From NCBI RefSeq assembly GCF_018224925.1, contig NZ_JAGTUF010000011.1, forward strand, positions 62,001-126,000: a DNA stretch of 64,000 bases. Reading direction: 5' to 3'. The notes under the pieces are model-generated. The model had not been told where the DNA came from and did not search any database. It was given only the letters and a program-made list of their open reading frames with translations. Source of the stretch: Magnetospirillum sulfuroxidans. Its GTDB lineage: Bacteria; Pseudomonadota; Alphaproteobacteria; Rhodospirillales; Magnetospirillaceae. The stretch's first letter is position 1. Each line of letters begins with the position of its first letter. The translations under genes were made by a program, and so were the position numbers. Below, in pieces: positions 1 to 64,000 of the stretch.

Positions 1-665
1 CCGAATTCTTCCGGCAAGGTCAGGCCGAACACGCCCATTTCGGCGACGCCGTTCAAAACGTCGAGCGGGATCAGTTCGTCTTTCAGGTGCCATTCGTGGC
101 AATAGGGGGCGACGTTGTCATCGACGAAGCGGCGGAATTGGTCGCGAATCATGCCCAGGGTCTCATCGCCCAGCGCCAGCTCGCCGTAATGATGGCCATC
201 TTCGATCAATTGGGCGATGCGCACGCGCACGGCGGCGGCGTTGCCGGTCTTGCGCAACAAGCTGACCGCCTCGGAATGATGCTGGTGGCACGTCGCCGAA
301 TCCAGGCCCAGATCAATGGGGCGAATAATCTCGCCCTGGCTCATGGGGATGCCGCCATACATCTGGGCGCAATACTCGCCATAGGCCGATTGCAGCATCA
401 ACTGCTCCAGCTCGCCGAATTTGCCATCGGCGTCGATGCGCTTGGCCCAATCCAGCATCTGTTCCAGCGCCGCCACATAGGTGGACAGCCAGGCATAGCC
501 GTGGGCGGCCTGCTGATTGGCTTCGAACCGAGCGGAATCGATCTTGCCGTCGGTGGACACCATGGCGGTGACCGAATCCTTGGCGGCGGCGTGCAAACCG
601 CGAACGGTTTCAAGCGCGGTTTCACAGGTCGGGATCAGGTCGGCGATCAGCAGCGAGGCGGTCAT
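1..665 (-). CDS. mcd: Methylsuccinyl-CoA dehydrogenase, N-terminal part (cut by window edge)
   Basis: Reading leftwards from an ATG at 665, an open frame runs off the window with 221 codons visible. The product opens with about 150 residues not typical of ordinary acyl-CoA dehydrogenases (MTASLLIADLIPTCETALE). The usual flavoprotein N-domain follows, ending in LNGVAEMGVFGLTLPEEFG. Methylsuccinyl-CoA dehydrogenases are acyl-CoA dehydrogenases with such an extra N-terminal region; they oxidise (2S)-methylsuccinyl-CoA to mesaconyl-CoA in the cytosol. The position just after ccr and beside ecm supports the specific name. A GAGGA ribosome site lies about 8 nt before the ATG. A strong terminator separates it from ccr, so it is expressed by read-through or from its own start. 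The FAD and active-site half is outside the window. Confidence 0.85.
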   Translation of the reverse strand, partial: MTASLLIADLIPTCETALETVRGLHAAAKDSVTAMVSTDGKIDSARFEANQQAAHGYAWLSTYVAALEQMLDWAKRIDADGKFGELEQLMLQSAYGEYCAQMYGGIPMSQGEIIRPIDLGLDSATCHQHHSEAVSLLRKTGNAAAVRVRIAQLIEDGHHYGELALGDETLGMIRDQFRRFVDDNVAPYCHEWHLKDELIPLDVLNGVAEMGVFGLTLPEEF

Positions 666-696
666 GGGTGCATGTCCTCAAAAGGTCGTGAAACAA

Positions 697-731
697 GAAA
701 AAGCCCCCGCCGCCGGGCAGCGGCGGGGGCT
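697..731 (-). terminator. Intrinsic terminator behind ccr
   Basis: A perfect 12-bp GC stem (702-713 with 720-731, loop of 6) is followed on the minus strand by a run of five T (701-697). It lies between the ccr stop and the mcd start, so it should make mcd expression lower than or separate from ccr. Confidence 0.85.
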
Positions 732-743
732 ATATTGGAGGCC

Positions 744-2012
744 TTATTCGCCTTCGATGCAATCCTCGACGGTATAGCGGCCGGGCTTCTTGGCCTGAAC
801 CAGAACCGCCATGTTGCCGGGCTTGTGCTGATTTTTCAGCATCTTCATGTGCGCGGTCGGGATTTCATCCCACGAATAGCATTCCGACATGCACGGATCG
901 ATGCGGCGCTCGATCACCAGCTGGTTGGCCTGGCTGGCCTGGAGCAGGTTGGCGAAGTGGCTGCCCTGGATACGCTTTTGCCGCATCCACACGAAGCGGG
1001 CGTCAAAGGTCAGGTTGAAGCCGGTGGTGCCGGCGCAAAACACCACCATGCCGCCGCGCTTGACCACGTTGCACGACACCGGGAAGGTGGCCTCGCCGGG
1101 ATGTTCAAAGACGAAATCGACGTCGTTGCCCTTGCCGGTGACATCCCAGATGGCCTTGCCGAACTCGCGCACCTTCTTCATGTAGGCGGCGAACACGGCT
1201 TGGTCGCCGTCAACGTCGGGCAACTGCCCCCAGCAATCGAAATCCTTGCGATTGATGACGCCCTTGGCCCCCAGGCCAAGAACGAAGTCGCGCTTGTCTT
1301 CTTCCGAGATGACGCCGATGGCGTTGGCGCCCGACACGGCGATCAGCTGGATGGCCATGGAGCCCAAGCCGCCGGCGGCGCCCCAGACCAGGACGTTATG
1401 ACCGGGCCGCAGCACATGCGGACGATGACCGAACAGCATGCGATAGGCCGTCGCCAGGGTCAGGGTGTAACAGGCCGATTCTTCCCAGGTCAGATGCTTG
1501 GGCCGATGCATGACCTGCTGGGACTGAACGCGGGTGAACTGCGCGAACGAGCCGTCGGCGGTTTCATAGCCCCAGATGCGCTGGGTCGGCGAATTCATCG
1601 GATCGCCGCCATTGCATTCCTCGTCGTCGCCATCGGTCTGGTTGCAGTGGACGACCACCTCGTCGCCGACCTTCCAGCGCTTGACCTTGGCGCCCACCGC
1701 CCACACCACGCCGGCGGCATCCGAGCCGGCGATGTGGTATTGCTCTTTATGATAGTCGAAGGGGGAAATGGGCTTGCCCAGAGCCGCCCACACGCCGTTG
1801 TAGTTGACGCCGGCCGCCATCACCATGATCAGCACTTCATGCGGATCGATGTCGGGGGTATCGACCACTTCCACCAACATGGCGGTGTCCGGGTTGCCGT
1901 GCCGTTCCTTGCGGATGGCCCAGGCATACATCTGCTTCGGCACATGACCCAGCGGCGGGATCTCACCGATTTCGTAAAGGTCCTTCTTCACTTGGGCCTG
2001 AACTTCGCTCAT
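744..2012 (-). CDS. ccr: Crotonyl-CoA carboxylase/reductase
   Basis: The 422-residue product is a zinc-free medium-chain dehydrogenase/reductase. The N-terminal GroES-like half contains HIAGSDAAGVVWAVG. The NADPH-binding Rossmann motif is WGAAGGLGSMAIQL, and DFVFEHPGEATFPVS lies in the region that forms the CO2 pocket in this family. The enzyme converts crotonyl-CoA, CO2 and NADPH to ethylmalonyl-CoA, the committing step of the ethylmalonyl-CoA pathway for acetate and other C2-unit assimilation. I place the start at 2012 because a GGGAG ribosome site stands about 8 nt upstream and the protein then begins MSEVQAQVKKDLYEIG. In-frame ATGs further upstream add an atypical, non-conserved-looking tail. 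Length and motifs are normal for the family. It is divergent from ecm across 221 bp. Confidence 0.95.
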   Translation of the reverse strand: MSEVQAQVKKDLYEIGEIPPLGHVPKQMYAWAIRKERHGNPDTAMLVEVVDTPDIDPHEVLIMVMAAGVNYNGVWAALGKPISPFDYHKEQYHIAGSDAAGVVWAVGAKVKRWKVGDEVVVHCNQTDGDDEECNGGDPMNSPTQRIWGYETADGSFAQFTRVQSQQVMHRPKHLTWEESACYTLTLATAYRMLFGHRPHVLRPGHNVLVWGAAGGLGSMAIQLIAVSGANAIGVISEEDKRDFVLGLGAKGVINRKDFDCWGQLPDVDGDQAVFAAYMKKVREFGKAIWDVTGKGNDVDFVFEHPGEATFPVSCNVVKRGGMVVFCAGTTGFNLTFDARFVWMRQKRIQGSHFANLLQASQANQLVIERRIDPCMSECYSWDEIPTAHMKMLKNQHKPGNMAVLVQAKKPGRYTVEDCIEGE

Positions 2013-2094
2013 CCCACTCACTCCCTGCATGGCAAGCTGGTAATCTGTCGATGCCGCTGGCCCAATGGGCGCGGCAGTGCTTCGTTTTAGCGTT

Positions 2095-2112
2095 TTGCGG
2101 CTTTCTTCGCAA
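2095..2112. promoter_or_regulatory. Inverted repeat in the ccr/ecm divergent region
   Basis: TTGCG-N8-CGCAA lies about 83 bp before ccr and 122 bp before ecm. A second small palindrome, TTCGCGAA, follows at 2133-2140. Both are in the only region able to hold promoters for the two divergent genes. It is a possible operator for a pathway regulator, but I do not recognise it as a known site. Confidence 0.3.
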
Positions 2113-2233
2113 TGCACAAAATGATAGTTTGTTTCGCGAAGGGCCAATATCGAGAAATTTTAGGTCTCTCCGCCTAAACTCTCGTGAGGCTTTATATCGT
2201 TGATAACGCGCCAATGCAGGAAGGTAGCGACCC

Positions 2234-4213
2234 ATGACGGACAAGACCCCCGCCCGCGAGAAGCCCTGGCTGTTCCGCACCTATTCAGGCCACAGCTCGG
2301 CGGCGGAATCCAATAAGCTGTTCCGGGCCAATCTGGGCAAGGGCCAGACCGGTCTGTCGGTGGCCTTCGACCTTCCGACCCAGACCGGCTATGATTCCGA
2401 TCACGTCCTGGCCCGTGGCGAAGTCGGCAAGGTCGGCGTGCCCATCTGCCATATTGGCGACATGATGACGCTTTTCCAGGATATCCCGCTGGAGAAGATG
2501 AACACGTCGATGACCATCAACGCCCCGGCGGCGTGGCTGCTGTCCTTGTACATCGCCACCGCCGAGCGGCAGGGCACGGCACGGTCGGCCCTGAACGGCA
2601 CCACCCAGAACGACATCATCAAGGAATACCTGTCGCGCGGCACCTATATCTTCGGCCCGCAGCATTCCTTGCGCCTGACCAGCGACGTCATCGCCTTTAC
2701 CTATCGCGAAGTTCCCAAGTGGAACCCGATGAACGTGTGCAGCTATCACCTGCAAGAAGCCGGCGCCACCCCGGAGCAGGAACTGGCCTTCGCCTTGGCG
2801 ACCGCCATCGCCGTGCTCGACACCGTGCGCCCGGTGGTCCCGCCCGAAGATTTCTCGGTCGTCGTCAGCCGCATTTCGTTCTTCGTCAATGCCGGCATCC
2901 GCTTCGTCACCGAATTGTGCAAGATGCGGTCCTTCACCTATCTGTGGGACGAAATCTGCCGCACCCGCTATGGCATCACCGACGAAAAGGCCCGCCGCTT
3001 CCGTTATGGCGTCCAGGTCAATTCCTTGGGCCTGACCGAACAGCAGCCGGAAAACAACGTCTATCGCATCTTGCTGGAAATGCTGGCCGTCGTGCTGTCC
3101 AAGGATGCCCGCGCCCGCGCCGTCCAGCTGCCGGCCTGGAACGAAGCCTTGGGCCTGCCGCGTGAATGGGATCAGCAATGGTCGTTGCGCCTGCAACAGA
3201 TCGTCGCCTATGAAACCGATTTGTTGGAATTCGGCGACATCTTCAACGGCTCGACCGAAATCCAGCGCAAGGTGGATGAATTGATGGCCGGGGCGCGCGA
3301 CGAGCTTAAGCGCATCGACGACATGGGCGGGGCCGTTGCGGCGGTGGAATCCAGCTACATGAAGCAGAAATTGGTGGAAGCCAACGCCCGGCGCATCGGC
3401 GCCATCGAAGTTGGCGACCAGGTCGTCGTCGGCGTCAACAAGTGGACCCAAACCGAGCCCAGCCCGCTGACCGGCGGTGACGGCTCGATCCTGACCGTCG
3501 ATCCCAAGGTGGAAGCCGAGCAGATCGAACGTCTCAGGGCCTTTAAGGCCGGGCGCGAGCAAAAATCCGTGGATCAGGCCATCGCCGCCCTGCATGCCGC
3601 CGCCGCCGAAGGCCGCAATATCATGGAGCCTTCCATCGCCGCCGCCCATGCCGGCGTCACCACCGGCGAGTGGGCGCAGACCTTGCGCGACGTGTTCGGC
3701 GAATACCGGGCGCCGACGGGCGTTTCCCGCGCCGCCGCCGGCACCCGTGGCGACAAGATCGTCGAAGTCCGCGCCCGCGTCGAGGCGGTGTCGGCCCAGT
3801 TGGGCCGCCGCGTCAAGATGCTGGTCGGCAAGCCCGGCCTGGACGGCCATTCCAACGGGGCCGAACAGATTGCCGTGCGCGCCCGCGATGCCGGCATGGA
3901 AGTGGTCTATGAAGGTATCCGCCTGACGCCCTCGCAGATCGTCAACGCCGCGCTGGAAGAAGGCGTCCACGTGGTCGGTCTTTCCATCTTGTCGGGCAGC
4001 CACATTCCCTTGGTCACCGAAGTGCTGGAACGCATGCGCGCCGCCGGCATTGGCGACATCCCGGTGGTGGCCGGCGGCATCATCCCGCCGGAGGACGAAA
4101 AGACCTTGTTGGCGGCGGGTTGCGCCCGCATCTACACGCCCAAGGATTACGACATCACCACCATCATGGGCGACATCGTCGAACTGGTCGGCAGCCGCGC
4201 CCAAGCGGCCTGA
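2234..4213 (+). CDS. ecm: Ethylmalonyl-CoA mutase (B12-dependent)
   Basis: The 659-residue product has the two-part layout of acyl-CoA mutases. A TIM-barrel substrate domain fills roughly residues 1-500 (FDLPTQTGYDSD, FNGSTEIQRKVDEL). A C-terminal cobalamin domain carries the DxHxxG-type motif in GLDGHSNGAEQIA near residue 536, then GLSILSGSH and VVAGGIIPPED. It rearranges (2R)-ethylmalonyl-CoA to methylsuccinyl-CoA, between the steps of Ccr and Mcd. Methylmalonyl-CoA mutase is the close alternative; the single-chain form and the ccr/mcd neighbours favour Ecm (also called MeaA). The start follows an AGGAAGG ribosome site. It is divergent from ccr and ends at a terminator. Confidence 0.92.
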   Translation: MTDKTPAREKPWLFRTYSGHSSAAESNKLFRANLGKGQTGLSVAFDLPTQTGYDSDHVLARGEVGKVGVPICHIGDMMTLFQDIPLEKMNTSMTINAPAAWLLSLYIATAERQGTARSALNGTTQNDIIKEYLSRGTYIFGPQHSLRLTSDVIAFTYREVPKWNPMNVCSYHLQEAGATPEQELAFALATAIAVLDTVRPVVPPEDFSVVVSRISFFVNAGIRFVTELCKMRSFTYLWDEICRTRYGITDEKARRFRYGVQVNSLGLTEQQPENNVYRILLEMLAVVLSKDARARAVQLPAWNEALGLPREWDQQWSLRLQQIVAYETDLLEFGDIFNGSTEIQRKVDELMAGARDELKRIDDMGGAVAAVESSYMKQKLVEANARRIGAIEVGDQVVVGVNKWTQTEPSPLTGGDGSILTVDPKVEAEQIERLRAFKAGREQKSVDQAIAALHAAAAEGRNIMEPSIAAAHAGVTTGEWAQTLRDVFGEYRAPTGVSRAAAGTRGDKIVEVRARVEAVSAQLGRRVKMLVGKPGLDGHSNGAEQIAVRARDAGMEVVYEGIRLTPSQIVNAALEEGVHVVGLSILSGSHIPLVTEVLERMRAAGIGDIPVVAGGIIPPEDEKTLLAAGCARIYTPKDYDITTIMGDIVELVGSRAQAA

Positions 4214-4223
4214 GAACGACGCA

Positions 4224-4255
4224 CGGATAGCCAAGGGGGAAACCTTGGCTATCCG
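4224..4255 (+). terminator. Terminator behind ecm
   Basis: A perfect 13-bp stem (4224-4236 with 4243-4255, loop of 6) begins about 10 nt after the ecm stop and is followed by CTTTCTC. It isolates ecm from the sigma-type promoter immediately downstream. Confidence 0.8.
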
Positions 4256-4270
4256 CTTTCTCGGCGACCG

Positions 4271-4296
4271 GTAACCTTTCGCCGGGCACGGGCGAA
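4271..4296 (+). promoter_or_regulatory. ECF-type promoter GTAACC-N16-CGAA for the cytochrome gene
   Basis: GTAACC (4271-4276), a 16-nt spacer and CGAA (4293-4296) stand 39 nt before the cytochrome ATG at 4336. GTAACC with CGAA is the form I know for alphaproteobacterial SigF-type ECF promoters kept in check by NrsF. The same element with the same spacer occurs before the repeat-peptide gene (7430) and the chemoreceptor (12958, minus strand). The sigma gene lies between these targets. Confidence 0.8.
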
Positions 4297-4335
4297 CAGC
4301 AAGGCAGATCCGTCTTTGCCCGCGTGCAGGTGCCC

Positions 4336-5502
4336 ATGAGGAAACGTGTTGCCGTCGTCATTCTTGTCTTGCTGCAATCCGCCCTGACATATGGCGGGAA
4401 CGCCGAGACTTTGCCCCAGGAATATTGGCGCCACCCCTTGGCGCCCCAAGGCGAGGCGCCAAAGGATTGGAGCGCGGAAGAAAAATCATTGCGACCGCAA
4501 GAATGCGGCCTGTGCCATGCGGACAAGCTGGCGGAATGGCGCACATCCCTGCATGCCAAGGCGTTTTCCCCCGGTTTGGTCGGCCAATTGTTGACCTTCG
4601 ATTCCGAGGACGTGCACTCTTGCCTGAATTGTCACGCCCCGCTGGCCGAACAAAAACAAGCCTTTGATGCGGCGCGCGCCGCCGGCAAGGGCCATCTGCC
4701 CACGGCACAAGGATTGGCGGCCCAGGGTAATTCCTGTGGCGGCTGTCATCTGCGCAATCACCGCCGCTTTGGCCCGCCGCAGCGCGATGGCGGCGCGGTG
4801 GGCGTTTCGCCCGCCGATGGCTCCCATGGCGGCGTCACCCGCAGCCGCGATTTCGAACGATCGGATTTTTGCGCCGCCTGTCATCAGTTTCCCCAAGACA
4901 TGGCCATCAACGGCAAACCGCTGGAAAACACCATGGTCGAGTGGCAGGCCAGCCCCGCCGGCCGCAATGGCCAGTCTTGCCAATCGTGCCACATGCCCGA
5001 CCGCCGCCATCTGTGGCGCGGCATCCATGATCCCGCCATGGTCGCCGCCGGGGTGACGGCGCAATTCAGCGCCGAAACCGGCTTTGCCCGCTTCCGCCTG
5101 ACCAACACCGCCACCGGCCACGCTTTTCCCACCTATGTGACGCCCAAGGTCATGCTGAAGGCGGTTGGCCTTGACGAGAACGGCGCCGTCATCCCCGGCA
5201 GCGCGCGCGAGCACGTCATTCAGCGCCGGGTCGCCTTCATTGATGGCGACTGGATCGAACGCTTCGACAGCCGTCTGCCGCCCGGTCAATCGGCGGGGCT
5301 CGACATGCCCTGGCCGGCCAGCGGCCGGGTGCGGTTCTGGCTGGAAGTGCACCCCGATGATTTTTATGACCACGATGTCTATGACGGCCTGTTGCGCGAC
5401 CTGCCCAAGTCCAGCGCCGCCGCCCGCCTGATCGCCGAGGCCGACGCCCAGGCGCGACGCAACCGCTTTACTTTGTTCGAACGCGAGGTTACCCGCCCAT
5501 GA
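4336..5502 (+). CDS. Secreted pentahaem c-type cytochrome
   Basis: The product has 388 residues starting at MRKRVAVVILVLLQ, a clear Sec signal peptide. Five CxxCH haem sites follow in the first 60%: CGLCH, CLNCH, CGGCH, CAACH and CQSCH. The haem part resembles cytochrome c554-like multihaem proteins. The C-terminal third has no haem sites and looks like a separate beta-rich domain. It should carry electrons in the periplasm; its partner is unknown. I prefer the ATG at 4336 to the GTG at 4324 because it starts directly with the signal peptide. It overlaps the next gene by 4 nt, so the two form an operon, and it is preceded by an ECF-type promoter. Confidence 0.85.
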   Translation: MRKRVAVVILVLLQSALTYGGNAETLPQEYWRHPLAPQGEAPKDWSAEEKSLRPQECGLCHADKLAEWRTSLHAKAFSPGLVGQLLTFDSEDVHSCLNCHAPLAEQKQAFDAARAAGKGHLPTAQGLAAQGNSCGGCHLRNHRRFGPPQRDGGAVGVSPADGSHGGVTRSRDFERSDFCAACHQFPQDMAINGKPLENTMVEWQASPAGRNGQSCQSCHMPDRRHLWRGIHDPAMVAAGVTAQFSAETGFARFRLTNTATGHAFPTYVTPKVMLKAVGLDENGAVIPGSAREHVIQRRVAFIDGDWIERFDSRLPPGQSAGLDMPWPASGRVRFWLEVHPDDFYDHDVYDGLLRDLPKSSAAARLIAEADAQARRNRFTLFEREVTRP

Positions 5503-6182
5503 CCCAACCCTCGGCCCAAGCGTTGCGCCGTGCCGCGGCAGAGATCATCGAATGCCAACGCGTCCTCGCCAAAAGCGGCTTGAATCTGGTCGGGGAGGTT
5601 TTGCGCGGTTTCGGCGACTTCACCGAGTTCGAGCATTATCCGCCGGACGACGTCTATGATCCCGAAACCCACGGCCAATACTATTTTCACGCCCACCCCC
5701 CGGGCGGGCGAGACTGGTCCGATTATGGCCATTTCCACATTTTCATGCGGCCCAAGGGCATGCCGACGGGGATTCGTCCCATGGTCGTCGCGGACCCACT
5801 CTCCCAGGGTGGCGACAATGACGCGCTGTGTCATCTGATCGGCGTTTCCATGACCCAAGACGGCCAGCCGGAACGGCTGTTCACCACCAATCGCTGGGTC
5901 ACGGCGGAAACCTGGTATGCGGGGAACGACGTCATCGCCATGCTGGAGCGCTGCGCCTTCGATGTCGCCTGGCCATCCTGGCCGCTCAACCGCTGGCTTT
6001 CCGCCCTGCTGGTGCTCTATCGCCGCGAGATCGAGGCTTTGATCCTGGCCCGTGACGCCGTTATCTCCGACTGGTCATCGCGCCATTCCGACCGAAACGT
6101 TTTCGAGGATCGCGGGCTGGAGATCACCTCGGCGATGATGATCTCGCTGCCGGAAAAGCTGGCGCAATCGGCCGCGCCCTAA
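5499..6182 (+). CDS. Conserved protein of unknown function, co-transcribed with the pentahaem cytochrome
   Basis: The 227-residue soluble protein has no signal peptide or membrane segment. Visible blocks are FTEFEHYPPDDVYDPETHGQ, a His-rich run YYFHAHPPGG and DYGHFHIFMRP, then NRWVTAETWYAG. The histidines (HAH, HFHIF) could bind a metal, but that is a guess. The start overlaps the cytochrome stop (ATGA), so the two are translationally coupled and probably work together. Its stop overlaps the convergent anti-sigma gene by 4 nt. I do not assign a function. Confidence 0.75.
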   Translation: MTQPSAQALRRAAAEIIECQRVLAKSGLNLVGEVLRGFGDFTEFEHYPPDDVYDPETHGQYYFHAHPPGGRDWSDYGHFHIFMRPKGMPTGIRPMVVADPLSQGGDNDALCHLIGVSMTQDGQPERLFTTNRWVTAETWYAGNDVIAMLERCAFDVAWPSWPLNRWLSALLVLYRREIEALILARDAVISDWSSRHSDRNVFEDRGLEITSAMMISLPEKLAQSAAP

Positions 6183-6829
6183 CGCGGCAACGGCGGCGGA
6201 AACAGGCGCTGTCCCATTAGGCCAAAGACGGCCGACAGCATGACGACACCGCCGAAATGCCAGACCAAAACGATGATCGCGGCTTCGGCATGGTGGAACA
6301 GATCCAGCGTCGCCGAGGCGAGGGCGGAAGCGGCCAGGGCCGCCAGCACCGCCGTGCGGCCCGGATTCAAGGCCGCGCCTCGCCGCAAAAGCACCATCAG
6401 AACGGAAATGGGCACGATGCTGATGATGGCGATTTCCGGCAGGCATTGGGGGTGAATGGCCGGCACCAGGGAATCCGTCCCCCGCACCACCCAGTCCCGC
6501 AGACATCCCATGCCGACGCTGCCCAGCCAAACCAACGCCGGCAGCACCGGCAGGGCCAGCCGCCATGCGCTGATTCCGGGCACGGTCGAGGCCAGCGCCG
6601 CCCAGGCGGCGCAAAGGCCGGTGGCGATTGCCGCCACATGGGCGATGGCAAAGCCCGGATCGGTCAGGCGCTCGGCCAAGTCGGCCCTTGGCCCCATGAC
6701 GACAACGATGAGCGCGAGAAGGGGAACCATCACCGCCAGCCCCCGCATCAGCCGATGCAGCGGCGGAGCCAAGCGTTTGACCGGTACAACCTGACGGCCC
6801 AATTGTGCGATCAGATCCTCTGTATTCAT
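6179..6829 (-). CDS. NrsF-type (DUF1109) membrane anti-sigma factor
   Basis: The 216-residue product has a short cytosolic N-terminus (MNTEDLIAQLGRQVVPVKRL) followed by six predicted membrane helices, the layout of the NrsF/DUF1109 family. These proteins hold an ECF sigma factor at the membrane until a signal releases it. Two cysteines in the loop before helix 5 (GMGCLRDW and HPQCLPEIA) fall where the family carries conserved redox- or metal-sensitive cysteines. The gene overlaps the sigma gene stop by 4 nt (ATGA), as expected for a sigma/anti-sigma pair. Confidence 0.88.
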   Translation of the reverse strand: MNTEDLIAQLGRQVVPVKRLAPPLHRLMRGLAVMVPLLALIVVVMGPRADLAERLTDPGFAIAHVAAIATGLCAAWAALASTVPGISAWRLALPVLPALVWLGSVGMGCLRDWVVRGTDSLVPAIHPQCLPEIAIISIVPISVLMVLLRRGAALNPGRTAVLAALAASALASATLDLFHHAEAAIIVLVWHFGGVVMLSAVFGLMGQRLFPPPLPR

Positions 6830-7374
6830 GGTCCCAATATCCCTTTGAGCGCTTTGATGGCACGATGAACCGCGACCTTCAGGGCGCCTTCGGACATTCC
6901 CGAAGCCGTGGATGCCTCGCTCAGCGACATCTCGCGCAATTTCACCAATTCAAGCGCCTTTCGTTGTCCTTCCGGCAAGGTCGCCATGGCGCGGTGCAAG
7001 GCCGCGCTATCCATTGCCAACATGTTCGTTTCGACGGCGCCAATGGTTTCAGGCAAATCGTCGATATTGGACGTTTGTCTGACGCGGTGGGTGTCACGCC
7101 GGCCGGCATCGGCGCAGCGATGGGCGACGATGGCGGCCAGCCACGGCAGAAACGGCCGGGCCGGATCATAGGTATGGCGGACCACATGCAGGGTCAGCAG
7201 AACCTCTTGCACCACGTCTTCCTGATCGCGCAAGCCCTGCCGTCGCTTGGCCACCATGCGGCGGACGATCGGCAGCGCCACGGACAACAGGCGGACAAAG
7301 GCCTGTTGGTCGCCGGCCTGGGCGGCGGCCATCCAGTCGGACCATTGCGGGTCACCGACATCTTGTCCGGTCAT
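6826..7374 (-). CDS. ECF sigma factor paired with NrsF
   Basis: The 182-residue product has region 2 (FVRLLSVALPIVRRMVAKRR, DQEDVVQEVLLTLH) and region 4 with a helix-turn-helix (LVKLREMSLSEASTASGMSE) and little else, as in ECF sigma factors. The start at 7374 is set by an AAGGA ribosome site 7 nt upstream; the longer frame above it has no sigma features. It resembles Caulobacter SigF in size and partner. Three GTAACC-N16-CGAA promoters within 8.7 kb are probable targets. No such element stands in front of this gene on its own strand, so autoregulation is not obvious. Confidence 0.92.
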   Translation of the reverse strand: MTGQDVGDPQWSDWMAAAQAGDQQAFVRLLSVALPIVRRMVAKRRQGLRDQEDVVQEVLLTLHVVRHTYDPARPFLPWLAAIVAHRCADAGRRDTHRVRQTSNIDDLPETIGAVETNMLAMDSAALHRAMATLPEGQRKALELVKLREMSLSEASTASGMSEGALKVAVHRAIKALKGILGP

Positions 7375-7429
7375 TGCTGCGTCCTTGAATCCGCCGCCGA
7401 GGCACAATCGAAAAAATTTCGCGCCGACA

Positions 7430-7455
7430 GTAACCTGTCCGAGCCAAGGGACGAA
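7430..7455 (+). promoter_or_regulatory. ECF-type promoter GTAACC-N16-CGAA for the repeat-peptide operon
   Basis: GTAACC (7430-7435), 16 nt and CGAA (7452-7455) stand 84 nt before the ATG at 7540, in the gap divergent from the sigma gene. The -35 box is the centre of GACAG-TAAC-CTGTC (7426-7439), a small palindrome that could also be an operator. Confidence 0.8.
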
Positions 7456-7539
7456 ACCTCCAATACAGCCGGCCAAGACGGTCGGTGCGTTTCCTGCACG
7501 CGGTAAGGCTCCGCGTGAGCTCAATCAAGGAGGTTTTGC

Positions 7540-7797
7540 ATGTCCAAGTCCATCCGCACCCTGATGTTCGCCGCCACCGTCGGCAGCCTTGTCGCCGTCG
7601 GCGGCGCCGGCGCCTATGCGCAAGCGGCCAATCCTTGCGCCGCCAAGGCGGCCAACCCGTGCGCGGCCAAGGCCGCCAATCCCTGCGCCGCCAAGGCGGC
7701 CAATCCCTGCGCCGCCAAAGCGGCCAATCCTTGTGCGGCCAAGGCGGCCAACCCCTGTGCCGCCAAGGCCGCCAATCCCTGCGCCGCCAAGAAATAG
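7540..7797 (+). CDS. Secreted peptide made of seven AANPCAAK repeats
   Basis: The 85-residue product has a 28-residue Sec signal peptide (MSKSIRTLMFAATVGSLVAV, cut near AYAQ) followed by seven exact copies of the octapeptide AANPCAAK and a final Lys. The mature part is thus about 57 residues with seven evenly spaced cysteines and eight or more lysines. The nucleotide copies differ at third positions while the peptide is identical, so the repeats are kept by selection on protein. A perfect AAGGAGG ribosome site 6 nt before the ATG and the ECF promoter upstream suggest strong induced synthesis. A periplasmic metal- or oxidant-binding role is my inference. It is not a bufferin by sequence and no DUF692 modifying gene is nearby. 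Confidence 0.88.
   Translation: MSKSIRTLMFAATVGSLVAVGGAGAYAQAANPCAAKAANPCAAKAANPCAAKAANPCAAKAANPCAAKAANPCAAKAANPCAAKK
7624..7791 (+). repeat. Seven tandem 24-bp repeats coding AANPCAAK
   Basis: The copies are in phase and differ only at synonymous positions (for example AAT/AAC, TGC/TGT, GCC/GCG). Such repeats can change copy number in steps of eight residues. Confidence 0.95.
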
Positions 7798-7808
7798 CCT
7801 TTCCGTTT

Positions 7809-7836
7809 TGGCCGGCCGTGGCGATGCGGCCGGCCA
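7809..7836 (+). terminator. Stem-loop between the repeat peptide and the next gene
   Basis: A perfect 10-bp GC stem (7809-7818 with 7827-7836, loop of 8) starts 11 nt after the peptide stop. It has no T run, so it looks like a partial terminator or mRNA stabiliser. It would make the peptide more abundant than the downstream proteins. Confidence 0.6.
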
Positions 7837-7867
7837 GATCACATCAAAACCGGGAAAGGGGGAAACC

Positions 7868-8323
7868 GTGGCCGCGAAAAGAAACCTGTCGAAAACCATG
7901 TTCGCCACCGTGTTCGGCCTGGCTTCGGTGATTGCTTTTTGCGCCGGCAGCATCGGCGCCAGCACCGCGCGTCGGGTCACGCTGACCGGCGAGGTTATCG
8001 ATTCCTGGTGTCAGAGTACCGGGATCATGTACGCGCTGGGCACCGCCCATCACCAATGCGCCATCTGGTGCGCCGTCGGCGGCATTCCCGTCGGATTGCG
8101 AACCGCCGACGGCACGCTTTACACCATCTTGCGGGCGGACGCGGACAAACGGAACGTCGCCTCCCCCCGTCTGCTCAAGATTCAGACTCATGAGATTTCG
8201 GTGGAAGCCGATCTTTATGAACGCGATGGCGGCCGCTATCTGCTGATCGATCAGGTGCTCGACGATCACGGCATCGTCAACCAGACCCATGCCGATAACG
8301 GCATCCAACCTTTCGGGGAATGA
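7868..8323 (+). CDS. Secreted Cys-containing protein of unknown function (paralogue 1)
   Basis: The 151-residue product starts at a GTG preceded by AAGGGGGA and has a signal peptide (ending near AFCAGSIGASTA). The mature part contains TLTGEVIDSWC, then TAHHQCAIWCAVGGIPVGL with a CxxxC and two histidines, then ADGTLYTIL and RYLLIDQV. It resembles a small beta-barrel (OB-like) domain with a possible metal or haem site made of Cys and His. The next gene encodes a diverged copy of the same pattern. Its stop overlaps the next start. I do not recognise the family; metal handling or redox sensing outside the cytoplasm is inferred from Cys/His content and the sigma regulon. Confidence 0.72.
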   Translation: MAAKRNLSKTMFATVFGLASVIAFCAGSIGASTARRVTLTGEVIDSWCQSTGIMYALGTAHHQCAIWCAVGGIPVGLRTADGTLYTILRADADKRNVASPRLLKIQTHEISVEADLYERDGGRYLLIDQVLDDHGIVNQTHADNGIQPFGE

Positions 8324-8328
8324 CGGCC

Positions 8329-8850
8329 ATGCGTCTATCCATTGCGATCCTGGCTGCCGTCTTGGCGTCCCATCCGCTGATGGCCGCCGAATCCTGGGGC
8401 TTGCCCAACGAAGAAGCGGCGACCTTTTCCGCCAAGGTGGTCGATATGCAATGCGCCCTGACCGGGGATTGTCCCAAGGATTGCGGAGATGGGCGGCGCC
8501 AGCTGGGCTTTCTGACCGGCGACGGCAAACTGATTTTAGCCATGAAGAACGCCGACCCATTCGCCGGCGCGTCGCGTGATCTGCTGCCTTTTTGTGGCCA
8601 AACGGTAACGGCGGATGGATTGTTCGCCACCAACGAGGGGGTTCGGGTCTTCGCCTTGCAGCGGATCAAGCCGGCCAAGGGGCAATGGATCGCCGCCAAC
8701 GGCTTCGTCCGCGCCTGGGCCAAGACCAACAAGGTCGCCGCGGACGGCGAACAAGCGGCAGAATGGTTTCGTCACGATCCCACGGTTGCCGCGTTGATCG
8801 CCATCGGTGGTAAGCTGGGACTGGGACCCGACGCGCCGCCAAAGGAATGA
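8329..8850 (+). CDS. Secreted Cys-containing protein of unknown function (paralogue 2)
   Basis: The 173-residue product has a signal peptide, MRLSIAILAAVLASHPLMAA. The mature part repeats the layout of its neighbour: SAKVVDMQC, then GDCPKDCGDGRRQLGFLTGD with CxxxC, then GQTVTADGLFATNEGVRVFA. An extra Cys lies at LLPFCGQ. The C-terminal 60 residues are helical-looking and not shared. An ATG at 8320 overlapping the previous stop is the alternative start; I chose 8329 because it begins the signal peptide directly. It is probably in one operon with 7540 and 7868. Function unknown. Confidence 0.72.
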   Translation: MRLSIAILAAVLASHPLMAAESWGLPNEEAATFSAKVVDMQCALTGDCPKDCGDGRRQLGFLTGDGKLILAMKNADPFAGASRDLLPFCGQTVTADGLFATNEGVRVFALQRIKPAKGQWIAANGFVRAWAKTNKVAADGEQAAEWFRHDPTVAALIAIGGKLGLGPDAPPKE

Positions 8851-8854
8851 AACG

Positions 8855-10750
8855 ATGACTCCGCCGCCATCATTATCGCGTTTGTCGCTGCGGTCCTTGC
8901 TGGCCGGGTCGCTGACGGCGCTCTGCGTTTTTCTGGCGGCGGCGACCGGTTATATTTTGTACGAACTGAACCTGCGCAAGCACGATTATCAGATTTTGAA
9001 TCTGGCCGGTCAGATGCGTGTGCTGGCCTCGTCGCTGCCACACCAAGCCGGCGAGTTTCTGCGTGACGATCTGTTGCCGTCCACGTCCGGCGATCAGACC
9101 GCACGGCTGTTCGAGCGCAGTGTTTCCGAAGACATGGAACTGTATCAACGGATCATCGAGGGCTTTGTCGAACGTGAACTTCCCGCCGATCTGATTGGCC
9201 AAGCCGAGGCGTTGCGATGCAATTGGGATCAGCGCTCGACCAATCAGCTTGATCGTTCCGCCGCTCAGTGGCGCAGCTATCGCCAGGGGCTGGATCTCGC
9301 CCGTGGGGCCGACGCCACCCGGCCACAGATCTTCGCCATGGCCGCCTATATGGTGGCGAACGGATCCGTCTTGGTGCATTCCACCGAAGAATTGGCCCAT
9401 GCCTTTCAGGCGATGATGGAAGGGAAGTTGCGGGTCATCCGGTTGCTGATCGTCGGCATGCTGACCGGGGCGCTGGCCGTCGCCGCACTCATCTTGGGGG
9501 TCATGCATCGCAGCATCTTGCGGCCGCTGGCACGAACCATTACCGGCTTTGACCGCGTGGCTTCGGGCGATCTTGGCTTCCAGGTCGAAAACGCCGGAAC
9601 GCGGGAATTGGCCAGCATGACCGCCGCCTTCAATAATTTGTCGTCGCGGCTGCGGTCGGTGTTCGATTTGATCGAACATATTGGCCGCGGTTCCAACATG
9701 GCGGAAACCATGACCTTTGTCGGCACCGAGTTTCGTCGTTTCGTCCCGGTGGATGGATTGGCCTTGCTGGTCACCACCCCCGACGGGCTGTCTTTCGTCG
9801 CCGAAAGCAGCAATGGAATCGCCGGCGGCTGGCCCGAGATGGCTGATCCCATCCTCAGCCGAGCCACCCGCGAGCGGATGCCGTTAAGCGTGGATAGCGC
9901 CAGCGCCGAAACCGGCGTCTTGGCCGATTTTCTTCGTCGAAACGGCATCGCCAGTCTGTTGGTGTTGCCGTTGCTGAGCGTGCGTGAAGGCGGCGCCGCT
10001 CTTGTCGTGGCCTCGGCGCGACCAAGCGCCTATTCGCAGGAACACCAGCGCTTTCTCGGCGGCATCGCCACCCAATTGGACGCCATCTTGGCCCGCACCA
10101 TGGTCATGGACGGCTTGGTGGTTGCCGCCGTGCAGGGCTTGGCCAAGCTGGCGGAAAGTCGTGACCCGGAAACCGGCGACCATCTGATCCGCATGAGCCT
10201 GTATTGCACCTTCATCGCCGATGAATTGCGCGGCGTCAAAAGTTATGGGGGGACGATCGACCGGGATTATATCCGCGCTCTGCACCGTTTCGCCCCCATG
10301 CATGATATCGGCAAGGTGGGAATCGCCGACCGGGTTCTGCTGAAGCCGGGGCGGCTGGATGATGAGGAACGCCACGAGATGAACCGGCACCCCGGCATCG
10401 GCGCCGACGTGTTGAAACTGTGCGAGCAGCGGATGAATGAGCTGGGGCACAGCATCTTTCGCATCGGCATCGAGATCGCGCAAAGCCATCACGAAAAATG
10501 GGATGGCAGCGGGTATCCCGACGGATTACGCGGCGCGGAAATCCCTCTATCCGCGCGCATTGTCGCCGTTGCCGACGTCTTCGACGCCCTGACCTCGAAA
10601 CGCCCCTATAAGGAAGCCTGGAGCACCGACAAGGCGCTTGAGATCATCCGCGCCGATGCCGGCCGCCATTTCGACCCCGATGTGGTCGAGGCCTTGGACC
10701 GCTGCCTGCCCCAGGTGCTTGAGGTCTATGACCGCATGAAGCACGTCTAA
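8855..10750 (+). CDS. Membrane HD-GYP protein with PilJ-like sensor, HAMP and GAF domains
   Basis: The 631-residue product has a membrane helix at about 20-40 and a periplasmic part with a PilJ/NarX-like signature (ILNLAGQMRVLASSLPHQAG). A second helix near 190-215 and a HAMP linker follow. A GAF-like domain fills about 280-410, and the HD-GYP domain carries HDIGKVG (about 483) and HHEKWDGSGYPDG (about 547-559). The metal-binding HD and GYP residues are present, so it should hydrolyse cyclic di-GMP. It follows the Cys-protein pair by 4 nt and may be under the same ECF promoter. That would link the stress response to c-di-GMP. Confidence 0.9.
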   Translation: MTPPPSLSRLSLRSLLAGSLTALCVFLAAATGYILYELNLRKHDYQILNLAGQMRVLASSLPHQAGEFLRDDLLPSTSGDQTARLFERSVSEDMELYQRIIEGFVERELPADLIGQAEALRCNWDQRSTNQLDRSAAQWRSYRQGLDLARGADATRPQIFAMAAYMVANGSVLVHSTEELAHAFQAMMEGKLRVIRLLIVGMLTGALAVAALILGVMHRSILRPLARTITGFDRVASGDLGFQVENAGTRELASMTAAFNNLSSRLRSVFDLIEHIGRGSNMAETMTFVGTEFRRFVPVDGLALLVTTPDGLSFVAESSNGIAGGWPEMADPILSRATRERMPLSVDSASAETGVLADFLRRNGIASLLVLPLLSVREGGAALVVASARPSAYSQEHQRFLGGIATQLDAILARTMVMDGLVVAAVQGLAKLAESRDPETGDHLIRMSLYCTFIADELRGVKSYGGTIDRDYIRALHRFAPMHDIGKVGIADRVLLKPGRLDDEERHEMNRHPGIGADVLKLCEQRMNELGHSIFRIGIEIAQSHHEKWDGSGYPDGLRGAEIPLSARIVAVADVFDALTSKRPYKEAWSTDKALEIIRADAGRHFDPDVVEALDRCLPQVLEVYDRMKHV

Positions 10751-10770
10751 AACCGGTCCCGCCAGGATTG

Positions 10771-12891
10771 TCAGGCGTGGCGCATGGCCCCCAGGAAATT
10801 CTCGACCCTGGTCTTGACCGAATCGGCCTGACGGGCCAGCCCGTGGGCATCGTCCAAAACCTCTTGCGCCGCCAGCCCGGTCACTTCCGAAGCGGAACGG
10901 ACCTCGTCCATACGATCGGAAACCTCTCGGGTCAGCCGGGCGGCATGATCGACGCTTTGGGCGATTTCATTGGTTGCCGATCCTTGCTCGGCCACCGCCT
11001 GGGCGATGGAAGTGGAGGAATCGTTGATCGCGGTAATGGTCTCGCCGATTTCGACAATGGATCGGACCGCATCGCGAGTGGCGGCCTGGATCGCGCTCAC
11101 CTGTGCGGTAATGTCGCGTGTCGCCCGCGCGGTCTGATTGGCCAAATGCTTGACCTCGTTGGCGACCACGGCGAAACCCTTGCCGGCATCGCCGGCGCGC
11201 GCCGCCTCGACGGTGGCGTTCAACGCCAGCAGATTGGTCTGCTCGGCGATCTCGGTGATCAGGTTGACCACTTCACCGATCCGGTTGGCCGCATCGGCCA
11301 GGCCGTCGATGCGGGTGGTGGTCTGACGGGCCTGCCGGGTCGCCGCCTCGGCCATGCGCGAGGATTCGGAAACCTGGCGGGAAATCTCGGCGATGGAGGC
11401 GCTCAATTCCTCTGCCGCCGCCGCCACCTTGGTGACATTGTCCGATGATTCCAGCGATGCCGCCGACACGGCGTTGGACAATCCGTCGGTGCTTTTAGCC
11501 TGCGACAACATCTGCTGGGCATTGTTCAGCACCGTGCTGGCGGCATCGGCCACCCGCACCAGCACCTGCCCCATGGCCGCGTCAAAGTCGTGCGACAACT
11601 CGGCCTGACGCGCCGCCCGCGCGGCAATGGCTTGCTGGGTGTCGCGCTGGCGCTGTTCGGCCTCGTGGCGGGCCACCGCATTAACTTGAAAGACCTGCAT
11701 GGCCTTGGCCATTTGCCCCAATTCGTCGGCGCGGCCGGTTGCCGGCAGGGTGAGGTTCAGTTCCCCCTCGGCCAGCCGGGTCATGGCCTGGGTCATGTGG
11801 TGGATCGGGGCGACGATGGAGCGCGCCATCAGGGCGACGACGACAAAGGCAAGGGCCAGACTGATGGCCAAAAGCGTCCATTCCACCACCGCCAACGAGG
11901 TGATGGCCGAGGCGATGGAGGCCGCTTCCGTCTTCAGCTCGGCGTGATGAAGATCGACCAACCCACCGGCACGGGTGCCGTCCGCGCCCTTGGCCCCGGC
12001 CAGAAAGCTCTGCAAGCGTTCGGCGCGGGGGACGATCTCGCTGCGTTGAAGATATTGCGCCATGTTCCATTGTTCCGAGGCGCGAATCTCGAACATGGTG
12101 CGCGACAACCCGTCGAAAGTCTCGGCCGCGGCCAGCAAATCCCGCAAATTGGATTTCTGCGCGGCGGTCAGGGCCGACGACTGCGCCTCCAAGGCTCTCA
12201 TCTGCTCGCGCACCCACGGCCAGACCGCCTGGAACTGCCCGGAAAACTGATCATCGCCAGCCAGCAGATAGGCCCGCACATTGGCCATGCTCACCGCCAT
12301 GCCGGCACGAATATCCCCCATGACGGCAAACAATCGCTTGCGCTCGGCCGTGGCCGGCTGCTCCAGTTCATCACTCAAGATGGCGGTGATCTGCTCCAGC
12401 ATGGTTGTCGCGATCGGTCCGCCCTTTTCCACCAGCAATTTGGTCGCGGGCTGTTCCTCGGCCGAACGGGCGATGGCCTGAACATTGTCTTGGGCGGCGC
12501 CAAATTCCGCCAAGGTGGCCTTGAAATCGTCCCAATCCTGTCGCTGTTCGGCCGAATCCCAATCGAGCGACAACACATCCATCTGGGCGCGGGCATTGTC
12601 GATGTCGCGCCAGATGGCGGCGCGTTCCTGCTTGGCGCTGACCGCCCCGGTCAGCATCCAACCACTGAGCGCCGCCAGCGAAGCATTGATGTCGTTGGCC
12701 AAGCGCGCGCTGATTGCCGCCGTCGGCACCCGCTTGCCGGCAATGCTGCCGGTTAATGCGCCAATATTGCCGACCAATGTCAGGGTGATGCCGACCATCA
12801 CGACGATGATGGCGACCATGACGGCGAAACCGGCGATCAGCCGACCACGGATGCGCAGATGGCGAAAGGGCAAGGGTATTGCGAAATCCAT
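10771..12891 (-). CDS. Methyl-accepting chemotaxis protein with large periplasmic helical domain
   Basis: The product has about 706 residues: helix 1 ([20 protein letters not shown]), a periplasmic helical domain of about 270 residues and helix 2 ([20 protein letters not shown]). HAMP and a signalling hairpin follow, with the conserved tip [20 protein letters not shown]. The long sensor is of the HBM (helical bimodular) size. I chose the start at 12891 ([11 protein letters not shown]) because AGGA sits about 10 nt upstream; 12900 adds three residues but has no spacing to its ribosome site. An ECF-type promoter lies 41 nt upstream, an unusual way to control a chemoreceptor. Confidence 0.92.
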
Positions 12892-12932
12892 GGTCACCAT
12901 TTCCTGGCGCAGCGAGGGACGATCTCTTGCTG

Positions 12933-12958
12933 TTCGCCCCCTGCCGGGAAAAGGTTAC
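12933..12958 (-). promoter_or_regulatory. ECF-type promoter GTAACC-N16-CGAA for the chemoreceptor
   Basis: On the minus strand, GTAACC (12958-12953), 16 nt and CGAA (12936-12933) stand 41 nt before the receptor start and just after the arsC stop. Spacer and boxes match the elements at 4271 and 7430. Confidence 0.78.
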
Positions 12959-12969
12959 GCCACCGCGGA

Positions 12970-13314
12970 TTAAAGGATCGCCAGCACGCTTTCCGGCGGC
13001 CGTCCCAGCGCCGCCTTGTCGCCCTTGATGACGATGGGCCGTTCGATGGCGGCGGGATGGGCAGCCAAGGCGGCGATCAGGGCGGCCTCGGACAAGGCCT
13101 TGACGTCGATCCCGGCTTCGTCCGCTTCTTTTTTCCGCACGATATCAGGGGCGCTCTTGCCCAATTTGGCCAAGATGGCGGTCAGTTCGGCAACGCTGGG
13201 CGGCGTCTTCAAATATTCGATCACGACCGGGGCGACGCCATTGTCTTGCAGCAATTTCAGCGTTTCACGCGACTTCGAGCAGCGGGGATTGTGATAAATC
13301 GTCACGTCGTTCAT
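12970..13314 (-). CDS. arsC: ArsC-family (glutaredoxin-dependent) arsenate reductase-like protein
   Basis: The 114-residue product begins MNDVTIYHNPRCSKSRETL with the single catalytic Cys of the Grx-type ArsC family. It ends RPIVIKGDKAALGRPPESV, where the family keeps an arginine needed for substrate binding. It would reduce arsenate with glutathione and glutaredoxin. No arsR, arsB or acr3 is nearby, so the alternative is a YfgD/Spx-like thiol protein of another role. AAGGA lies 11 nt before the ATG; the longer upstream frame has no family similarity. Confidence 0.82.
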   Translation of the reverse strand: MNDVTIYHNPRCSKSRETLKLLQDNGVAPVVIEYLKTPPSVAELTAILAKLGKSAPDIVRKKEADEAGIDVKALSEAALIAALAAHPAAIERPIVIKGDKAALGRPPESVLAIL

Positions 13315-13393
13315 GCGTTTTGAATCCTTGAAAATCATTAAGGCCGCCGCCATTGTGAGGCCGGCACCCCCTGCCGGCAAGATGGGACAAACA

Positions 13394-14599
13394 ATGATCA
13401 CGATGCCGAAGCTGCCGCTTTTCGCGGTTCTGCTCGCCTTTTTCCTCGGACTTTCCGCCTCCCTTCCGGCCCCATCCTTGGCGCAGACGACCGCCGCCCC
13501 GGATGTGGAAAAGCTGGTGGCGACACTGGAGGACGATACCGCCCGAGCCAAGCTGGTCGGTCAGTTGAAGCTGCTGTTGCAGGCGCAAAAGGGCAAGCCG
13601 GGGGCGCCCGCAGCCGCCGAGTCCAATGCCGGCAACCTGCTGAACGCCATTCCCGACCGGATTGAAAAATCCATGTGGTCGTTGCTGTGGTATTGGGGCG
13701 GCGGGGCGGCGAAATGGCTGTCGCAAGGCATTGGCCCCCGCGTGATCGGCGGGATCATTTCCATCTTGTCGGCGCTGACCTTGGCCTATGTGCTGTGGCG
13801 GGTGGTCGCCGGGGCGATTCATCGCTATCTGGAACACACCGACAAGGAAGGAAAGGCCATCGAACGGTCACGCCGGGTGCGCACATTGCTGCCGCTGCTG
13901 CGTCTGGTGGTGCGGGTGGTGCTGACGGTGATGGTGTCGCTGATCATCTTGTCGGAACTGGGCGTCAACATCGCGCCGTTGCTGGCCGGCGCCGGCGTTG
14001 TCGGCATCGCCGTCGGCTTTGGCGCGCAAAAGCTGGTGCAAGACATTATCACGGGTATTTTCATCCTGGTCGAAGACACCATTTCCATCGGCGACGTGAT
14101 CCGCATCGATCCCCATTCCGGCGTGGTCGAAGCCATGTCGATCCGGGCGCTTCAATTGCGCGATGCCAACGGCAATTTGCATTCCATCCCGTTTTCCTCG
14201 GTCGATTCCGTCGTCAATATGAGCAAGAAATTCGCCTATGCCGTGTTCGATGTCGGTATCGCCTATAGCGAGGATGTCGACAGGGTCATTGATGTCTTGA
14301 AGGATTTGGGCGCGGAAATGCAGGCTGATCCCCTGTGGGGCGACAAGCTGTTGGAGCCGTTGGAAGTGCTGGGGCTGGAACGTTTCGACGCCTCGGCGGT
14401 GGTCGTGCGCGCCCGCTTCCGCAGCAAGCCGTTGCAGCAATGGGCGGTGATGCGGGAATTCAATCGCCGGATGAAGCGCCGCTTCGATGCCGATGGCATC
14501 GAATTTCCGTTCCCGCAGACCACCTTGTGGTTCGGCGAGAATGCCGATGGCAGCGCCCCGCCGGCCAAGGTGCGGACGGTTCAGTCCATATCGGACTGA
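13394..14599 (+). CDS. MscS-family mechanosensitive channel
   Basis: The product has 401 residues from MITMPKLPLFAVLLAFFLGL, a signal peptide. A periplasmic segment and several membrane helices precede the MscS core: the pore helix AGAGVVGIAVGFGAQKLVQD and the beta domain FILVEDTISIGDVIRID. It releases solutes on osmotic downshock. In-frame ATGs at 13382 and 13403 are alternatives; 13394 has GGGA at suitable spacing. The gene is divergent from arsC. Confidence 0.92.
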   Translation: MITMPKLPLFAVLLAFFLGLSASLPAPSLAQTTAAPDVEKLVATLEDDTARAKLVGQLKLLLQAQKGKPGAPAAAESNAGNLLNAIPDRIEKSMWSLLWYWGGGAAKWLSQGIGPRVIGGIISILSALTLAYVLWRVVAGAIHRYLEHTDKEGKAIERSRRVRTLLPLLRLVVRVVLTVMVSLIILSELGVNIAPLLAGAGVVGIAVGFGAQKLVQDIITGIFILVEDTISIGDVIRIDPHSGVVEAMSIRALQLRDANGNLHSIPFSSVDSVVNMSKKFAYAVFDVGIAYSEDVDRVIDVLKDLGAEMQADPLWGDKLLEPLEVLGLERFDASAVVVRARFRSKPLQQWAVMREFNRRMKRRFDADGIEFPFPQTTLWFGENADGSAPPAKVRTVQSISD

Positions 14600-14637
14600 T
14601 CCGCCCTCCCCTGCGTTTCACTCAGCGGAATTTGGTC

Positions 14638-15192
14638 TCAGTCCAAAATTTCGTCCAAGACCTCGGAACTGTCGGCGTCAATCACCTGACGCACCGTGTC
14701 GAAATCAAAGCCGGCGCGGGCCAGAATGGCCATATCCTTGGCGCGGAAGGCGGCGCGGGCTTCGGCCAGCCGGAATGGCCCCAGCCGGCGTTTTTTAGCC
14801 AGCCGGATGGCGGCGGCGAGATCGGGGTGGAGGTGTTCGTCCGCCAAGGCATCGACAGCCTGATCGGTCAGTTCGCTGTCCACCCCCTTGGCCGCCAGGG
14901 TGGCGCGGATCACCCGCGTCGCCTTGCCCTGGCGGTGTAAGGCGCGGGTCTTCATCTCGGCATAGGCGGCATCGTTCAGATAGCCCAACCCGGTCAGCTT
15001 GGCGATGACGGCGTCGACAGCGGCCATGTGCTCGCCCCGCTCGCCCCCCCAATGGGCGAGGCTGCGATCGATCTTGCGCGCCAGCACACGACGCAGGCCG
15101 GCGCTGGAGGCGGCGAAACGCTCGAGATAATGCAGCGCGGCATTTTCCAGATAAGACGGGGTGATCTTGGGCGGGATGCGGTCAACGGCCAT
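14638..15192 (-). CDS. recX: RecX regulator of RecA
   Basis: The 184-residue, mostly helical product has the three-repeat RecX layout: ALHYLERFAASSAGLRRVLA, then LGYLNDAAYAEMKTRALHRQ and TLAAKGVDSELTDQAVDAL. RecX binds RecA filaments and limits recombination. It stands apart from recA here, which is common in alphaproteobacteria. Confidence 0.88.
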   Translation of the reverse strand: MAVDRIPPKITPSYLENAALHYLERFAASSAGLRRVLARKIDRSLAHWGGERGEHMAAVDAVIAKLTGLGYLNDAAYAEMKTRALHRQGKATRVIRATLAAKGVDSELTDQAVDALADEHLHPDLAAAIRLAKKRRLGPFRLAEARAAFRAKDMAILARAGFDFDTVRQVIDADSSEVLDEILD

Positions 15193-15224
15193 GGGCGGAG
15201 CTTAGCGCGACACGGGATGACTGT

Positions 15225-16994
15225 CTAAGGGCAGCGCGGAGAAAGCGTCGGACGATCTTCCAGACTAAGGCGACGGGTCCCGATGACGATATCGGGAACA
15301 AGAGGCGGCGCCAGGGTGAAATCCCCTTTTAGCAAGGCTTGGCGTTGATCGGCGCAAGCAAGACCGAAATTGCCGGCGTGTCGCCATTGACCATCGGTCT
15401 CGCCGGTAAAGAACAGCAAGGGCGCGGCGGCGTTATGTTCCGTCATCACCGCCATGGCGCGACCGCCGCCATCGTGACCCAGCAAGACGACGTCGCATTT
15501 CTTGCCGGCCATGCGGTGGCAATCCAAATGTGACAAGCCCGGCTTGGCCAATCCGGGGGGCAAGGCCTGACCGGCGGGGTGGATGATCATATTGGCGGCC
15601 ACGGCGTCGGCGCTGGGCAGACCTGCCTGGCTTTTCGCCTGCCAGCGGTTGGCGGCCTGCAAGGCGGAATTGGCCTTGTCGACGATGGCCGGGTCGACGC
15701 TTTGGCTTAAGCTCCGCAAGGCTTCCTGGCCATAACGTTCGCCGTCGAAGCGCAGCGAGACGAAATCGAAGGCATCGACGCTGACCCGTCCGCTCGTCAG
15801 CCGGTTTAGCTGGCTGGAAACGGCGATGCGGGCGGGATCGGCCAAAGGCGACAGCACCGCCAGCATGATCCCCACCACGACGAAGGAAACGGCGATATTC
15901 GTCGCCTCCCACCATCGCCGTGGGGCGTCATTCCACCACCCGGAACCGGCATAGCCGATGGCGTACAGGCTGGCGACCAGAACCACGGCGGCGAGGATGA
16001 CGCGATCATTGGTCCACCCGTACTGGTCGACTCGGAGAAAGGTGGCATAGCCGGCCAAGCCGACCAGAACCAACAGCAGCGGGCCGATGGCCGAACCAGA
16101 CCAAGCCAGAATCCTGGCCGGCAGGTGGCCGTCCTCGCCGTCACGCGGCGGGCCTTGCTGATAGGCGGCGTTGGCCAGCACGATCAGACAGGCGGCGGCG
16201 CTGAGCAGGGTCACGGCGCCGCGCTTGGTTTGCCACAAAAGATCCAGCGACGTCGCCGCCAAGGCGGCCAGAAAGCCGGCGGTGATCAGCACCATCACCG
16301 GCAAAAGCCACGACAGCAACACCAGGGCCAGCTTGCGAATGCCGGCGATGATGCCGGGGGCGACGTCGGTCAGATGGATGGCGGCGCCCAGGGCCAGAAA
16401 GGTCGCCGGCCAGGCGAACCAAGGCTCGCCGATGGTGCGGGAAAAGAAATCCAGGTGCAGCATGTCGAACAGGGCGGCGCCCAGAAACAGCACCAGCCAC
16501 AGCGCCCCGGTGAAATTGGCGGCAAAGGCCAGTTGCACGCCTTGTTTCCAGGCGACATCGAAATAACGGCCATAACGGGCGATGGGCCTTGCTTCTTCTT
16601 GCGCCGCGCTCATCAGCGCGTGGGCGACAAACACCATGATGGCGGTGGCGGCGATCAGGGTGAAGGACGGCGCCACCCCCTGCCACATTCCGTTATCCAA
16701 CGGATGAGCGCCGATGCGGCGCTGGATGTCGTGGACGGTCAACCCGATCAGGACGGCGGCGACGGCCGCGCTCCAGGCGATCAACCGCCGCATCGGCATC
16801 CGGCCCAAATCAAGCATGGCCACCAGCGGCACGGACAGACAGGCGACGAACAAAGGCGGCAAGACAAAAGCGCGCATGGATCCCTGCGCGGCGTTCTCCA
16901 TCCCTCGGATCAGCAGATAAAGGCCGACGCCTTGGGCGCAGCCGATCAACAGCCGGCCAAGACCGATGGGGGAAAGCCGTTCCATCAACATCAT
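15225..16994 (-). CDS. DUF4153-type polytopic membrane protein
   Basis: The product has 589 residues with about 11-12 membrane helices over the first 400 and a soluble C-terminal part of about 180. The repeated long hydrophobic helices, with motifs such as YGRYFDVAWKQGVQLAFAA and LDFFSRTIGEPWFAWP, fit DUF4153. The C-terminal domain has HLDCHRMAGKKCDVVLLGHD. Function is unknown. The start at 16994 is supported by AAAGG 8 nt upstream. It lies 32 nt after the recX start on the same strand but upstream of recX, so co-transcription is possible. Confidence 0.8.
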   Translation of the reverse strand: MMLMERLSPIGLGRLLIGCAQGVGLYLLIRGMENAAQGSMRAFVLPPLFVACLSVPLVAMLDLGRMPMRRLIAWSAAVAAVLIGLTVHDIQRRIGAHPLDNGMWQGVAPSFTLIAATAIMVFVAHALMSAAQEEARPIARYGRYFDVAWKQGVQLAFAANFTGALWLVLFLGAALFDMLHLDFFSRTIGEPWFAWPATFLALGAAIHLTDVAPGIIAGIRKLALVLLSWLLPVMVLITAGFLAALAATSLDLLWQTKRGAVTLLSAAACLIVLANAAYQQGPPRDGEDGHLPARILAWSGSAIGPLLLVLVGLAGYATFLRVDQYGWTNDRVILAAVVLVASLYAIGYAGSGWWNDAPRRWWEATNIAVSFVVVGIMLAVLSPLADPARIAVSSQLNRLTSGRVSVDAFDFVSLRFDGERYGQEALRSLSQSVDPAIVDKANSALQAANRWQAKSQAGLPSADAVAANMIIHPAGQALPPGLAKPGLSHLDCHRMAGKKCDVVLLGHDGGGRAMAVMTEHNAAAPLLFFTGETDGQWRHAGNFGLACADQRQALLKGDFTLAPPLVPDIVIGTRRLSLEDRPTLSPRCP

Positions 16995-17115
16995 GGCGTG
17001 CCTTTCGCGCATTCCAGGCCGAACAGTACCACCCGCCCGCCGATGGGGGCAATCCAGGGCTGGACGCCGCTTGCGGTTCACGGTAATGCAAGACCAGTCA
17101 ATGGAGCCGCCCCGC

Positions 17116-17925
17116 ATGAATGACGAATTGGTCCTGCCACCCGTGCCGCGTACCTACGGATTGGTCAACTGGCTGGGATTTCGTACCCTGCTGACCAAGG
17201 AAGTCAGGCGTTTCCTGAAAGTCTATTTCCAGACCATCTTGGCGCCGGTGGTGACCACATTGTTGTTCCTGGCGGTGTTCGCCCTGGCCTTGGGCCGGGT
17301 GGCGGCCGGAATCCACGGCGTGCCCTTCGTCGAATTCCTGGTGCCGGGCCTGATCATGATGGCCATGGTCCAGAACGCTTTCGCCAATACCTCGTCGTCG
17401 CTGATCATCGCCAAGGTTCAGGGCAACATCGTCGATATGCTGATGCCGCCGTTATCGGCGGCGGAACAGACCATCGCCATTGCCTTGGGCGGGGTCATCC
17501 GCGGCGTCGTCGTCGGCCTTGCGGTGGGGCTGACCATGACCATCTTCGTCACCGTCCATATCCACGCGCTGTTCTTCATCGTCTTTCACGCGGTGATGGG
17601 ATCGCTGATGCTGTCGCTGTTGGGCATGATCGGCGGCATCTGGGCCGATAAGTTCGATCACATGGCGGCGGTGACCAATTTCATCGTCACGCCGTTGTCG
17701 TTCCTGTCGGGAACCTTTTACACCATCGACCGCCTGCCCGAAGGCTTTCACGCCTTTGCCCTGGCCAACCCCTTCTTTTACATGATCGACGGTTTCCGCT
17801 ATGGCTTCATCGGCCATGCTGACGGCTCGTTGGCTGTCGGGCTGGCCGTGGTCGGGCTGGTCGATGCGTTCTTGCTGTGGCTGACCTGGCGCATGCTGGC
17901 CACCGGCTATAAGCTGAAAGCGTAA
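17116..17925 (+). CDS. ABC-2 type transporter permease
   Basis: The 269-residue product has six membrane helices and the ABC-2 pattern: FLKVYFQTILAPVVTTLLFL at the start, FVEFLVPGLIMMAMVQNAFA in the middle, and PLSFLSGTFYTIDRLPEGFH before the last helices. Such permeases export polysaccharides, lipids or drugs with a separate ATPase. No ATPase gene adjoins it in this window. GGAG lies 9 nt before the chosen ATG; the ATG at 17101 has no ribosome site. Confidence 0.88.
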   Translation: MNDELVLPPVPRTYGLVNWLGFRTLLTKEVRRFLKVYFQTILAPVVTTLLFLAVFALALGRVAAGIHGVPFVEFLVPGLIMMAMVQNAFANTSSSLIIAKVQGNIVDMLMPPLSAAEQTIAIALGGVIRGVVVGLAVGLTMTIFVTVHIHALFFIVFHAVMGSLMLSLLGMIGGIWADKFDHMAAVTNFIVTPLSFLSGTFYTIDRLPEGFHAFALANPFFYMIDGFRYGFIGHADGSLAVGLAVVGLVDAFLLWLTWRMLATGYKLKA

Positions 17926-17938
17926 AACTAAAGGTCAA

Positions 17939-17948
17939 GGGGGGGGGG
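17939..17948 (+). repeat. Homopolymeric G10 tract at the ribosome site of the FkbM gene
   Basis: Ten consecutive G end 4 nt before the ATG at 17953, where the ribosome site should be. Changes in tract length by slippage would alter the ribosome site spacing but not the reading frame. Confidence 0.7.
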
Positions 17949-17952
17949 ATAA

Positions 17953-18951
17953 ATGCTTTCCGATGATGATGTGATCCGCTGCCCGGTGGCGTTGCGCAAT
18001 CCTTTCCAGGTGGAAAGCTTGCCATTCCTTAGCCGTGTGCATCGCGCCGCCTTTCGCAAGCGTCGGCGTTTGTCCAAGCGCTTTGTCGGCAAGCCGGCCA
18101 AGCGCCTTTTCACCTTCTTGACCCGTCGTGGCGTGTCGGGCGAGGGAACATTTTCCATTGAGGTCGATGGGCGGCAACGCCAGATGCGGTTCAACGCCAG
18201 CAACACCCAATTCGGCGCCTTGTATCTGCCGCAAAGCCTGCCGGTCTACGAGCCGGAAACCTCGGCTCTGCTTGACCTCTTGGTCGGAGATAACGACGTT
18301 TTTTTCGATGTCGGCGCCAATTGGGGATGGTACAGCCTGTTGCTGGCCAGTCGCCCCGGCTTCACTGGTTCCGTTCACGCCTTTGAACCTTTTCCCACCA
18401 CCTTCCTGGATTTGTCCTCGGTGGTGGAGCAGGCGGGACTGAGCCAACGCATTCACTGCCATGACGTTGCCTTGGCCGATAAAGCCGGCGAAATCAGCAT
18501 GGGCTTTTCCGATGGCATCCAAAGCGGCCTCGCCCGGCTCGGTGAAAGCGGCGGCACCATCGTGCGCATGGTCCGGCTCGATGACATGTCGCTGCCATCC
18601 CCCGCCGTCATCAAGATTGATGCCGAGGATCACGAACTAGAAGTGCTGCAAGGCGCCGAAGCAACCATCGCCGCCGCTCGGCCGCTGATCGTGTTCGAGA
18701 ATTGGCTCCACCGCGACAATCCCGATCTCACCTTGGCGCCCATCCGCTTTCTTGCCGAACGCGGCTATCGCTTTTTTTATCCCGGCTGGATTGCCGGCGA
18801 TCGCGATTGCGTGGTGCAGGATCTGGCCCTGCCGCCGATACTGACCCTGGTGCCCATGCTGACGGCGCAGCGCTTCCAGTTGCCCAGCCAGCTCAATATC
18901 GTCGCCGTGCCGCACTGCCGGATCGACGCCTTTCGGGGGCGGTTCGCCTAA
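17953..18951 (+). CDS. FkbM-family methyltransferase
   Basis: The 332-residue product has the SAM-binding motif DVFFDVGANWGWYSLLLASR, then VHAFEPFPTTFLDLSSVV and KIDAEDHELEVLQGAE, the FkbM (Methyltransf_21) signature. These enzymes O-methylate sugars or small molecules, often on surface polysaccharides. The ABC-2 permease 27 nt upstream is consistent with a surface-glycan role. A G10 tract replaces a normal ribosome site. Its stop overlaps the convergent small-subunit gene by 4 nt. Confidence 0.9.
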   Translation: MLSDDDVIRCPVALRNPFQVESLPFLSRVHRAAFRKRRRLSKRFVGKPAKRLFTFLTRRGVSGEGTFSIEVDGRQRQMRFNASNTQFGALYLPQSLPVYEPETSALLDLLVGDNDVFFDVGANWGWYSLLLASRPGFTGSVHAFEPFPTTFLDLSSVVEQAGLSQRIHCHDVALADKAGEISMGFSDGIQSGLARLGESGGTIVRMVRLDDMSLPSPAVIKIDAEDHELEVLQGAEATIAAARPLIVFENWLHRDNPDLTLAPIRFLAERGYRFFYPGWIAGDRDCVVQDLALPPILTLVPMLTAQRFQLPSQLNIVAVPHCRIDAFRGRFA

Positions 18952-19481
18952 CCCTCGACCGCTTCCAACAAGGCCCGCAGGCCCGCCAGGATATCCATGG
19001 GGGTCGGCGGGCAGCCGGGGATGGTCATGTCCACCGGCACCGCCGCCGCCGCCCCCCCGGCCACGGCATAAGAGCCGGCGAAGCAGCCGCCATTGATGGC
19101 GCATTCGCCCATGGCGATGACCCAACGGGGTTCCGGCGTCGCCTCGACCGTGCGGCGCAGCGCTTCCGCCATGTTCCAACTGACCGGGCCGGTGACCAGC
19201 AGCACGTCGGCGTGGCGCGGGCTGGCGACGAATTTGATGCCGAAGCGTTCCAGGTCGTAGACCGGATTATTGACGGCGTGGATTTCCAGCTCGCAACCAT
19301 TGCATGAACCGGCATCGATTTCGCGAATGGCCAACGAGCGGCCCAGCTTGGCCTGGGCGGTCAGGCCCAGGCTTTCGGCCAGTTCGCGCAAGCCGCCTTC
19401 GTCGGCGGCCGGCGCCCCCTTGATGGTGTGAGGGCCTTGCAACAGGTGGCGAGCCAACATTTTGGCGATGGGCGAAATCAT
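18948..19481 (-). CDS. Ehr complex small subunit (HyfI/NuoB-like, 4Fe-4S)
   Basis: The 177-residue product carries EIDAGSCNGCELEIHAVNNP, then MGECAINGGCFAG and IPGCPPTP, the Cys set that binds the proximal 4Fe-4S cluster in group-4 hydrogenases and NuoB. The start is at MISPIAKMLARHL; its ATG overlaps the large-subunit stop. It is the last gene of the six-gene operon. Unlike its partner, the metal-binding residues of this subunit look intact. Confidence 0.9.
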   Translation of the reverse strand: MISPIAKMLARHLLQGPHTIKGAPAADEGGLRELAESLGLTAQAKLGRSLAIREIDAGSCNGCELEIHAVNNPVYDLERFGIKFVASPRHADVLLVTGPVSWNMAEALRRTVEATPEPRWVIAMGECAINGGCFAGSYAVAGGAAAAVPVDMTIPGCPPTPMDILAGLRALLEAVEG

Positions 19482-20995
19482 AGGTCGTGGCCCGAATAAG
19501 AGCAGTTGAACGATTTGTTGCACAACGGGAAGTCGGCGACGATGTTGCCTTCGATGGCCGCCTCTAAAAGCGGCCACTGGAACCAGGATGGATCGTGCGG
19601 ATGCACCCGCACCACCTTGCCGGTTTCCGATACCCGCACCCACACCGCCACTTCGCCCCGGAACGATTCGACCAGCGCCACCCCTTCGCCGCTCCGCAAC
19701 GGCAAGGCGGCCTGAATCGGACCATCGGGCAGGCGCAGCAAGATCTGTTCGATCAGCGACAGCGACGACCGCACCTCTTCCATGCGGATTTCGATGCGGG
19801 CGTGAACGTCGCCTTCGGCCAGAACCGGAATGATGAAATCCAAATCGTCATAGGGCGGATAGCCTGGCATGCGGCGGGCATCGACGCTGCGCGACGAGGC
19901 GCGGCCGACAACGCCCGAGACGCCGAAGCGATGAGCCAAGGTGCCGTGAACGACGCCGGTGCCGGTGGTGCGGTCCAGCAATGACGGGGTGTGATCGTAC
20001 AGCGCCACCGCGCGCTTGAAGCCCCGCCGCAGGACCGGCAACAATTGGATCAGCGTCTGGCGGCCGGCTTCGTTCAGATCGACGGCGACACCGCCGGGAA
20101 TGACCCGATCCATCAGCAGGCGATGACCGAAAATGGCGTGATTGGCAGCCAGCAGCTTTTCCCGCAACACCCCCATATGCGACAGCATGATGGCAAAGGC
20201 GGCATCGTTGCAGATGGCGCCGATATCGAACAGATGATTGGCGATGCGTTCCAATTCGGCGAACAGACCGCGCAGCCAATGGGCGCGGGCGGAAATTTCC
20301 AGCCCCAGCGCCGCCTCGACGGCGCGGGCGAAGGCAAGCGAATAGGCGACGGTGGCATCGCCCGACACCCGGCCGATGATGCGGGCGGCATCGTGAATGG
20401 GCTTGCCCGCCGCCAAACCTTCGATGCCCTTGTGGACATAGCCCAGGCGTTCCTCCAGCCGCACCACCGTCTCGCCCTGGCAGTGAAAGCGGAAATGTCC
20501 GGGCTCGATCACCCCGGCATGGACCGGGCCGACCGGGATCTGGTGCAAGCCGTCGCCCTCGGCGGTCAGGAATTTATAGGGGCGGCGGCCGCCGTCATAT
20601 TGACGCGGCCGGCCCAACGGATGGCTGATCCCCCAACGGCCATGATCCAGCCACGGGCGTTGATCCTCAAGGCCTTCCGGCACCAGCCCCCACAGATCGC
20701 GGATGGCCCGTTCCATGCGGATCGCCACCGGCCGCACCTGCCCCAGCGCGAAAAAGGCGCCGTCGGGACAAGGATGCGACGCGACGGCGATGGCCCCCGA
20801 ATCCTCGCCGCGCAACAGCACGTGAACCTCGGCCGGCTCGGCCCATTCGGCCAGGATCTCCCAATTGGACACCGTCATCTGTTCGGCCAACCGACGCCAG
20901 CTTCGGCCATCCAGTTGATAGCGCGGCCAGGGCCGATGGCCGGCGACCTCGCGGCCCATGGACAGGAATTCCAACAAGGTGACGTTTCCCATCAT
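19478..20995 (-). CDS. Ehr complex large subunit lacking NiFe ligands (HyfG/NuoCD-like)
   Basis: The 505-residue product fuses a NuoC-like N-domain (about 1-160) to a NuoD/HyfG-like domain (GHFRFHCQGETVVRLEERLG, YVHKGIEGLA). In active hydrogenases two CxxC motifs hold nickel and iron. Here the first position reads RIIGRVSGD instead of RxCGxC, and the C-terminal one reads NKSFNCSYSGHDL instead of DPCxxC. All four ligand cysteines are missing. The extra Cys near the C-terminus do not align with ligand positions. It therefore cannot be a standard hydrogenase and fits the energy-converting-hydrogenase-related (Ehr) group, of unknown substrate. An annotation as hydrogenase 4 would mislead. Confidence 0.88.
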   Translation of the reverse strand: MMGNVTLLEFLSMGREVAGHRPWPRYQLDGRSWRRLAEQMTVSNWEILAEWAEPAEVHVLLRGEDSGAIAVASHPCPDGAFFALGQVRPVAIRMERAIRDLWGLVPEGLEDQRPWLDHGRWGISHPLGRPRQYDGGRRPYKFLTAEGDGLHQIPVGPVHAGVIEPGHFRFHCQGETVVRLEERLGYVHKGIEGLAAGKPIHDAARIIGRVSGDATVAYSLAFARAVEAALGLEISARAHWLRGLFAELERIANHLFDIGAICNDAAFAIMLSHMGVLREKLLAANHAIFGHRLLMDRVIPGGVAVDLNEAGRQTLIQLLPVLRRGFKRAVALYDHTPSLLDRTTGTGVVHGTLAHRFGVSGVVGRASSRSVDARRMPGYPPYDDLDFIIPVLAEGDVHARIEIRMEEVRSSLSLIEQILLRLPDGPIQAALPLRSGEGVALVESFRGEVAVWVRVSETGKVVRVHPHDPSWFQWPLLEAAIEGNIVADFPLCNKSFNCSYSGHDL

Positions 20996-21002
20996 GACCG
21001 CA

Positions 21003-22496
21003 TCATCCCAACAATTTCGCCACGGTCTCGAACCAACGCACCAATGGCTCGGGCAGCCACAGGCCGGCGATCACCACCAAAATCACATGCAGCCACAACG
21101 GCCCATAGGCCAGCACCGTCCCCAGCGCCGTGACATTGCCGTGGGCTTGGCGTGGACTTGGCGGCGGCGCCCCGAAAAGCATCGCCTGCAACCGGGTGAT
21201 CAAGGCGGCAAAAGCCACCAACAGGGCCAGGATCAGCGGAATGGCCAACAGCGGCTGGCGGGCGAAGGTGGAACTGACCACCAGGAACTCGCTCATGAAC
21301 ACCCCCATGGGCGGCAGGCCGGCAATGGCCAGCACGGCGATGGCGAAGCCCCAGCCCAGGATCGGGTGGCTGACGGTCAGGCCGCGAATATCGGCCAAAC
21401 GCTTGGTGCCGGCATTTTGGGTGATGGCGCCGACGGCGAAAAAGATTCCCGACTTGGTCAGCGAGTGCATGGTCATGTGCAGCAGACCGGCGAAATTGGC
21501 CAGCGGCCCGCCCATCCCGAATGCAAAAGTGATCAGCCCCATATGCTCGATCGAGGAATAGGCGAACAGGCGCTTGATGTCGCCGCGCCGGTACAGCATG
21601 AAGCCGGACAGGAACAGGCTGGACAGACCCATCATGATCATCAAGGGGCCGGGGGCCAGGGTCTCGGGATTGGCGGCGATCAGCATCTTGAAACGCAGCA
21701 GGGCATAAAGGGCGACGTTAAGCAGCAATCCCGACAGTACGGCGGAAATCGGCGTCGGGCCTTCGGCGTGGGCGTCGGGCAGCCAGGCATGCAACGGCGC
21801 CAGACCGACCTTGGTGCCATAGCCGACCAGCAGAAAGACGAACGCCAAATTCAACAAATCGGGATGGAACTCGGCCGCCCGCGTGATCAGCAAGGTCCAG
21901 GCCATGGCGTCGGCGCCGTCGCCCATCACCGGCTGCGCCGCCAGATAGACCAAGGTGGTGCCGAACAAGGCCAAACCGATGCCGACCGAGCACAAGATGA
22001 AGTATTTCCATGCCGCCTCGATGGCTTCACGGGTGCGATACAGGCTGACCATCAGCACCGTGGTCAGGGTCGCCGCCTCGACCGCCACCCACATGACGCC
22101 GGTATTGTTGGCGGTCAACGCCAGCAACATGGTGAACAAGAAAGCCTGATACATGGAGTGATAAAAGCGCAGATGCAGGTCGGACAACCGGGCCGAAGCC
22201 GATTCGCGCGAAATATAGCCGGCCGAGAAGATGGCGGTGGTGAAGCCGACAAAGGTGGTCAGCGCCACCAGATAAATATTGAAATCGTCGATGAACAGCA
22301 GCCGCGAATCCGGAGGCCGATGCACGAACAACGACAGGCTGGTGACGAAGGTGGCCCCCGACACCGCGATGTTCAGCCATGACGCCAGCCGCCAGCTGGG
22401 CAACACCGCCAAGAAGCCGGCGGCGGCCAGCGGAATGGCCAAGATCCACAGCAGCGGGTTGCCTTGGCCGGCGGCGATGACGGCATTCAGGGTCAT
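21003..22496 (-). CDS. Ehr complex antiporter-like subunit (HyfF/NuoN-like)
   Basis: The 497-residue product has about 14 membrane helices. It includes GYGTKVGLAPLHAWLPDAHA and FAYSSIEHMGLITFAFGMGG, the conserved Lys/His/Glu-bearing helices of Mrp/NuoL-M-N proton-pumping subunits. It is probably a proton or sodium channel of the complex. It lies 7 nt from the large-subunit gene and overlaps the upstream gene by 4 nt. Confidence 0.9.
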   Translation of the reverse strand: MTLNAVIAAGQGNPLLWILAIPLAAAGFLAVLPSWRLASWLNIAVSGATFVTSLSLFVHRPPDSRLLFIDDFNIYLVALTTFVGFTTAIFSAGYISRESASARLSDLHLRFYHSMYQAFLFTMLLALTANNTGVMWVAVEAATLTTVLMVSLYRTREAIEAAWKYFILCSVGIGLALFGTTLVYLAAQPVMGDGADAMAWTLLITRAAEFHPDLLNLAFVFLLVGYGTKVGLAPLHAWLPDAHAEGPTPISAVLSGLLLNVALYALLRFKMLIAANPETLAPGPLMIMMGLSSLFLSGFMLYRRGDIKRLFAYSSIEHMGLITFAFGMGGPLANFAGLLHMTMHSLTKSGIFFAVGAITQNAGTKRLADIRGLTVSHPILGWGFAIAVLAIAGLPPMGVFMSEFLVVSSTFARQPLLAIPLILALLVAFAALITRLQAMLFGAPPPSPRQAHGNVTALGTVLAYGPLWLHVILVVIAGLWLPEPLVRWFETVAKLLG

Positions 22497-23158
22497 GACC
22501 GGTCCCCGCGATAGCTTTCCAGATAAGCGACGTCGAGCGAATCGAAGCGTTCGCGGATGCGGAAGAAAAAGATGCCGAACAGGGTCATCGCCACCAGCAC
22601 GGAAAAGGCGATGGAGATTTCCACCACCAACGGCATGCCCTTGGCCGAGACGGCGGCCAGGATCAGCCCGTTTTCCAAAGCCATGAAGCCAACCACCTGG
22701 GTCACCGCATTGCGCCGGGTGATCATCATCAACATGCCCAGCAACACCACGCTCATGGCCAGGGCCAGCGATTCACGGGTCAGGGCGGAAGCCGCGGCTG
22801 TCACCGGCAGCACCAGCATGATCGACAACGCCACCAGGGCGACCCCGACGATCATGGTCCAACCGATGGACAAGGCGGTTTCCACCGTGCGGTGAATGCC
22901 CAGGCGCTCAACCAGCCAATGCAAGGCGAAGGGAACCGCCAACGCCTTGAACAACAAGGCGATGGCGGCAGTGAAATAAAGATGGGGGGCGTCTTGAATA
23001 TGAGCCTGCCACGCCGCCGCCGCCGCCAGGGCCAAGGCCTGGAAGGCGAAGGTGTTGAGCACGGCGAAGACCCGGCGCTGGTACAGCAGGCCAAAACCGG
23101 CCATCAGCACGGTGGCGCCGATCAGGTGGGCGATGTCGTAATTGAATTGCTGACTCAT
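22493..23158 (-). CDS. Ehr complex membrane subunit (HyfE-like)
   Basis: The 221-residue product has six to seven membrane helices. The C-terminal half resembles NuoK (VVGFMALENGLILAAVSAKG, with the buried Glu). This is the HyfE layout. The start at 23158 (MSQQFNYDIAHLIGATVLMA) shares one base with the previous stop, so translation is coupled. Confidence 0.88.
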   Translation of the reverse strand: MSQQFNYDIAHLIGATVLMAGFGLLYQRRVFAVLNTFAFQALALAAAAAWQAHIQDAPHLYFTAAIALLFKALAVPFALHWLVERLGIHRTVETALSIGWTMIVGVALVALSIMLVLPVTAAASALTRESLALAMSVVLLGMLMMITRRNAVTQVVGFMALENGLILAAVSAKGMPLVVEISIAFSVLVAMTLFGIFFFRIRERFDSLDVAYLESYRGDRS

Positions 23159-24105
23159 CACACCGCCTCGGAGACGTACAAGAAGATGGTCGCCAGCAGG
23201 CCCAGCAGCAAGGCGCCGCCCAGGAAGTCGGCGTAACGGAACACCCGCATCTTGGCGATCGAGGTTTCGAACAGGGCCAGCGTCGTGGCCAGCGAGAAGG
23301 TCTTGAGCAGGAAAGCGACCATGCCGATGACCACCCCCGCCGCCCCGGCTCCGGGTTGGGCGATGCCCCACGGGGCGAACAACGTGGCGATCAGGGCGAT
23401 ATAAAGGGTCAGCCGGATCATGGCCGCCGCCTCGATCATCGCCAGATGGCGGCCGGAATATTCAAGCACCATGGCTTCGTGCACCATGGTCAGTTCCAGA
23501 TGAGTCGCGGGATTGTCGATGGGAATACGGCCGTTCTCGGCCAGGGCGACCATCACCAGGGCGGCCAGGGCCAACCCCAGACTGACCTCGACCCCGACAT
23601 TGCCGGCAAGGATAAAGGCGACGATCTGCGCCGGCGCGGTGGTGCCCGACAGCAGGGACAGCGAAAAGGTCACCATCAGCATGGCCGGCTCGGCCAAAGA
23701 GGCGATCAGCATCTCGCGGCTAGCGCCCAAGCCGCCGAAACTGGTGCCCACATCCATGCCGGCCAGCGCCGTCCAGAACCGCCCCACCGCCAGCAAGGCG
23801 ACCAGGGCAATCAGGTCGGCGGCCGGGGCCAGCACCATGTTGGTAGTGAAGGTCGGCACGATGCACGCCGCCAGCCAGACGCTGGCGAAGGTGACGTAAG
23901 GAGCGGCGCGAAAGATCCAACTGGCCGAATGGGCGACGATGGCTTCTTTTTGCAGCAGCCGGTACAGATCACGATAGGGCTGAATCGGCGCCGGACCACG
24001 ACGGCCGTTCAACCGCGCCTTGGCCCAGCGGACGTAACCGGTGACCAGTGGCGCCAGCGCCACCACCAAGACGATCTGCACCAATTGCCACAGCATCGCG
24101 TTCAT
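23158..24105 (-). CDS. Ehr complex membrane anchor (HyfC/NuoH-like)
   Basis: The 315-residue product has eight membrane helices and the NuoH/HyfC signature ENGRIPIDNPATHLELTMVH. The loop motif GRRGPAPIQPYRDLYRLLQK sits near the N-terminus. It anchors the soluble arm and couples redox change to ion movement. It overlaps the upstream gene by 4 nt. Confidence 0.92.
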   Translation of the reverse strand: MNAMLWQLVQIVLVVALAPLVTGYVRWAKARLNGRRGPAPIQPYRDLYRLLQKEAIVAHSASWIFRAAPYVTFASVWLAACIVPTFTTNMVLAPAADLIALVALLAVGRFWTALAGMDVGTSFGGLGASREMLIASLAEPAMLMVTFSLSLLSGTTAPAQIVAFILAGNVGVEVSLGLALAALVMVALAENGRIPIDNPATHLELTMVHEAMVLEYSGRHLAMIEAAAMIRLTLYIALIATLFAPWGIAQPGAGAAGVVIGMVAFLLKTFSLATTLALFETSIAKMRVFRYADFLGGALLLGLLATIFLYVSEAV

Positions 24106-26108
24106 AGCTGTTGCCTCACCGCCACCACCAACAGCATGAACACCAAGGTCAGGAACATCATCAGCAGATAGCCGCGCACTGTCAGATATTGCAGTCGGTT
24201 GACGTGATCGGCGATCCAGTCGATCCCCCGGACCAGCGGCAGGTACAGCCCGGACCAGACCGGGTCGATCATGCTGACCTTATGGGTGGCCGGCGCCATG
24301 TCGCCCGGTTCCGGCATCACCACTTTTTCCCGTGCCTGGAAGATGGTGTGACCAAAAGCGCGCCGCAGCGGCTGGGCAAAGGACTGACTGGTGTACTGGG
24401 TCTGGGGGATGTCTTCCGGGTGGCCGCAATCCCACGGATCGGCGCGGCGCAAGGCCTGGGTGCCCAGGCGATGGACGACGAAGATGGCGATAGCGAACAA
24501 GGACAGTCCGAACATCATCAAGATGGTGCCGGAATAAGCGCCGCGCGTGGCGGAGACCGGCGACAGCCAGGGCCAGCCCAGATCGGCGGAAACGGCGAAC
24601 CCCACCCCGGTCAGCGGCCGCACCACATGGGACAATGCATCGGTGACGGTGACCGGGATCACTCCCAGAACCACGCACAACACGGCCAGCCCGGCCATCG
24701 ACCAGCGCATGCCGAAACTGACATCCTCGGCCTCGGCCGCATCGGCCGAGCGCGGACGGCCCAAAAAGGTGATGCCATAGGCGCGAACGAAGCAGGTGGC
24801 GGCCAGGGCGGCGGCCAGGGCCAAAAAGGCGGCGACCACCGGCACGCCGAACTTCATCGCCCAATGGGGCATGCCCGGCCCCTTGAACAGCGATTGCAGG
24901 ATCAGCCATTCGGAAACAAAACCGTTCAAGGGCGGCAAGGCTGAAATCGCCGCCGCGCCAACCAGGAACGCCGTCCCGGTCCATGGCATGCGTTTGAGCA
25001 AGCCGCCCAAAACGGTGAGCGAGCGATGGCCGGTGGCCGAAATCACCGCGCCGGCCCCCAGAAACAGCAAGGTCTTGAACACCGAATGGTTGACCATGTG
25101 ATACAGGCTGGCGACCAGGGCCAGGGCGGCCAGTTCGACTTGGCCGTCGCCTTTGAAAGCGATGGCCAGGCCCAGGCCGATGACGGCGATGCCGATATTT
25201 TCCACGGTGGAATAGGCCAACAGCTTTTTCAAATCGTCTTGCAGCACGGCGTACAGCACCCCCATGACGGCGGTAATGCCCCCCACCATCATCAACCCGG
25301 CCCCCCAATGCCAAGACAACTGGCCATGCAAATCCAGCAAGACGCGGATCATGCCGTACAGCGCGACCTTGGTCATGACGCCGCTCATCAGGGCCGAGAC
25401 ATGACTGGGCGCGGCCGGATGGGCCAGCGGCAGCCAGGCATGCAGCGGCACCAGACCGGCCTTGGAGCCGGCGCCGAGGATGGTCAACAAGGCAACCATG
25501 AAGCCGCCCATCAGGCCCAAATCCTTGATCCGCATGGCGGCGAAGGTGAAATCGCCGCCCGGACCGGCCATCAGGCCAAAGGCCGGCAGCAGGCAAAAGG
25601 TGCCAAAGGCCGCCATGATCAGATAGACGTTGCCGGCCTTGCGGTTTTCCTCGTCGGTGTGGTCCGACACCACCATCAACCACGACGACAGCGACATGAA
25701 TTCCCACGACACCAGGAACACAAAGGCGTCATCGGCCATCAGCACCAAATTCATCGCCAACAAGAACAATGGAAAAAACGGGGTGACCCGGCGGCGTTGC
25801 GGCAGGTGTTGGCTGTAGCCGATGGCGAAAACCGACGCCGCGGCAGCGCCGAGATTGATCATCAGCAGGAACAGCGCCGACAGATTGTCGATGCTGAAAT
25901 GGGCCTTAAGCCAGGGCAGGCCCAGCGGCAAGATCCAGGATGGCGAAGCGGAATGCCCCCCCAGATATGTCAGCCCCCCGCCAAACAAAGCCACCGAGGC
26001 GACAAAACAGCCGGCGTAAACAATGGAATGGGTGACCTCGCGCCGGCCCGCGAGCACGGCGAACAGGGCCAGCAGCGGCAGCGACAGCAAGGCGCTGGCG
26101 ATCAGCAT
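24102..26108 (-). CDS. Ehr complex antiporter-like subunit (HyfB/NuoL-like)
   Basis: The 668-residue product has about 16 membrane helices. GAGSKAGLVPLHAWLPLAHP and LLAYSTVENIGIAVIGLGLA are the core antiporter helices, and FVFLVSWEFMSLSSWLMVVS carries a conserved Glu. It is the first gene of the hyfBCEFGI-like order. With HyfF it gives the complex two ion-pump modules, more than the simplest hydrogenases have. A gap of 170 bp separates it from the cytochrome gene upstream. Confidence 0.92.
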   Translation of the reverse strand: MLIASALLSLPLLALFAVLAGRREVTHSIVYAGCFVASVALFGGGLTYLGGHSASPSWILPLGLPWLKAHFSIDNLSALFLLMINLGAAAASVFAIGYSQHLPQRRRVTPFFPLFLLAMNLVLMADDAFVFLVSWEFMSLSSWLMVVSDHTDEENRKAGNVYLIMAAFGTFCLLPAFGLMAGPGGDFTFAAMRIKDLGLMGGFMVALLTILGAGSKAGLVPLHAWLPLAHPAAPSHVSALMSGVMTKVALYGMIRVLLDLHGQLSWHWGAGLMMVGGITAVMGVLYAVLQDDLKKLLAYSTVENIGIAVIGLGLAIAFKGDGQVELAALALVASLYHMVNHSVFKTLLFLGAGAVISATGHRSLTVLGGLLKRMPWTGTAFLVGAAAISALPPLNGFVSEWLILQSLFKGPGMPHWAMKFGVPVVAAFLALAAALAATCFVRAYGITFLGRPRSADAAEAEDVSFGMRWSMAGLAVLCVVLGVIPVTVTDALSHVVRPLTGVGFAVSADLGWPWLSPVSATRGAYSGTILMMFGLSLFAIAIFVVHRLGTQALRRADPWDCGHPEDIPQTQYTSQSFAQPLRRAFGHTIFQAREKVVMPEPGDMAPATHKVSMIDPVWSGLYLPLVRGIDWIADHVNRLQYLTVRGYLLMMFLTLVFMLLVVAVRQQL

Positions 26109-26278
26109 GACAAAAGGCTTCCCGGCCGCACGCGGCCCAGGCGGATCGATGCACGCAAGAAAACCTCCAACCCCGAACGGGGTGCTCCCAGACGCCGAGC
26201 TATTGCGGCTTTTGATTTATTGTTGTTAGCGGAGGAATCTTAACCAGCGGAACCGCAAAGAACAAGGGGGCGAAAGGC

Positions 26279-26605
26279 TTATTTCAACGCCAAAATCCAC
26301 GCCACCAATTTGCGGATATTTTCTTCCGGCACCCGCTTGTTGGGCGACATCGGCACCGTGCCCCAAGCGCCGGAGCCACCTTCCCGCACCTTGAGCACCA
26401 GACGTTCCAGCGCCCCGGCATCATTGCGATAACGCTTGGCGACGTCGGCCCAGGCCGGACCGGTGACTTTCTCGTGGACGTCGTGGCAGGCGGTGCAGCG
26501 GCTTTTGTCGGCCAATTCCAGCATGGCGGCATCGTCCTCGGCCAGGGCCAGGGTCGGTATCGCGGTCGTGGCGACCAACAGCAGGGCGCAGACCAGCCGC
26601 CGCAT
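26279..26605 (-). CDS. Periplasmic class I cytochrome c (c551/c552 type)
   Basis: The 108-residue product has a signal peptide (MRRLVCALLLVATTAIPTLA). One haem site, CTACH, follows. The distal ligand Met is in GTVPMSPNKRVPEENIRKLV, the usual small cytochrome fold. It shuttles electrons in the periplasm. Its start shares a base with the stop of the unknown gene upstream, so the two are co-transcribed. It precedes the Ehr operon on the same strand. Confidence 0.9.
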   Translation of the reverse strand: MRRLVCALLLVATTAIPTLALAEDDAAMLELADKSRCTACHDVHEKVTGPAWADVAKRYRNDAGALERLVLKVREGGSGAWGTVPMSPNKRVPEENIRKLVAWILALK

Positions 26606-27630
26606 CAGCTCACCGAGAAGGTTTTTTCCGCCTGGCGGATCTGGCCGATGCCCTGGATCATCTCTGAGGCCATGAAGTCGGCGCGCTTGACCGGGCCGCC
26701 GGAATTGGGCCGCGGGAAGGTGCGGGCGAACGAGTTCATCTTGACCGTCAGGCCGCACAGAACCGCGCCGATGGTGATGTGATAGCGCTCGATCAGGGTT
26801 TTGACCTGACGGAATTCCTCTTGATTCAAATTGCCCCACATTTCGCGGGTGCGCTTTTCGAACACTTCCAGCCGGCCGGTGATGGAAGCCGACATGTTGT
26901 TGATGGTGTCCTCGATGCTGTCGCAGGTCTTCATCAGCCCCTGATCCTGGCGGAGCTGGAAATGGCTGCGGATCGGCTTCATCGCATCGACGCAGGCCGA
27001 GAAATAAGGCTCGAGCCGATCGAGGCAATGGCGGAAATAGGACAGCGACAAGAAGGTGTCGCCGTAATCCTCCAAGAAGCGCGGCACGTCCCAGATATCA
27101 ATGTTCAGGCTGTTGGCCATCTGCTCCAGCCGCTGCCGGGCCTTTTTCACGTCGGGATCACGGAACAGATGCAGCAGATCATCATAGGATTCAACGTTCA
27201 CCGCCTCTTCCGCATAGATCAGCTTCATCAGCGGCCGGGTGAACATGATCATGTACTTGGTCAGTTCGTTGGCCTTGTCCGGCGACAGCTTCAAGGCCGA
27301 ATAATCGTTGACCGGAATGCCATGTTCCCGCAGGGAAATGCGCAACGAATAGACATCGTAGCTGGGCAACAACGCCAGCCGGCGCAAAATGGCGTGGTCG
27401 GGGTGCAATTCGTCCGGCGACCAGTTGAACATGCGCGGCAGACTTTCGATGTCCACCTGGCCCGAACCGGTTTGTTCATCGGAAAAAATCTCGATGACGC
27501 TTTGCAGGCGCACGTTCTTGATCAGCTTGGCGCTTTGCAAGGCCGGCGTTTCCAGGGGGATGATCGACAACGGCAGCACGAACATGGAATCCATGTCGCT
27601 GTCGGCAATGGCTTTAAGTTCTTCTTCCAT
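26605..27630 (-). CDS. Unknown 341-residue protein coupled to cytochrome c
   Basis: The soluble, mainly helical product has no signal peptide. Visible blocks are MFVLPLSIIPLETPALQSA, FNWSPDELHPDHAILRRLA and LSLSYFRHCLDRLEPYFSAC. A helical C-terminal half has a basic SITGRLEVFEKRTREMWGNL. I see no catalytic motif. I placed the start at MEEELKAIADSD (27630); the frame is open upstream. It overlaps the cytochrome c gene, so a role in c-type electron transfer or its control is possible but unproven. Confidence 0.75.
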   Translation of the reverse strand: MEEELKAIADSDMDSMFVLPLSIIPLETPALQSAKLIKNVRLQSVIEIFSDEQTGSGQVDIESLPRMFNWSPDELHPDHAILRRLALLPSYDVYSLRISLREHGIPVNDYSALKLSPDKANELTKYMIMFTRPLMKLIYAEEAVNVESYDDLLHLFRDPDVKKARQRLEQMANSLNIDIWDVPRFLEDYGDTFLSLSYFRHCLDRLEPYFSACVDAMKPIRSHFQLRQDQGLMKTCDSIEDTINNMSASITGRLEVFEKRTREMWGNLNQEEFRQVKTLIERYHITIGAVLCGLTVKMNSFARTFPRPNSGGPVKRADFMASEMIQGIGQIRQAEKTFSVS

Positions 27631-27841
27631 GGGTCCCCAAAGCGCCCCGATGATAGGAATGCTATATTGACGCGAAACGCGTCGCCGCGAAACCGCGAAA
27701 AACAAAGCACTGGCATGAAGTGGCGTTAACGATGCCGATATTATATGAGGAAAAATTGAACTATGCGTTTATACTCCCCCCCAACCAGGATGGCACCTTG
27801 AAGTGCCGCCGAAGCAAAAATATATCCGGGAGGATGTTCTC

Positions 27842-28870
27842 GTGCAGACGATGCAGCTAATGCGCCGCCTCGCCCGTGCGGCGGTCTTGGCCGTGGCGGT
27901 GGGCACCCTGGGTCAGGGGACGGCCGGGGCCCAGGAATTGCGGTTCTTTCAATTGGGCACCGGCCCGACCGGTGAAACCCGTTTTCCCGTCGGCGGCCTG
28001 ATCGCCAACGCCATTTCCAACCCGCCGGGATCGCGGGAATGCGAAAAGGGGGGCTCGTGCGGGGTGCCTGGGCTGGTGGCGGTGGCCAAATCCACCAATG
28101 GCTCCATCGCCAATGTCGAAGCCATCGGACAAAAGCGCCTGGACGCGGCCTTGGTTCATGCCGACATCGCCTATTGGGCCTATCACGGCACCGGCATCTA
28201 CAAGGGCAAGGGCGCGGTTTCCAATCTGCGCGGCATCGCCATGCTGTACCCGGAAACCCTGCATCTGGTGGTGCGCAAGGATGCGCGCATCGCCTCGGTC
28301 AAGGATCTCAAGGGTAAGCGGGTGTCGTTTGGCGACAAGGATTCCAGTTCGGCCATCCATGGCCGCTTGCTGCTCGAAGCCTTTCGCCTGAACGAAAAAC
28401 AGATCAAGCAATCCTTTCTCAAGCCCGGCCCCTCGGCCGATGCCCTGGCCGACGGCAAGCTCGATGCCTTTTTGATGCTTGACGCCTTTCCGGTCCCGGT
28501 CATCGCCGATCTGGCCCGCAAGACCGAGATCGCGGTCGTGCCGCTGGACGGCGGCGAAATTGAAAAGATGTTGCAGCAATATCCGTTCCTGCTGCGCTCT
28601 GAGATCACCGCCGGAACCTATCAGGGGGTGCCCGAGGCGGTGAAGACGCTGGGCGTCGGCGTCGCCCTGGTCACCGGGGCGGAACAAGATGAAAAGCTGA
28701 TCTATGGGGTGACGCGGGCGCTGTGGCATCCATCGACGCAAAAGCTGTTTACCCAAAACAGCCCCAGCGGCGCTCAGATTCACCTGGATGCCGAAGCCAT
28801 CGAAAAGATGGGCATTCAGGTGCATGGCGGCGCCTCGGCCTTTTACTTCGACGCCGGCTTGGTCCGCTAA
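27842..28870 (+). CDS. TAXI-family TRAP solute-binding protein (orphan)
   Basis: The 342-residue product has a signal peptide (MRRLARAAVLAVAVGTLGQG) and the TAXI pattern: FQLGTGPTGETRFPVGGLIA, AVAKSTNGSIANVEAIGQKR and ASVKDLKGKRVSFGDKDSSS. Such proteins capture organic acids or amino acids for TRAP transporters. No TRAP membrane gene is adjacent. I chose the GTG at 27842 because GGGAGG is 8 nt upstream; ATGs at 27851 and 27860 are alternatives. Confidence 0.88.
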   Translation: MQTMQLMRRLARAAVLAVAVGTLGQGTAGAQELRFFQLGTGPTGETRFPVGGLIANAISNPPGSRECEKGGSCGVPGLVAVAKSTNGSIANVEAIGQKRLDAALVHADIAYWAYHGTGIYKGKGAVSNLRGIAMLYPETLHLVVRKDARIASVKDLKGKRVSFGDKDSSSAIHGRLLLEAFRLNEKQIKQSFLKPGPSADALADGKLDAFLMLDAFPVPVIADLARKTEIAVVPLDGGEIEKMLQQYPFLLRSEITAGTYQGVPEAVKTLGVGVALVTGAEQDEKLIYGVTRALWHPSTQKLFTQNSPSGAQIHLDAEAIEKMGIQVHGGASAFYFDAGLVR

Positions 28871-28916
28871 GGAAGTCGGGCTTGGGGTTTTTTGTGTGTC
28901 GATATATGGTTGCGCC

Positions 28917-30695
28917 ATGAGCGACACCAGCCAGCCCACGCCCTATCGCGTTCTTGCCCGCAAGTACCGTCCGACCGATTTCGCCACCCTGATCGGTCAG
29001 GAAGCCATGGTGCGGACGCTGACCAACGCCATCGCCTCCGGCCGGCTGGCCCATGCCTTCGTCCTGACCGGCGTGCGCGGGGTGGGCAAGACCACCACCG
29101 CGCGCATCATTGCCCGGGCGCTGAACTGCATTGGCCCCGATGGCCAGGGCGGCCCGACCATTGATCCGTGCGGAATCTGCGAACATTGCCGCGCCATCGC
29201 CGAGGATCGTCACGTCGACATCCTGGAAATGGACGCCGCCAGCCGCACCGGTGTCGGCGATATCCGCGAGATCATCGAAAGCGTGCGCTATCGACCAACC
29301 TCGGCCCGCTTCAAAGTCTATATCATCGACGAAGTGCACATGTTGTCGACGGCGGCATTCAACGCCTTGCTCAAGACGCTGGAAGAGCCGCCGGAGCATG
29401 TGAAATTCATCTTCGCCACCACCGAAATCCGCAAGATTCCGGTGACCGTTCTGTCGCGCTGCCAACGCTTTGACCTGCGTCGCGTCGAAATGGATGTTCT
29501 GGCCACGCATTTTTCCGGCATCGCCGCCAAGGAAGGGGCCGAGATCGAAGAGGCGGCCCTGCGCCTGATCGCGCGCGCCGCCGATGGCTCGGTCCGGGAC
29601 GGCCTGTCGCTGCTGGACCAAGCGATTTCCCATGGCGCCGGTCTGGTCAGCGAAGCCCAGGTGCGGGACATGCTGGGGCTGGCGGACCGTGCCCGCGTGT
29701 TCGATCTGTTCGAATTGGTGATGAAGGGGCAGATGGCGCCGTCGCTGGATCTGCTGGCCGAACAATATGCCTTGGGCGCTGATCCGGCGGTGGTCATTCA
29801 AGATATGCTGGAGCTGTCGCACTGGCTGACCCGCCTGAAAATCACCCCCGACGCCGCCGATTCCTCGGCGGCGTCGGAAACCGAAAAGGTTAAGGGCACG
29901 CAGATGGCCAAGGATCTGTCCATGGCCCAGCTGACCCGAACCTGGCAAATGCTGCTCAAAGGGCTGGCGGAGGTCCGCTCGGCCCCCAATCCCTTGCAAG
30001 CGGCGGAAATGTCCTTGGTCCGCTTGGCCTATGCCGCCGATCTGCCCAGCCCAGCCGAATTGATCGAGCAGTTGCGCAACAATCCGCCATCGCCCCATGG
30101 CCCCAATGGCGGCCCCAATGGCGGCGGTGGCAGTGGCGGCATGACGGCGGGCGGCGGCGTTAGCGCCATAGCCTCCCAGGCTGTCGGCCCCGGCTCTTCC
30201 GGCGGCCCCAGCGCCGCCTTGAAGATGGATCTGGCCGTGGCGGTCCAGCCGGTGCATTTGCCGGCGATGCCGGTCAGCTTCGCCGAAGTGGCGGCGTTGT
30301 TTTCGGAAAAACGCGAAGGGGTGCTGGCGGTGCAATTGCGCACCCAGGTCTGCCCGGTCAAATTCGAGGCGGGACGCATCGAACTGCGCCCCCACAAGAA
30401 TGCCCCCAGCGATTTGGCCCCCAAGGTGGCCCGGTTCTTGTCGGAATGGACCGGCCGGCGCTGGACCGTCACCATCAATCTGACCGATCCGGCCGAACCG
30501 ACGCTTTCGGAACAAGAGGCCATCGCCGAACACAAGCGACGCGAGGATGCCGCCAACCATCCGCTGGTGCGCGCCGTGCTTGAAGCCTTTCCCAATTCCG
30601 CCATTGAGGTGGTCCGCGATCTGGCTGAACCCGAGCCGGAAGACAGCGATCTGGCTTTCGACCCCGAATTGACCGCAGGAGACGAGGAATTATGA
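28917..30695 (+). CDS. dnaX: DNA polymerase III subunits gamma and tau
   Basis: The 592-residue product has the clamp-loader AAA+ domain: Walker A in GVRGVGKTTTARIIARALNC, a zinc motif with CGICEHC, Walker B/DEXH IIDEVHMLSTAAFNALLKTL and the SRC motif in VLSRCQRF. A Gly/Pro-rich linker at about 400-430 and a tau C-terminal domain follow. It loads the sliding clamp and joins polymerase to helicase. The start at 28917 follows a short gap after the TAXI gene. It overlaps ybaB by 4 nt. Confidence 0.96.
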   Translation: MSDTSQPTPYRVLARKYRPTDFATLIGQEAMVRTLTNAIASGRLAHAFVLTGVRGVGKTTTARIIARALNCIGPDGQGGPTIDPCGICEHCRAIAEDRHVDILEMDAASRTGVGDIREIIESVRYRPTSARFKVYIIDEVHMLSTAAFNALLKTLEEPPEHVKFIFATTEIRKIPVTVLSRCQRFDLRRVEMDVLATHFSGIAAKEGAEIEEAALRLIARAADGSVRDGLSLLDQAISHGAGLVSEAQVRDMLGLADRARVFDLFELVMKGQMAPSLDLLAEQYALGADPAVVIQDMLELSHWLTRLKITPDAADSSAASETEKVKGTQMAKDLSMAQLTRTWQMLLKGLAEVRSAPNPLQAAEMSLVRLAYAADLPSPAELIEQLRNNPPSPHGPNGGPNGGGGSGGMTAGGGVSAIASQAVGPGSSGGPSAALKMDLAVAVQPVHLPAMPVSFAEVAALFSEKREGVLAVQLRTQVCPVKFEAGRIELRPHKNAPSDLAPKVARFLSEWTGRRWTVTINLTDPAEPTLSEQEAIAEHKRREDAANHPLVRAVLEAFPNSAIEVVRDLAEPEPEDSDLAFDPELTAGDEEL

Positions 30696-31015
30696 AAAAT
30701 CTTGGCAACCTGATGAAGCAGGCCCAGCAGATGCAGACCAAGATGGCCGAGATGCAGGCCAAAATGGCGGAAATGGAAGTGTCGGGCGCCGCTGGCGGCG
30801 GCATGCTCCAGGTGGTTTTGAACGGCAAGTTCGAACTGAAGAAGATCAAGATCGACAAGTCGTTGGTCGATCCCGAGGACGTGGAAGTGCTGGAAGACCT
30901 GATCATCGCCGCCTTCAACGACGCCAAGGTCAAGGCCGAGGTGGCCATGCAGGACGAAATGGCCAAGGTCACCGGCGGCCTGAATTTGCCCGCCGGCATG
31001 AAGCTGCCGTTCTGA
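30692..31015 (+). CDS. ybaB: YbaB/EbfC nucleoid-associated protein
   Basis: The 107-residue product starts with a helical [20 protein letters not shown] and continues [18 protein letters not shown], typical of YbaB. It binds DNA as a dimer. The dnaX-ybaB-recR order is widely conserved. Confidence 0.94.
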
Positions 31016-31031
31016 TCGCGGAACGATCTTG

Positions 31032-31625
31032 ATGGTCGGCCCCGAGATCGAGCGCTTGATGCAACTGCTGTCGCGGTTGCCCGGCTTGGGGCCGCGTTCC
31101 GCCCGCCGGGTCGCTCTCCATCTGGTGGAAAAGCGCGAGACCTTGCTGTTGCCTTTGGCCACCGCTTTGGCTGCTGTCGGCGAGACGGTCAAGACCTGCG
31201 CGGTTTGCGGCAATTTCGACAGCATCGACCCTTGTTCCATTTGTGCCGATTCCCGTCGCGATCCCAGCATCCTGTGTGTGGTCGAAGGGGTCGGCAGCTT
31301 ATGGGCGATGGAACGGACCGGGGTGTTTTCCGGGCGCTATCATGTCCTGGGCGGCTTGCTGTCAGCCTTGGACGGCATCGGCCCCGATGATTTGGGGCTG
31401 CCGCGGCTGAAGGCAAGATTGGCCGATGGCGCCGTGCGCGAGGTGGTTTTGGCCACTCCGGCGACAGTGGAAGGCCAGACCACCGCCCATTACATCGCCG
31501 AATTCCTGGCCACTTCCGGCATCATCGTTTCCGCTCTCGCCCATGGCGTGCCGGTGGGCGGCGAACTGGATTACCTGGATGACGGCACCATCAGCGCAGC
31601 CTTGCGGGCGCGGCGCAGTTACTGA
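31032..31625 (+). CDS. recR: Recombination mediator RecR
   Basis: The 197-residue product has a helix-hairpin-helix ([18 protein letters not shown]), a zinc finger ([16 protein letters not shown]) and a Toprim domain ([19 protein letters not shown]). It works with RecF/RecO to load RecA at gaps. I chose the ATG at 31032 over the TTG at 31029. Length is normal for the family. Confidence 0.95.
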
Positions 31626-31646
31626 ACCAAGACGGGGGAAGGATCC

Positions 31647-32780
31647 ATGTGGAAGCGTCGTGTCGCGGCAGCCCTGGCCATTGCCGTGCTGCTGGTGGCC
31701 GTGGATTTGGGCTTGGGCCAAGTGGGCAAGGCTTTCGTCCCCGATTGGGAAGTGCGGGCCCATAAGCTGAAATTCCGCACCGAGGATCCGGTGTTCCACC
31801 ACGGCTTTGCCCCCCTGGTCAGTCAATATGATCGCTGGGGGGCGGAAAAATATCCGCTTTTCACCAATTCCCTGGGATTCCGGGACGCTTCCCCCCGCCA
31901 GCTCGAACTGAAAGGAACCGGCAAGCGGGTTGCATTGATCGGCGATTCCTTTACCGAAGGCGTCGGCTATCCCTGGGAACAGACCTTTGCCGGAATCTTG
32001 TCAAAATCGCTGGCGACGGAAGGAACGGAGGTCCTGAATCTGGGGGTATCCTCGTATTCGCCGCTTCTGTATTTCAAGAAAGTCGAGAATCTGGTGGAAA
32101 CGCGCGGCCTGCGCATCGACGAATTGATCGTCTTTATCGACGTCGGCGATGTTTACAACGAGGCCGCTTGGTACAGCCTGAATGCCGCCGGCGAGGTCAT
32201 CTCGAACCTGACCGGCGGCATCAACATCGCCGAACGGCGAGGCCGCTTGGGCGATTGGCTGTCGGTCAATTCCATGACCGGGAAATTAGTCTATACAATG
32301 GCCGACCTGTGGAAGTTCCAGCGTGGCAAAAAGCAGGCGGAACGGGAATCGCAATCGGTCGATGCCGGTGTGTGGAGCGATTTCGGCGCGATCATTGACG
32401 CCCGCGATTCCCGCTGGACCTGGGATCAGGATGCCTGGGCGCAATGGGGCGAAAAGGGTGTCGCCAATTCCCTTGAGCATATGGATATGTTGCTGGCCGT
32501 AACCCGGCGCAACAACATTCGTCTGACCGTGGCGGTCTATCCCTGGCCGGCGCAGATTTGGCATCATGTGGGAGGCAATCCCCCCACCACCCGGATTTTT
32601 GGCCAGTGGAGCCACGATCACGGCGTTGATTTTCTTGATCTCAATCCGTTGTTTTTCAAGCAAGACCGCGAAACCACGCTGCGGGATTTCTATATCCCCA
32701 ACGATGTGCATTGGAATTCGCACGGGCATGCAGTGGTGGCCGAGGCCGTGCAGGGCTGGTATCGACAGCGGCACCCCTGA
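31647..32780 (+). CDS. SGNH-hydrolase-like membrane-anchored protein
   Basis: The 377-residue product has an N-terminal anchor or signal (MWKRRVAAALAIAVLLVAVD). The nucleophile block is RVALIGDSFTEGVGYPWEQT and the distal Asp-His block is FYIPNDVHWNSHGHAVVAEA, matching the SGNH/GDSL fold. Such proteins acetylate or deacetylate glycans or hydrolyse esters outside the membrane. The substrate is not evident. It follows recR by 21 nt. Confidence 0.8.
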   Translation: MWKRRVAAALAIAVLLVAVDLGLGQVGKAFVPDWEVRAHKLKFRTEDPVFHHGFAPLVSQYDRWGAEKYPLFTNSLGFRDASPRQLELKGTGKRVALIGDSFTEGVGYPWEQTFAGILSKSLATEGTEVLNLGVSSYSPLLYFKKVENLVETRGLRIDELIVFIDVGDVYNEAAWYSLNAAGEVISNLTGGINIAERRGRLGDWLSVNSMTGKLVYTMADLWKFQRGKKQAERESQSVDAGVWSDFGAIIDARDSRWTWDQDAWAQWGEKGVANSLEHMDMLLAVTRRNNIRLTVAVYPWPAQIWHHVGGNPPTTRIFGQWSHDHGVDFLDLNPLFFKQDRETTLRDFYIPNDVHWNSHGHAVVAEAVQGWYRQRHP

Positions 32781-32842
32781 CGCTGACATCAATCCGCCGT
32801 GATTGAGGGCCAGGATGATGGCTCTCTTTCTGGATCACCGCC

Positions 32843-33436
32843 ATGCGACGCCTGCCCCTGTTGTTCACTGTGCTGCTGCTGGTCTCGGCCTGCGCCGCCC
32901 CGTCGCCGGTCATCCAGGTGGAAAGCCTGCGCTTTCACCGCCCGGACGCCACCAGCATTTTTGCTTTTGTCATCTTGCCCCAGGCGGATCAAAGCGACGA
33001 AATCTATGGCGACTATGCCGAACTGATCGCTCACTCGTTGCAATCTTTGGGCTGGCGTCGGCAGCAACAGGCCGATGGCGCCGCCGTCATCCTGCGCTTT
33101 CGCTGGGGTGTCGATGCCCCGGTGACGGAAACCGTGCTGTCGCCCAGCGTCGTGCCGCCCATGGGGCCGTGGAGCCAGCGCCGGCCAGGATTGTGGAATG
33201 ATCCATTTCCCTCGTGGCAAGCCCAGCGGGTCGTTTCTTATGCAAAATGGCTGACGGTCACCATGGCCGACGCCAGCGACGCCAGCGCGCCGCCGCTGTT
33301 CGAAGGGCGGGTGGTCACGCGGCGCGGCGGGGCCGAGATTGGCCCGGTCATGCCGTATCTGGTGCGGGGGATGTTCGATGGCTTCCCCGGCGCCAATGGC
33401 GCGACCGAGGCAAAAGCCCTGCCGGTTCAGCCGTGA
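32843..33436 (+). CDS. DUF4136-type lipoprotein
   Basis: The 197-residue product has a lipoprotein signal ending LLLVSAC (lipobox), then a DUF4136-like domain: VESLRFHRPDATSIFAF, DGAAVILRFRWGVDAP and SYAKWLTVTMADAS. It is probably an outer-membrane or inner-membrane lipoprotein of unknown role. Its 3' end overlaps the convergent MarR gene by 10 nt. Confidence 0.82.
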   Translation: MRRLPLLFTVLLLVSACAAPSPVIQVESLRFHRPDATSIFAFVILPQADQSDEIYGDYAELIAHSLQSLGWRRQQQADGAAVILRFRWGVDAPVTETVLSPSVVPPMGPWSQRRPGLWNDPFPSWQAQRVVSYAKWLTVTMADASDASAPPLFEGRVVTRRGGAEIGPVMPYLVRGMFDGFPGANGATEAKALPVQP

Positions 33437-33792
33437 GAGGTTTCGTCGCCGGCCGTGGCGGCGGCGGTGACGATCATGTCACCGAATTCGCGCAAATAGA
33501 CCGATCCCTTGACAGTGCGCTGCACCAGCACCGAGCGGCGATCGGTATCATCGGTCTTGCGCTTGATCAGGCCAAGTTCGGACAAGCGGTCCAGCGCCCG
33601 GGTGATGGCCGGCTTGGAGACGTTCATGGTCACCGCCAGACCGCGGACGGTATGGGGCGGCGGCGTCAGATAGACCGTCAACAACAAAGCCATCTGGCGC
33701 GCCGACAGGTCGGGACCATCGCGCCGCACGCTCTCGACGATCGCCCCTCTCCAGAGGTCGAGCGCCTGCACAGCCTTCAGTTGGAAGCCCAT
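33427..33792 (-). CDS. MarR-family transcription regulator
   Basis: The 121-residue product has a winged helix (TVRGLAVTMNVSKPAITRAL) with the wing KTDDTDRRSVLVQRTVKGSV. It is shorter than most MarR proteins, with little N-terminal dimer helix. Its ligand is unknown. The 93-bp gap upstream separates it from the peptidase gene on the same strand. Confidence 0.85.
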   Translation of the reverse strand: MGFQLKAVQALDLWRGAIVESVRRDGPDLSARQMALLLTVYLTPPPHTVRGLAVTMNVSKPAITRALDRLSELGLIKRKTDDTDRRSVLVQRTVKGSVYLREFGDMIVTAAATAGDETSHG

Positions 33793-33885
33793 GTCCCTGC
33801 CTATTCGTTCCGCCGACGAAATCTTTTACCCGAGGACGCTTCCCCAGGCAACACCCGTGTGTGTAATTGTATCGCTTGCGAAAGG

Positions 33886-35283
33886 TTAAGGATTGGTTCC
33901 GAAACGTTGCATAATCACGGCATAGAGCGCCCGTAGGGCCATTGCCTCGCCGCCATCGGGACGGCCGGGGCGGCTGGCGGTGTTCCAGGCCATGATGTCG
34001 AAATGAGCCCAAGGGATGCCGGGACCGACGAATTCGGCCAGAAACAGGGCGGCGGTGATGGCGCCGGCATAGGGACCATCGGAAACGTTGTTGAGATCGG
34101 CGACCTTGCTGTCGAGCAAACGGCGATAGGGACGATGCAGCGGCAGACGCCAAACCGGATCGGCCCAAGCCTCTCCGGCGCGGGCGATATCGCCGGCCAA
34201 ACCATCATCGTTGCAAAACAAGGCGGCGATCTCGGTTCCCAGCGCGGTGCGGGCGGCGCCGGTCAGCGTGGCCATGTCGATCAGCAAATCGGGCTTTTCC
34301 CGCGCCGCCTCGGCCAGGGCATCCGCCAGGATCAAGCGTCCCTCGGCATCGGTATTGCCGATCTCGACGCTCAGCCCCTTGCGCGTCGGCAAGACGTCGC
34401 CCGGCCGCATGGCGTCGGCCGAAACCACGTTTTCCACCGCCGGGATCAAGACCCGCAACCGCAGCGGCAGCTTGGCCGCCATGATCATCAAGGCCAGTCC
34501 AAGAACGTGGGCGGCCCCGCCCATGTCTTTTTTCATCAGCTTCATGTTGCCCGAGGATTTCAAATCCAGGCCACCGCTGTCGAAGCAAACCCCCTTGCCC
34601 ACCAATGTCAGCTTGGGGGCATCAGCCTTGCCCCAGACCAAATCGACCAGACGCGGTTGGCGTTGGGCGGCGGCGGCGCGACCGACGGCATGGATGGCCG
34701 GATAATTTTCGGCGATCAAGCCGTCCCCGACGATCACCTTGACCGTAGCGCCATATTCGGCCGCCAGTATTTCGGCCGCCGTGGCCAGTTCCGCCGGCCC
34801 CAGATCGGCGGCGGGGGTGTTGATCAGGTCGCGCACCAAGGTGGTGGCCCGCCACGTATTGAGCACCCAATCGCGTGGCGCATGTTCGGGCCAGACCAGA
34901 CGCGGCCAGTCGCGTTCAGGCCGGCTTTTGTAGCGGCCAAAGCTGTAGGTCGCCAAGGCCCAGGACAGCGCCGCCCAACCGGCCTGGCGTGGGGCCAAGG
35001 CGCCCGCCACGGCATAGGTGCCCGGCGCCAGCTTGGCCGGCAGGGCGGAAAAAGCCCACGGATCATCATCTTCGGCCATGCCGACGACGATGGCGGCAAT
35101 CTCGCCGTTGAGCCCTGGCATGGTTACGCTCTGGCCAGGCTCGGCGGTGAAGTTGTTGGCGGCAATCCAGGCGCGTCCAGCTTGCGGCTGGCTGGCCAGC
35201 CATGTTTCCAGCCCCGATTTCTTCACCGGAATCAAACCGATGGTTCCCGCTTCCCATTCGACCAGATGTTCCAACACCGCCAT
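33886..35283 (-). CDS. Leucyl aminopeptidase family protein (M17)
   Basis: The 465-residue product has the metal site blocks VGKGVCFDSGGLDLKSSGNM, then MKKDMGGAA and the M17 signature NTDAEGRLILADAL. It is a cytosolic, probably hexameric two-metal aminopeptidase. The N-terminal domain is shorter and different from that of PepA, so I give no symbol. The start is at MAVLEHLVEWEAG. Confidence 0.92.
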   Translation of the reverse strand: MAVLEHLVEWEAGTIGLIPVKKSGLETWLASQPQAGRAWIAANNFTAEPGQSVTMPGLNGEIAAIVVGMAEDDDPWAFSALPAKLAPGTYAVAGALAPRQAGWAALSWALATYSFGRYKSRPERDWPRLVWPEHAPRDWVLNTWRATTLVRDLINTPAADLGPAELATAAEILAAEYGATVKVIVGDGLIAENYPAIHAVGRAAAAQRQPRLVDLVWGKADAPKLTLVGKGVCFDSGGLDLKSSGNMKLMKKDMGGAAHVLGLALMIMAAKLPLRLRVLIPAVENVVSADAMRPGDVLPTRKGLSVEIGNTDAEGRLILADALAEAAREKPDLLIDMATLTGAARTALGTEIAALFCNDDGLAGDIARAGEAWADPVWRLPLHRPYRRLLDSKVADLNNVSDGPYAGAITAALFLAEFVGPGIPWAHFDIMAWNTASRPGRPDGGEAMALRALYAVIMQRFGTNP

Positions 35284-35396
35284 GCTCCCGTATCGTCCAG
35301 CGTTAACAATGGCGAAAGCCGGCGGGCTTGGAAAGAGCCGCTTGCGGCCCGATGGCGGCATCGCCATGATCAGCGCCACGATTATTGGAGGTTTGC

Positions 35397-36020
35397 ATGA
35401 ACGACGCCGTCACCCTGATCATCGGCACCAAACGCTTTTCCTCGTGGTCGCTGCGGCCGTGGCTGGCGGCGCGCATGGCGGGATTGACGGTGAACGAAAT
35501 CGAAATCCCGCTGCGTCAGCCCGACACCAAGGCGACGATCGCCCGCCATTCGCCCTCGGGCAAGGTGCCCTGTCTGATCCATGATGGACTGACGGTGTGG
35601 GATTCCCTGGCCATCTGCGAATATCTGGCCGAAACCTTCCCCCAAGCGGCGTTGTGGCCGCAAGATCGCGCCGCCCGCGCCGTTGCCCGCGCGGTTTCGG
35701 CGGAAATGCATTCCGGTTTCGTCACCTTGCGCAATGCCTGTTCCATGGATATGTGCGCGGCGACGCCAATGCGAGAAATCTCTGATGACCTCGCGGCCGA
35801 GATCAAACGCATCAACGCCGTATGGGATGAGTGCCGCTCGCGCTTTGCGGCGGACGGGCCGTTCCTGTTCGGCCGGTTCTCGGTCGCTGACGCCATGTAT
35901 GCGCCGGTGGTCAGCCGCTTCACCACCTATGATCTGCCGATCAGCGACAGCGGCCGGGCGTATTGCGCCGCCATCTGGGACTTGCCGGCGATGCAGCAAT
36001 GGCGGGATGCCTCGGTTTAG
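35397..36020 (+). CDS. Glutathione S-transferase family protein
   Basis: The 207-residue product has an N-terminal thioredoxin-fold domain with TKRFSSWSLRPWLAARMAGL (Ser active site position) and SGKVPCLIHDGLTVWDSLAI, then the helical C-domain with GRFSVADAMYAPVVSRF. It conjugates or reduces substrates with glutathione; the substrate is unknown. GGAGG lies 5 nt before the ATG. Confidence 0.92.
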   Translation: MNDAVTLIIGTKRFSSWSLRPWLAARMAGLTVNEIEIPLRQPDTKATIARHSPSGKVPCLIHDGLTVWDSLAICEYLAETFPQAALWPQDRAARAVARAVSAEMHSGFVTLRNACSMDMCAATPMREISDDLAAEIKRINAVWDECRSRFAADGPFLFGRFSVADAMYAPVVSRFTTYDLPISDSGRAYCAAIWDLPAMQQWRDASV

Positions 36021-36042
36021 GCGCGGGCCGAAAAGGCAATGG

Positions 36043-36927
36043 TCAGCGAATGGGCTGCAAGACGTCCATCTTCAGCTTCAACGTGCCTTCCGGGTGCAGC
36101 TTGCCGCCCTCGCGCACGACCAGCAAGGCGTGGCGCGGATCGTCCGACCGCTGCATGCTGGTGGCCAGCAGGATTTCCGCCACCTTGGCCGCCTGGGTGG
36201 CGCGGGCCTGTGGGGTCAACACCACTTCATTGCCGTGTTCATTCAAGGCGGGGGCGGCGATTTGCTGCAATTCCCCGCCCACATCCAGCACCATGGGCCG
36301 GTCGATTCCGGTGAAGCTGCCGCTCATGCTGGGATTGACCGAGGTGATGGCCACCCGCTCCACCGAAGCGTCGATCGTCTTGCCTTTCTGCACGGTCACC
36401 GACAGCCCTTCCAGATACAAGGCGGCCGTCGAGCCCGATTGTTCGGCTTGCAGAATCGCGGTGGAAATCGGCGGGGTAACGCCGACATTGTCGCTGACCG
36501 CCCGATGGGCCACCACTTCGGCCACACGGCTGACATCGAACGTGCCGACGCCAAGGGCGTCGATCAGCCAGGAAATGTCATTCATGGCGGTGGTGAAGGA
36601 TCGCGACAGCGAGCGTTGACCCGCCTTGTCTTCATCTTCGCTCTTGCCGGTATTGATTTCGGCGAACAGATTGCGCTTAGTCCGCAGGCTGTCGGGGTCG
36701 GTCAGGTCGGGGGTCTTGATCTTTTGCTGCAACCACGCTTCGGCGATGGTTTTGCTTTCGCGCAATTGCGCGACCATGTCGCGGGCGCTGATCGACAGAT
36801 CGACCGCATCCGAGAGCACCGCGGCACTATTCGCCGATTGCACCGGCTGCACCAGAAACGAACTGTGCTGTGTCGAGGCGGCAATGGCCGCCTGAGCCCG
36901 TTTGGCGATTTCAAGATCATCGACCAT
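36043..36927 (-). CDS. Unknown 294-residue protein behind the partner-switch operon
   Basis: The product has no signal peptide or membrane helix. The first 130 residues are helical (AKRAQAAIAASTQHSSFLVQ, AVDLSISARDMVAQLRESKT). The rest looks beta-rich, with GSTAALYLEGLSVTVQKGKT, NPSMSGSFTGIDRPMVLDVG and a final GKLHPEGTLKLKMDVLQPIR. The start at 36927 has AAAGG 8 nt upstream. It lies 104 nt after the phosphatase gene on the same strand, so it may be transcribed with it. I do not recognise the family; a filament- or flagellum-associated surface protein is conceivable but unsupported. Confidence 0.65.
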   Translation of the reverse strand: MVDDLEIAKRAQAAIAASTQHSSFLVQPVQSANSAAVLSDAVDLSISARDMVAQLRESKTIAEAWLQQKIKTPDLTDPDSLRTKRNLFAEINTGKSEDEDKAGQRSLSRSFTTAMNDISWLIDALGVGTFDVSRVAEVVAHRAVSDNVGVTPPISTAILQAEQSGSTAALYLEGLSVTVQKGKTIDASVERVAITSVNPSMSGSFTGIDRPMVLDVGGELQQIAAPALNEHGNEVVLTPQARATQAAKVAEILLATSMQRSDDPRHALLVVREGGKLHPEGTLKLKMDVLQPIR

Positions 36928-37031
36928 GGACATGACCTTTTCTTGTCAGACTGCCATAAGTATGGCCCACACCCTTCTGGCGCAGAAGCCTATTGTGGTG
37001 ATTTCGCGTAAAAAAGACAAGAAAAAGGTAT

Positions 37032-38741
37032 CTATGGGCAGGCGCAGCACAGCGCCGTCAAATCGTCGCGCAAGGGGCGCTGAATCTGCGCCAGAAACGG
37101 CGCTAACACTGCATCCGTATCTTTTCCGAGATTCCGGGCCGAGGCTTCCAGCAAGCTCTCCACCCCTGCCGCTCCCAGGCGGTTTCCGTCCAGGGCCATG
37201 CTGTCGGCCAGACCGTCCGAGGCCATGAACAACAAAGCCCCGGGGCAAAGGGGGATATTACGTTCCGCATAGACGGCATGGGCGGAGACGCCAAGCGGCA
37301 AGCCCGCGCCATCACCCCGAACAACCTGACCATCGGGCCGGCGGAGCAGCGGCGGCGGCATGGCGGCGGCGGCATAGCGAAAGCTCCCCGCCACCAGATC
37401 AACCACCCCGTACAGCATGGTGGCGTACTGCCCCAGCGGCAGCAATCCGACCAGCCGACGGTTAACCTCGGCTAAAAAGGCCGCCGGCATGTCGGCCACC
37501 GGGGTGCAATTGGCCACCAGGCTGTGCAGGCGGAAAGTGTTGAGCGCCGCCGTCAGCCCGTGACCGGAAAAATCGGCCAACCATAAACCAAGGCGGCCAT
37601 CATCGATGGGCTGCAAGCCCCACAAATCGCCCCCCAGGGTCGACGAGGTTTCGAAATGGGCGGACAACCGCACTCCCAAGCGTCGTTCGATCTCGGCCAG
37701 GCTTTGTGCGCTGGGCAACAACTCCATTTGCATGGTCCGGGCCAGCTGTATCTCTTCGCTGACTGTTTCCGGCGGGGCTTCACTGATGACGGCGGCTTCG
37801 GTGCAGGTAACGCTTGGCGGCGTTTCGGCCTGGGCGTCATTGCCGCCCGAGGCAACCCAGCAGGTGACCTCATTGCCGGCATCGTTGAACTCCACCGAGG
37901 TAAAGGCCAATCGTCGCGCCAAGGCGATGCCCCGGCCATGGGGGGCAAAGGCGCGTTCGGGGGAAATCCGGTCAAAAGCCCGCCAATTGAAGCCGTCGCC
38001 TTGGTCGCGGATGACGAAGCGAACACCATCGGCCTGGCGATCCACCTGCACATCCACCCAACGGCCACGTCCCCGGGGAGTGTCCAGCCGTGCTTCGATT
38101 TCCTGACGCCAGCGCTTGGCGGCGACCAGTTCGGCCTTTTCGTCGAAATCAATGCCCAGATTGCCGTGCTCGACGGCGTTGGTGAACAATTCCGACAAGC
38201 CGGCGACCAGATGGCGGGCCTGGGGGCAAGCACGGGCCAAGGCAACCGCCAGGGTGTGCCCTTCGTCCAAGGTGCGGAACCGAAAGCGGCCACGGTCCAG
38301 CAAGCGCATGGCGGTGGTGCGTTTGTCCAGATCGTCTTGCAGCCGCAGCCGGCGCTGATGGTCGGCGATGGCGGCTTCGGTGACCGACAGCAACAACCGG
38401 CGATCCAAGGGCTTGGCCAGATAATAATAGGCCCCGGCGGTGATGCCTTCGCTGATGTCCTCGGTTTCGGCGTAAGCCGTTTGCATGATCACCGGAATAT
38501 GGTTCAGCCGCTCATCGGCCTTAAGCCGGGTCAGCAATTCCATGCCATTCATGCGCGGCATGCGCCGGTCCAGCAAGATCACGTCGAACGAGTTTGGATG
38601 GGCGTTGAGAATGCCCCACGCCTGGACGCCGTCCTCGGCGGTCACCGTCTCGAATCCGGCCGCGCGCAGATTGGCGACGATCACCTCGCGGTTCATGCGT
38701 TCGTCATCGACCACCAGCGCCCGGGCTGGCGCCGCGCTCAT
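37032..38741 (-). CDS. Response regulator with anti-sigma kinase-like and PP2C phosphatase domains
   Basis: The 569-residue product has three parts. A receiver domain (about 1-125) contains ARALVVDDERMNREVIVANL and the phospho-Asp region ILLDRRMPRMNGMELL. An HATPase/RsbW-like domain (about 130-320) contains HLVAGLSELFTNAVEHGN and HGRGIALARRLAF. A SpoIIE/RsbU PP2C domain (about 340-569) contains GGDLWGLQPIDDGRLGLWLADFSGHG in part. It can both phosphorylate and dephosphorylate a STAS partner, and the STAS gene lies one base upstream. It resembles HsbR, though the order of the last two domains appears swapped. Confidence 0.9.
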   Translation of the reverse strand: MSAAPARALVVDDERMNREVIVANLRAAGFETVTAEDGVQAWGILNAHPNSFDVILLDRRMPRMNGMELLTRLKADERLNHIPVIMQTAYAETEDISEGITAGAYYYLAKPLDRRLLLSVTEAAIADHQRRLRLQDDLDKRTTAMRLLDRGRFRFRTLDEGHTLAVALARACPQARHLVAGLSELFTNAVEHGNLGIDFDEKAELVAAKRWRQEIEARLDTPRGRGRWVDVQVDRQADGVRFVIRDQGDGFNWRAFDRISPERAFAPHGRGIALARRLAFTSVEFNDAGNEVTCWVASGGNDAQAETPPSVTCTEAAVISEAPPETVSEEIQLARTMQMELLPSAQSLAEIERRLGVRLSAHFETSSTLGGDLWGLQPIDDGRLGLWLADFSGHGLTAALNTFRLHSLVANCTPVADMPAAFLAEVNRRLVGLLPLGQYATMLYGVVDLVAGSFRYAAAAMPPPLLRRPDGQVVRGDGAGLPLGVSAHAVYAERNIPLCPGALLFMASDGLADSMALDGNRLGAAGVESLLEASARNLGKDTDAVLAPFLAQIQRPLRDDLTALCCACP

Positions 38742-38742
38742 G

Positions 38743-39051
38743 TCAGCCCCGTTCGATGGTGAACAATGAACCGAAACAGGCCAGATCCAGCAACTCGGCC
38801 ACATCCTTGCTTGGCCGCAGCAAGCTGACGCCGATGCCGGCATGTTCCGCCCGGTCACGCAACGTCAGCAGCATGCCGAGGCCGGCGGAATCCATGTAGG
38901 TCAACCCGGCCATGTCCACGGCGACAAAGGGTTGCTTGCGGGCCAACAGCTTGTCGATGGCGGTATCGAAAATGTCACGGTGATCGAACAGCAACTGATC
39001 CGAAAGAACCAGGGTCGGGCCGGCATCGCTGTCGATGATGCGGTACTTCAT
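38743..39051 (-). CDS. STAS-domain anti-sigma factor antagonist
   Basis: The 102-residue product is a single STAS domain with the phospho-acceptor block AGLTYMDSAGLGMLLTLRDR (Ser of DSAG). It is the switch protein for the kinase/phosphatase encoded next to it. It lies between the chemoreceptor and the response regulator with gaps of 18 and 1 nt, so all three form an operon. Confidence 0.92.
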   Translation of the reverse strand: MKYRIIDSDAGPTLVLSDQLLFDHRDIFDTAIDKLLARKQPFVAVDMAGLTYMDSAGLGMLLTLRDRAEHAGIGVSLLRPSKDVAELLDLACFGSLFTIERG

Positions 39052-39069
39052 GGCGCGTCTTTCCCGTGG

Positions 39070-41091
39070 TCAGGCCCCAACCGTCTTCTGACGGCCGGCG
39101 ATAAAATCTTCGAGTTGGGCGCTTTGTTGTTCGTCCAGATCGAAGCGGACATGGGTGTTTTGGTCGGTCACGGCCACCAGCGATCCATTCCACATTCCCA
39201 GCGGCGGCGGCAATTCGCACTGGAACTCGGTCCCGCGCGGGGCGGCGAACGGCCGATCCAGGATGCCGGTGCCGATCAAGGCGACATCTTGCAACAGACA
39301 TGGCCGGCGTTCGTCGTTCAAGACGATGGTGGCGGCGATGTTGATGGTGTGGCGCTGATTGGTGGTTCGGTTGTCGTCGGTCCCGGCCTGAACGATGTGG
39401 TCGATGGCCGCTTTCATCGCCCCCAACCGTTCGCGCATGGCCGTCGCCGACAGCCGCACCTCTTGTGAGCGGGCGCCGGTTTCTTCGGTGGCGGTGGCGA
39501 CTTCGCCGATATTGCTGGCCGCTTGCTGGGTCCCCTCGGCGGCATTATGGGCCGAACGGGCGATTTCCTGGGTGGCCGAATTCTGCTGATCCACCGCCGT
39601 GGCGATCGAGCTGGAAATGCCGGAAATTTCGCCGATGGTGGCGACGATGGCGCGCAACACCTGAACCGCGTCATTGGTGGCCCGCTGGATGGCGGTAACC
39701 TGACTGCCGATCTGTTCCGTCGCCCGGCTGGTCTGGTTGGCCAGCGACTTGACCTCGTTGGCGACCACGGCGAAGCCCTTGCCGGCATCGCCGGCCCGCG
39801 CCGCCTCGATGGTGGCATTGAGCGCCAACAAATTGGTCTGGCTGGCGATGTCATTGATCAGGCTGACCACCTCGCCGATGCCGGCAGCCTCCCGCGTTAG
39901 GCCGACGACAATGGTGCTGACGCGGTCGGCTTCTTGTTCGGCTTCGCCGGCGATACGGGTGGACTGGCTGACCTGGCGGCTGATTTCAGCCACCGAGGTG
40001 GACAATTCCTCGGCCGCGGCGGCAACCGCATCGACATTGCCGGTGGCGGTTTCGGCGGCGCCGGCGGCGGCATGGCTTTGATCGCGAACCTGGATGACGG
40101 TGCTGTCCATGGCGGCCGAAGCCTCGATCATGCCATCGGCCTCGGTCATCACCACGCCGATGGCGCCCGAGACTTCTTCGTCGATGGCGTTGGTCAGGGC
40201 CAGGATCTCACTTTGCAGCTTGCGCCGATTGCGGCGATGCTCGGCATCTTGTAGCGCGGCACTTTGTCGGACCTTCAAGGCATTGCCACGGAAAATCTCG
40301 ACGGCATGGGCCAACTTGCCGATCTCATCGCCGCGATTGGTGCCGGGAACGCTAACCGACAAATCGCCATCGGCCATCCGGGCGGTGGTCTCGGTCATCC
40401 GTGCCACCGGCGCGATCATCTGGCGGTCGATCAGCACCAGCACGACGATGACCAGAACCAGCGACAGCGAAGCCGAGGCCCCTTGGATCAGCGCTTGTCG
40501 ACGCACCGCGTCTTCCAGGTCGGTGCGGTCGATGACCAAGGTTGTCGCCGATTGAGCGATGCCGACCTGCGACAACTCGACCAACGATTCGGTCAGCGCC
40601 CGCAACCCCAGCGCGGCGTCGTCGAAATCAGCTTTCAGCGGCCGACCGGCGGCTTCCCCCTGCTGCGCATAGGCCGTCGCCATGGCCCGCCCCGATTCGA
40701 TGAACGGTTCAAAGGCCAAGGCAATGCCGTCCAGGGTGCGGACGGCATCCTCCATGCCCAGGGAATTGGTTATTTCCAGGCTTGATGAGTGATGATAGCG
40801 AAAATTCGCGATCGCCTCGTCGGCAATCGCCAAGCCTTCTTGCAGACGATCGGCATCGCGGGTGGCGGCGATGTCCGTCAGTGTCCCCTGAATGCGCAAG
40901 AGATCGATTTCAATATCCTTGATCAGCTCGATCAGCGGCAAATATTGCTCGGTGACCGAACTGGTGGTCGCCTCCATCTGATGGTTCAGGCGGAATAACT
41001 TCAACGCCATCCAACCATTGATCGCCATACCGGCCAAGCTGGCGATCAAGATGACGGCGAAGGCCAGGAAGAATTTACGCCGCATGGACAT
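39070..41091 (-). CDS. Methyl-accepting chemotaxis protein with C-terminal PilZ-like domain
   Basis: The 673-residue product starts [20 protein letters not shown]. It has a periplasmic four-helix-type sensor, a second membrane helix, HAMP and a signalling hairpin with the tip [20 protein letters not shown]. About 100 residues follow that chemoreceptors usually lack: [19 protein letters not shown] and [13 protein letters not shown]. These match PilZ in layout, but the second motif has Ala in place of the usual Ser and the Arg motif is loose. Cyclic di-GMP binding is therefore possible, not certain. It is first in the STAS/phosphatase operon. Confidence 0.85.
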
Positions 41092-41200
41092 AAGGGGGAC
41101 CCAATCGAAAAATACGAACCGGGTGATGGTGCGGCAATGCGCGCCGCGACGCAACCTTTGGGGCTGAAAAGCTTTTGGAAGGAATCTAAAGTTTGTGCAT

Positions 41201-41218
41201 ATTAGCGTTATTGCTAAT
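41201..41218. promoter_or_regulatory. Palindrome in an AT-rich patch before soxY
   Basis: ATTAGC-N6-GCTAAT sits about 103 nt before soxY and 110 nt before the divergent chemoreceptor. The surrounding 50 nt are much richer in A/T than the rest of the window. It is a plausible repressor site or promoter region. Confidence 0.45.
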
Positions 41219-41320
41219 GTAGTGTTTGCTTTTTTAACGCGGTTTCCGTTAGCTGTTTCCGGGCCGCACCAGAAGCATCCCGTCGTGAGGATGCCCCGGC
41301 CCAAAAACAGGGAGAGGAAA

Positions 41321-41785
41321 ATGACGTTCATGCACAAGCATGGCTGGGCGCGCCGTGACCTGCTGGTTGCCGCCGGCGCCGGCGCGGTGGCTTTGGCCCT
41401 GCCCGGCGCGGTCCAGGCGACGCCGCAAGAAGCCGATGCGTTTACCCGCAAAATGATTGGCGCCGCCAATCCCAAGACCGGCAAGATCCAATTGGTCGTC
41501 AAGGATGTGGCGGAAAGCGGCGCCAACGAACCGGTCCGCGTGGTCGTCGATAGCCCGATGACCGCCGCCGATCACGTCAAGGCCATCCATGTGATCGCCG
41601 ACGGCAACCCCTTCCCCGGCGTGTCATCGTGGTTTTTGACGCCGAAATCAGGCAAGGCCGAGGTGGCGTTCCGTATGCGTCTGGCCAAAACCCAGATGGT
41701 GCGGGCCTATGCGGTGATGAGTGATGGCTCGGTGTGGCAGACCTCGCAAGAGGTCAAGGTCACCATCGGCGGCTGCGGCGGCTGA
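41321..41785 (+). CDS. soxY: Sulfur-carrier protein SoxY
   Basis: The 154-residue product has a Tat-type signal ([20 protein letters not shown]) and ends in [10 protein letters not shown], the swinging-arm motif whose Cys carries the sulfur substrate during thiosulfate oxidation in the periplasm. GAGAGG stands just before the ATG. SoxZ follows. No soxAX, soxB or soxCD is in the window, so the pair is separate from the rest of the pathway here. Confidence 0.95.
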
Positions 41786-41802
41786 AGCGGGGGAAAACGA
41801 TC

Positions 41803-42129
41803 ATGACCACACCGACCATCAAGACCCGGATTCCGGCCAAGGCGAAAAAAGGCGAGATCATCGAGATCAAGGCCCAGATCACCCACGACATGGAAACCGG
41901 TCAGCGCAAGGATGCCAACGGCATGGCCTTGTCGCGGCGCATCATCAATAAGTTCGTCTGCACCTGGAATGGCCAAGCGGTGATCAGCGCCGACTGGCAC
42001 ACGGCCATGTCGGCCAATCCCTTCGTTTCCTTTTTCGCCGTGGCGGAAGCGTCGGGGCCGCTCAAGCTGGCCTTTCACGACGATAATGGCGAAATCTACG
42101 AAAGCGTCACCGAAGTGGTGGTGGAATAG
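41803..42129 (+). CDS. soxZ: Sulfur-carrier partner SoxZ
   Basis: The 108-residue product, TIKTRIPAKAKKGEIIEIKA through GPLKLAFHDDNGEIYESV, is the beta-sandwich partner of SoxY. It has no signal peptide and would be exported as a complex with SoxY by Tat. It starts 17 nt after soxY and ends at two hairpins. Confidence 0.95.
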   Translation: MTTPTIKTRIPAKAKKGEIIEIKAQITHDMETGQRKDANGMALSRRIINKFVCTWNGQAVISADWHTAMSANPFVSFFAVAEASGPLKLAFHDDNGEIYESVTEVVVE

Positions 42130-42137
42130 CCAAAACC

Positions 42138-42168
42138 GCGTGGCCCCCAAGGGGGATGGGGACCACGC
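42138..42168 (+). terminator. Terminator hairpin behind soxZ
   Basis: GCGTGG pairs with CCACGC and CCCC with GGGG, with one C/A mismatch between them, around a 9-nt loop. It begins 8 nt after the soxZ stop. Confidence 0.65.
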
Positions 42169-42177
42169 AGCCTTATG

Positions 42178-42210
42178 CATATCCCGGTGAGTTCCTCTCA
42201 CCGGGATATG
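42178..42210. terminator. Perfect 14-bp hairpin between soxZ and the convergent CBS gene
   Basis: CATATCCCGGTGAG (42178-42191) pairs without mismatch with 42197-42210 around a loop of five. It stands 3 nt from the CBS stop and can end transcription from both sides. Its right arm shares 15 nt (TCACCGGGATATGGT) with 60411-60425, hinting at a dispersed hairpin family. Confidence 0.75.
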
Positions 42211-42213
42211 GTC

Positions 42214-42657
42214 TTAATGGGTCGCCGATACGTAATTGCGCAAGTTGTCCACCTCCATGTCCATTTCGTCCAGGCGGCTTTTGACCACGTCGCCGATGGT
42301 CACCATGCCGGTCAGCCGGCCGGCGGAATCAACCACCGGCAGGTGACGGATGCGTTTCGACGTCATGATCTTCATCAGATTTTCGGTACTGTCATTCTCG
42401 TGACAGGTCTGAACGGCGGCGGTCATCAGATCGGCGACCCGGGCCGTGGTACAGATATTATCGGATTGGGCCAGGCCACGAACGATGTCGCGTTCGGACA
42501 AGATGCCGCGAATGGCGCCGTCGTCATCGGCGGCGATCACCGCACCGATGCGGTGAGTGGCCAGCAGATGCGCCGCTTCGGCGATACTGGCCTGGGGGGA
42601 TATGGTCACCACGCCCGCCCCTCGAGCCTTGGTCTTCAGGATGGTTTTGACAATCAT
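42214..42657 (-). CDS. CBS-domain pair protein
   Basis: The 147-residue product has two CBS motifs: SPQASIAEAAHLLATHRIGA with GILSERDIVRGLA, and MKIMTSKRIRHLPVVDSAGR with GMVTIGDVVKSRL. Such stand-alone proteins bind adenylates and regulate partners. GGGGAGG stands before the ATG at 42657. Confidence 0.92.
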   Translation of the reverse strand: MIVKTILKTKARGAGVVTISPQASIAEAAHLLATHRIGAVIAADDDGAIRGILSERDIVRGLAQSDNICTTARVADLMTAAVQTCHENDSTENLMKIMTSKRIRHLPVVDSAGRLTGMVTIGDVVKSRLDEMDMEVDNLRNYVSATH

Positions 42658-42784
42658 CGACAACCTCCCCGTTCTTTTCTCAGCGCACACGGAACGCTGT
42701 CTTTCATAAGGGGGCGTCAACGGCTTGGTTCAAGGGGGCCATACCGATGGAAAGGGGCCGCCCGGAAGAGCGACCCCGTTTTAA

Positions 42785-44467
<1,683 letters not shown>

Positions 44468-44807
44468 GAAACCTCCGGCGCGCGCGAATTAAAGCTTTGG
44501 ATGGGGTTTAGACGGGGGCGTGCGGGTTCGTCAACGGTTTCGACCTATTTTGCCGTCCGTGCCGCGTTGACAGCGCAAGTAAGGGCGTAAAGTGAGCCGC
44601 CCCCAAGGCGCTGACCACCGCCGGCGCGCTCTGAATATCGGCAGGCTGGCCACCGCCATTCTAAACCCGGATGGGGCCGATTGATCCGGCCGCTTTGGCT
44701 TTCGCCGGCAAAGATGCTATCGACAACCCAGGATTTCGACGCGGCGGCGGCCAAACTGACGCACTTCATTTGATCCCCCCAGCCTCAGGCCAACCTCAGG
44801 AATGATC
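44468..44807. other. 340-bp intergenic gap between ettA and the nucleotidase gene
   Basis: I see no convincing gene here. A short minus-strand frame at 44545-44769 has no ribosome site or recognisable content. A TTGACA at 44567 with TAAAGT 15 nt later could be a weak plus-strand promoter. The gap must hold promoters for both divergent genes. Confidence 0.5.
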
Positions 44808-46331
44808 ATGACAGACAGATGGATGCGGTTTGGAATCGTGGCCGTGCTGATCCTGGGGCTTTCGCCTTTGGCCCAGGCCGGCGAAAGCCGGGTCACCTTT
44901 TTGCACTTCAATGACATCTATGAATTCATGCCCAGCGCCGATAGTGGCGGACTGGCCGCCCTCAAGACCGTCATCGACCACGAACGGGCCACCCATGCCG
45001 GCGCCATCCTGACCTTTGGCGGCGACCTGCTGTCGCCCTCGGTGGCATCGCATCTGAGCAAGGGCGCCCACATGATCGACCTGCTCAATCGGCTGTCGCC
45101 TGCCGCCGCGGTGCTCGGCAACCACGAATTTGATTTCGGCACGGAAATATTACGCACCCGCATGAGCGAAAGCCGGTTCCCGTGGGTCGTCGCCAATGTG
45201 ACCGAAGCCGATGGCCGCCCGTTTGGCCCCTCTGTGCCGACCCTGATGGTTGACGGCAACGGCGTGAAAATCGGCATTTTCGGGGTTTTGACGCCTGAAA
45301 CCGCCACGCTGTCGGTCGGGGTGCAAGCGCTCTTCAGCGCGGAAACGATAGCGGCCAAGGCGGCCGTCGCCGACTTGCGCGCGCAAGGAGCCGATCTGGT
45401 GGTCGCCCTGACCCATCTTGACCTGCAACAAGATCAGGCCCTGGCTTTGCAGGTCAAGGGCATCGACCTGATTTTGGGCGGGCACGATCACCAAGCCATG
45501 AGCATGGAGGTGGGATCGACCTTACTGGTCAAGGCCGGCCATGACGGCGCCTATCTGGCGGCGGTGGATATGACGGTGGAACACGGTGACGGCAATCCCA
45601 CCAAGGTCACCGCCAGCGGATGGAGATTTATTTCCACCCGTGGCGTCGCCGCCGCCGCCGATATGGCCGAAATCACCCAGCGCTATGACCGCGAGGTCAA
45701 TTCCGCCTTGGAAGAATCGCTCGCTCAGATAGCCGCCCCGTTGGACAGCCGCCAAGAGGTGGTCCGCAACGCCGAATCGACCTTGGGCAATTTCGTCGCC
45801 GATTCACTGCGCGACGCCCTGCACGCCGATATCGCCCTGATCAATGGCGGCGGTCTGCGCGGCAACCGCGTTTATGCCGCCGGCACCATGCTGACCCGCC
45901 TCGATATCTTGCGCGAACTGCCTTTTGGCAATAAGGCGGTGCTGCTTGAACTGAGTGGCGCCGATATCCTGGCCGCGCTGGAACACGGCGTATCCAAGGC
46001 CCCGGCCCTGGCGGGCCGCTTTCCCCAGGTCTCCGGCTTGTCCTTCCGCTACGACCCGCAGGCCGAGTCAGGCCAGCGCCTGCGCGCCGCCGCCATCGCC
46101 GGGACGGCCATCGACCCGGCCCGACGCTATCGGGTGGCCACCAACGATTATCTGGCTGGCGGCGGTGATGGCTATGCCGTCCTTGGTCGCGGCACGGTCT
46201 TGATCGACGGCAATGCCGCGCCTTTGTTGTCCACGGTGGTGATGGATCAAGCCCTCCGCCAAGGCGTGGTGCACGCGGTCCTGAACGATCGCATTCAAAC
46301 CACCCATGCCGCCGGTCCAAGCCGGCCCTGA
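44808..46331 (+). CDS. Secreted 5'-nucleotidase/metallophosphatase (UshA-like)
   Basis: The 507-residue product has a signal peptide (ILGLSPLAQA). The metallophosphatase domain carries FLHFNDIYEF, FGGDLLSPS, LGNHEFDFG and LGGHDHQ. The C-terminal nucleotide-binding domain carries LINGGGLRG and ATNDYLAGGGDGY. It would release phosphate from nucleotides or related esters in the periplasm. An ATG 6 nt upstream (44802) is an alternative start. Confidence 0.92.
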   Translation: MTDRWMRFGIVAVLILGLSPLAQAGESRVTFLHFNDIYEFMPSADSGGLAALKTVIDHERATHAGAILTFGGDLLSPSVASHLSKGAHMIDLLNRLSPAAAVLGNHEFDFGTEILRTRMSESRFPWVVANVTEADGRPFGPSVPTLMVDGNGVKIGIFGVLTPETATLSVGVQALFSAETIAAKAAVADLRAQGADLVVALTHLDLQQDQALALQVKGIDLILGGHDHQAMSMEVGSTLLVKAGHDGAYLAAVDMTVEHGDGNPTKVTASGWRFISTRGVAAAADMAEITQRYDREVNSALEESLAQIAAPLDSRQEVVRNAESTLGNFVADSLRDALHADIALINGGGLRGNRVYAAGTMLTRLDILRELPFGNKAVLLELSGADILAALEHGVSKAPALAGRFPQVSGLSFRYDPQAESGQRLRAAAIAGTAIDPARRYRVATNDYLAGGGDGYAVLGRGTVLIDGNAAPLLSTVVMDQALRQGVVHAVLNDRIQTTHAAGPSRP

Positions 46332-46350
46332 ACGGTTCCGCCGCCCCGGA

Positions 46351-46364
46351 TCAACAGCGGTTGA
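46351..46364. promoter_or_regulatory. TCAA-N6-TTGA operator, site 1 (radical SAM unit)
   Basis: TCAACAGCGGTTGA, a palindrome with 5-nt arms, ends 67 nt before the radical SAM start. It belongs to a set of four in this locus (46351, 49315, 49397, 61948), one before each transcription unit. Confidence 0.65.
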
Positions 46365-46431
46365 ACAAGGCGCGGACGCCGTTGCGCCAGCAGGGCCGAA
46401 GCCGGATTGTTAGCGGCATGAGCACAGCATC

Positions 46432-47961
46432 ATGACCACCATCTACCTGATCTCTCCCAGGGCCGAGCCGTTGGCCTATTTTGGCGCCGAAATCTACGCT
46501 CATTCCGGTTTTGCCGGGGCGCAGATGGTGGCCGATCTGACCATGCCGACGGTGGCCGCCCTGATCCCCGCCGATTTTCATATTCGCCTGTGCGACGAAC
46601 ATTTGACCCCGGTCGATCTGGACGCGCCGGCCGACATCGTCGCCCTGACCGGCAAGACATCGCAAGCCGGCCGCATGCTGGAGCTGGCCGACGCATTCCG
46701 CCGCCGGGGACGCATCGTCGTCATCGGCGGCCCCTATGCCTCGCTGTCGCCCGACAAGGTGCGTCCGCATTGCGACGTTTTGGTGCGCGGCGAGATCGAG
46801 GGAATTGCCGCCGCCTTGTTCGACGATCTCCGCGCCGGAACCTGGAAGGCCGAATATGTGGGCGAAGCGGCCGATCTGGCGTCCACGCCGATCCCGCGCT
46901 GGGATCTCTATCCCAATGACCGCGCCCTGATCGGCGCCGTGCAAACCTCTCGCGGGTGCCCGTTCGATTGCGAATTTTGCGACGTGCCGGCTTATGCCGG
47001 ACGACGGCAGCGCCACAAGGACCCCAGCCAGGTGGTGGCGGAATTGGACGTGCTGTATGGCCTGGGCTATCGCAGCGTCTTTCTTGCCGACGACAATTTC
47101 ACCGCCTCGCGCCGACGGGCCAAGGGCCTGTTGACCGCCATCGCCGCCTGGAACCGCACCCGCCCCGATGGCTCGATGACATTCGCCACCCAGATGTCCG
47201 TCGATGTGGCCAAGGATGATGAAATCCTGGGTTTGTGCGCCCAAGCGGGGCTGGCCGTGGCCTTCGTCGGACTGGAAACCCCCAGCGAAGAGAGCTTGCG
47301 CGAAACCGGCAAGCGCCAGAATTTGGACGGCGATCCGATCGAACGGATCAATCGTCTGCTGGAACACGGCATCATGGTGATCAGCGGCTTGATTGTCGGC
47401 TTCGATGCCGACGGGCCGGACATTTTCGACCGTCAGCGCCGCTTTGTCGACAGCGCGCCAATCCCCATTTTCAGCCTGGGCGCCTTGGTGGCCTCCAGCG
47501 GCAGCCCGCTCTATGACCGCATGGTCCAGAGCGGCCGGCTCTTGGCCGAACACCCCTATGGCACCGCCCAGCCATGGAGCTCGAACATCATTCCCCAGCA
47601 GATGAGCGGCGAAGCCCTGCTGGCGGGCTTGCGCCATTTGGGCAACCATATCTATTCCCCGCAAGCCTTTGGCGATCGGATGGTGGCCATGCTGGATCGG
47701 CTGGGGACAGCCTGTGTCGGCCCAGCCCCCGTGCCCAATGGCGAAAGCCTTGTGGCCAGCCGCAAGGCGCTGATGCGCCAGACCGCGGAGCTCATCAAGC
47801 ACCTGGCCTTGTCAGGACCTGCGGAAAAGGCCATGGTCACCCGGATCGGCCGCCATGCCCTGCGCCACCGCCCGCAATTCCTACCCTTGGTGCAAACCTG
47901 CCTGCGTTTTTATGCGCAGATCCGTCACGTTTACCGACTGACCGGCTTCGAACCGACATGA
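46432..47961 (+). CDS. B12-binding radical SAM enzyme (DUF4070 type)
   Basis: The 509-residue product has a cobalamin-binding domain (about 1-150; DIVALTGKTSQAGRMLELAD, VVIGGPYASLSPDKV). The radical SAM core follows, with the cluster motif SRGCPFDCEFCDV (CxxxCxxC, near 175-185) and DDNFTASRRRAK. The C-terminal domain (GLIVGFDADGPDIFDRQRRF, SLGALVASSGSPLYDRM) is of the DUF4070 type. Relatives methylate unactivated carbons, hopanoid methylases among them. Its stop overlaps the GNAT start, and the nearby peptide precursor and exporter suggest that it modifies that peptide. A lipid substrate is the main alternative. Confidence 0.88.
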   Translation: MTTIYLISPRAEPLAYFGAEIYAHSGFAGAQMVADLTMPTVAALIPADFHIRLCDEHLTPVDLDAPADIVALTGKTSQAGRMLELADAFRRRGRIVVIGGPYASLSPDKVRPHCDVLVRGEIEGIAAALFDDLRAGTWKAEYVGEAADLASTPIPRWDLYPNDRALIGAVQTSRGCPFDCEFCDVPAYAGRRQRHKDPSQVVAELDVLYGLGYRSVFLADDNFTASRRRAKGLLTAIAAWNRTRPDGSMTFATQMSVDVAKDDEILGLCAQAGLAVAFVGLETPSEESLRETGKRQNLDGDPIERINRLLEHGIMVISGLIVGFDADGPDIFDRQRRFVDSAPIPIFSLGALVASSGSPLYDRMVQSGRLLAEHPYGTAQPWSSNIIPQQMSGEALLAGLRHLGNHIYSPQAFGDRMVAMLDRLGTACVGPAPVPNGESLVASRKALMRQTAELIKHLALSGPAEKAMVTRIGRHALRHRPQFLPLVQTCLRFYAQIRHVYRLTGFEPT

Positions 47962-48851
47962 GCGTTCTAACCATCGCCCCGGTCACCGCCGCCGACGACC
48001 GCCTGAAGACGCTGACCTATCCCCGCTTCGCCGAATACCTGACCCCGGCGGCGCTGGCGGCGCCGTGGTTCCACGTCATCGCCGCCACGACGGCAACCCA
48101 GCCGGTCGGCATGGCCATGCTGATCCAGGACGCGGAAAGCAGTTGGCGGCTGATGTCGGTGGCGGTGTCAGCCCAAAGCCGGCGCAACGGCATCGGTTTG
48201 GCATTGATGCAGGCGGCGGCGCAGTGGGCCGCCACCCGCTCCCTCCCGACGCTGTACAGTGTCCATGGCGGCGAGATGCGCGGTGTGGACGCCTGGCAAG
48301 GGCTGCTGGACCGCGCCGGCTGGTCGCCGCCGGTTCTGTGCCTGCTGTCGCTGACCGGTCACGCCACCTGGGCCACCGAAGCACGCCGGGAATGGGATGA
48401 TCTGTTCGTCCGTCTTGCCGCTTCGGGCTTTACCGTCACCCCATGGTGTCAGCGTTCGGTCGAGGACGAGGCGATATTGGCGCACTTGGCCGTGGGCACC
48501 GGGCGCATGGCGCCGCAAGGGGTGACGGATGTCTTGCCCGGCGCCAGTCTGGTTATCCGCGAACACGGCCTACCGGTGGGGTGGGTCTTGGCGACCACCG
48601 GAACCCAGCCCGGCGACATCTATTACCCGGCGGGCTATGTGACCCGGCGGCTGCAACGCATGGGCTGGCTGGTCGCCGCCCTGGTCGAAGCCTGTCTCAG
48701 CCAGCAGCGAACCTATGGCGCGGACGGCACATGCAGCTTCCAGACGGCCGGCGACAACCGCGCCATGCAGGATTTCATGCTGCGCCGACTGGACAAATGG
48801 ACCATCCGCCGCAACACGCATTACCAAAGCAGCAAGACGATTTCACCGTGA
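47958..48851 (+). CDS. GNAT acetyltransferase-like protein coupled to the radical SAM enzyme
   Basis: The 297-residue product has an N-terminal GNAT domain with the acetyl-CoA motif AVSAQSRRNGIGLALMQAAA. A C-terminal half (SLVIREHGLPVGWVLATTGT, then TAGDNRAMQDFMLRRLDKW) looks like a second, degenerate GNAT fold. The start overlaps the radical SAM stop by 4 nt. The predicted core peptide has two lysines, possible acetyl acceptors, but this link is inferred. A perfect terminator follows. Confidence 0.78.
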   Translation: MSVLTIAPVTAADDRLKTLTYPRFAEYLTPAALAAPWFHVIAATTATQPVGMAMLIQDAESSWRLMSVAVSAQSRRNGIGLALMQAAAQWAATRSLPTLYSVHGGEMRGVDAWQGLLDRAGWSPPVLCLLSLTGHATWATEARREWDDLFVRLAASGFTVTPWCQRSVEDEAILAHLAVGTGRMAPQGVTDVLPGASLVIREHGLPVGWVLATTGTQPGDIYYPAGYVTRRLQRMGWLVAALVEACLSQQRTYGADGTCSFQTAGDNRAMQDFMLRRLDKWTIRRNTHYQSSKTISP

Positions 48852-48858
48852 AAAGCAC

Positions 48859-48887
48859 AAGCCCCGAACCGCAACGGTTCGGGGCTT
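48859..48887. terminator. Bidirectional terminator between GNAT and precursor genes
   Basis: AAGCCCCGAACCG (48859-48871) pairs perfectly with 48875-48887 around a 3-nt loop. It lies between the convergent GNAT and precursor stops and should end both transcripts. Confidence 0.85.
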
Positions 48888-48927
48888 GGCAATCATCTTG
48901 GCCAGGGCTTTGGCCGCCCGCGCGACC

Positions 48928-49251
48928 TCAGCCGCCCAGGTGCAACTTCGAAACTTTGGGCTGCGGCGTCATCATCACGCCGGCGGCAACCAGTTCCAGA
49001 TCATCGTCGGACAATTCATCGTCATTGGCGGCGGCAAACACGGCCGGCAAAACCAGGACGCAGCGCGTATCGGTTTCCTCGATCACGTCCAGGGTGATGC
49101 CTTCGGGCCAATCCTGGCCCAAGACCTCTTTCACCGCGCGGGCCGGATCGGTTTTCAGCAATTCCCGGAACGCCGGATTTTCCTGCGCCTTCAAAACCAA
49201 AGAGCGATAGGCCGCTTCACGCTGCTCCAGACGCTGCTCGAAACTCGACAT
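48928..49251 (-). CDS. RiPP precursor with nitrile-hydratase-like (NHLP) leader
   Basis: The 107-residue product has no signal peptide. Residues about 10-75 match the NHLP/TOMM leader that resembles nitrile hydratase alpha: QENPAFRELLKTDPARAVKE, then DWPEGITLDVIEETDTR and VLVLPAV. The end of the leader is ELSDDDLELVAAG, the double-glycine-type C39 cleavage site. This leaves a 16-residue core, VMMTPQPKVSKLHLGG, with two Lys, one Ser, one Thr, one His and no Cys. The start at 49251 (MSSFEQRLEQREAAYR) follows GGAAGGGGA; the frame above it is open but has no ribosome site. It is divergent from the exporter operon. The final GG might be a second processing point. Confidence 0.85.
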   Translation of the reverse strand: MSSFEQRLEQREAAYRSLVLKAQENPAFRELLKTDPARAVKEVLGQDWPEGITLDVIEETDTRCVLVLPAVFAAANDDELSDDDLELVAAGVMMTPQPKVSKLHLGG

Positions 49252-49314
49252 AATGTGTCCCCTTCCATAAATGTTCACAGCGACAAGACTAAACCGCCCC
49301 CCGCCCCAGCACCA

Positions 49315-49328
49315 TCAACGGTCATTGA
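49315..49328. promoter_or_regulatory. TCAA-N6-TTGA operator, site 2 (precursor unit)
   Basis: TCAACGGTCATTGA lies 63 nt before the precursor start (minus strand), at the edge of an AT-rich patch (49324-49375). It is a near copy of site 3, 82 bp away (one base differs in 14). Confidence 0.65.
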
Positions 49329-49396
49329 TATTTCTAAAATTATATAAACATTTCAGTGTTTTGCCTGAATTCTAAGGTCTATACCCGACCGCAACA

Positions 49397-49410
49397 TCAA
49401 CGGCCATTGA
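49397..49410. promoter_or_regulatory. TCAA-N6-TTGA operator, site 3 (exporter unit)
   Basis: TCAACGGCCATTGA ends 77 nt before the adaptor start. The extended direct repeat ATCAACGG(T/C)CATTGA at 49314 and 49396 is 82 bp apart, about eight helical turns, so both copies face the same side of the DNA. Confidence 0.65.
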
Positions 49411-49487
49411 GAAAGCCCGCGGTCGCGTTGACGTCTTGCCCGAACTGTGGCCCCTGTGACCCATCGCGGACATGGGGAAATGAAACG

Positions 49488-50753
49488 ATGGCGACGGCCG
49501 CAGAAAAACTGTTCCGCAAGGCGGCGCTGGACCGCATTTCCTCGCCGGAGCAATTGGACCGCGCGGTGACCGTGGCCGACGCCCGATCATGGATCGCCGC
49601 AACCGGGTTGGGGCTGGGGCTGGTATTCTTGCTGGTATGGGGCATCTTCGGCAGCATTCCCACCAACGTGCCGGCCAAGGGCATCTTGATTCCGCAGGAC
49701 GGACGGGTGGTGTCGGCCATGAGCCCGGCCGGCGGTGTGGTTGACCGCATCTTGGTATCGGTCGGCGACACCGTCGTCAAAGGGCAGGTGGTCGCCCGCA
49801 TCCGCCAAGATGAATCGCGTCAACGCTTGGGCCATGCCCGCCAGGTGATGTCGGAAAAATCGGACGACCAGCGGTCTCGCCGCACCGTATTGCAGCAGGA
49901 ATTGCAGGCGACGCTGACCACCATCGGCCAACGCCAGACCGCCTTGGAACAATCGGCGGCGGCGGCCCGCGACCGCATCCGTTATCTGGAACAGCAGGTG
50001 CGCAACCGCCAGGAAATGTTGGCCATGGGCTTTGCCACGGCGGAAACCATCCAAACGGCGCAAAACGAGTTAAGCCGCGCCCGGCGCGAATTGGCCGATT
50101 CCCATGCCCAAATCAGCGCCGCCAAGGCCGAGGCCATGCAAGCCCGCCTGAACACCGACCGCGAGATGCGCCAATTGGCGGAAAATGTCGCCAATGCCGG
50201 CCGCCGGGCCGAGGAATTGTCCACCGAAATCAGCCTGTCATCGGAGGTGCTGGCCCCCAGCGCCGGCCGCGTCAATGAAATCAGGCTGACCGAAGGCGTC
50301 GTCGTCGCCACCGGTCAGCCGGTACTGGGGATCGAAAGCGCCGGCAGCCGCTTGCAAGCCGTGGTCTACATTCCCACCGAGCACGGCAAAAAGGTGCATG
50401 CGGGCATGCTTGCCCGCGTCGCGCCCTCGACGGTGAAAAAGGAAGAATCGGGAACCCTGACCGGCGCGGTCGCCCAGGTCTCTCCGTTCCCCGCCACCCG
50501 CCAGGGCATCACCGCCGTGGTGCAAAACGAAACCCTGATCGAGGATTTCGTCAAAAAGGGCGCCCCCTACGAAGCCCGCATTGATCTGGTTCCCGCCGAT
50601 ACCCCCAGCGGCTATGGCTGGAGTTCCGGGCATGGCCCCGACATCGACCTGAGCAGCGGCACCACCGTCGACGTCTCCATCGCCGTGCGCGAGCAACGGC
50701 CCATTTCGCTGATCCTGCCTTTCCTGCGCCGGGCCGTTGGGGTCGATCGGTGA
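49488..50753 (+). CDS. NHLM-type bacteriocin secretion adaptor (HlyD family)
   Basis: The 421-residue product has one N-terminal membrane helix (GLGLGLVFLLVWGIFGSIPT), a biotinyl-lipoyl half (DGRVVSAMSPAGGVVDRILV), a long coiled coil (about 120-260) and a beta domain resuming at LSSEVLAPSAGRVNEIRLTE. It bridges the inner-membrane ABC exporters and the outer-membrane channel. It is the first gene of the export operon; the next gene overlaps its stop. Confidence 0.9.
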   Translation: MATAAEKLFRKAALDRISSPEQLDRAVTVADARSWIAATGLGLGLVFLLVWGIFGSIPTNVPAKGILIPQDGRVVSAMSPAGGVVDRILVSVGDTVVKGQVVARIRQDESRQRLGHARQVMSEKSDDQRSRRTVLQQELQATLTTIGQRQTALEQSAAAARDRIRYLEQQVRNRQEMLAMGFATAETIQTAQNELSRARRELADSHAQISAAKAEAMQARLNTDREMRQLAENVANAGRRAEELSTEISLSSEVLAPSAGRVNEIRLTEGVVVATGQPVLGIESAGSRLQAVVYIPTEHGKKVHAGMLARVAPSTVKKEESGTLTGAVAQVSPFPATRQGITAVVQNETLIEDFVKKGAPYEARIDLVPADTPSGYGWSSGHGPDIDLSSGTTVDVSIAVREQRPISLILPFLRRAVGVDR

Positions 50754-52906
50754 ACAGCCAACATCCAACCCCTCGCCGGGTGCGCACGCCGACGATCTTG
50801 CAGATGGACGCGCTGGAATGCGGCGCCGCCTGCCTGGCCATGATTTTGGCGTATCACGGCCGCTGGGAACCGCTTGAGGAATTGCGTCAAGCCTGCGGCG
50901 TCGGCCGCGACGGCAGCAAGGCGTCCAACGTCTTGAAGGTGGCCCGAGGCTTCGGTCTGGCAGCCAAGGGTTTCAAGAAGGAACCCAGCGGTTTGATGGA
51001 CCTGCCGGTACCGTCGATCATCCACTGGAACTTCAACCATTACGTTGTCTTCGAAGGCATCGACAAGGGCCGGGCTTATCTGAACGATCCCGCCCACGGG
51101 CCGCTATCGGTTCCGCTCGAGGAACTTTCGGCCGCCTTCACCGGCGTGGTGCTGGCCTTCACCACCACCGAAAACTTCCAAACCGGCGGCCATCCCCCCA
51201 ATGGTCTGCGCCAGTTGGGACAATACCTGCGCCATTCCCGCCGTCCACTGGCTTTGATCGCCGGGTTCAGCCTGTTGCTGGTCGTGCCCGGCGTGGTTAT
51301 CCCTGGCCTGGAAAAGCTGTTCGTCGATCAGGTTTTGGTGCAGCAATTCGAAAGCTGGGTGGCGCCGCTGTGCCTGGGGCTGGTGCTGTGCGCCGTGGTT
51401 CAGGCCGTGCTGACCGGCTTTCAGCAGCATTTATTGGCCCGCTTGGAAGCCAAGCTGTCGATCACCTTATCGGCGCGCTACCTGTCCAGCCTGCTGTCGC
51501 GTTCGCAGAACTATTTCAACCAGCGCCACAAGGGCGACTTGGCCAACCGCGCCGCCGCCGCCGACAACATCGCCGACCTGCTGTCCGGCCAATTGGCGAC
51601 CAATTTCTTCAACGTCGCCGCCGTGTTCTTCTACGCCCTGGCGATGACCGCCTATGACCCGGTTCTGGCCGCCATCGCCTTGGTGCTGGCGGCCGGCAAC
51701 GTTGCCATCTTGCGGCTGGTGCAACGGCGGCGCACCGACCTGCATCGCGAACTGGCCGGCGATCTTGGCCGATTGGCCGCCGCCACCGTCAGCACCATCA
51801 CCACCATCGAAACGCTGAAAGTATCCGGGGCCGAGGACCAGGCTTTCGCCGGCTGGAGCGGGTATCAGGCGCAATCCCTGGCGACCCAGCAACGCCTGGG
51901 CCTGATCGAGGCCTTGATGACCGGCGCCCCGGCCTTGCTGTCGGCATTATCGGCGGCGGCGATCCTGGGGGTGGGGGGCTGGCGTGTGATTGACGGCCAT
52001 TTGACCGTCGGCTCGTTGGTGGCCTTGCAGGCGCTGATGGCCAGCATCACCGCGCCGGTGGCCGCCCTGGTCACCCTGGCCGGTCGGCTGCAAGCGGCCA
52101 AGGGGGATCTGGAACGCCTGGCCGACGTGCTGGATCTGCCGCCGGCCGTGCCGGTGGCCGCGCCCGCCGCCCTGCCGGCCAAGCTGCAAGGCCACATCGA
52201 CCTGATCAATGTCAGCTTCGGCTACAATCCCTGCGAACCGCCCCTGGTCGAAGGCTTTTCACTGACCTTGCGTCCGGGAGCCCGTGTCGCCCTGGTCGGC
52301 ACCTCGGGCAGCGGCAAATCGACCATCGGCCGGATGGTCTGCGGACTTCAGGCGCCATGGTCGGGACAGATTTTGATCGACGGCCACCCGCTGGAAAGCA
52401 TTCCTCCCCACGTCTTCGCCGGATCGGTGGCCTATGTGGATCAAGACGTCTTCCTGTTCGAAGGCACCGCCCGCGACAACCTGACCCTGTGGGACCCCAC
52501 CATCCCCGAGACGGCGTTGACCCAGGCGTTGAAGGACGCGGAAATCCACGCCGAACTGGCCAGCCGTCCCGGCCAATACGACACCTTGATCGCCGAGGGC
52601 GGTGGCAATTTCTCGGGCGGGCAGCGCCAGCGGCTGGAAATCGCCCGCGCCCTGGTCTCTGACCCCAGCATCTTGGTGCTGGATGAAGCCACCGCCGCTT
52701 TGGACCCGGTCACCGAAAAGCGCATCGACGACAACATCAGGCGACGCGGCAGCACCTGCCTGATCATCGCCCATCGTCTGTCCACCATCCGCGATTGCGA
52801 CGAGATCGTCGTGCTGGATCGTGGTCAGGTGATCGAACGCGGCAGCCATGACCAATTGATGGCCGCCACCGGAACCTATGCCCAACTGATCAAGGCGGGC
52901 CGCTGA
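50750..52906 (+). CDS. C39 peptidase-containing ABC exporter (PCAT)
   Basis: The 718-residue product starts at a GTG overlapping the adaptor stop. The C39 domain (about 10-135) has the full active site: Gln18, Cys24 (LECGAACLAM), His97 (FNHYVVFEG) and Asp113 (LNDPAHG). Six membrane helices and an ATPase follow, with GTSGSGKST, FSGGQRQRLEIARAL, ILVLDEATAALD and IAHRLSTI. It should cut the leader after the double-Gly-type site and export the core. It overlaps the next gene by 1 nt. Confidence 0.95.
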   Translation: MNSQHPTPRRVRTPTILQMDALECGAACLAMILAYHGRWEPLEELRQACGVGRDGSKASNVLKVARGFGLAAKGFKKEPSGLMDLPVPSIIHWNFNHYVVFEGIDKGRAYLNDPAHGPLSVPLEELSAAFTGVVLAFTTTENFQTGGHPPNGLRQLGQYLRHSRRPLALIAGFSLLLVVPGVVIPGLEKLFVDQVLVQQFESWVAPLCLGLVLCAVVQAVLTGFQQHLLARLEAKLSITLSARYLSSLLSRSQNYFNQRHKGDLANRAAAADNIADLLSGQLATNFFNVAAVFFYALAMTAYDPVLAAIALVLAAGNVAILRLVQRRRTDLHRELAGDLGRLAAATVSTITTIETLKVSGAEDQAFAGWSGYQAQSLATQQRLGLIEALMTGAPALLSALSAAAILGVGGWRVIDGHLTVGSLVALQALMASITAPVAALVTLAGRLQAAKGDLERLADVLDLPPAVPVAAPAALPAKLQGHIDLINVSFGYNPCEPPLVEGFSLTLRPGARVALVGTSGSGKSTIGRMVCGLQAPWSGQILIDGHPLESIPPHVFAGSVAYVDQDVFLFEGTARDNLTLWDPTIPETALTQALKDAEIHAELASRPGQYDTLIAEGGGNFSGGQRQRLEIARALVSDPSILVLDEATAALDPVTEKRIDDNIRRRGSTCLIIAHRLSTIRDCDEIVVLDRGQVIERGSHDQLMAATGTYAQLIKAGR

Positions 52907-55800
52907 TGACCTTCCCTTCCCCCCCACAAGCCGCCGCCGGCATCCGCCCGGTTTCCGCCGATCAGCCCGTGACGCTATGGCGCGAGGCGGAGGGCTGGCG
53001 CGTCGTCACCGGTTTTCTCGACCTGTTCGCCGTCCCCCTGATCGATGGTGAAGCGGCCGGACGGCGCATGTTCCTGGCCCGTCTGGGCGTCGGTCACATC
53101 GTCTTGCCGCTGCCGGCGGCCGAGGATTGGGGCATCCTCGCCTGTGGCGGCCAAGACAGCGCCGTCGTCCCGATCACACCGGCGAAGCTGACCGCCGATG
53201 ATCTCAATCCCTGGATCGCCACCCTGTGCGAAGCCATGGCCGAGACCGAGTCAAGCCCCGCGCCAAGCGCCATGGACGGCACCCACGCATTGATGGCGGG
53301 GGAAGCCCTGGCCGGACGCGGCCGCCATCCGGTATGGGCGCGGCTCGTCAGCGGAAGCGCGGTGGCGGCCGACGGCCCCGAACCGTTCACCCCCCAGTCA
53401 GCGCCGCTGCCTTTGGCCGCCGGATTGCGGCTGACCGCCTGCGAACCGACGCAAATCGTCTTGGCCCGGACCCAGGATCTGATGGCCACGGGCGGTTTGG
53501 CCCAAGCCTTGCCGGCCTTCCATCATTTCGCCGTAGCCGCCGCCATCCGCGCCACCCGCCGTCGCCAAGGCGTCATGGCCGCCATGGTCGCCGACCGCAC
53601 CCGCCACTCGCAGCAGATGATGGAACGCGGCTATCAGACCCTGGCGCAAACCATCCAGCCGGACCGGCCGCTGGCGGCGGTGACCCGGACCGGCGACACC
53701 GTCCTGGCGGTTGTCCGCCGGGTCGCCGCCTTTCAGGGACATCCGGTCGTCACCCCGCCGCAAGCCGTTCCGCTGCCGGGGCCACACGGCCGCATCGGCG
53801 CCATTTTGCGCGCCTCGGGCCTGCGGCCCCGCGTAGTGATCCTGCGCGACGCCTGGTGGCGTCAAGACGGGATGCCGTTGATTGGGCGACGGCGCGAAAA
53901 CAGCGCCCCGGTGGCGCTGTTGCCCGGCCCTGGCGGATATCGCGCCTGGAACCCCGAGGATGGCAGCGAAATTCCGGTCACCGAGGAATTCGCCACCGCC
54001 TTGGAGGCGCAGGCCCTGACCGTCTATGGCCGCTTCCAGGTGGCAAGCTTGCCGCCGCGCGACATTGTCGCCTTGGCATTGCGCGGCACCCGCCCGGATA
54101 TCTTGCGCTTGCTGGCCTTGGCCTTGGGAACGGCCATGCTGGCGCTGCTCATTCCCATCGCCTCGTCCTTGCTGGTGGATGAAATCATCCCCGCCGCCGC
54201 CCGCGACCAATTGGGCATTCTGGTCAGCGGGTTGGTGGTGGCGGCGCTGACCGCCGCCTGCCTGGAACTGACCAAGGGCGTGGCGTTGCTGCGGCTGGAA
54301 GGACGGCTGGACGCCAATTTGCAATCCGCCATGTTCGACCGCCTGTTGCGCCTGCCGGCGGCTTTTTTCAAACGCTATTCCGCCGGCGATCTGACCGACC
54401 GCGTGCTCGGCGTCCAGGCCATTCGGCAAAAGCTGACCGGCGCGGCGGTGACCTCGTTGCTGGGGGGGATCTTTTCCACCGTCAGCCTGGCAATGCTGTT
54501 TTATTACTCGCGCCCGCTGGCGGTCTTGGCGGTGGCCTTGGCGCTGGGGTCGGCGCTGGCGACCTTGGCGCTGATCTGGCTGCAATTGCGGCACGAACGG
54601 CGCTTGGCCCTGGTGCGCGGCGCGGTCGAGGGCCTGATCTTGCAATTGATCATCGGCGTCGGCAAGCTGACCGTGGCCGCCGCGCGCGAACGCGCCATCG
54701 CCCATTGGGCCGAAAAATTCGCCCGCCAAAAGCGCCATGCCTTGGCGGCGCAGGCGGCGGCCCGGATGCAAGCGGTGTTCATGGCGGCTTTTCCGCCCTT
54801 GGCCAATGTCGCCGTCTTCCTGGCCATCGCTTACGTGGCCAAGGAAGCGGCGACGGAAACCCAGTTGAAGGCGCTGGTCGGCGGCGAGGCAACCGCCGCC
54901 ATGGGCACCGGCCAGTTCCTGGCCTTCAACGCCGCCCTGGCTCAGTTCCTGGCCAGCATGACCCAATCGGTCCGCAGTCTCAGCGACGTGCTGGGCTCGG
55001 TTCCGTTGTGGGAACGGGCCAAGCCGGTCCTTGCCGCCACCCCCGAAGATTGCGGCGAACGCCATTCCCCCGGAATGCTGGATGGCGGCGTCGAGTTCAG
55101 CGGCATCGGCTTTTCCTATGTCAGCGGCGGCCCCAGCGTTCTCAAGGGCTTTTCCGCCACCATCCGCGCCGGCGAGTTCGTCGCCCTGGTCGGACCGTCG
55201 GGCAGCGGCAAATCCACCGTCATGCGCCTGTTGCTGGGCTTGGAGCAGGCCACCGAAGGTGAAATCTTCTTCGACGGCAAGCCGTTGTCACGCCTGCATC
55301 TCAGCCATTTGCGGGCTCAGATCGGCGTGGTGCTGCAAAATAGCCGGGTGCTGCCCGGCGACGTCTTTCACAATATCATCGGCGACAGCGAATGCCGGCT
55401 GGAAGACGCTTGGGAAGCCGCCGCCATGGTCGGGCTGGACGGCGACATCCGCGCCATGCCCATGGGCATGCACACCGTGCTGATGGAAGGCGGCGGCACC
55501 TTGTCGGGCGGGCAGCGCCAACGTCTGGCCATCGCCCGCGCCCTGGTGCGCAAGCCGCGCATCTTGTTGCTGGACGAAGCCACCAGCGCCTTGGACAACC
55601 GGACCCAGGCGGTGGTGACCCAATCGCTGGCCCGGCTGGGCATCACCCGCATTCTGATCGCTCACCGTCTCAGCACCATCACCGATGTCGACCGCATCTT
55701 GGTGATGGATCAGGGCCGGCTGGCTCAATCGGGCCAGTATCAAGACCTGGTCGCCGCCCCCGGCCTGTTCGCCGACATGGCGCGCCGCCAAATCCTTTGA
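52906..55800 (+). CDS. NHLM-type second ABC exporter subunit
   Basis: The 964-residue product has about 390 N-terminal residues without C39 residues, a mixed domain seen in the second NHLM transporter. Membrane helices at about 400-700 (SLLVDEIIPAAARDQLGILV) and a complete ATPase follow: GPSGSGKST, LSGGQRQRLAIARAL, ILLLDEATSALD and IAHRLSTI. It probably forms a heterodimer with the C39 exporter upstream. The ribosome site is within the previous gene. Confidence 0.92.
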   Translation: MTFPSPPQAAAGIRPVSADQPVTLWREAEGWRVVTGFLDLFAVPLIDGEAAGRRMFLARLGVGHIVLPLPAAEDWGILACGGQDSAVVPITPAKLTADDLNPWIATLCEAMAETESSPAPSAMDGTHALMAGEALAGRGRHPVWARLVSGSAVAADGPEPFTPQSAPLPLAAGLRLTACEPTQIVLARTQDLMATGGLAQALPAFHHFAVAAAIRATRRRQGVMAAMVADRTRHSQQMMERGYQTLAQTIQPDRPLAAVTRTGDTVLAVVRRVAAFQGHPVVTPPQAVPLPGPHGRIGAILRASGLRPRVVILRDAWWRQDGMPLIGRRRENSAPVALLPGPGGYRAWNPEDGSEIPVTEEFATALEAQALTVYGRFQVASLPPRDIVALALRGTRPDILRLLALALGTAMLALLIPIASSLLVDEIIPAAARDQLGILVSGLVVAALTAACLELTKGVALLRLEGRLDANLQSAMFDRLLRLPAAFFKRYSAGDLTDRVLGVQAIRQKLTGAAVTSLLGGIFSTVSLAMLFYYSRPLAVLAVALALGSALATLALIWLQLRHERRLALVRGAVEGLILQLIIGVGKLTVAAARERAIAHWAEKFARQKRHALAAQAAARMQAVFMAAFPPLANVAVFLAIAYVAKEAATETQLKALVGGEATAAMGTGQFLAFNAALAQFLASMTQSVRSLSDVLGSVPLWERAKPVLAATPEDCGERHSPGMLDGGVEFSGIGFSYVSGGPSVLKGFSATIRAGEFVALVGPSGSGKSTVMRLLLGLEQATEGEIFFDGKPLSRLHLSHLRAQIGVVLQNSRVLPGDVFHNIIGDSECRLEDAWEAAAMVGLDGDIRAMPMGMHTVLMEGGGTLSGGQRQRLAIARALVRKPRILLLDEATSALDNRTQAVVTQSLARLGITRILIAHRLSTITDVDRILVMDQGRLAQSGQYQDLVAAPGLFADMARRQIL

Positions 55801-55819
55801 CCACAACACAGGGACGATC

Positions 55820-56365
55820 ATGCGCAAGGTTCTTTATATCCTCGGCCAGTTGGATGACATGGATGTGGATTGGCTGGCCCGCCAAGGCCGCAAGCGGCAA
55901 ATCCCCGCCGGTGAAGTCCTGGTGCGCGAGGGAATGCCCTGTTCTTCGGTCTTCATCTTGCTTGAAGGCGGCGTCGAGGTGACCATCCAGGGCCTTGGCT
56001 GCGTCGCCAACCTGGCTTCGGGCGAGATGATCGGCGAATTGTCCTTCGTCGACAGCGCCCCGCCTTCGGCCACCGTCACCGCCCAGACCGCCTGTGTGGT
56101 TCTGGACGTGGACAAGACGTTGTTGGCGGCGCAATTGGCCCGTGACGACGGTTTTGCCCGCCGCTTTTATCAGGCCATCGCCATGTTCCTGGCCGATCGC
56201 TTGCGCGGCACCGTGCGGCGCATGGGCTATGGCGCCGGGGCCAGCTTGGACAGCGCCGACGTCCTGACCGACGAACTGGATGAGAAATTGCTGGATGCGG
56301 TATCGCTGGCCGGCGACCGTTTCGACCGTCTGGTCCGCACCCTGGCGACGGCGCGCGCCCATTGA
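55820..56365 (+). CDS. Cyclic-nucleotide-binding-type protein without a DNA-binding domain
   Basis: The 181-residue product has a CRP-like cNMP-binding barrel (about 15-125): REGMPCSSVFILLEGGVEVT, GEMIGELSFVDSAPPSATVT. A helical tail (RFYQAIAMFLADRLRGTVRR) follows and ends without a helix-turn-helix. It cannot be a usual CRP/FNR regulator. Lying inside the operon, it may gate the exporter or sense a ligand. The family's phosphate-binding Arg is not clearly present in the PSAT segment, so nucleotide binding is uncertain. Confidence 0.85.
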   Translation: MRKVLYILGQLDDMDVDWLARQGRKRQIPAGEVLVREGMPCSSVFILLEGGVEVTIQGLGCVANLASGEMIGELSFVDSAPPSATVTAQTACVVLDVDKTLLAAQLARDDGFARRFYQAIAMFLADRLRGTVRRMGYGAGASLDSADVLTDELDEKLLDAVSLAGDRFDRLVRTLATARAH

Positions 56366-59300
56366 TGACGGCGCCGCCGCGCGTTCCCACCATCTTGCAG
56401 TTCCAGGCGGCGGAATGCGCTTTGGCGGCGTTGGCCATGGTGATGGCCCATCATGGTTGCGCCGTGCCGCTGGATGAAGTGCGCCAGCGCGCGGGCGTAT
56501 CGAGCGACGGCACGTCACTGGCCGTCCTTAAGGCGGTGGCGGCTTCCTATGGCTTCGCCACCCGCGCCTTCCGCAAGGAACCCGAGGCCGTGGCCGCCCT
56601 TGGTTTTCCCTGCCTGGCCTTCGTCAGTTTCAATCACATGCTGGTCATCGAGGCGATGACGCCCACGGCCTTGATCGTCGTTGACCCGGTCGGCGGCCGG
56701 CAGCGGCTCAGTGCCGCCGAATTCGAGCGCATCTTCACCGGCATCGTCATCCGACTTGAGCCGACCGCCGCCATGGCGCCGCGACGCCGGGTGAAGCGGC
56801 GGAGCGTGCCGGCGCTGATCCGGCAAAATTGGGGCTGGGCCGGACTGGTCTTGATCCTGGCCATGATCATGGGCGGCGCCGAGACAATCTTGGCCTTGGC
56901 CTTGGAGACAGGGGACGTCGTCACGCCCCTGCTGGCGGCGGCGGCGCTCCGTCTTGGCCTGCATGGCGCCCTGGAAGGGTGGGCCAAAGGCCTGCGCCAG
57001 GGGACGGCGGCTCTGGTCGACCGGTTGCTGCCAAGCCGGGCCGCGTCTTATTTCGGCTTGCGCAATCCATCCATGCTGGCAAGCACGGCGCACGTCCCCC
57101 GGCATCTGAGCGAAGTGATCCAAGGCGGCCCGGCCGCCGCCAGCGCCGGCTTGGTGGCGGCACTGCCGCCGCTGGCTCTGTTGGCCTTCATGGCCCCACC
57201 AACCGCCGCCGCCGCCGCCGCCGCCTGGGCAATCTGCGCCGTGGCCACCGCGCATACTTTCCTGGCGGCGGGATCGCCGTGGCGGCGCATGCGCCAGCAC
57301 GGCGGTCCTTTGCCCCTGGGCTATCATTTTCTGACCCCCGAGCCCTGGCAAATGTCCGGCCGCGAAGACGAGGCATTATCCGAGGCGGTGGCCGCCGACA
57401 CCCGCGCCATATCCCCCTCCGGCGATTTCGCCATCGCCGATTCCCGGCTGCGCGCGATCATCGCCGCCGCCATCGCCGCCACCGCCGCAATCGCCATGGC
57501 GACAGCGCCGGGACTAACCCCGGCGGTTCTGGCCGTGCTGGCCTGCTGGCCCTGGCTGCATGTCCCCAAAGCCATGCCGGCCCTGTTTTCCCTGCGGGAT
57601 CTGGCCGCCATGCTGGATGATCTGACCGGTGCTCCCGCCGTGCCGCCGTCGCCCGCCGCCGCCGCGCCGGGAATCGCCCTGGCCGGACGTGGATTGGCCT
57701 TTGCCCATGGCCCCGTCCTATTATTCCGCGACCTCGAGTGCGCGATCGCCGTCGGCGCCCGGATCGGCCTGACCGGACCGGCCGGGGCCGGAAAAACCAC
57801 CCTGGCCCGCGTGCTGGCCGGACAGATGGCCCCACGGGCCGGCAATGTCGCCAGCAGCGGCGCCGTCACCCTGGTCGCGGCCGCACCGGCCCTGTTCGCG
57901 GCCAGTATCGCCGACAACGTCGCGTGTTGGCGGCCCGGAATGGACCAACAGCGGATCGAAGCCGCGCTCCGCGCCGCCGAACTGTGGGACGAAATCAGCG
58001 GCCGTGCCGACGGTATCGCCACCCACGTCGCCGAGGACGCGGCCAATCTCAGCGGCGGTCAGCGCCGTCGGTTGATGCTGGCCCGCGCCCTGGCCGGCGC
58101 TCCCTCCGTGGTAATCCTGGACGAATGCTTGGATGCCGTCGATGTCGCCACCGAGGCGCGTATCCTGCAAAACCTGCGTGATCTGGGGATGACGGTTCTC
58201 TTGATCTCGCAGCGCCGCGAAAGCCTGAGCGCCTGCGACGCCGTCTGGCGGTTGAGCGAAGGGGTATGGCGGCCCTGGCATGATGGCGCCGACGCCCACG
58301 CCGCCATCCCGGCGACACCCGGCGCGGGCGCGGCCCCGCCGCCAGATCCTCCGCCGCCAGCTCCCCCTGACGCCGCCACCTGGGCCGCCCTGGTCACCGC
58401 CGCCGCCCTGCTGGGCCAGGATTTGCCCGCTTGTTGCCCCCCGGTTTCATCCCCCCCTGGCGTGCGTCCGCTGGATTGGCTGGCGCGACAGCATGGCTTG
58501 TTGCTGTTTCCGGTCAGCCTGCATGACCATGGCTGGCACCGTCGCGGTGACGGCGTCATCCTGGCGCGGCAGCCCGACAAGGGACCGGTTGTGCTGGCCC
58601 CCAGCGGATTGGGCGGCTATCGCCAGCGCACGCCGCAAGGACGCTGGCGCCGCCTGACCAATGCAGGTGCCGCCACCTTGGCCACCGACGCTTTGTTGGT
58701 GCTGCGCCGCCCCGACAACGTCACCGGGGCGGCCCTGGCATGGTCGTCCTGGCAGATCGCCGCCGCCACTTTGGTATTGTGGCTTGGGGTGCTGGCGCTG
58801 GTCTGCGGCGGCACGGCGATTGCCGCTGTCGCCGCCGTGGGAATCGGCATGGGGGCTTTGACCCTGGCCCGTCACCGTCTGCGCGACCGATTGCGCCTGA
58901 TCGGCACCGTCGCCGCCGCCGGTCATGCCCTGCGGCTGTCGCCCTGGTGGAGCCGAAGCCTGCCGAGCGGGCGGCTGGAACGGTGGTGCGAGGATTTCCG
59001 CACCCGATCCGGCCGACGCGATACCGCCTTGGCCGAGGCGGCCGCCCTGACACTCGTCGTCACCGGCATGATCTTGTTGTTGCCCCGGCCGGAATGGACC
59101 GCGGCGATGGCCGCCACCGCCGCCGCCACCGTGTTGATCCTGGGGCGTCTGGGTGACCGCCGGCAGCGGCAGGCCCGGAAATCCAAGGGGGCGGCCAATG
59201 TTTTTCTCTCCCCGCTGCTGGAGCTGCTGCCCTGGTGCCCGGGCAGCCAGAGCGCCGCCGCCGCCTATGGCCAGTGGCGGCGACGGGAAGACGACAGCGA

Positions 59301-60405
59301 ACGCGACGACCGCCGCCTTCGCCTAATCGTGACCCTGCGCCGCTGCTGGCTGCTCTTGTCCCCCCTGGCCGGGCTGGCAATCGCCGCTTCCGCCCCCCCC
59401 TCCGTCATCCTCTCTTGCGCCCTCTCCATGGTTATTGGCAATGGCCTGGGGATGGCCCTGGACAGTCTGATCGGGCTGCGCCGACGACGGTTCAAGGACA
59501 TCTTGGCGGCCCCGCGCGAATGCGGCGGCGCGCGGCCCAGCCGGCCGCCACATGCCCTGACGGCGGATGCCGTGTCTTTCGGCTATGACCGTCCGCTGCT
59601 GCGGCATCTTTCCCTGGCGATCAAACCAGGGGAGATCGTCGCCATCGCTGGACCGTCAGGCTGTGGCAAATCAACCTTGATGCGGTTGCTGATGGGATTC
59701 GAGCCGCCCCAAAGCGGCCGGGTCCTGATGGACGGCATCGACATGGCCACCGCCGACCGGCTGGAATGGCGGGCCCATGCCGCCGCCGTGTTTCAAGATG
59801 AGAGGCTGGATTTCAGCCCCTTGCATGCCCAGGTTCGGGGATCGGCCCCGCTTGGGCTGGATCAGGTGGCGGCCCGGCTGATCCAAATCGGGCTGTGGCC
59901 CAAGGTGGCGGCGCTGCCCATGGGGCTGGCGACACTGGTGGATTGCCGCTTTCTTTCGGGCGGGCAGGCTGCGCAATTGATGCTGGCCCGCGCCTTGTCC
60001 CGCCAGCCCTCGCTGCTCTTCCTCGACGAAACCCTGGCGGCCATGGACCCGGCGGCACGGGCGCAGGCCCTGGCCGCCATCCGCGCCAGCGGCGCCACCT
60101 GCGTGCTGACCAGCCACCAAAGCGACGTTCTGGCCGCGGCCGATCGAGTCTTGTGGTTGGAAGACGGGGCGGTGCGCGCGGAAACGGGGACGCCGCCTCC
60201 CCCTTTGGCGTCACATGCCCCGCTGGCCGTCATTCCCGCCGATCCACCCTCGGCCTTCGGCTCGGCAACCCGGTTATATCGGCCCGCCGCCCTGGCCCGG
60301 ATCGAAGGTCCCGACCGTCGCGACGTCCTGCCGTCCCCCCCGCCTTCCCCGCTTTTGCCCTTGTGCGCGGCGCTGATCGCGGTGGTTTTGGCCTGGCTGC
60401 CGTGA
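56365..60405 (+). CDS. Giant fusion: C39 peptidase-ABC exporter joined to a second ABC exporter
   Basis: The 1346-residue product repeats, in one chain, the plan of the two exporter genes upstream. C39 domain: Gln12, Cys18 (AAECALAALAM), His91 (FNHMLVIEA) and Asp107 (VVDPVGG), all present. First membrane domain: about 145-430. First ATPase: GPAGAGKTT near 471, LSGGQRRRLMLARAL near 561, VVILDECLDAVD; the switch His is replaced by Gln in LISQRRESL. A Pro/Ala linker lies near 645-670, then the mixed domain and second membrane region. Second ATPase: GPSGCGKST near 1095, LSGGQAAQLMLARAL near 1197, LLFLDETLAAMD and an intact His in LTSHQSD. Its ATG shares a base with the previous stop. Ala-rich, weakly hydrophobic membrane parts suggest drift. 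Confidence 0.88.
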   Translation: MTAPPRVPTILQFQAAECALAALAMVMAHHGCAVPLDEVRQRAGVSSDGTSLAVLKAVAASYGFATRAFRKEPEAVAALGFPCLAFVSFNHMLVIEAMTPTALIVVDPVGGRQRLSAAEFERIFTGIVIRLEPTAAMAPRRRVKRRSVPALIRQNWGWAGLVLILAMIMGGAETILALALETGDVVTPLLAAAALRLGLHGALEGWAKGLRQGTAALVDRLLPSRAASYFGLRNPSMLASTAHVPRHLSEVIQGGPAAASAGLVAALPPLALLAFMAPPTAAAAAAAWAICAVATAHTFLAAGSPWRRMRQHGGPLPLGYHFLTPEPWQMSGREDEALSEAVAADTRAISPSGDFAIADSRLRAIIAAAIAATAAIAMATAPGLTPAVLAVLACWPWLHVPKAMPALFSLRDLAAMLDDLTGAPAVPPSPAAAAPGIALAGRGLAFAHGPVLLFRDLECAIAVGARIGLTGPAGAGKTTLARVLAGQMAPRAGNVASSGAVTLVAAAPALFAASIADNVACWRPGMDQQRIEAALRAAELWDEISGRADGIATHVAEDAANLSGGQRRRLMLARALAGAPSVVILDECLDAVDVATEARILQNLRDLGMTVLLISQRRESLSACDAVWRLSEGVWRPWHDGADAHAAIPATPGAGAAPPPDPPPPAPPDAATWAALVTAAALLGQDLPACCPPVSSPPGVRPLDWLARQHGLLLFPVSLHDHGWHRRGDGVILARQPDKGPVVLAPSGLGGYRQRTPQGRWRRLTNAGAATLATDALLVLRRPDNVTGAALAWSSWQIAAATLVLWLGVLALVCGGTAIAAVAAVGIGMGALTLARHRLRDRLRLIGTVAAAGHALRLSPWWSRSLPSGRLERWCEDFRTRSGRRDTALAEAAALTLVVTGMILLLPRPEWTAAMAATAAATVLILGRLGDRRQRQARKSKGAANVFLSPLLELLPWCPGSQSAAAAYGQWRRREDDSERDDRRLRLIVTLRRCWLLLSPLAGLAIAASAPPSVILSCALSMVIGNGLGMALDSLIGLRRRRFKDILAAPRECGGARPSRPPHALTADAVSFGYDRPLLRHLSLAIKPGEIVAIAGPSGCGKSTLMRLLMGFEPPQSGRVLMDGIDMATADRLEWRAHAAAVFQDERLDFSPLHAQVRGSAPLGLDQVAARLIQIGLWPKVAALPMGLATLVDCRFLSGGQAAQLMLARALSRQPSLLFLDETLAAMDPAARAQALAAIRASGATCVLTSHQSDVLAAADRVLWLEDGAVRAETGTPPPPLASHAPLAVIPADPPSAFGSATRLYRPAALARIEGPDRRDVLPSPPPSPLLPLCAALIAVVLAWLP

Positions 60406-60410
60406 ACCGA

Positions 60411-60460
60411 TCACCGGGATATGGTGTAAGACCGGGATGCCCCTTGAAGGCATCACGGTC
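60411..60460. terminator. Hairpin between the convergent exporter and TolC genes
   Basis: GACCGGGATGCC (60430-60441) pairs with 60449-60460 with one mismatch. The preceding 15 nt, TCACCGGGATATGGT (60411-60425), are identical to 42198-42212. It should end transcription from both sides. Confidence 0.65.
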
Positions 60461-61869
60461 TAATGCGCCGGCCCCGCCTCACCGGCGGAAACCTCATCGC
60501 CCCAGCCGATCCAATTCCCCCGCACATTTTCGTAATGCACGGCAGGGTCATAGCGGACGACGGCCAGGTTCAGCGATTCGGCGGTCATCCGGCCCAAAGC
60601 GGCCAGGCTGCGATAAGACGCCGCCATCTGGTCCCGACGGGCGCCAATCAGATTGATCTGCGCCTCGAACAATTCCTGCTCGGCATTCAAGACGTCCAGC
60701 AAAGTCCGGTTTCCCAGGCGCATCTGCTCGGCGGCGACACCGTCCCGAGCGATCTGGTTGGCGCGCACCGATGCGTCATAACTGTCCACCTGGGGCTGGG
60801 CCGCCGCCAGCGAATTCCATGCCTCCTGGGCTTGTTGGCGGGCGGCGCGGCGCGCCGCTTCCAATTGCTGGCGGCGCTGCCCCAATTCCTGTTTGCGCGC
60901 CTGAACCCGCGCATATTCGGCCCCCGACTGATAAAGCGGGACCCGAACCACCACGCCGGCGCGCTGGACCCGCTGGTCCGAAACTCCGACCGTGCTGTTG
61001 GTTTCGTAGCTGTCGGAAGCCTCCATCGTGACGATGGGCAGCACTTCGGCCTCGCTGCTGTCGATGGCGGCGCGCGCGGCCTCGACCGCGAAGCTGGCGC
61101 CACGCACGCGGGGATTGGCCATTTCCGCCTCGGCCAGCACGGCATCGCGATTGCCCGGCAGGTCCGGCAAGATCTCGGGGAAGCTCAGACTGGCCGGCGC
61201 TTCGCCGACCACGGCGACATAACGGCCACGGGCGGTGTCCAGCCCGGCCTCGGCCCGGCGCAAAGCCGCACGGACATTGGCGAGACGAGCCCGCGCCTGG
61301 GCCACGTCGGTCATGGTGGCCATTTGACGGGCGAAACCGGCCTCGGCGGCGTCAAGCTGACGGTTCAACACCAAGACGTTGGCGCGGGTGAGTTCCTGCA
61401 CCCGTTCCGCCCACACCACGCCCAAATAAGCCTCGGCCGTTTCCAGCAGAACACTCTGTTCCACATTGGCCAGATTGGCCCGCCCGGCCAGGACCCGCGC
61501 CTCGGCGGCGCGTACCGCCCCGGCGGTCCGGCCGAAATCGGCGATGCGCTGACTGAGCGTCACCCCCGCTTGGCGCTGCGGCAAGATGGCGGTGCTGCGG
61601 GTGTCACTGGAATCATGCGCTTTGACGTAGCTGCGCGATCGCCCCAACGTGACCGACACTGTCGGCCGCCACGCCGACAAGGCTTCGGTGACCCCATGAT
61701 CGGAAACCGCAAGGGCCGAGCGCTCGGCCTTGAGCGTCGGATTGTTCCAGTAGCTGAGCGCCAACGCGTCCTCAAGCGACTGAGCGGCGGCCGGAGCCGA
61801 ACCAAAGGCGAGCAGAACAACGCACCCCCACACCCCAACGCGGCGGAAATCCCCCATAAGCACCATCAT
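60460..61869 (-). CDS. TolC-family outer membrane efflux protein
   Basis: The 469-residue product has a signal peptide (VWGCVVLLAFGSAPAAAQ) and the TolC/OEP repeats: LEDALALSYWNNPTLKAERS, LLETAEAYLGVVWAERVQEL and the second-half block MRLGNRTLLDVLNAEQELFE. It forms the exit channel for the HlyD/ABC system encoded convergently. The shared TCAA-N6-TTGA site 78 nt upstream supports that link. Confidence 0.93.
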   Translation of the reverse strand: MMVLMGDFRRVGVWGCVVLLAFGSAPAAAQSLEDALALSYWNNPTLKAERSALAVSDHGVTEALSAWRPTVSVTLGRSRSYVKAHDSSDTRSTAILPQRQAGVTLSQRIADFGRTAGAVRAAEARVLAGRANLANVEQSVLLETAEAYLGVVWAERVQELTRANVLVLNRQLDAAEAGFARQMATMTDVAQARARLANVRAALRRAEAGLDTARGRYVAVVGEAPASLSFPEILPDLPGNRDAVLAEAEMANPRVRGASFAVEAARAAIDSSEAEVLPIVTMEASDSYETNSTVGVSDQRVQRAGVVVRVPLYQSGAEYARVQARKQELGQRRQQLEAARRAARQQAQEAWNSLAAAQPQVDSYDASVRANQIARDGVAAEQMRLGNRTLLDVLNAEQELFEAQINLIGARRDQMAASYRSLAALGRMTAESLNLAVVRYDPAVHYENVRGNWIGWGDEVSAGEAGPAH

Positions 61870-61947
61870 CCCAAGCAGCCCAATGGCGGCACGATACTGC
61901 CGCCCCCAGGTCCGACCAAGACAATCCCCCCTTGCGGCAAAGCTTCA

Positions 61948-61961
61948 TCAATCGTCGTTGA
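61948..61961. promoter_or_regulatory. TCAA-N6-TTGA operator, site 4 (tolC unit)
   Basis: TCAATCGTCGTTGA, inside the longer inverted repeat TTCATCAA-N6-TTGATGAA (61944-61965), ends 78 nt before the TolC start on the minus strand. The distance nearly equals that of site 3 to the adaptor gene (77 nt). The longer repeat could also serve as a terminator for the pbpC gene. Confidence 0.6.
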
Positions 61962-61996
61962 TGAAAGCCCCCCCCCTTATCCCGGCAAGGACGAAA

Positions 61997-64000
61997 TCAG
62001 TTGTCGGGCATCTGCACCCGGATCGAGGTTTCGGCCCGGCGGCCGTGTGAATCGACGACGACGATGCGGCTGAAGCCTTCACCCTGGGGCGGCCAAAACG
62101 ACGCCCCGGCCGGCAGTGGATCGCCATCGACCACCCATTGAAACGGCGGTGTCCCGCCAGCCGCCAACAGCGACACGCCGTCTTTGAGCGTTTCCACCAC
62201 CGCCCCATCGGGCGGAAACAAAATGCGCAACGGCTCGCCGGGGCGCCCCGGCAGGCTGTGATCTTGGCGAAGATGGGCCAAAGCCGGCGGCGGCACAGCC
62301 TGAAACAGGGCATGGCCTGGGGATTGAGGCGGAGGGCGCAATCCGTGATCGGGCGGCAACAAGTCGAAGACTTTAAACATGATGGGGGCGGCGGTTTCGC
62401 GCCCCATGGCGCCGGGCCGCGGCGCCCCGTCGGCGCGCCCCACCCACACCGCCACGGTGTAATCCGCCGACACCCCCACCGTCCAGGCATCGCGAAAGCC
62501 GAACGAGGTTCCGGTTTTAAAGGCGATGCGCCGGGGCCGGGCCACCCCACTCCCGCTGGCGATGCCGTTGGGGCTGGGGCTGCCCTCAAGAACGTCAAGC
62601 ACCGCACGGGCGGCGGCGCTGCCCACCAACACCCGGGGCGACGGCGGCGGTTCGCCCTGCAAGGTGGCCGGCGGCAAGATGCGCCCGTCATCGGCCAATC
62701 CGGCATAAAGCGCGGCCAGGTCGGTCAAGCGAATGCCGACCCCGCCCAAAGCCAAGGGAAGACCGGGGTCCTCGGTCGATGGGAAGCTCAGATCAATGCC
62801 GCATAGCCGCACCACGGCGGCGAAGCGGGCCGGACCGATCTTTTCCAGAACCTGCACGGCGGGGATGTTCAGCGACCGCTGCAACGCTTCGCGGGCGGTG
62901 ACCGTGCCATGGAAATCGTGATCGAAATTGCGCGGCCGCCAAGCACCGAAACGCTGGGGCATGTCGCTGATCAAGCTGCCGGGATGGAGCGACAGATCAT
63001 CAAAGGCGACGGCATAGATGAACGGCTTGAGCGTCGAACCGGGCGAGCGCCGGGCCTGGCTCAGGTCGACTTGGCGGGCCAGCCAGTCGCCGCTGCCAAG
63101 ATGGGCCAGCAGCTTACGGTCCTGATTGGCCAAGACCACCACCGCCAGATCGGCGTCATCGGCGAAGCGTTGCTTTTGCGTCAGCCCCAAACGTTCCAGT
63201 CCGCGTTGCAGCTTGCCATCCACATGGGTGCGCAAAATCGCCCCGACCGGGGCGGCGGCGGCCAAGCGGCGGGCCAGATGCGGGGCATGCATGGGCAAGG
63301 GGCGCTGATCGACGGGAACCGGGTCGGCCTTGGCGGCTTGGGCGGTGGCCGTATTGATCACGCCGGCGGCGGCGGCGCGATCCAAGATCCGGTCACGGGC
63401 GGCACGGGCGGCGGCGGGAAAACGGTCGGGCCGCAACCGCTCGGGCGATTGCGGCAGGGCCGCCAACAATGCCGCTTCCGCCGGGCTAAGATGAGTGGGG
63501 GGTTTGCCGAACCAAGCCCATGACGCCGCCTGAACCCCTTCCAGGGCGCCGCCGAACGGGGCCAAGGTCATATAAGCGGCAAGGATGCCGTCACGCCCCA
63601 AATGGGCTTGCACCTGCACCGCCCGCAAGATTTCCGTCAGTTTGGCGCCAAGGGTGCGCGGCTTGGGTTCCAGCAGGCGGGCAACCTGCATGGACAAGGT
63701 CGAGGCCCCGGACACCACCCGGCCATACCGCAGCGCCTGACCGGTTGCCCGCAAGGCGGCGAAAGGGTCAAAGCCGGGATGCAAACCGAAACGGCGATCT
63801 TCCGCCGCTTTCAGCATGGCCGGATACAATGGATCGACCTGTTCCAGCCCCGTCGGCACCCGCATCACGTCGCCGGCGGCGGGAAAAGCCTGCAACAGGC
63901 CGCCTTGGGCATCCAGAACCAGGGTGGAATGGTCCCGCAACTTGCCTAAATCCGGCGGAAACAGCCTATCGGCGATCAAGATCGCGGCAATGACGCCGAA
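61997..64000 (-). CDS. pbpC: Penicillin-binding protein 1C (5' end outside the window)
   Basis: The visible 667 codons run from an N-terminal hydrophobic stretch (FGVIAAILIADRLFPPDLGK) that enters from beyond the window. A glycosyltransferase domain follows (AAEDRRFGLHPGFDPFAALR, GASTLSMQVARLLEPKPRTL). The transpeptidase carries RRSPGSTLKPFIYAVAF (SxxK), SLN in QRSLNIPAVQ and KTGTSFGFRDAW (KTG). The PbpC-type C-terminal domain ends the protein. It builds and crosslinks peptidoglycan. A TTG at 63979 is not the likely start because the membrane helix continues upstream. Confidence 0.93.
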   Translation of the reverse strand, partial: FGVIAAILIADRLFPPDLGKLRDHSTLVLDAQGGLLQAFPAAGDVMRVPTGLEQVDPLYPAMLKAAEDRRFGLHPGFDPFAALRATGQALRYGRVVSGASTLSMQVARLLEPKPRTLGAKLTEILRAVQVQAHLGRDGILAAYMTLAPFGGALEGVQAASWAWFGKPPTHLSPAEAALLAALPQSPERLRPDRFPAAARAARDRILDRAAAAGVINTATAQAAKADPVPVDQRPLPMHAPHLARRLAAAAPVGAILRTHVDGKLQRGLERLGLTQKQRFADDADLAVVVLANQDRKLLAHLGSGDWLARQVDLSQARRSPGSTLKPFIYAVAFDDLSLHPGSLISDMPQRFGAWRPRNFDHDFHGTVTAREALQRSLNIPAVQVLEKIGPARFAAVVRLCGIDLSFPSTEDPGLPLALGGVGIRLTDLAALYAGLADDGRILPPATLQGEPPPSPRVLVGSAAARAVLDVLEGSPSPNGIASGSGVARPRRIAFKTGTSFGFRDAWTVGVSADYTVAVWVGRADGAPRPGAMGRETAAPIMFKVFDLLPPDHGLRPPPQSPGHALFQAVPPPALAHLRQDHSLPGRPGEPLRILFPPDGAVVETLKDGVSLLAAGGTPPFQWVVDGDPLPAGASFWPPQGEGFSRIVVVDSHGRRAETSIRVQMPDN

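Follow-up and report, generated by a model that had tools for sequence, protein, structure and literature searches.

A conserved outward-facing palindrome as probable shared operator of an NHLP RiPP regulon in Magnetospirillum sulfuroxidans and related genomes

The boxes bound by FNR, FixK and DNR have the form TTGAY-N4-RTCAA, and the operator of the 434 repressor reads ACAA-N6-TTGT. Both bear comparison with a palindrome, TCAA-N6-TTGA (TCAANNNNNNTTGA), that recurs upstream of the genes of a RiPP locus in M. sulfuroxidans. The likeness to the FNR/FixK/DNR box extends to the letters of the arms, the 14-bp length, the spacing and the position upstream of promoters; the arms, however, are turned outwards (TCAAY-N4-RTTGA), and the TCAA arm, which is also part of the search pattern, comes first in all 20 sites considered here. 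The first-pass annotation of this DNA was therefore right to set the two apart. With the 434 operator the palindrome shares a length of 14 bp and six weakly specified bases enclosed by arms of 4 bp, but it differs in the first base of the arm, and its inner pair is constrained to Y/R. A third likeness is to GTTGA, named as an operator element of MexR (MarR family) at mexA in the accessible part of the source (PMC10609311); that element serves other genes in another class of bacteria.

In gene content the closest described systems are the phaeornamide-type proteusin/selidamide loci, in which an alphaproteobacterium encodes a GNAT enzyme alongside an NHLP precursor and dedicated transporters (PMC9505594). 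The present locus shares all three and differs in having a B12-binding radical SAM protein. No operator for phaeornamide-type loci is described in the accessible part of that review. At the level of titles and abstract openings, a literature search returned no description of a TCAA-N6-TTGA operator and no account of the control of such NHLP clusters; a search combining MexR, GTTGA and inverted repeat also returned nothing.

The window, by which we mean the whole 64,000-base stretch analysed, contains the locus as four transcription units, with limits inferred from gene order. The first encodes the B12-binding radical SAM protein (radSAM; 509 aa, 46432..47961, +; profile match) and, overlapping its stop, a GNAT acyltransferase-like protein of 297 aa (47958..48851, +; PF00583, 1.8e-10). 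A GNAT beside the precursor is the arrangement of selidamide loci (GNAT-acylated RiPPs), and a product with fatty-acylated Lys/Orn is a prediction. The second is the 107-aa NHLP-leader precursor itself (48928..49251, -; TIGR03793, 54.5 bits, cut-off 50.9). The third is an export operon comprising an NHLM HlyD-type adaptor (49488..50753, +; TIGR03794, 297.2 bits, cut-off 156.2), ABC transporter 1 with a peptidase domain (50750..52906, +; TIGR03796, 973.4 bits, cut-off 853.3), ABC transporter 2 (52906..55800, +; TIGR03797, 793.2 bits, cut-off 709.4), a cyclic-nucleotide-binding-domain protein (55820..56365, +; TIGR03896, 158.3 bits, slightly below the cut-off of 161.05) and a fused transporter of 1347 aa with two ABC units (56362..60405, +; profile search). 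The cyclic-nucleotide-binding-domain protein matched PF00027 only, with no DNA-binding domain by Pfam. The fourth is a TolC-type outer-membrane channel (60460..61857, -). Leader, adaptor and both transporters thus exceed their curated cut-offs, as in other NHLM/TIGR03793-03797 export loci. Throughout, the names response regulator (RR), MarR, TetR, LysR, AraC, Crp and GNAT (in the window and in GNAT2, below) rest on Pfam, other gene names in relatives on tblastn or the look of the sequence, and gene calls beyond the named loci on a crude gene-calling script.

Exactly four matches to the palindrome occur in the window. The first, TCAACAGCGGTTGA (46351..46364, +), lies 67 nt upstream of the radSAM ATG at 46432; the second, TCAATGACCGTTGA (49315..49328, read on the - strand), lies 63 nt before the precursor ATG (49251, -); the third, TCAACGGCCATTGA (49397..49410, +), lies 77 nt upstream of the HlyD ATG at 49488. 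The fourth, TCAACGACGATTGA (61948..61961, read on the - strand), is nested in a perfect palindrome with 8-bp arms, TTCATCAA-N6-TTGATGAA, and stands 78 nt from a tolC ATG at 61869, or 90 nt from the alternative ATG at 61857, which is kept in the ortholog of a congener (G026) and favoured by alignment with it. In 100 dinucleotide shuffles of the window the motif occurred 0.56 times on average and at most three times; none contained four. The first-pass annotation had reported the same four sites with no further exact match, fewer than one expected by chance in 64 kb, and distances of 67, 63, 77 and 78 nt, all of which our counts bear out, save that the last becomes 90 nt with the shorter tolC. 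With one mismatch permitted, nine matches were found against 14.5 expected.

Across the 4.13 Mb of the source genome (G000) there are 41 exact copies, close to the approximately 36 expected by chance (the window shuffle mean of 0.56 x 64.6). Of these, 36 have no link to NHLP genes, 28 of them lying within genes predicted by the crude caller. The bare 8-base motif is not specific, and the argument rests on clustering, position and conservation. The remaining copy, a fifth site, is located on another contig (C11) between an orphan second NHLP precursor (NHLP2) and a GNAT gene (GNAT2; PF00583, 1.9e-5), so that both NHLP leader matches in the genome have a site. By chance, a 150-bp promoter would hold a site with a probability of 0.0007-0.0015. 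The first-pass annotation had named many copies unrelated to promoters as evidence against its reading, and had proposed a genome-wide motif search for further members and for the regulator. Such copies exist, taken literally, for the bare motif (the 36 others), but not once the motif is refined and its conservation and place before promoters are taken into account; the search yielded a further member, the NHLP2/GNAT2 site, but not the regulator.

The refinement concerns the bases next to the arms. All 20 sites fit TCAAY-N4-RTTGA, a set for which exact arms were the search criterion and which includes sites from two genomes of another family (G191 and G192) picked with a preference for TCAAC-type interiors. 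The Y/R pair at positions 5 and 10 was absent from the search pattern; in the source genome and the congener it is present in 9/9 NHLP-linked sites against 15/48 other exact copies (p 1.5e-4), a test that leaves out G191 and G192 on account of the TCAAC-type preference with which their sites were fetched. Eight of the 12 non-NHLP sites of the congener were retrieved.

In the congener, whose HlyD is 84% identical, a site precedes all four orthologous units, and these account for four of its 16 exact genomic copies. Between the two genomes the arm bases of the sites are identical at 32/32 positions, the interiors at 16/24 and the flanks at 40-54%. In G191 and G192, sites precede radSAM, HlyD, GNAT and NHLP genes spread across several contigs: exact copies stand before 2/2 radSAM genes, 2/2 HlyD genes, 5/9 NHLP leader matches and two GNAT genes, the G192 positions being among the matches listed and the start codons being uncertain for two GNAT and two NHLP genes. 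The other four of the nine leader matches have only degenerate copies: two orthologous NHLP genes share an aligned one-mismatch copy, at distances of 235 and 263 nt from their start codons, and a tandem NHLP pair has one two-mismatch copy. That the four window sites cluster by chance, or descend from a single promoter that was duplicated recently, would agree with the chance-level frequency of the bare motif across the genome; yet the interior and flanking bases vary among sites and the positions recur before orthologs in both a congener and a different family, and we regard either origin as extremely improbable.

The site accompanies radSAM wherever the latter was found. Among 317 genomes of the order, an ortholog (E<=1e-80) is present in four, a search that recovered just the four genomes already known and so adds neither a new case nor an exception; in all four the site lies 56-67 nt upstream (67 nt in the congener, 62 nt in G191 and 56 nt in G192). 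As a point against the operator reading, of 12 genomes in the order that encode a close NHLM adaptor, eight lack this radSAM and show no exact site near HlyD. The TolC protein (E<=1e-100) was found in 2/55 genomes of the family, both with the site and with differing upstream neighbours; the other family has a TolC-like gene (27% identical) with no site in the 600 nt before it. The earlier claim that tolC belongs to the system thus gains support within the genus but not beyond it, and the comparison supports a regulon that would include tolC in this genus only.

Capable of pairing, and extended to 8 bp in the tolC copy, the arms could in principle form an RNA hairpin in 5' leaders. Of nine leaders folded, two were somewhat more stable than shuffles (z -2.2 and -1.8) and seven ranged from -1.0 to +1.1, so that no consistent signal emerges over the full range of -2.2 to +1.1; moreover, the hairpin is absent from several minimum-energy structures, including that of the leader at z -2.2, and one site sits between two divergent genes at the orphan NHLP precursor/GNAT locus. 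The arms are invariant in the 20 sites, for which exact arms were the search criterion, and offer no compensatory change. We consider an RNA element highly improbable.

A common motif stands before all units of the locus and is kept before their orthologs. Because the cluster in the window exceeds chance and the positions recur before orthologs, the sites are, with high confidence from sequence comparison, putative operators for one dimeric transcription factor that would coordinate the NHLP RiPP regulon. The proposal of a single regulator in the first-pass annotation gains support from conservation of the sites ahead of orthologs in three further genomes and from the site at the orphan precursor. 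Each TCAAY-N4-RTTGA element would be a DNA operator read by a protein, presumably a dimer; through it a single factor would coordinate the precursors, their maturation enzymes (GNAT and B12 radical SAM), the NHLM export operon and, within the genus, a TolC that belongs to the system. In the HlyD promoters of 4/4 genomes a -35-like TTGAC lies exactly 17 nt past the downstream arm; the radSAM promoters of the source genome and the congener have TTGCG in its place, and TTGAC at that spacing was seen neither in the radSAM promoters of G191 and G192 nor in NHLP and tolC promoters. An operator centred near -60 occupies the class-I activator position, as for CRP. Given the TTGAC 17 nt past the arm, the operator centre would sit near -60, and we infer, more weakly, activation over repression. 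A sigma-70 scan of 46250-49600 gave a single match, away from the sites.

The gene for this regulator probably lies outside the locus, and its product would act in trans; among the genes inspected near the sites, none for a regulator is linked to them in all genomes. The first-pass annotation held that it lies outside the window, which is unproven: a MarR-family gene (33433-33792, -) is among the 20/41 non-locus window genes scanned with Pfam, with no tie to the sites. Two classes of protein are compatible with the operator reading. An OmpR/PhoB-type RR with a hybrid histidine kinase (HK), autoregulated in some species, is suggested by an HK-RR pair directly upstream of the radSAM operon of the congener, where the radSAM site falls just past the RR stop; by an exact Y/R-type site in G050, 58 nt before a likely start of a gene that is followed by a 66% identical RR; and by an exact site in G191, 281 nt upstream of another OmpR-type RR, whose G192 ortholog has an aligned one-mismatch copy. 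However, the RR also occurs in G021, G025 and G050, all without an NHLP leader match; the HK-RR genes of G000, G021 and G025 have no exact site in the 15-kb regions that surround them; and the RRs of G026/G050 and of G191 show no clear orthology, that of G000 (C11:77348) being 77% identical to the RR of G026 and 43% to the RR of G191. OmpR-type proteins usually bind direct repeats, which counts further against this class, and we think it unlikely.

A dimer of another family (XRE of the 434/Cro-like type, MarR, TetR, LysR, NarL or Crp type) has, in our judgement, a somewhat better than even chance. Arms of 4-5 bp with a short spacer suit several of these families, and the 434 and mexA elements introduced above point the same way. 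Candidates include the window MarR gene, LysR genes near NHLP clusters in both G191 and G192, a TetR gene 226 nt after one site outside the NHLP loci of the source genome (C55:80511), and a Crp/Fnr gene facing an NHLP pair in G192. Against them, no MarR, TetR, LysR or Crp candidate is seen to recur beside the sites across families, the window MarR gene has no exact site nearby, and no XRE gene was found beside NHLP-linked sites.

Whichever family supplies it, we think it likely that the scattered NHLP regulon answers to one undescribed master regulator, with orphan pairs of precursor and GNAT genes at a distance from the exporter tied in only through the conserved operator, which would track the B12-radical-SAM branch across families. 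If so, hidden precursors would be found by operator mining, which would also point the way to the regulator and to the signal it answers. The conserved operator offers a means of tracing the regulator, the signal that induces the system and any precursors encoded at remote loci, and it already links the orphan precursor of the source genome to the window locus.

Several other candidates were set aside. The recognition helix of the Crp/Fnr protein by the degenerate G192 site is, we presume, FNR-like, and the protein is unlikely to bind these arms. Five other genomes have an AraC gene, identified with Pfam in one of them, that is transcribed divergently from HlyD; it has no homolog in the loci retrieved from the four site-bearing genomes. 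The window chemoreceptor (39073-41526) equals the congener's histidine kinase in length, which we take as coincidence and not orthology. The spacing misfits the IHF consensus, and the even centre and absent T-N11-A do not fit a LysR box. The 14-mer TCAACGGCCGTTGA, with at most two mismatches, occurs at 17 places in the source genome and at 10 in the congener (control, 14 and 5). Two further palindromes of the source genome were judged to be chance occurrences: one at G000:C12:13170, at the 3' end of a MerR-like gene, and that at C55:80511, which follows a chemoreceptor-like gene and precedes the TetR gene.

A scan of the window for the palindrome TCAA-N6-TTGA gives exactly four exact matches, at 46351, 49315, 49397 and 61948, which lie 67, 63, 77 and 78 nt before the ATG of the radical SAM (radSAM), NHLP precursor, HlyD adaptor and tolC genes, respectively, and so reproduces the first-pass annotation in sites, distances and number; with ATG 61857, the tolC start conserved in the congener G026, the last distance becomes 90 nt. 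The chance expectation, put in that annotation at fewer than one, is 0.56 by computation, and none of 100 shuffles reached four. The four sites are real. With one mismatch permitted the window holds 9 matches, fewer than the 14.5 expected, and thus the exact form alone stands out.

Profiles assign the NHLP RiPP locus (precursor, TIGR03793; adaptor, TIGR03794; transporters, TIGR03796 and TIGR03797), which also encodes a cyclic-nucleotide-binding protein, a fused double ABC protein, a B12 radical SAM protein, a GNAT protein and TolC; the third transporter (56362-60405; 1347 aa) contains two ABC-transporter units. GNAT-containing NHLP loci are known, from passages of PMC9505594, as selidamide pathways, and the chemistry type of the locus is therefore probably already known. 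The titles, abstracts and passages returned by a literature search contained no description of a TCAA-N6-TTGA operator.

The genome (4.13 Mb) contains 41 exact copies, about the chance number. Context was fetched for all 37 outside the window, with genes called crudely. The genome-wide search, proposed earlier as a route to further members, added one NHLP-linked site; the other 36 copies are unlinked, and 28 of these fall within genes as crudely predicted. The fifth linked site (CAACATCAACGGACATTGATA; C11:161898) is on a contig other than the window's; a second, orphan NHLP precursor has its ATG 113 nt away on one side, and on the other a GNAT gene starts divergently at 80 nt, the two spanning L112:4450-5907. 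Both NHLP leaders of the genome, which has exactly two, thus carry the site. Such leaders are present in 5 of 55 family genomes; for three of these (G011, G012 and G032) the fetched loci hold no exact copy nearby. The orphan precursor is 54.5% identical to one of a tandem NHLP pair (L310) in G192, a genome of another family.

In G026, where HlyD, TolC and radSAM are 84%, 82% and 73-74% identical to their counterparts, four of 16 exact copies precede HlyD, NHLP, radSAM and tolC, at distances (M. sulfuroxidans/G026) of 77/76, 63/62, 67/67 and 90/93 nt. Alignment of the four promoter pairs shows the arms identical at 32 of 32 positions, the interior at 16 of 24 and the flanks at 40-54%. The upstream neighbour of tolC differs, and its orientation facing the fused ABC gene is retained; TolC of this type (E<=1e-100) occurs in these two alone among the 55 family genomes. 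The divergent NHLP and HlyD sites are spaced 82 bp in the window (49315 and 49397) and 61 bp in G026 (L138:4259 and 4320); the difference, 21 bp, is two helical turns, and helical phase is therefore kept. A further exact site of G026 (C331:13088; L204:2089), outside any NHLP locus, stands 30 nt before a predicted gene that is XRE-type by look only.

The association extends to G191 and G192, two genomes of another family in the order, where sites are spread over several contigs. Exact sites precede radSAM (61% and 63% identical) at 62 and 56 nt, HlyD at 89 and 113 nt, and two GNAT genes with uncertain starts. They also accompany 5 of 9 NHLP leader hits, at 79, 79 and 99 nt and at two more whose starts are uncertain. 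Two orthologous leaders have in common an aligned one-mismatch copy, 235 nt before one and 263 nt before the other, and the tandem pair has a two-mismatch copy; both are weak. The TolC-like gene has no site in the 600 nt that precede it. Exact sites at matching positions (L236:3051 and L246:2358) stand between two genes that, by look only, encode a large surface protein and a methyltransferase and are possible further regulon members. A CRP-like TGTGA-N6-TCKCA lies two bases past the operator in all five exact-site NHLP promoters of G191 and G192 (L232:3702; two in L233; L243; L245:2351) and is not present in the window, L138, L112 or the four radSAM/HlyD loci tested; its recurrence may reflect shared ancestry of paralogs.

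Twenty NHLP-linked sites, those of G191 and G192 partly chosen for a TCAAC look, give the consensus TCAAY-N4-RTTGA, with Y/R at positions 5 and 10 in 20/20; the nearest perfect palindrome is TCAACGGCCGTTGA. In M. sulfuroxidans and G026 the Y/R pair occurs in 9/9 NHLP-linked sites versus 15/48 other exact copies (p = 1.5e-4).

Among 317 genomes of the order, window-type radSAM (E<=1e-80) occurs in four, each time preceded by the site; all four were known beforehand, so that the search could yield exceptions only, and it yielded none. HlyD homologs (E<=1e-85) occur in 12, with an exact site nearby in the four radSAM-bearing genomes and none close to HlyD within the fetched loci of the remaining eight; in G133 an exact copy, lacking the Y/R pair, lies ~300 nt away. 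The stretches examined around distant radSAM relatives in Rhizobium (46%) and Mangrovicella (43%) hold no exact copy. In five other genomes of the order (L207, L210, L211, L212 and L213) a gene of one family, AraC-type by Pfam in L211, is divergent from the NHLM HlyD, which is a different regulatory arrangement.

The earlier proposal that one common regulator would read the sites is well supported by these comparisons, and the reading reaches beyond the window. An invariant palindrome able to serve divergent genes would most simply be read by a dimeric DNA-binding protein. In the HlyD promoters of 4/4 genomes TTGAC begins 17 nt past the downstream arm, as does TTGCG in the radSAM promoters of M. 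sulfuroxidans and G026; this arrangement is not shown by the NHLP and tolC promoters or the radSAM promoters of G191 and G192. If TTGAC serves as the -35 element, the operator centre would fall near -60, a position that would tentatively favour an activator.

The regulator itself was not found. There are hints of OmpR-type response regulators: one is adjacent in G026, one in G050 has a site upstream, and so has one in G191, whose site is partly retained in G192. Against this, relatives in which no NHLP leader was hit also encode the G026-type protein, and no exact site lies near its gene in M. sulfuroxidans, G021 or G025. Pfam found no DNA-binding domain in the cyclic-nucleotide-binding protein of the locus. 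Pfam, run on 20 of the 41 genes predicted in the window beyond the locus, gave a MarR-family regulator (33433-33792, minus strand), adjoining an M17 aminopeptidase gene, as the sole transcription factor among those 20 proteins. A TetR gene lies near a site in M. sulfuroxidans. The NHLP neighbourhoods of G191 and G192 include a LysR-family gene (L232:819-1997 and L233:12439-13359) near a gene resembling a class V aminotransferase, and in G192 (C8) a Crp/Fnr-family gene (L310:95-811) is divergent from the NHLP pair, with a two-mismatch site in between.
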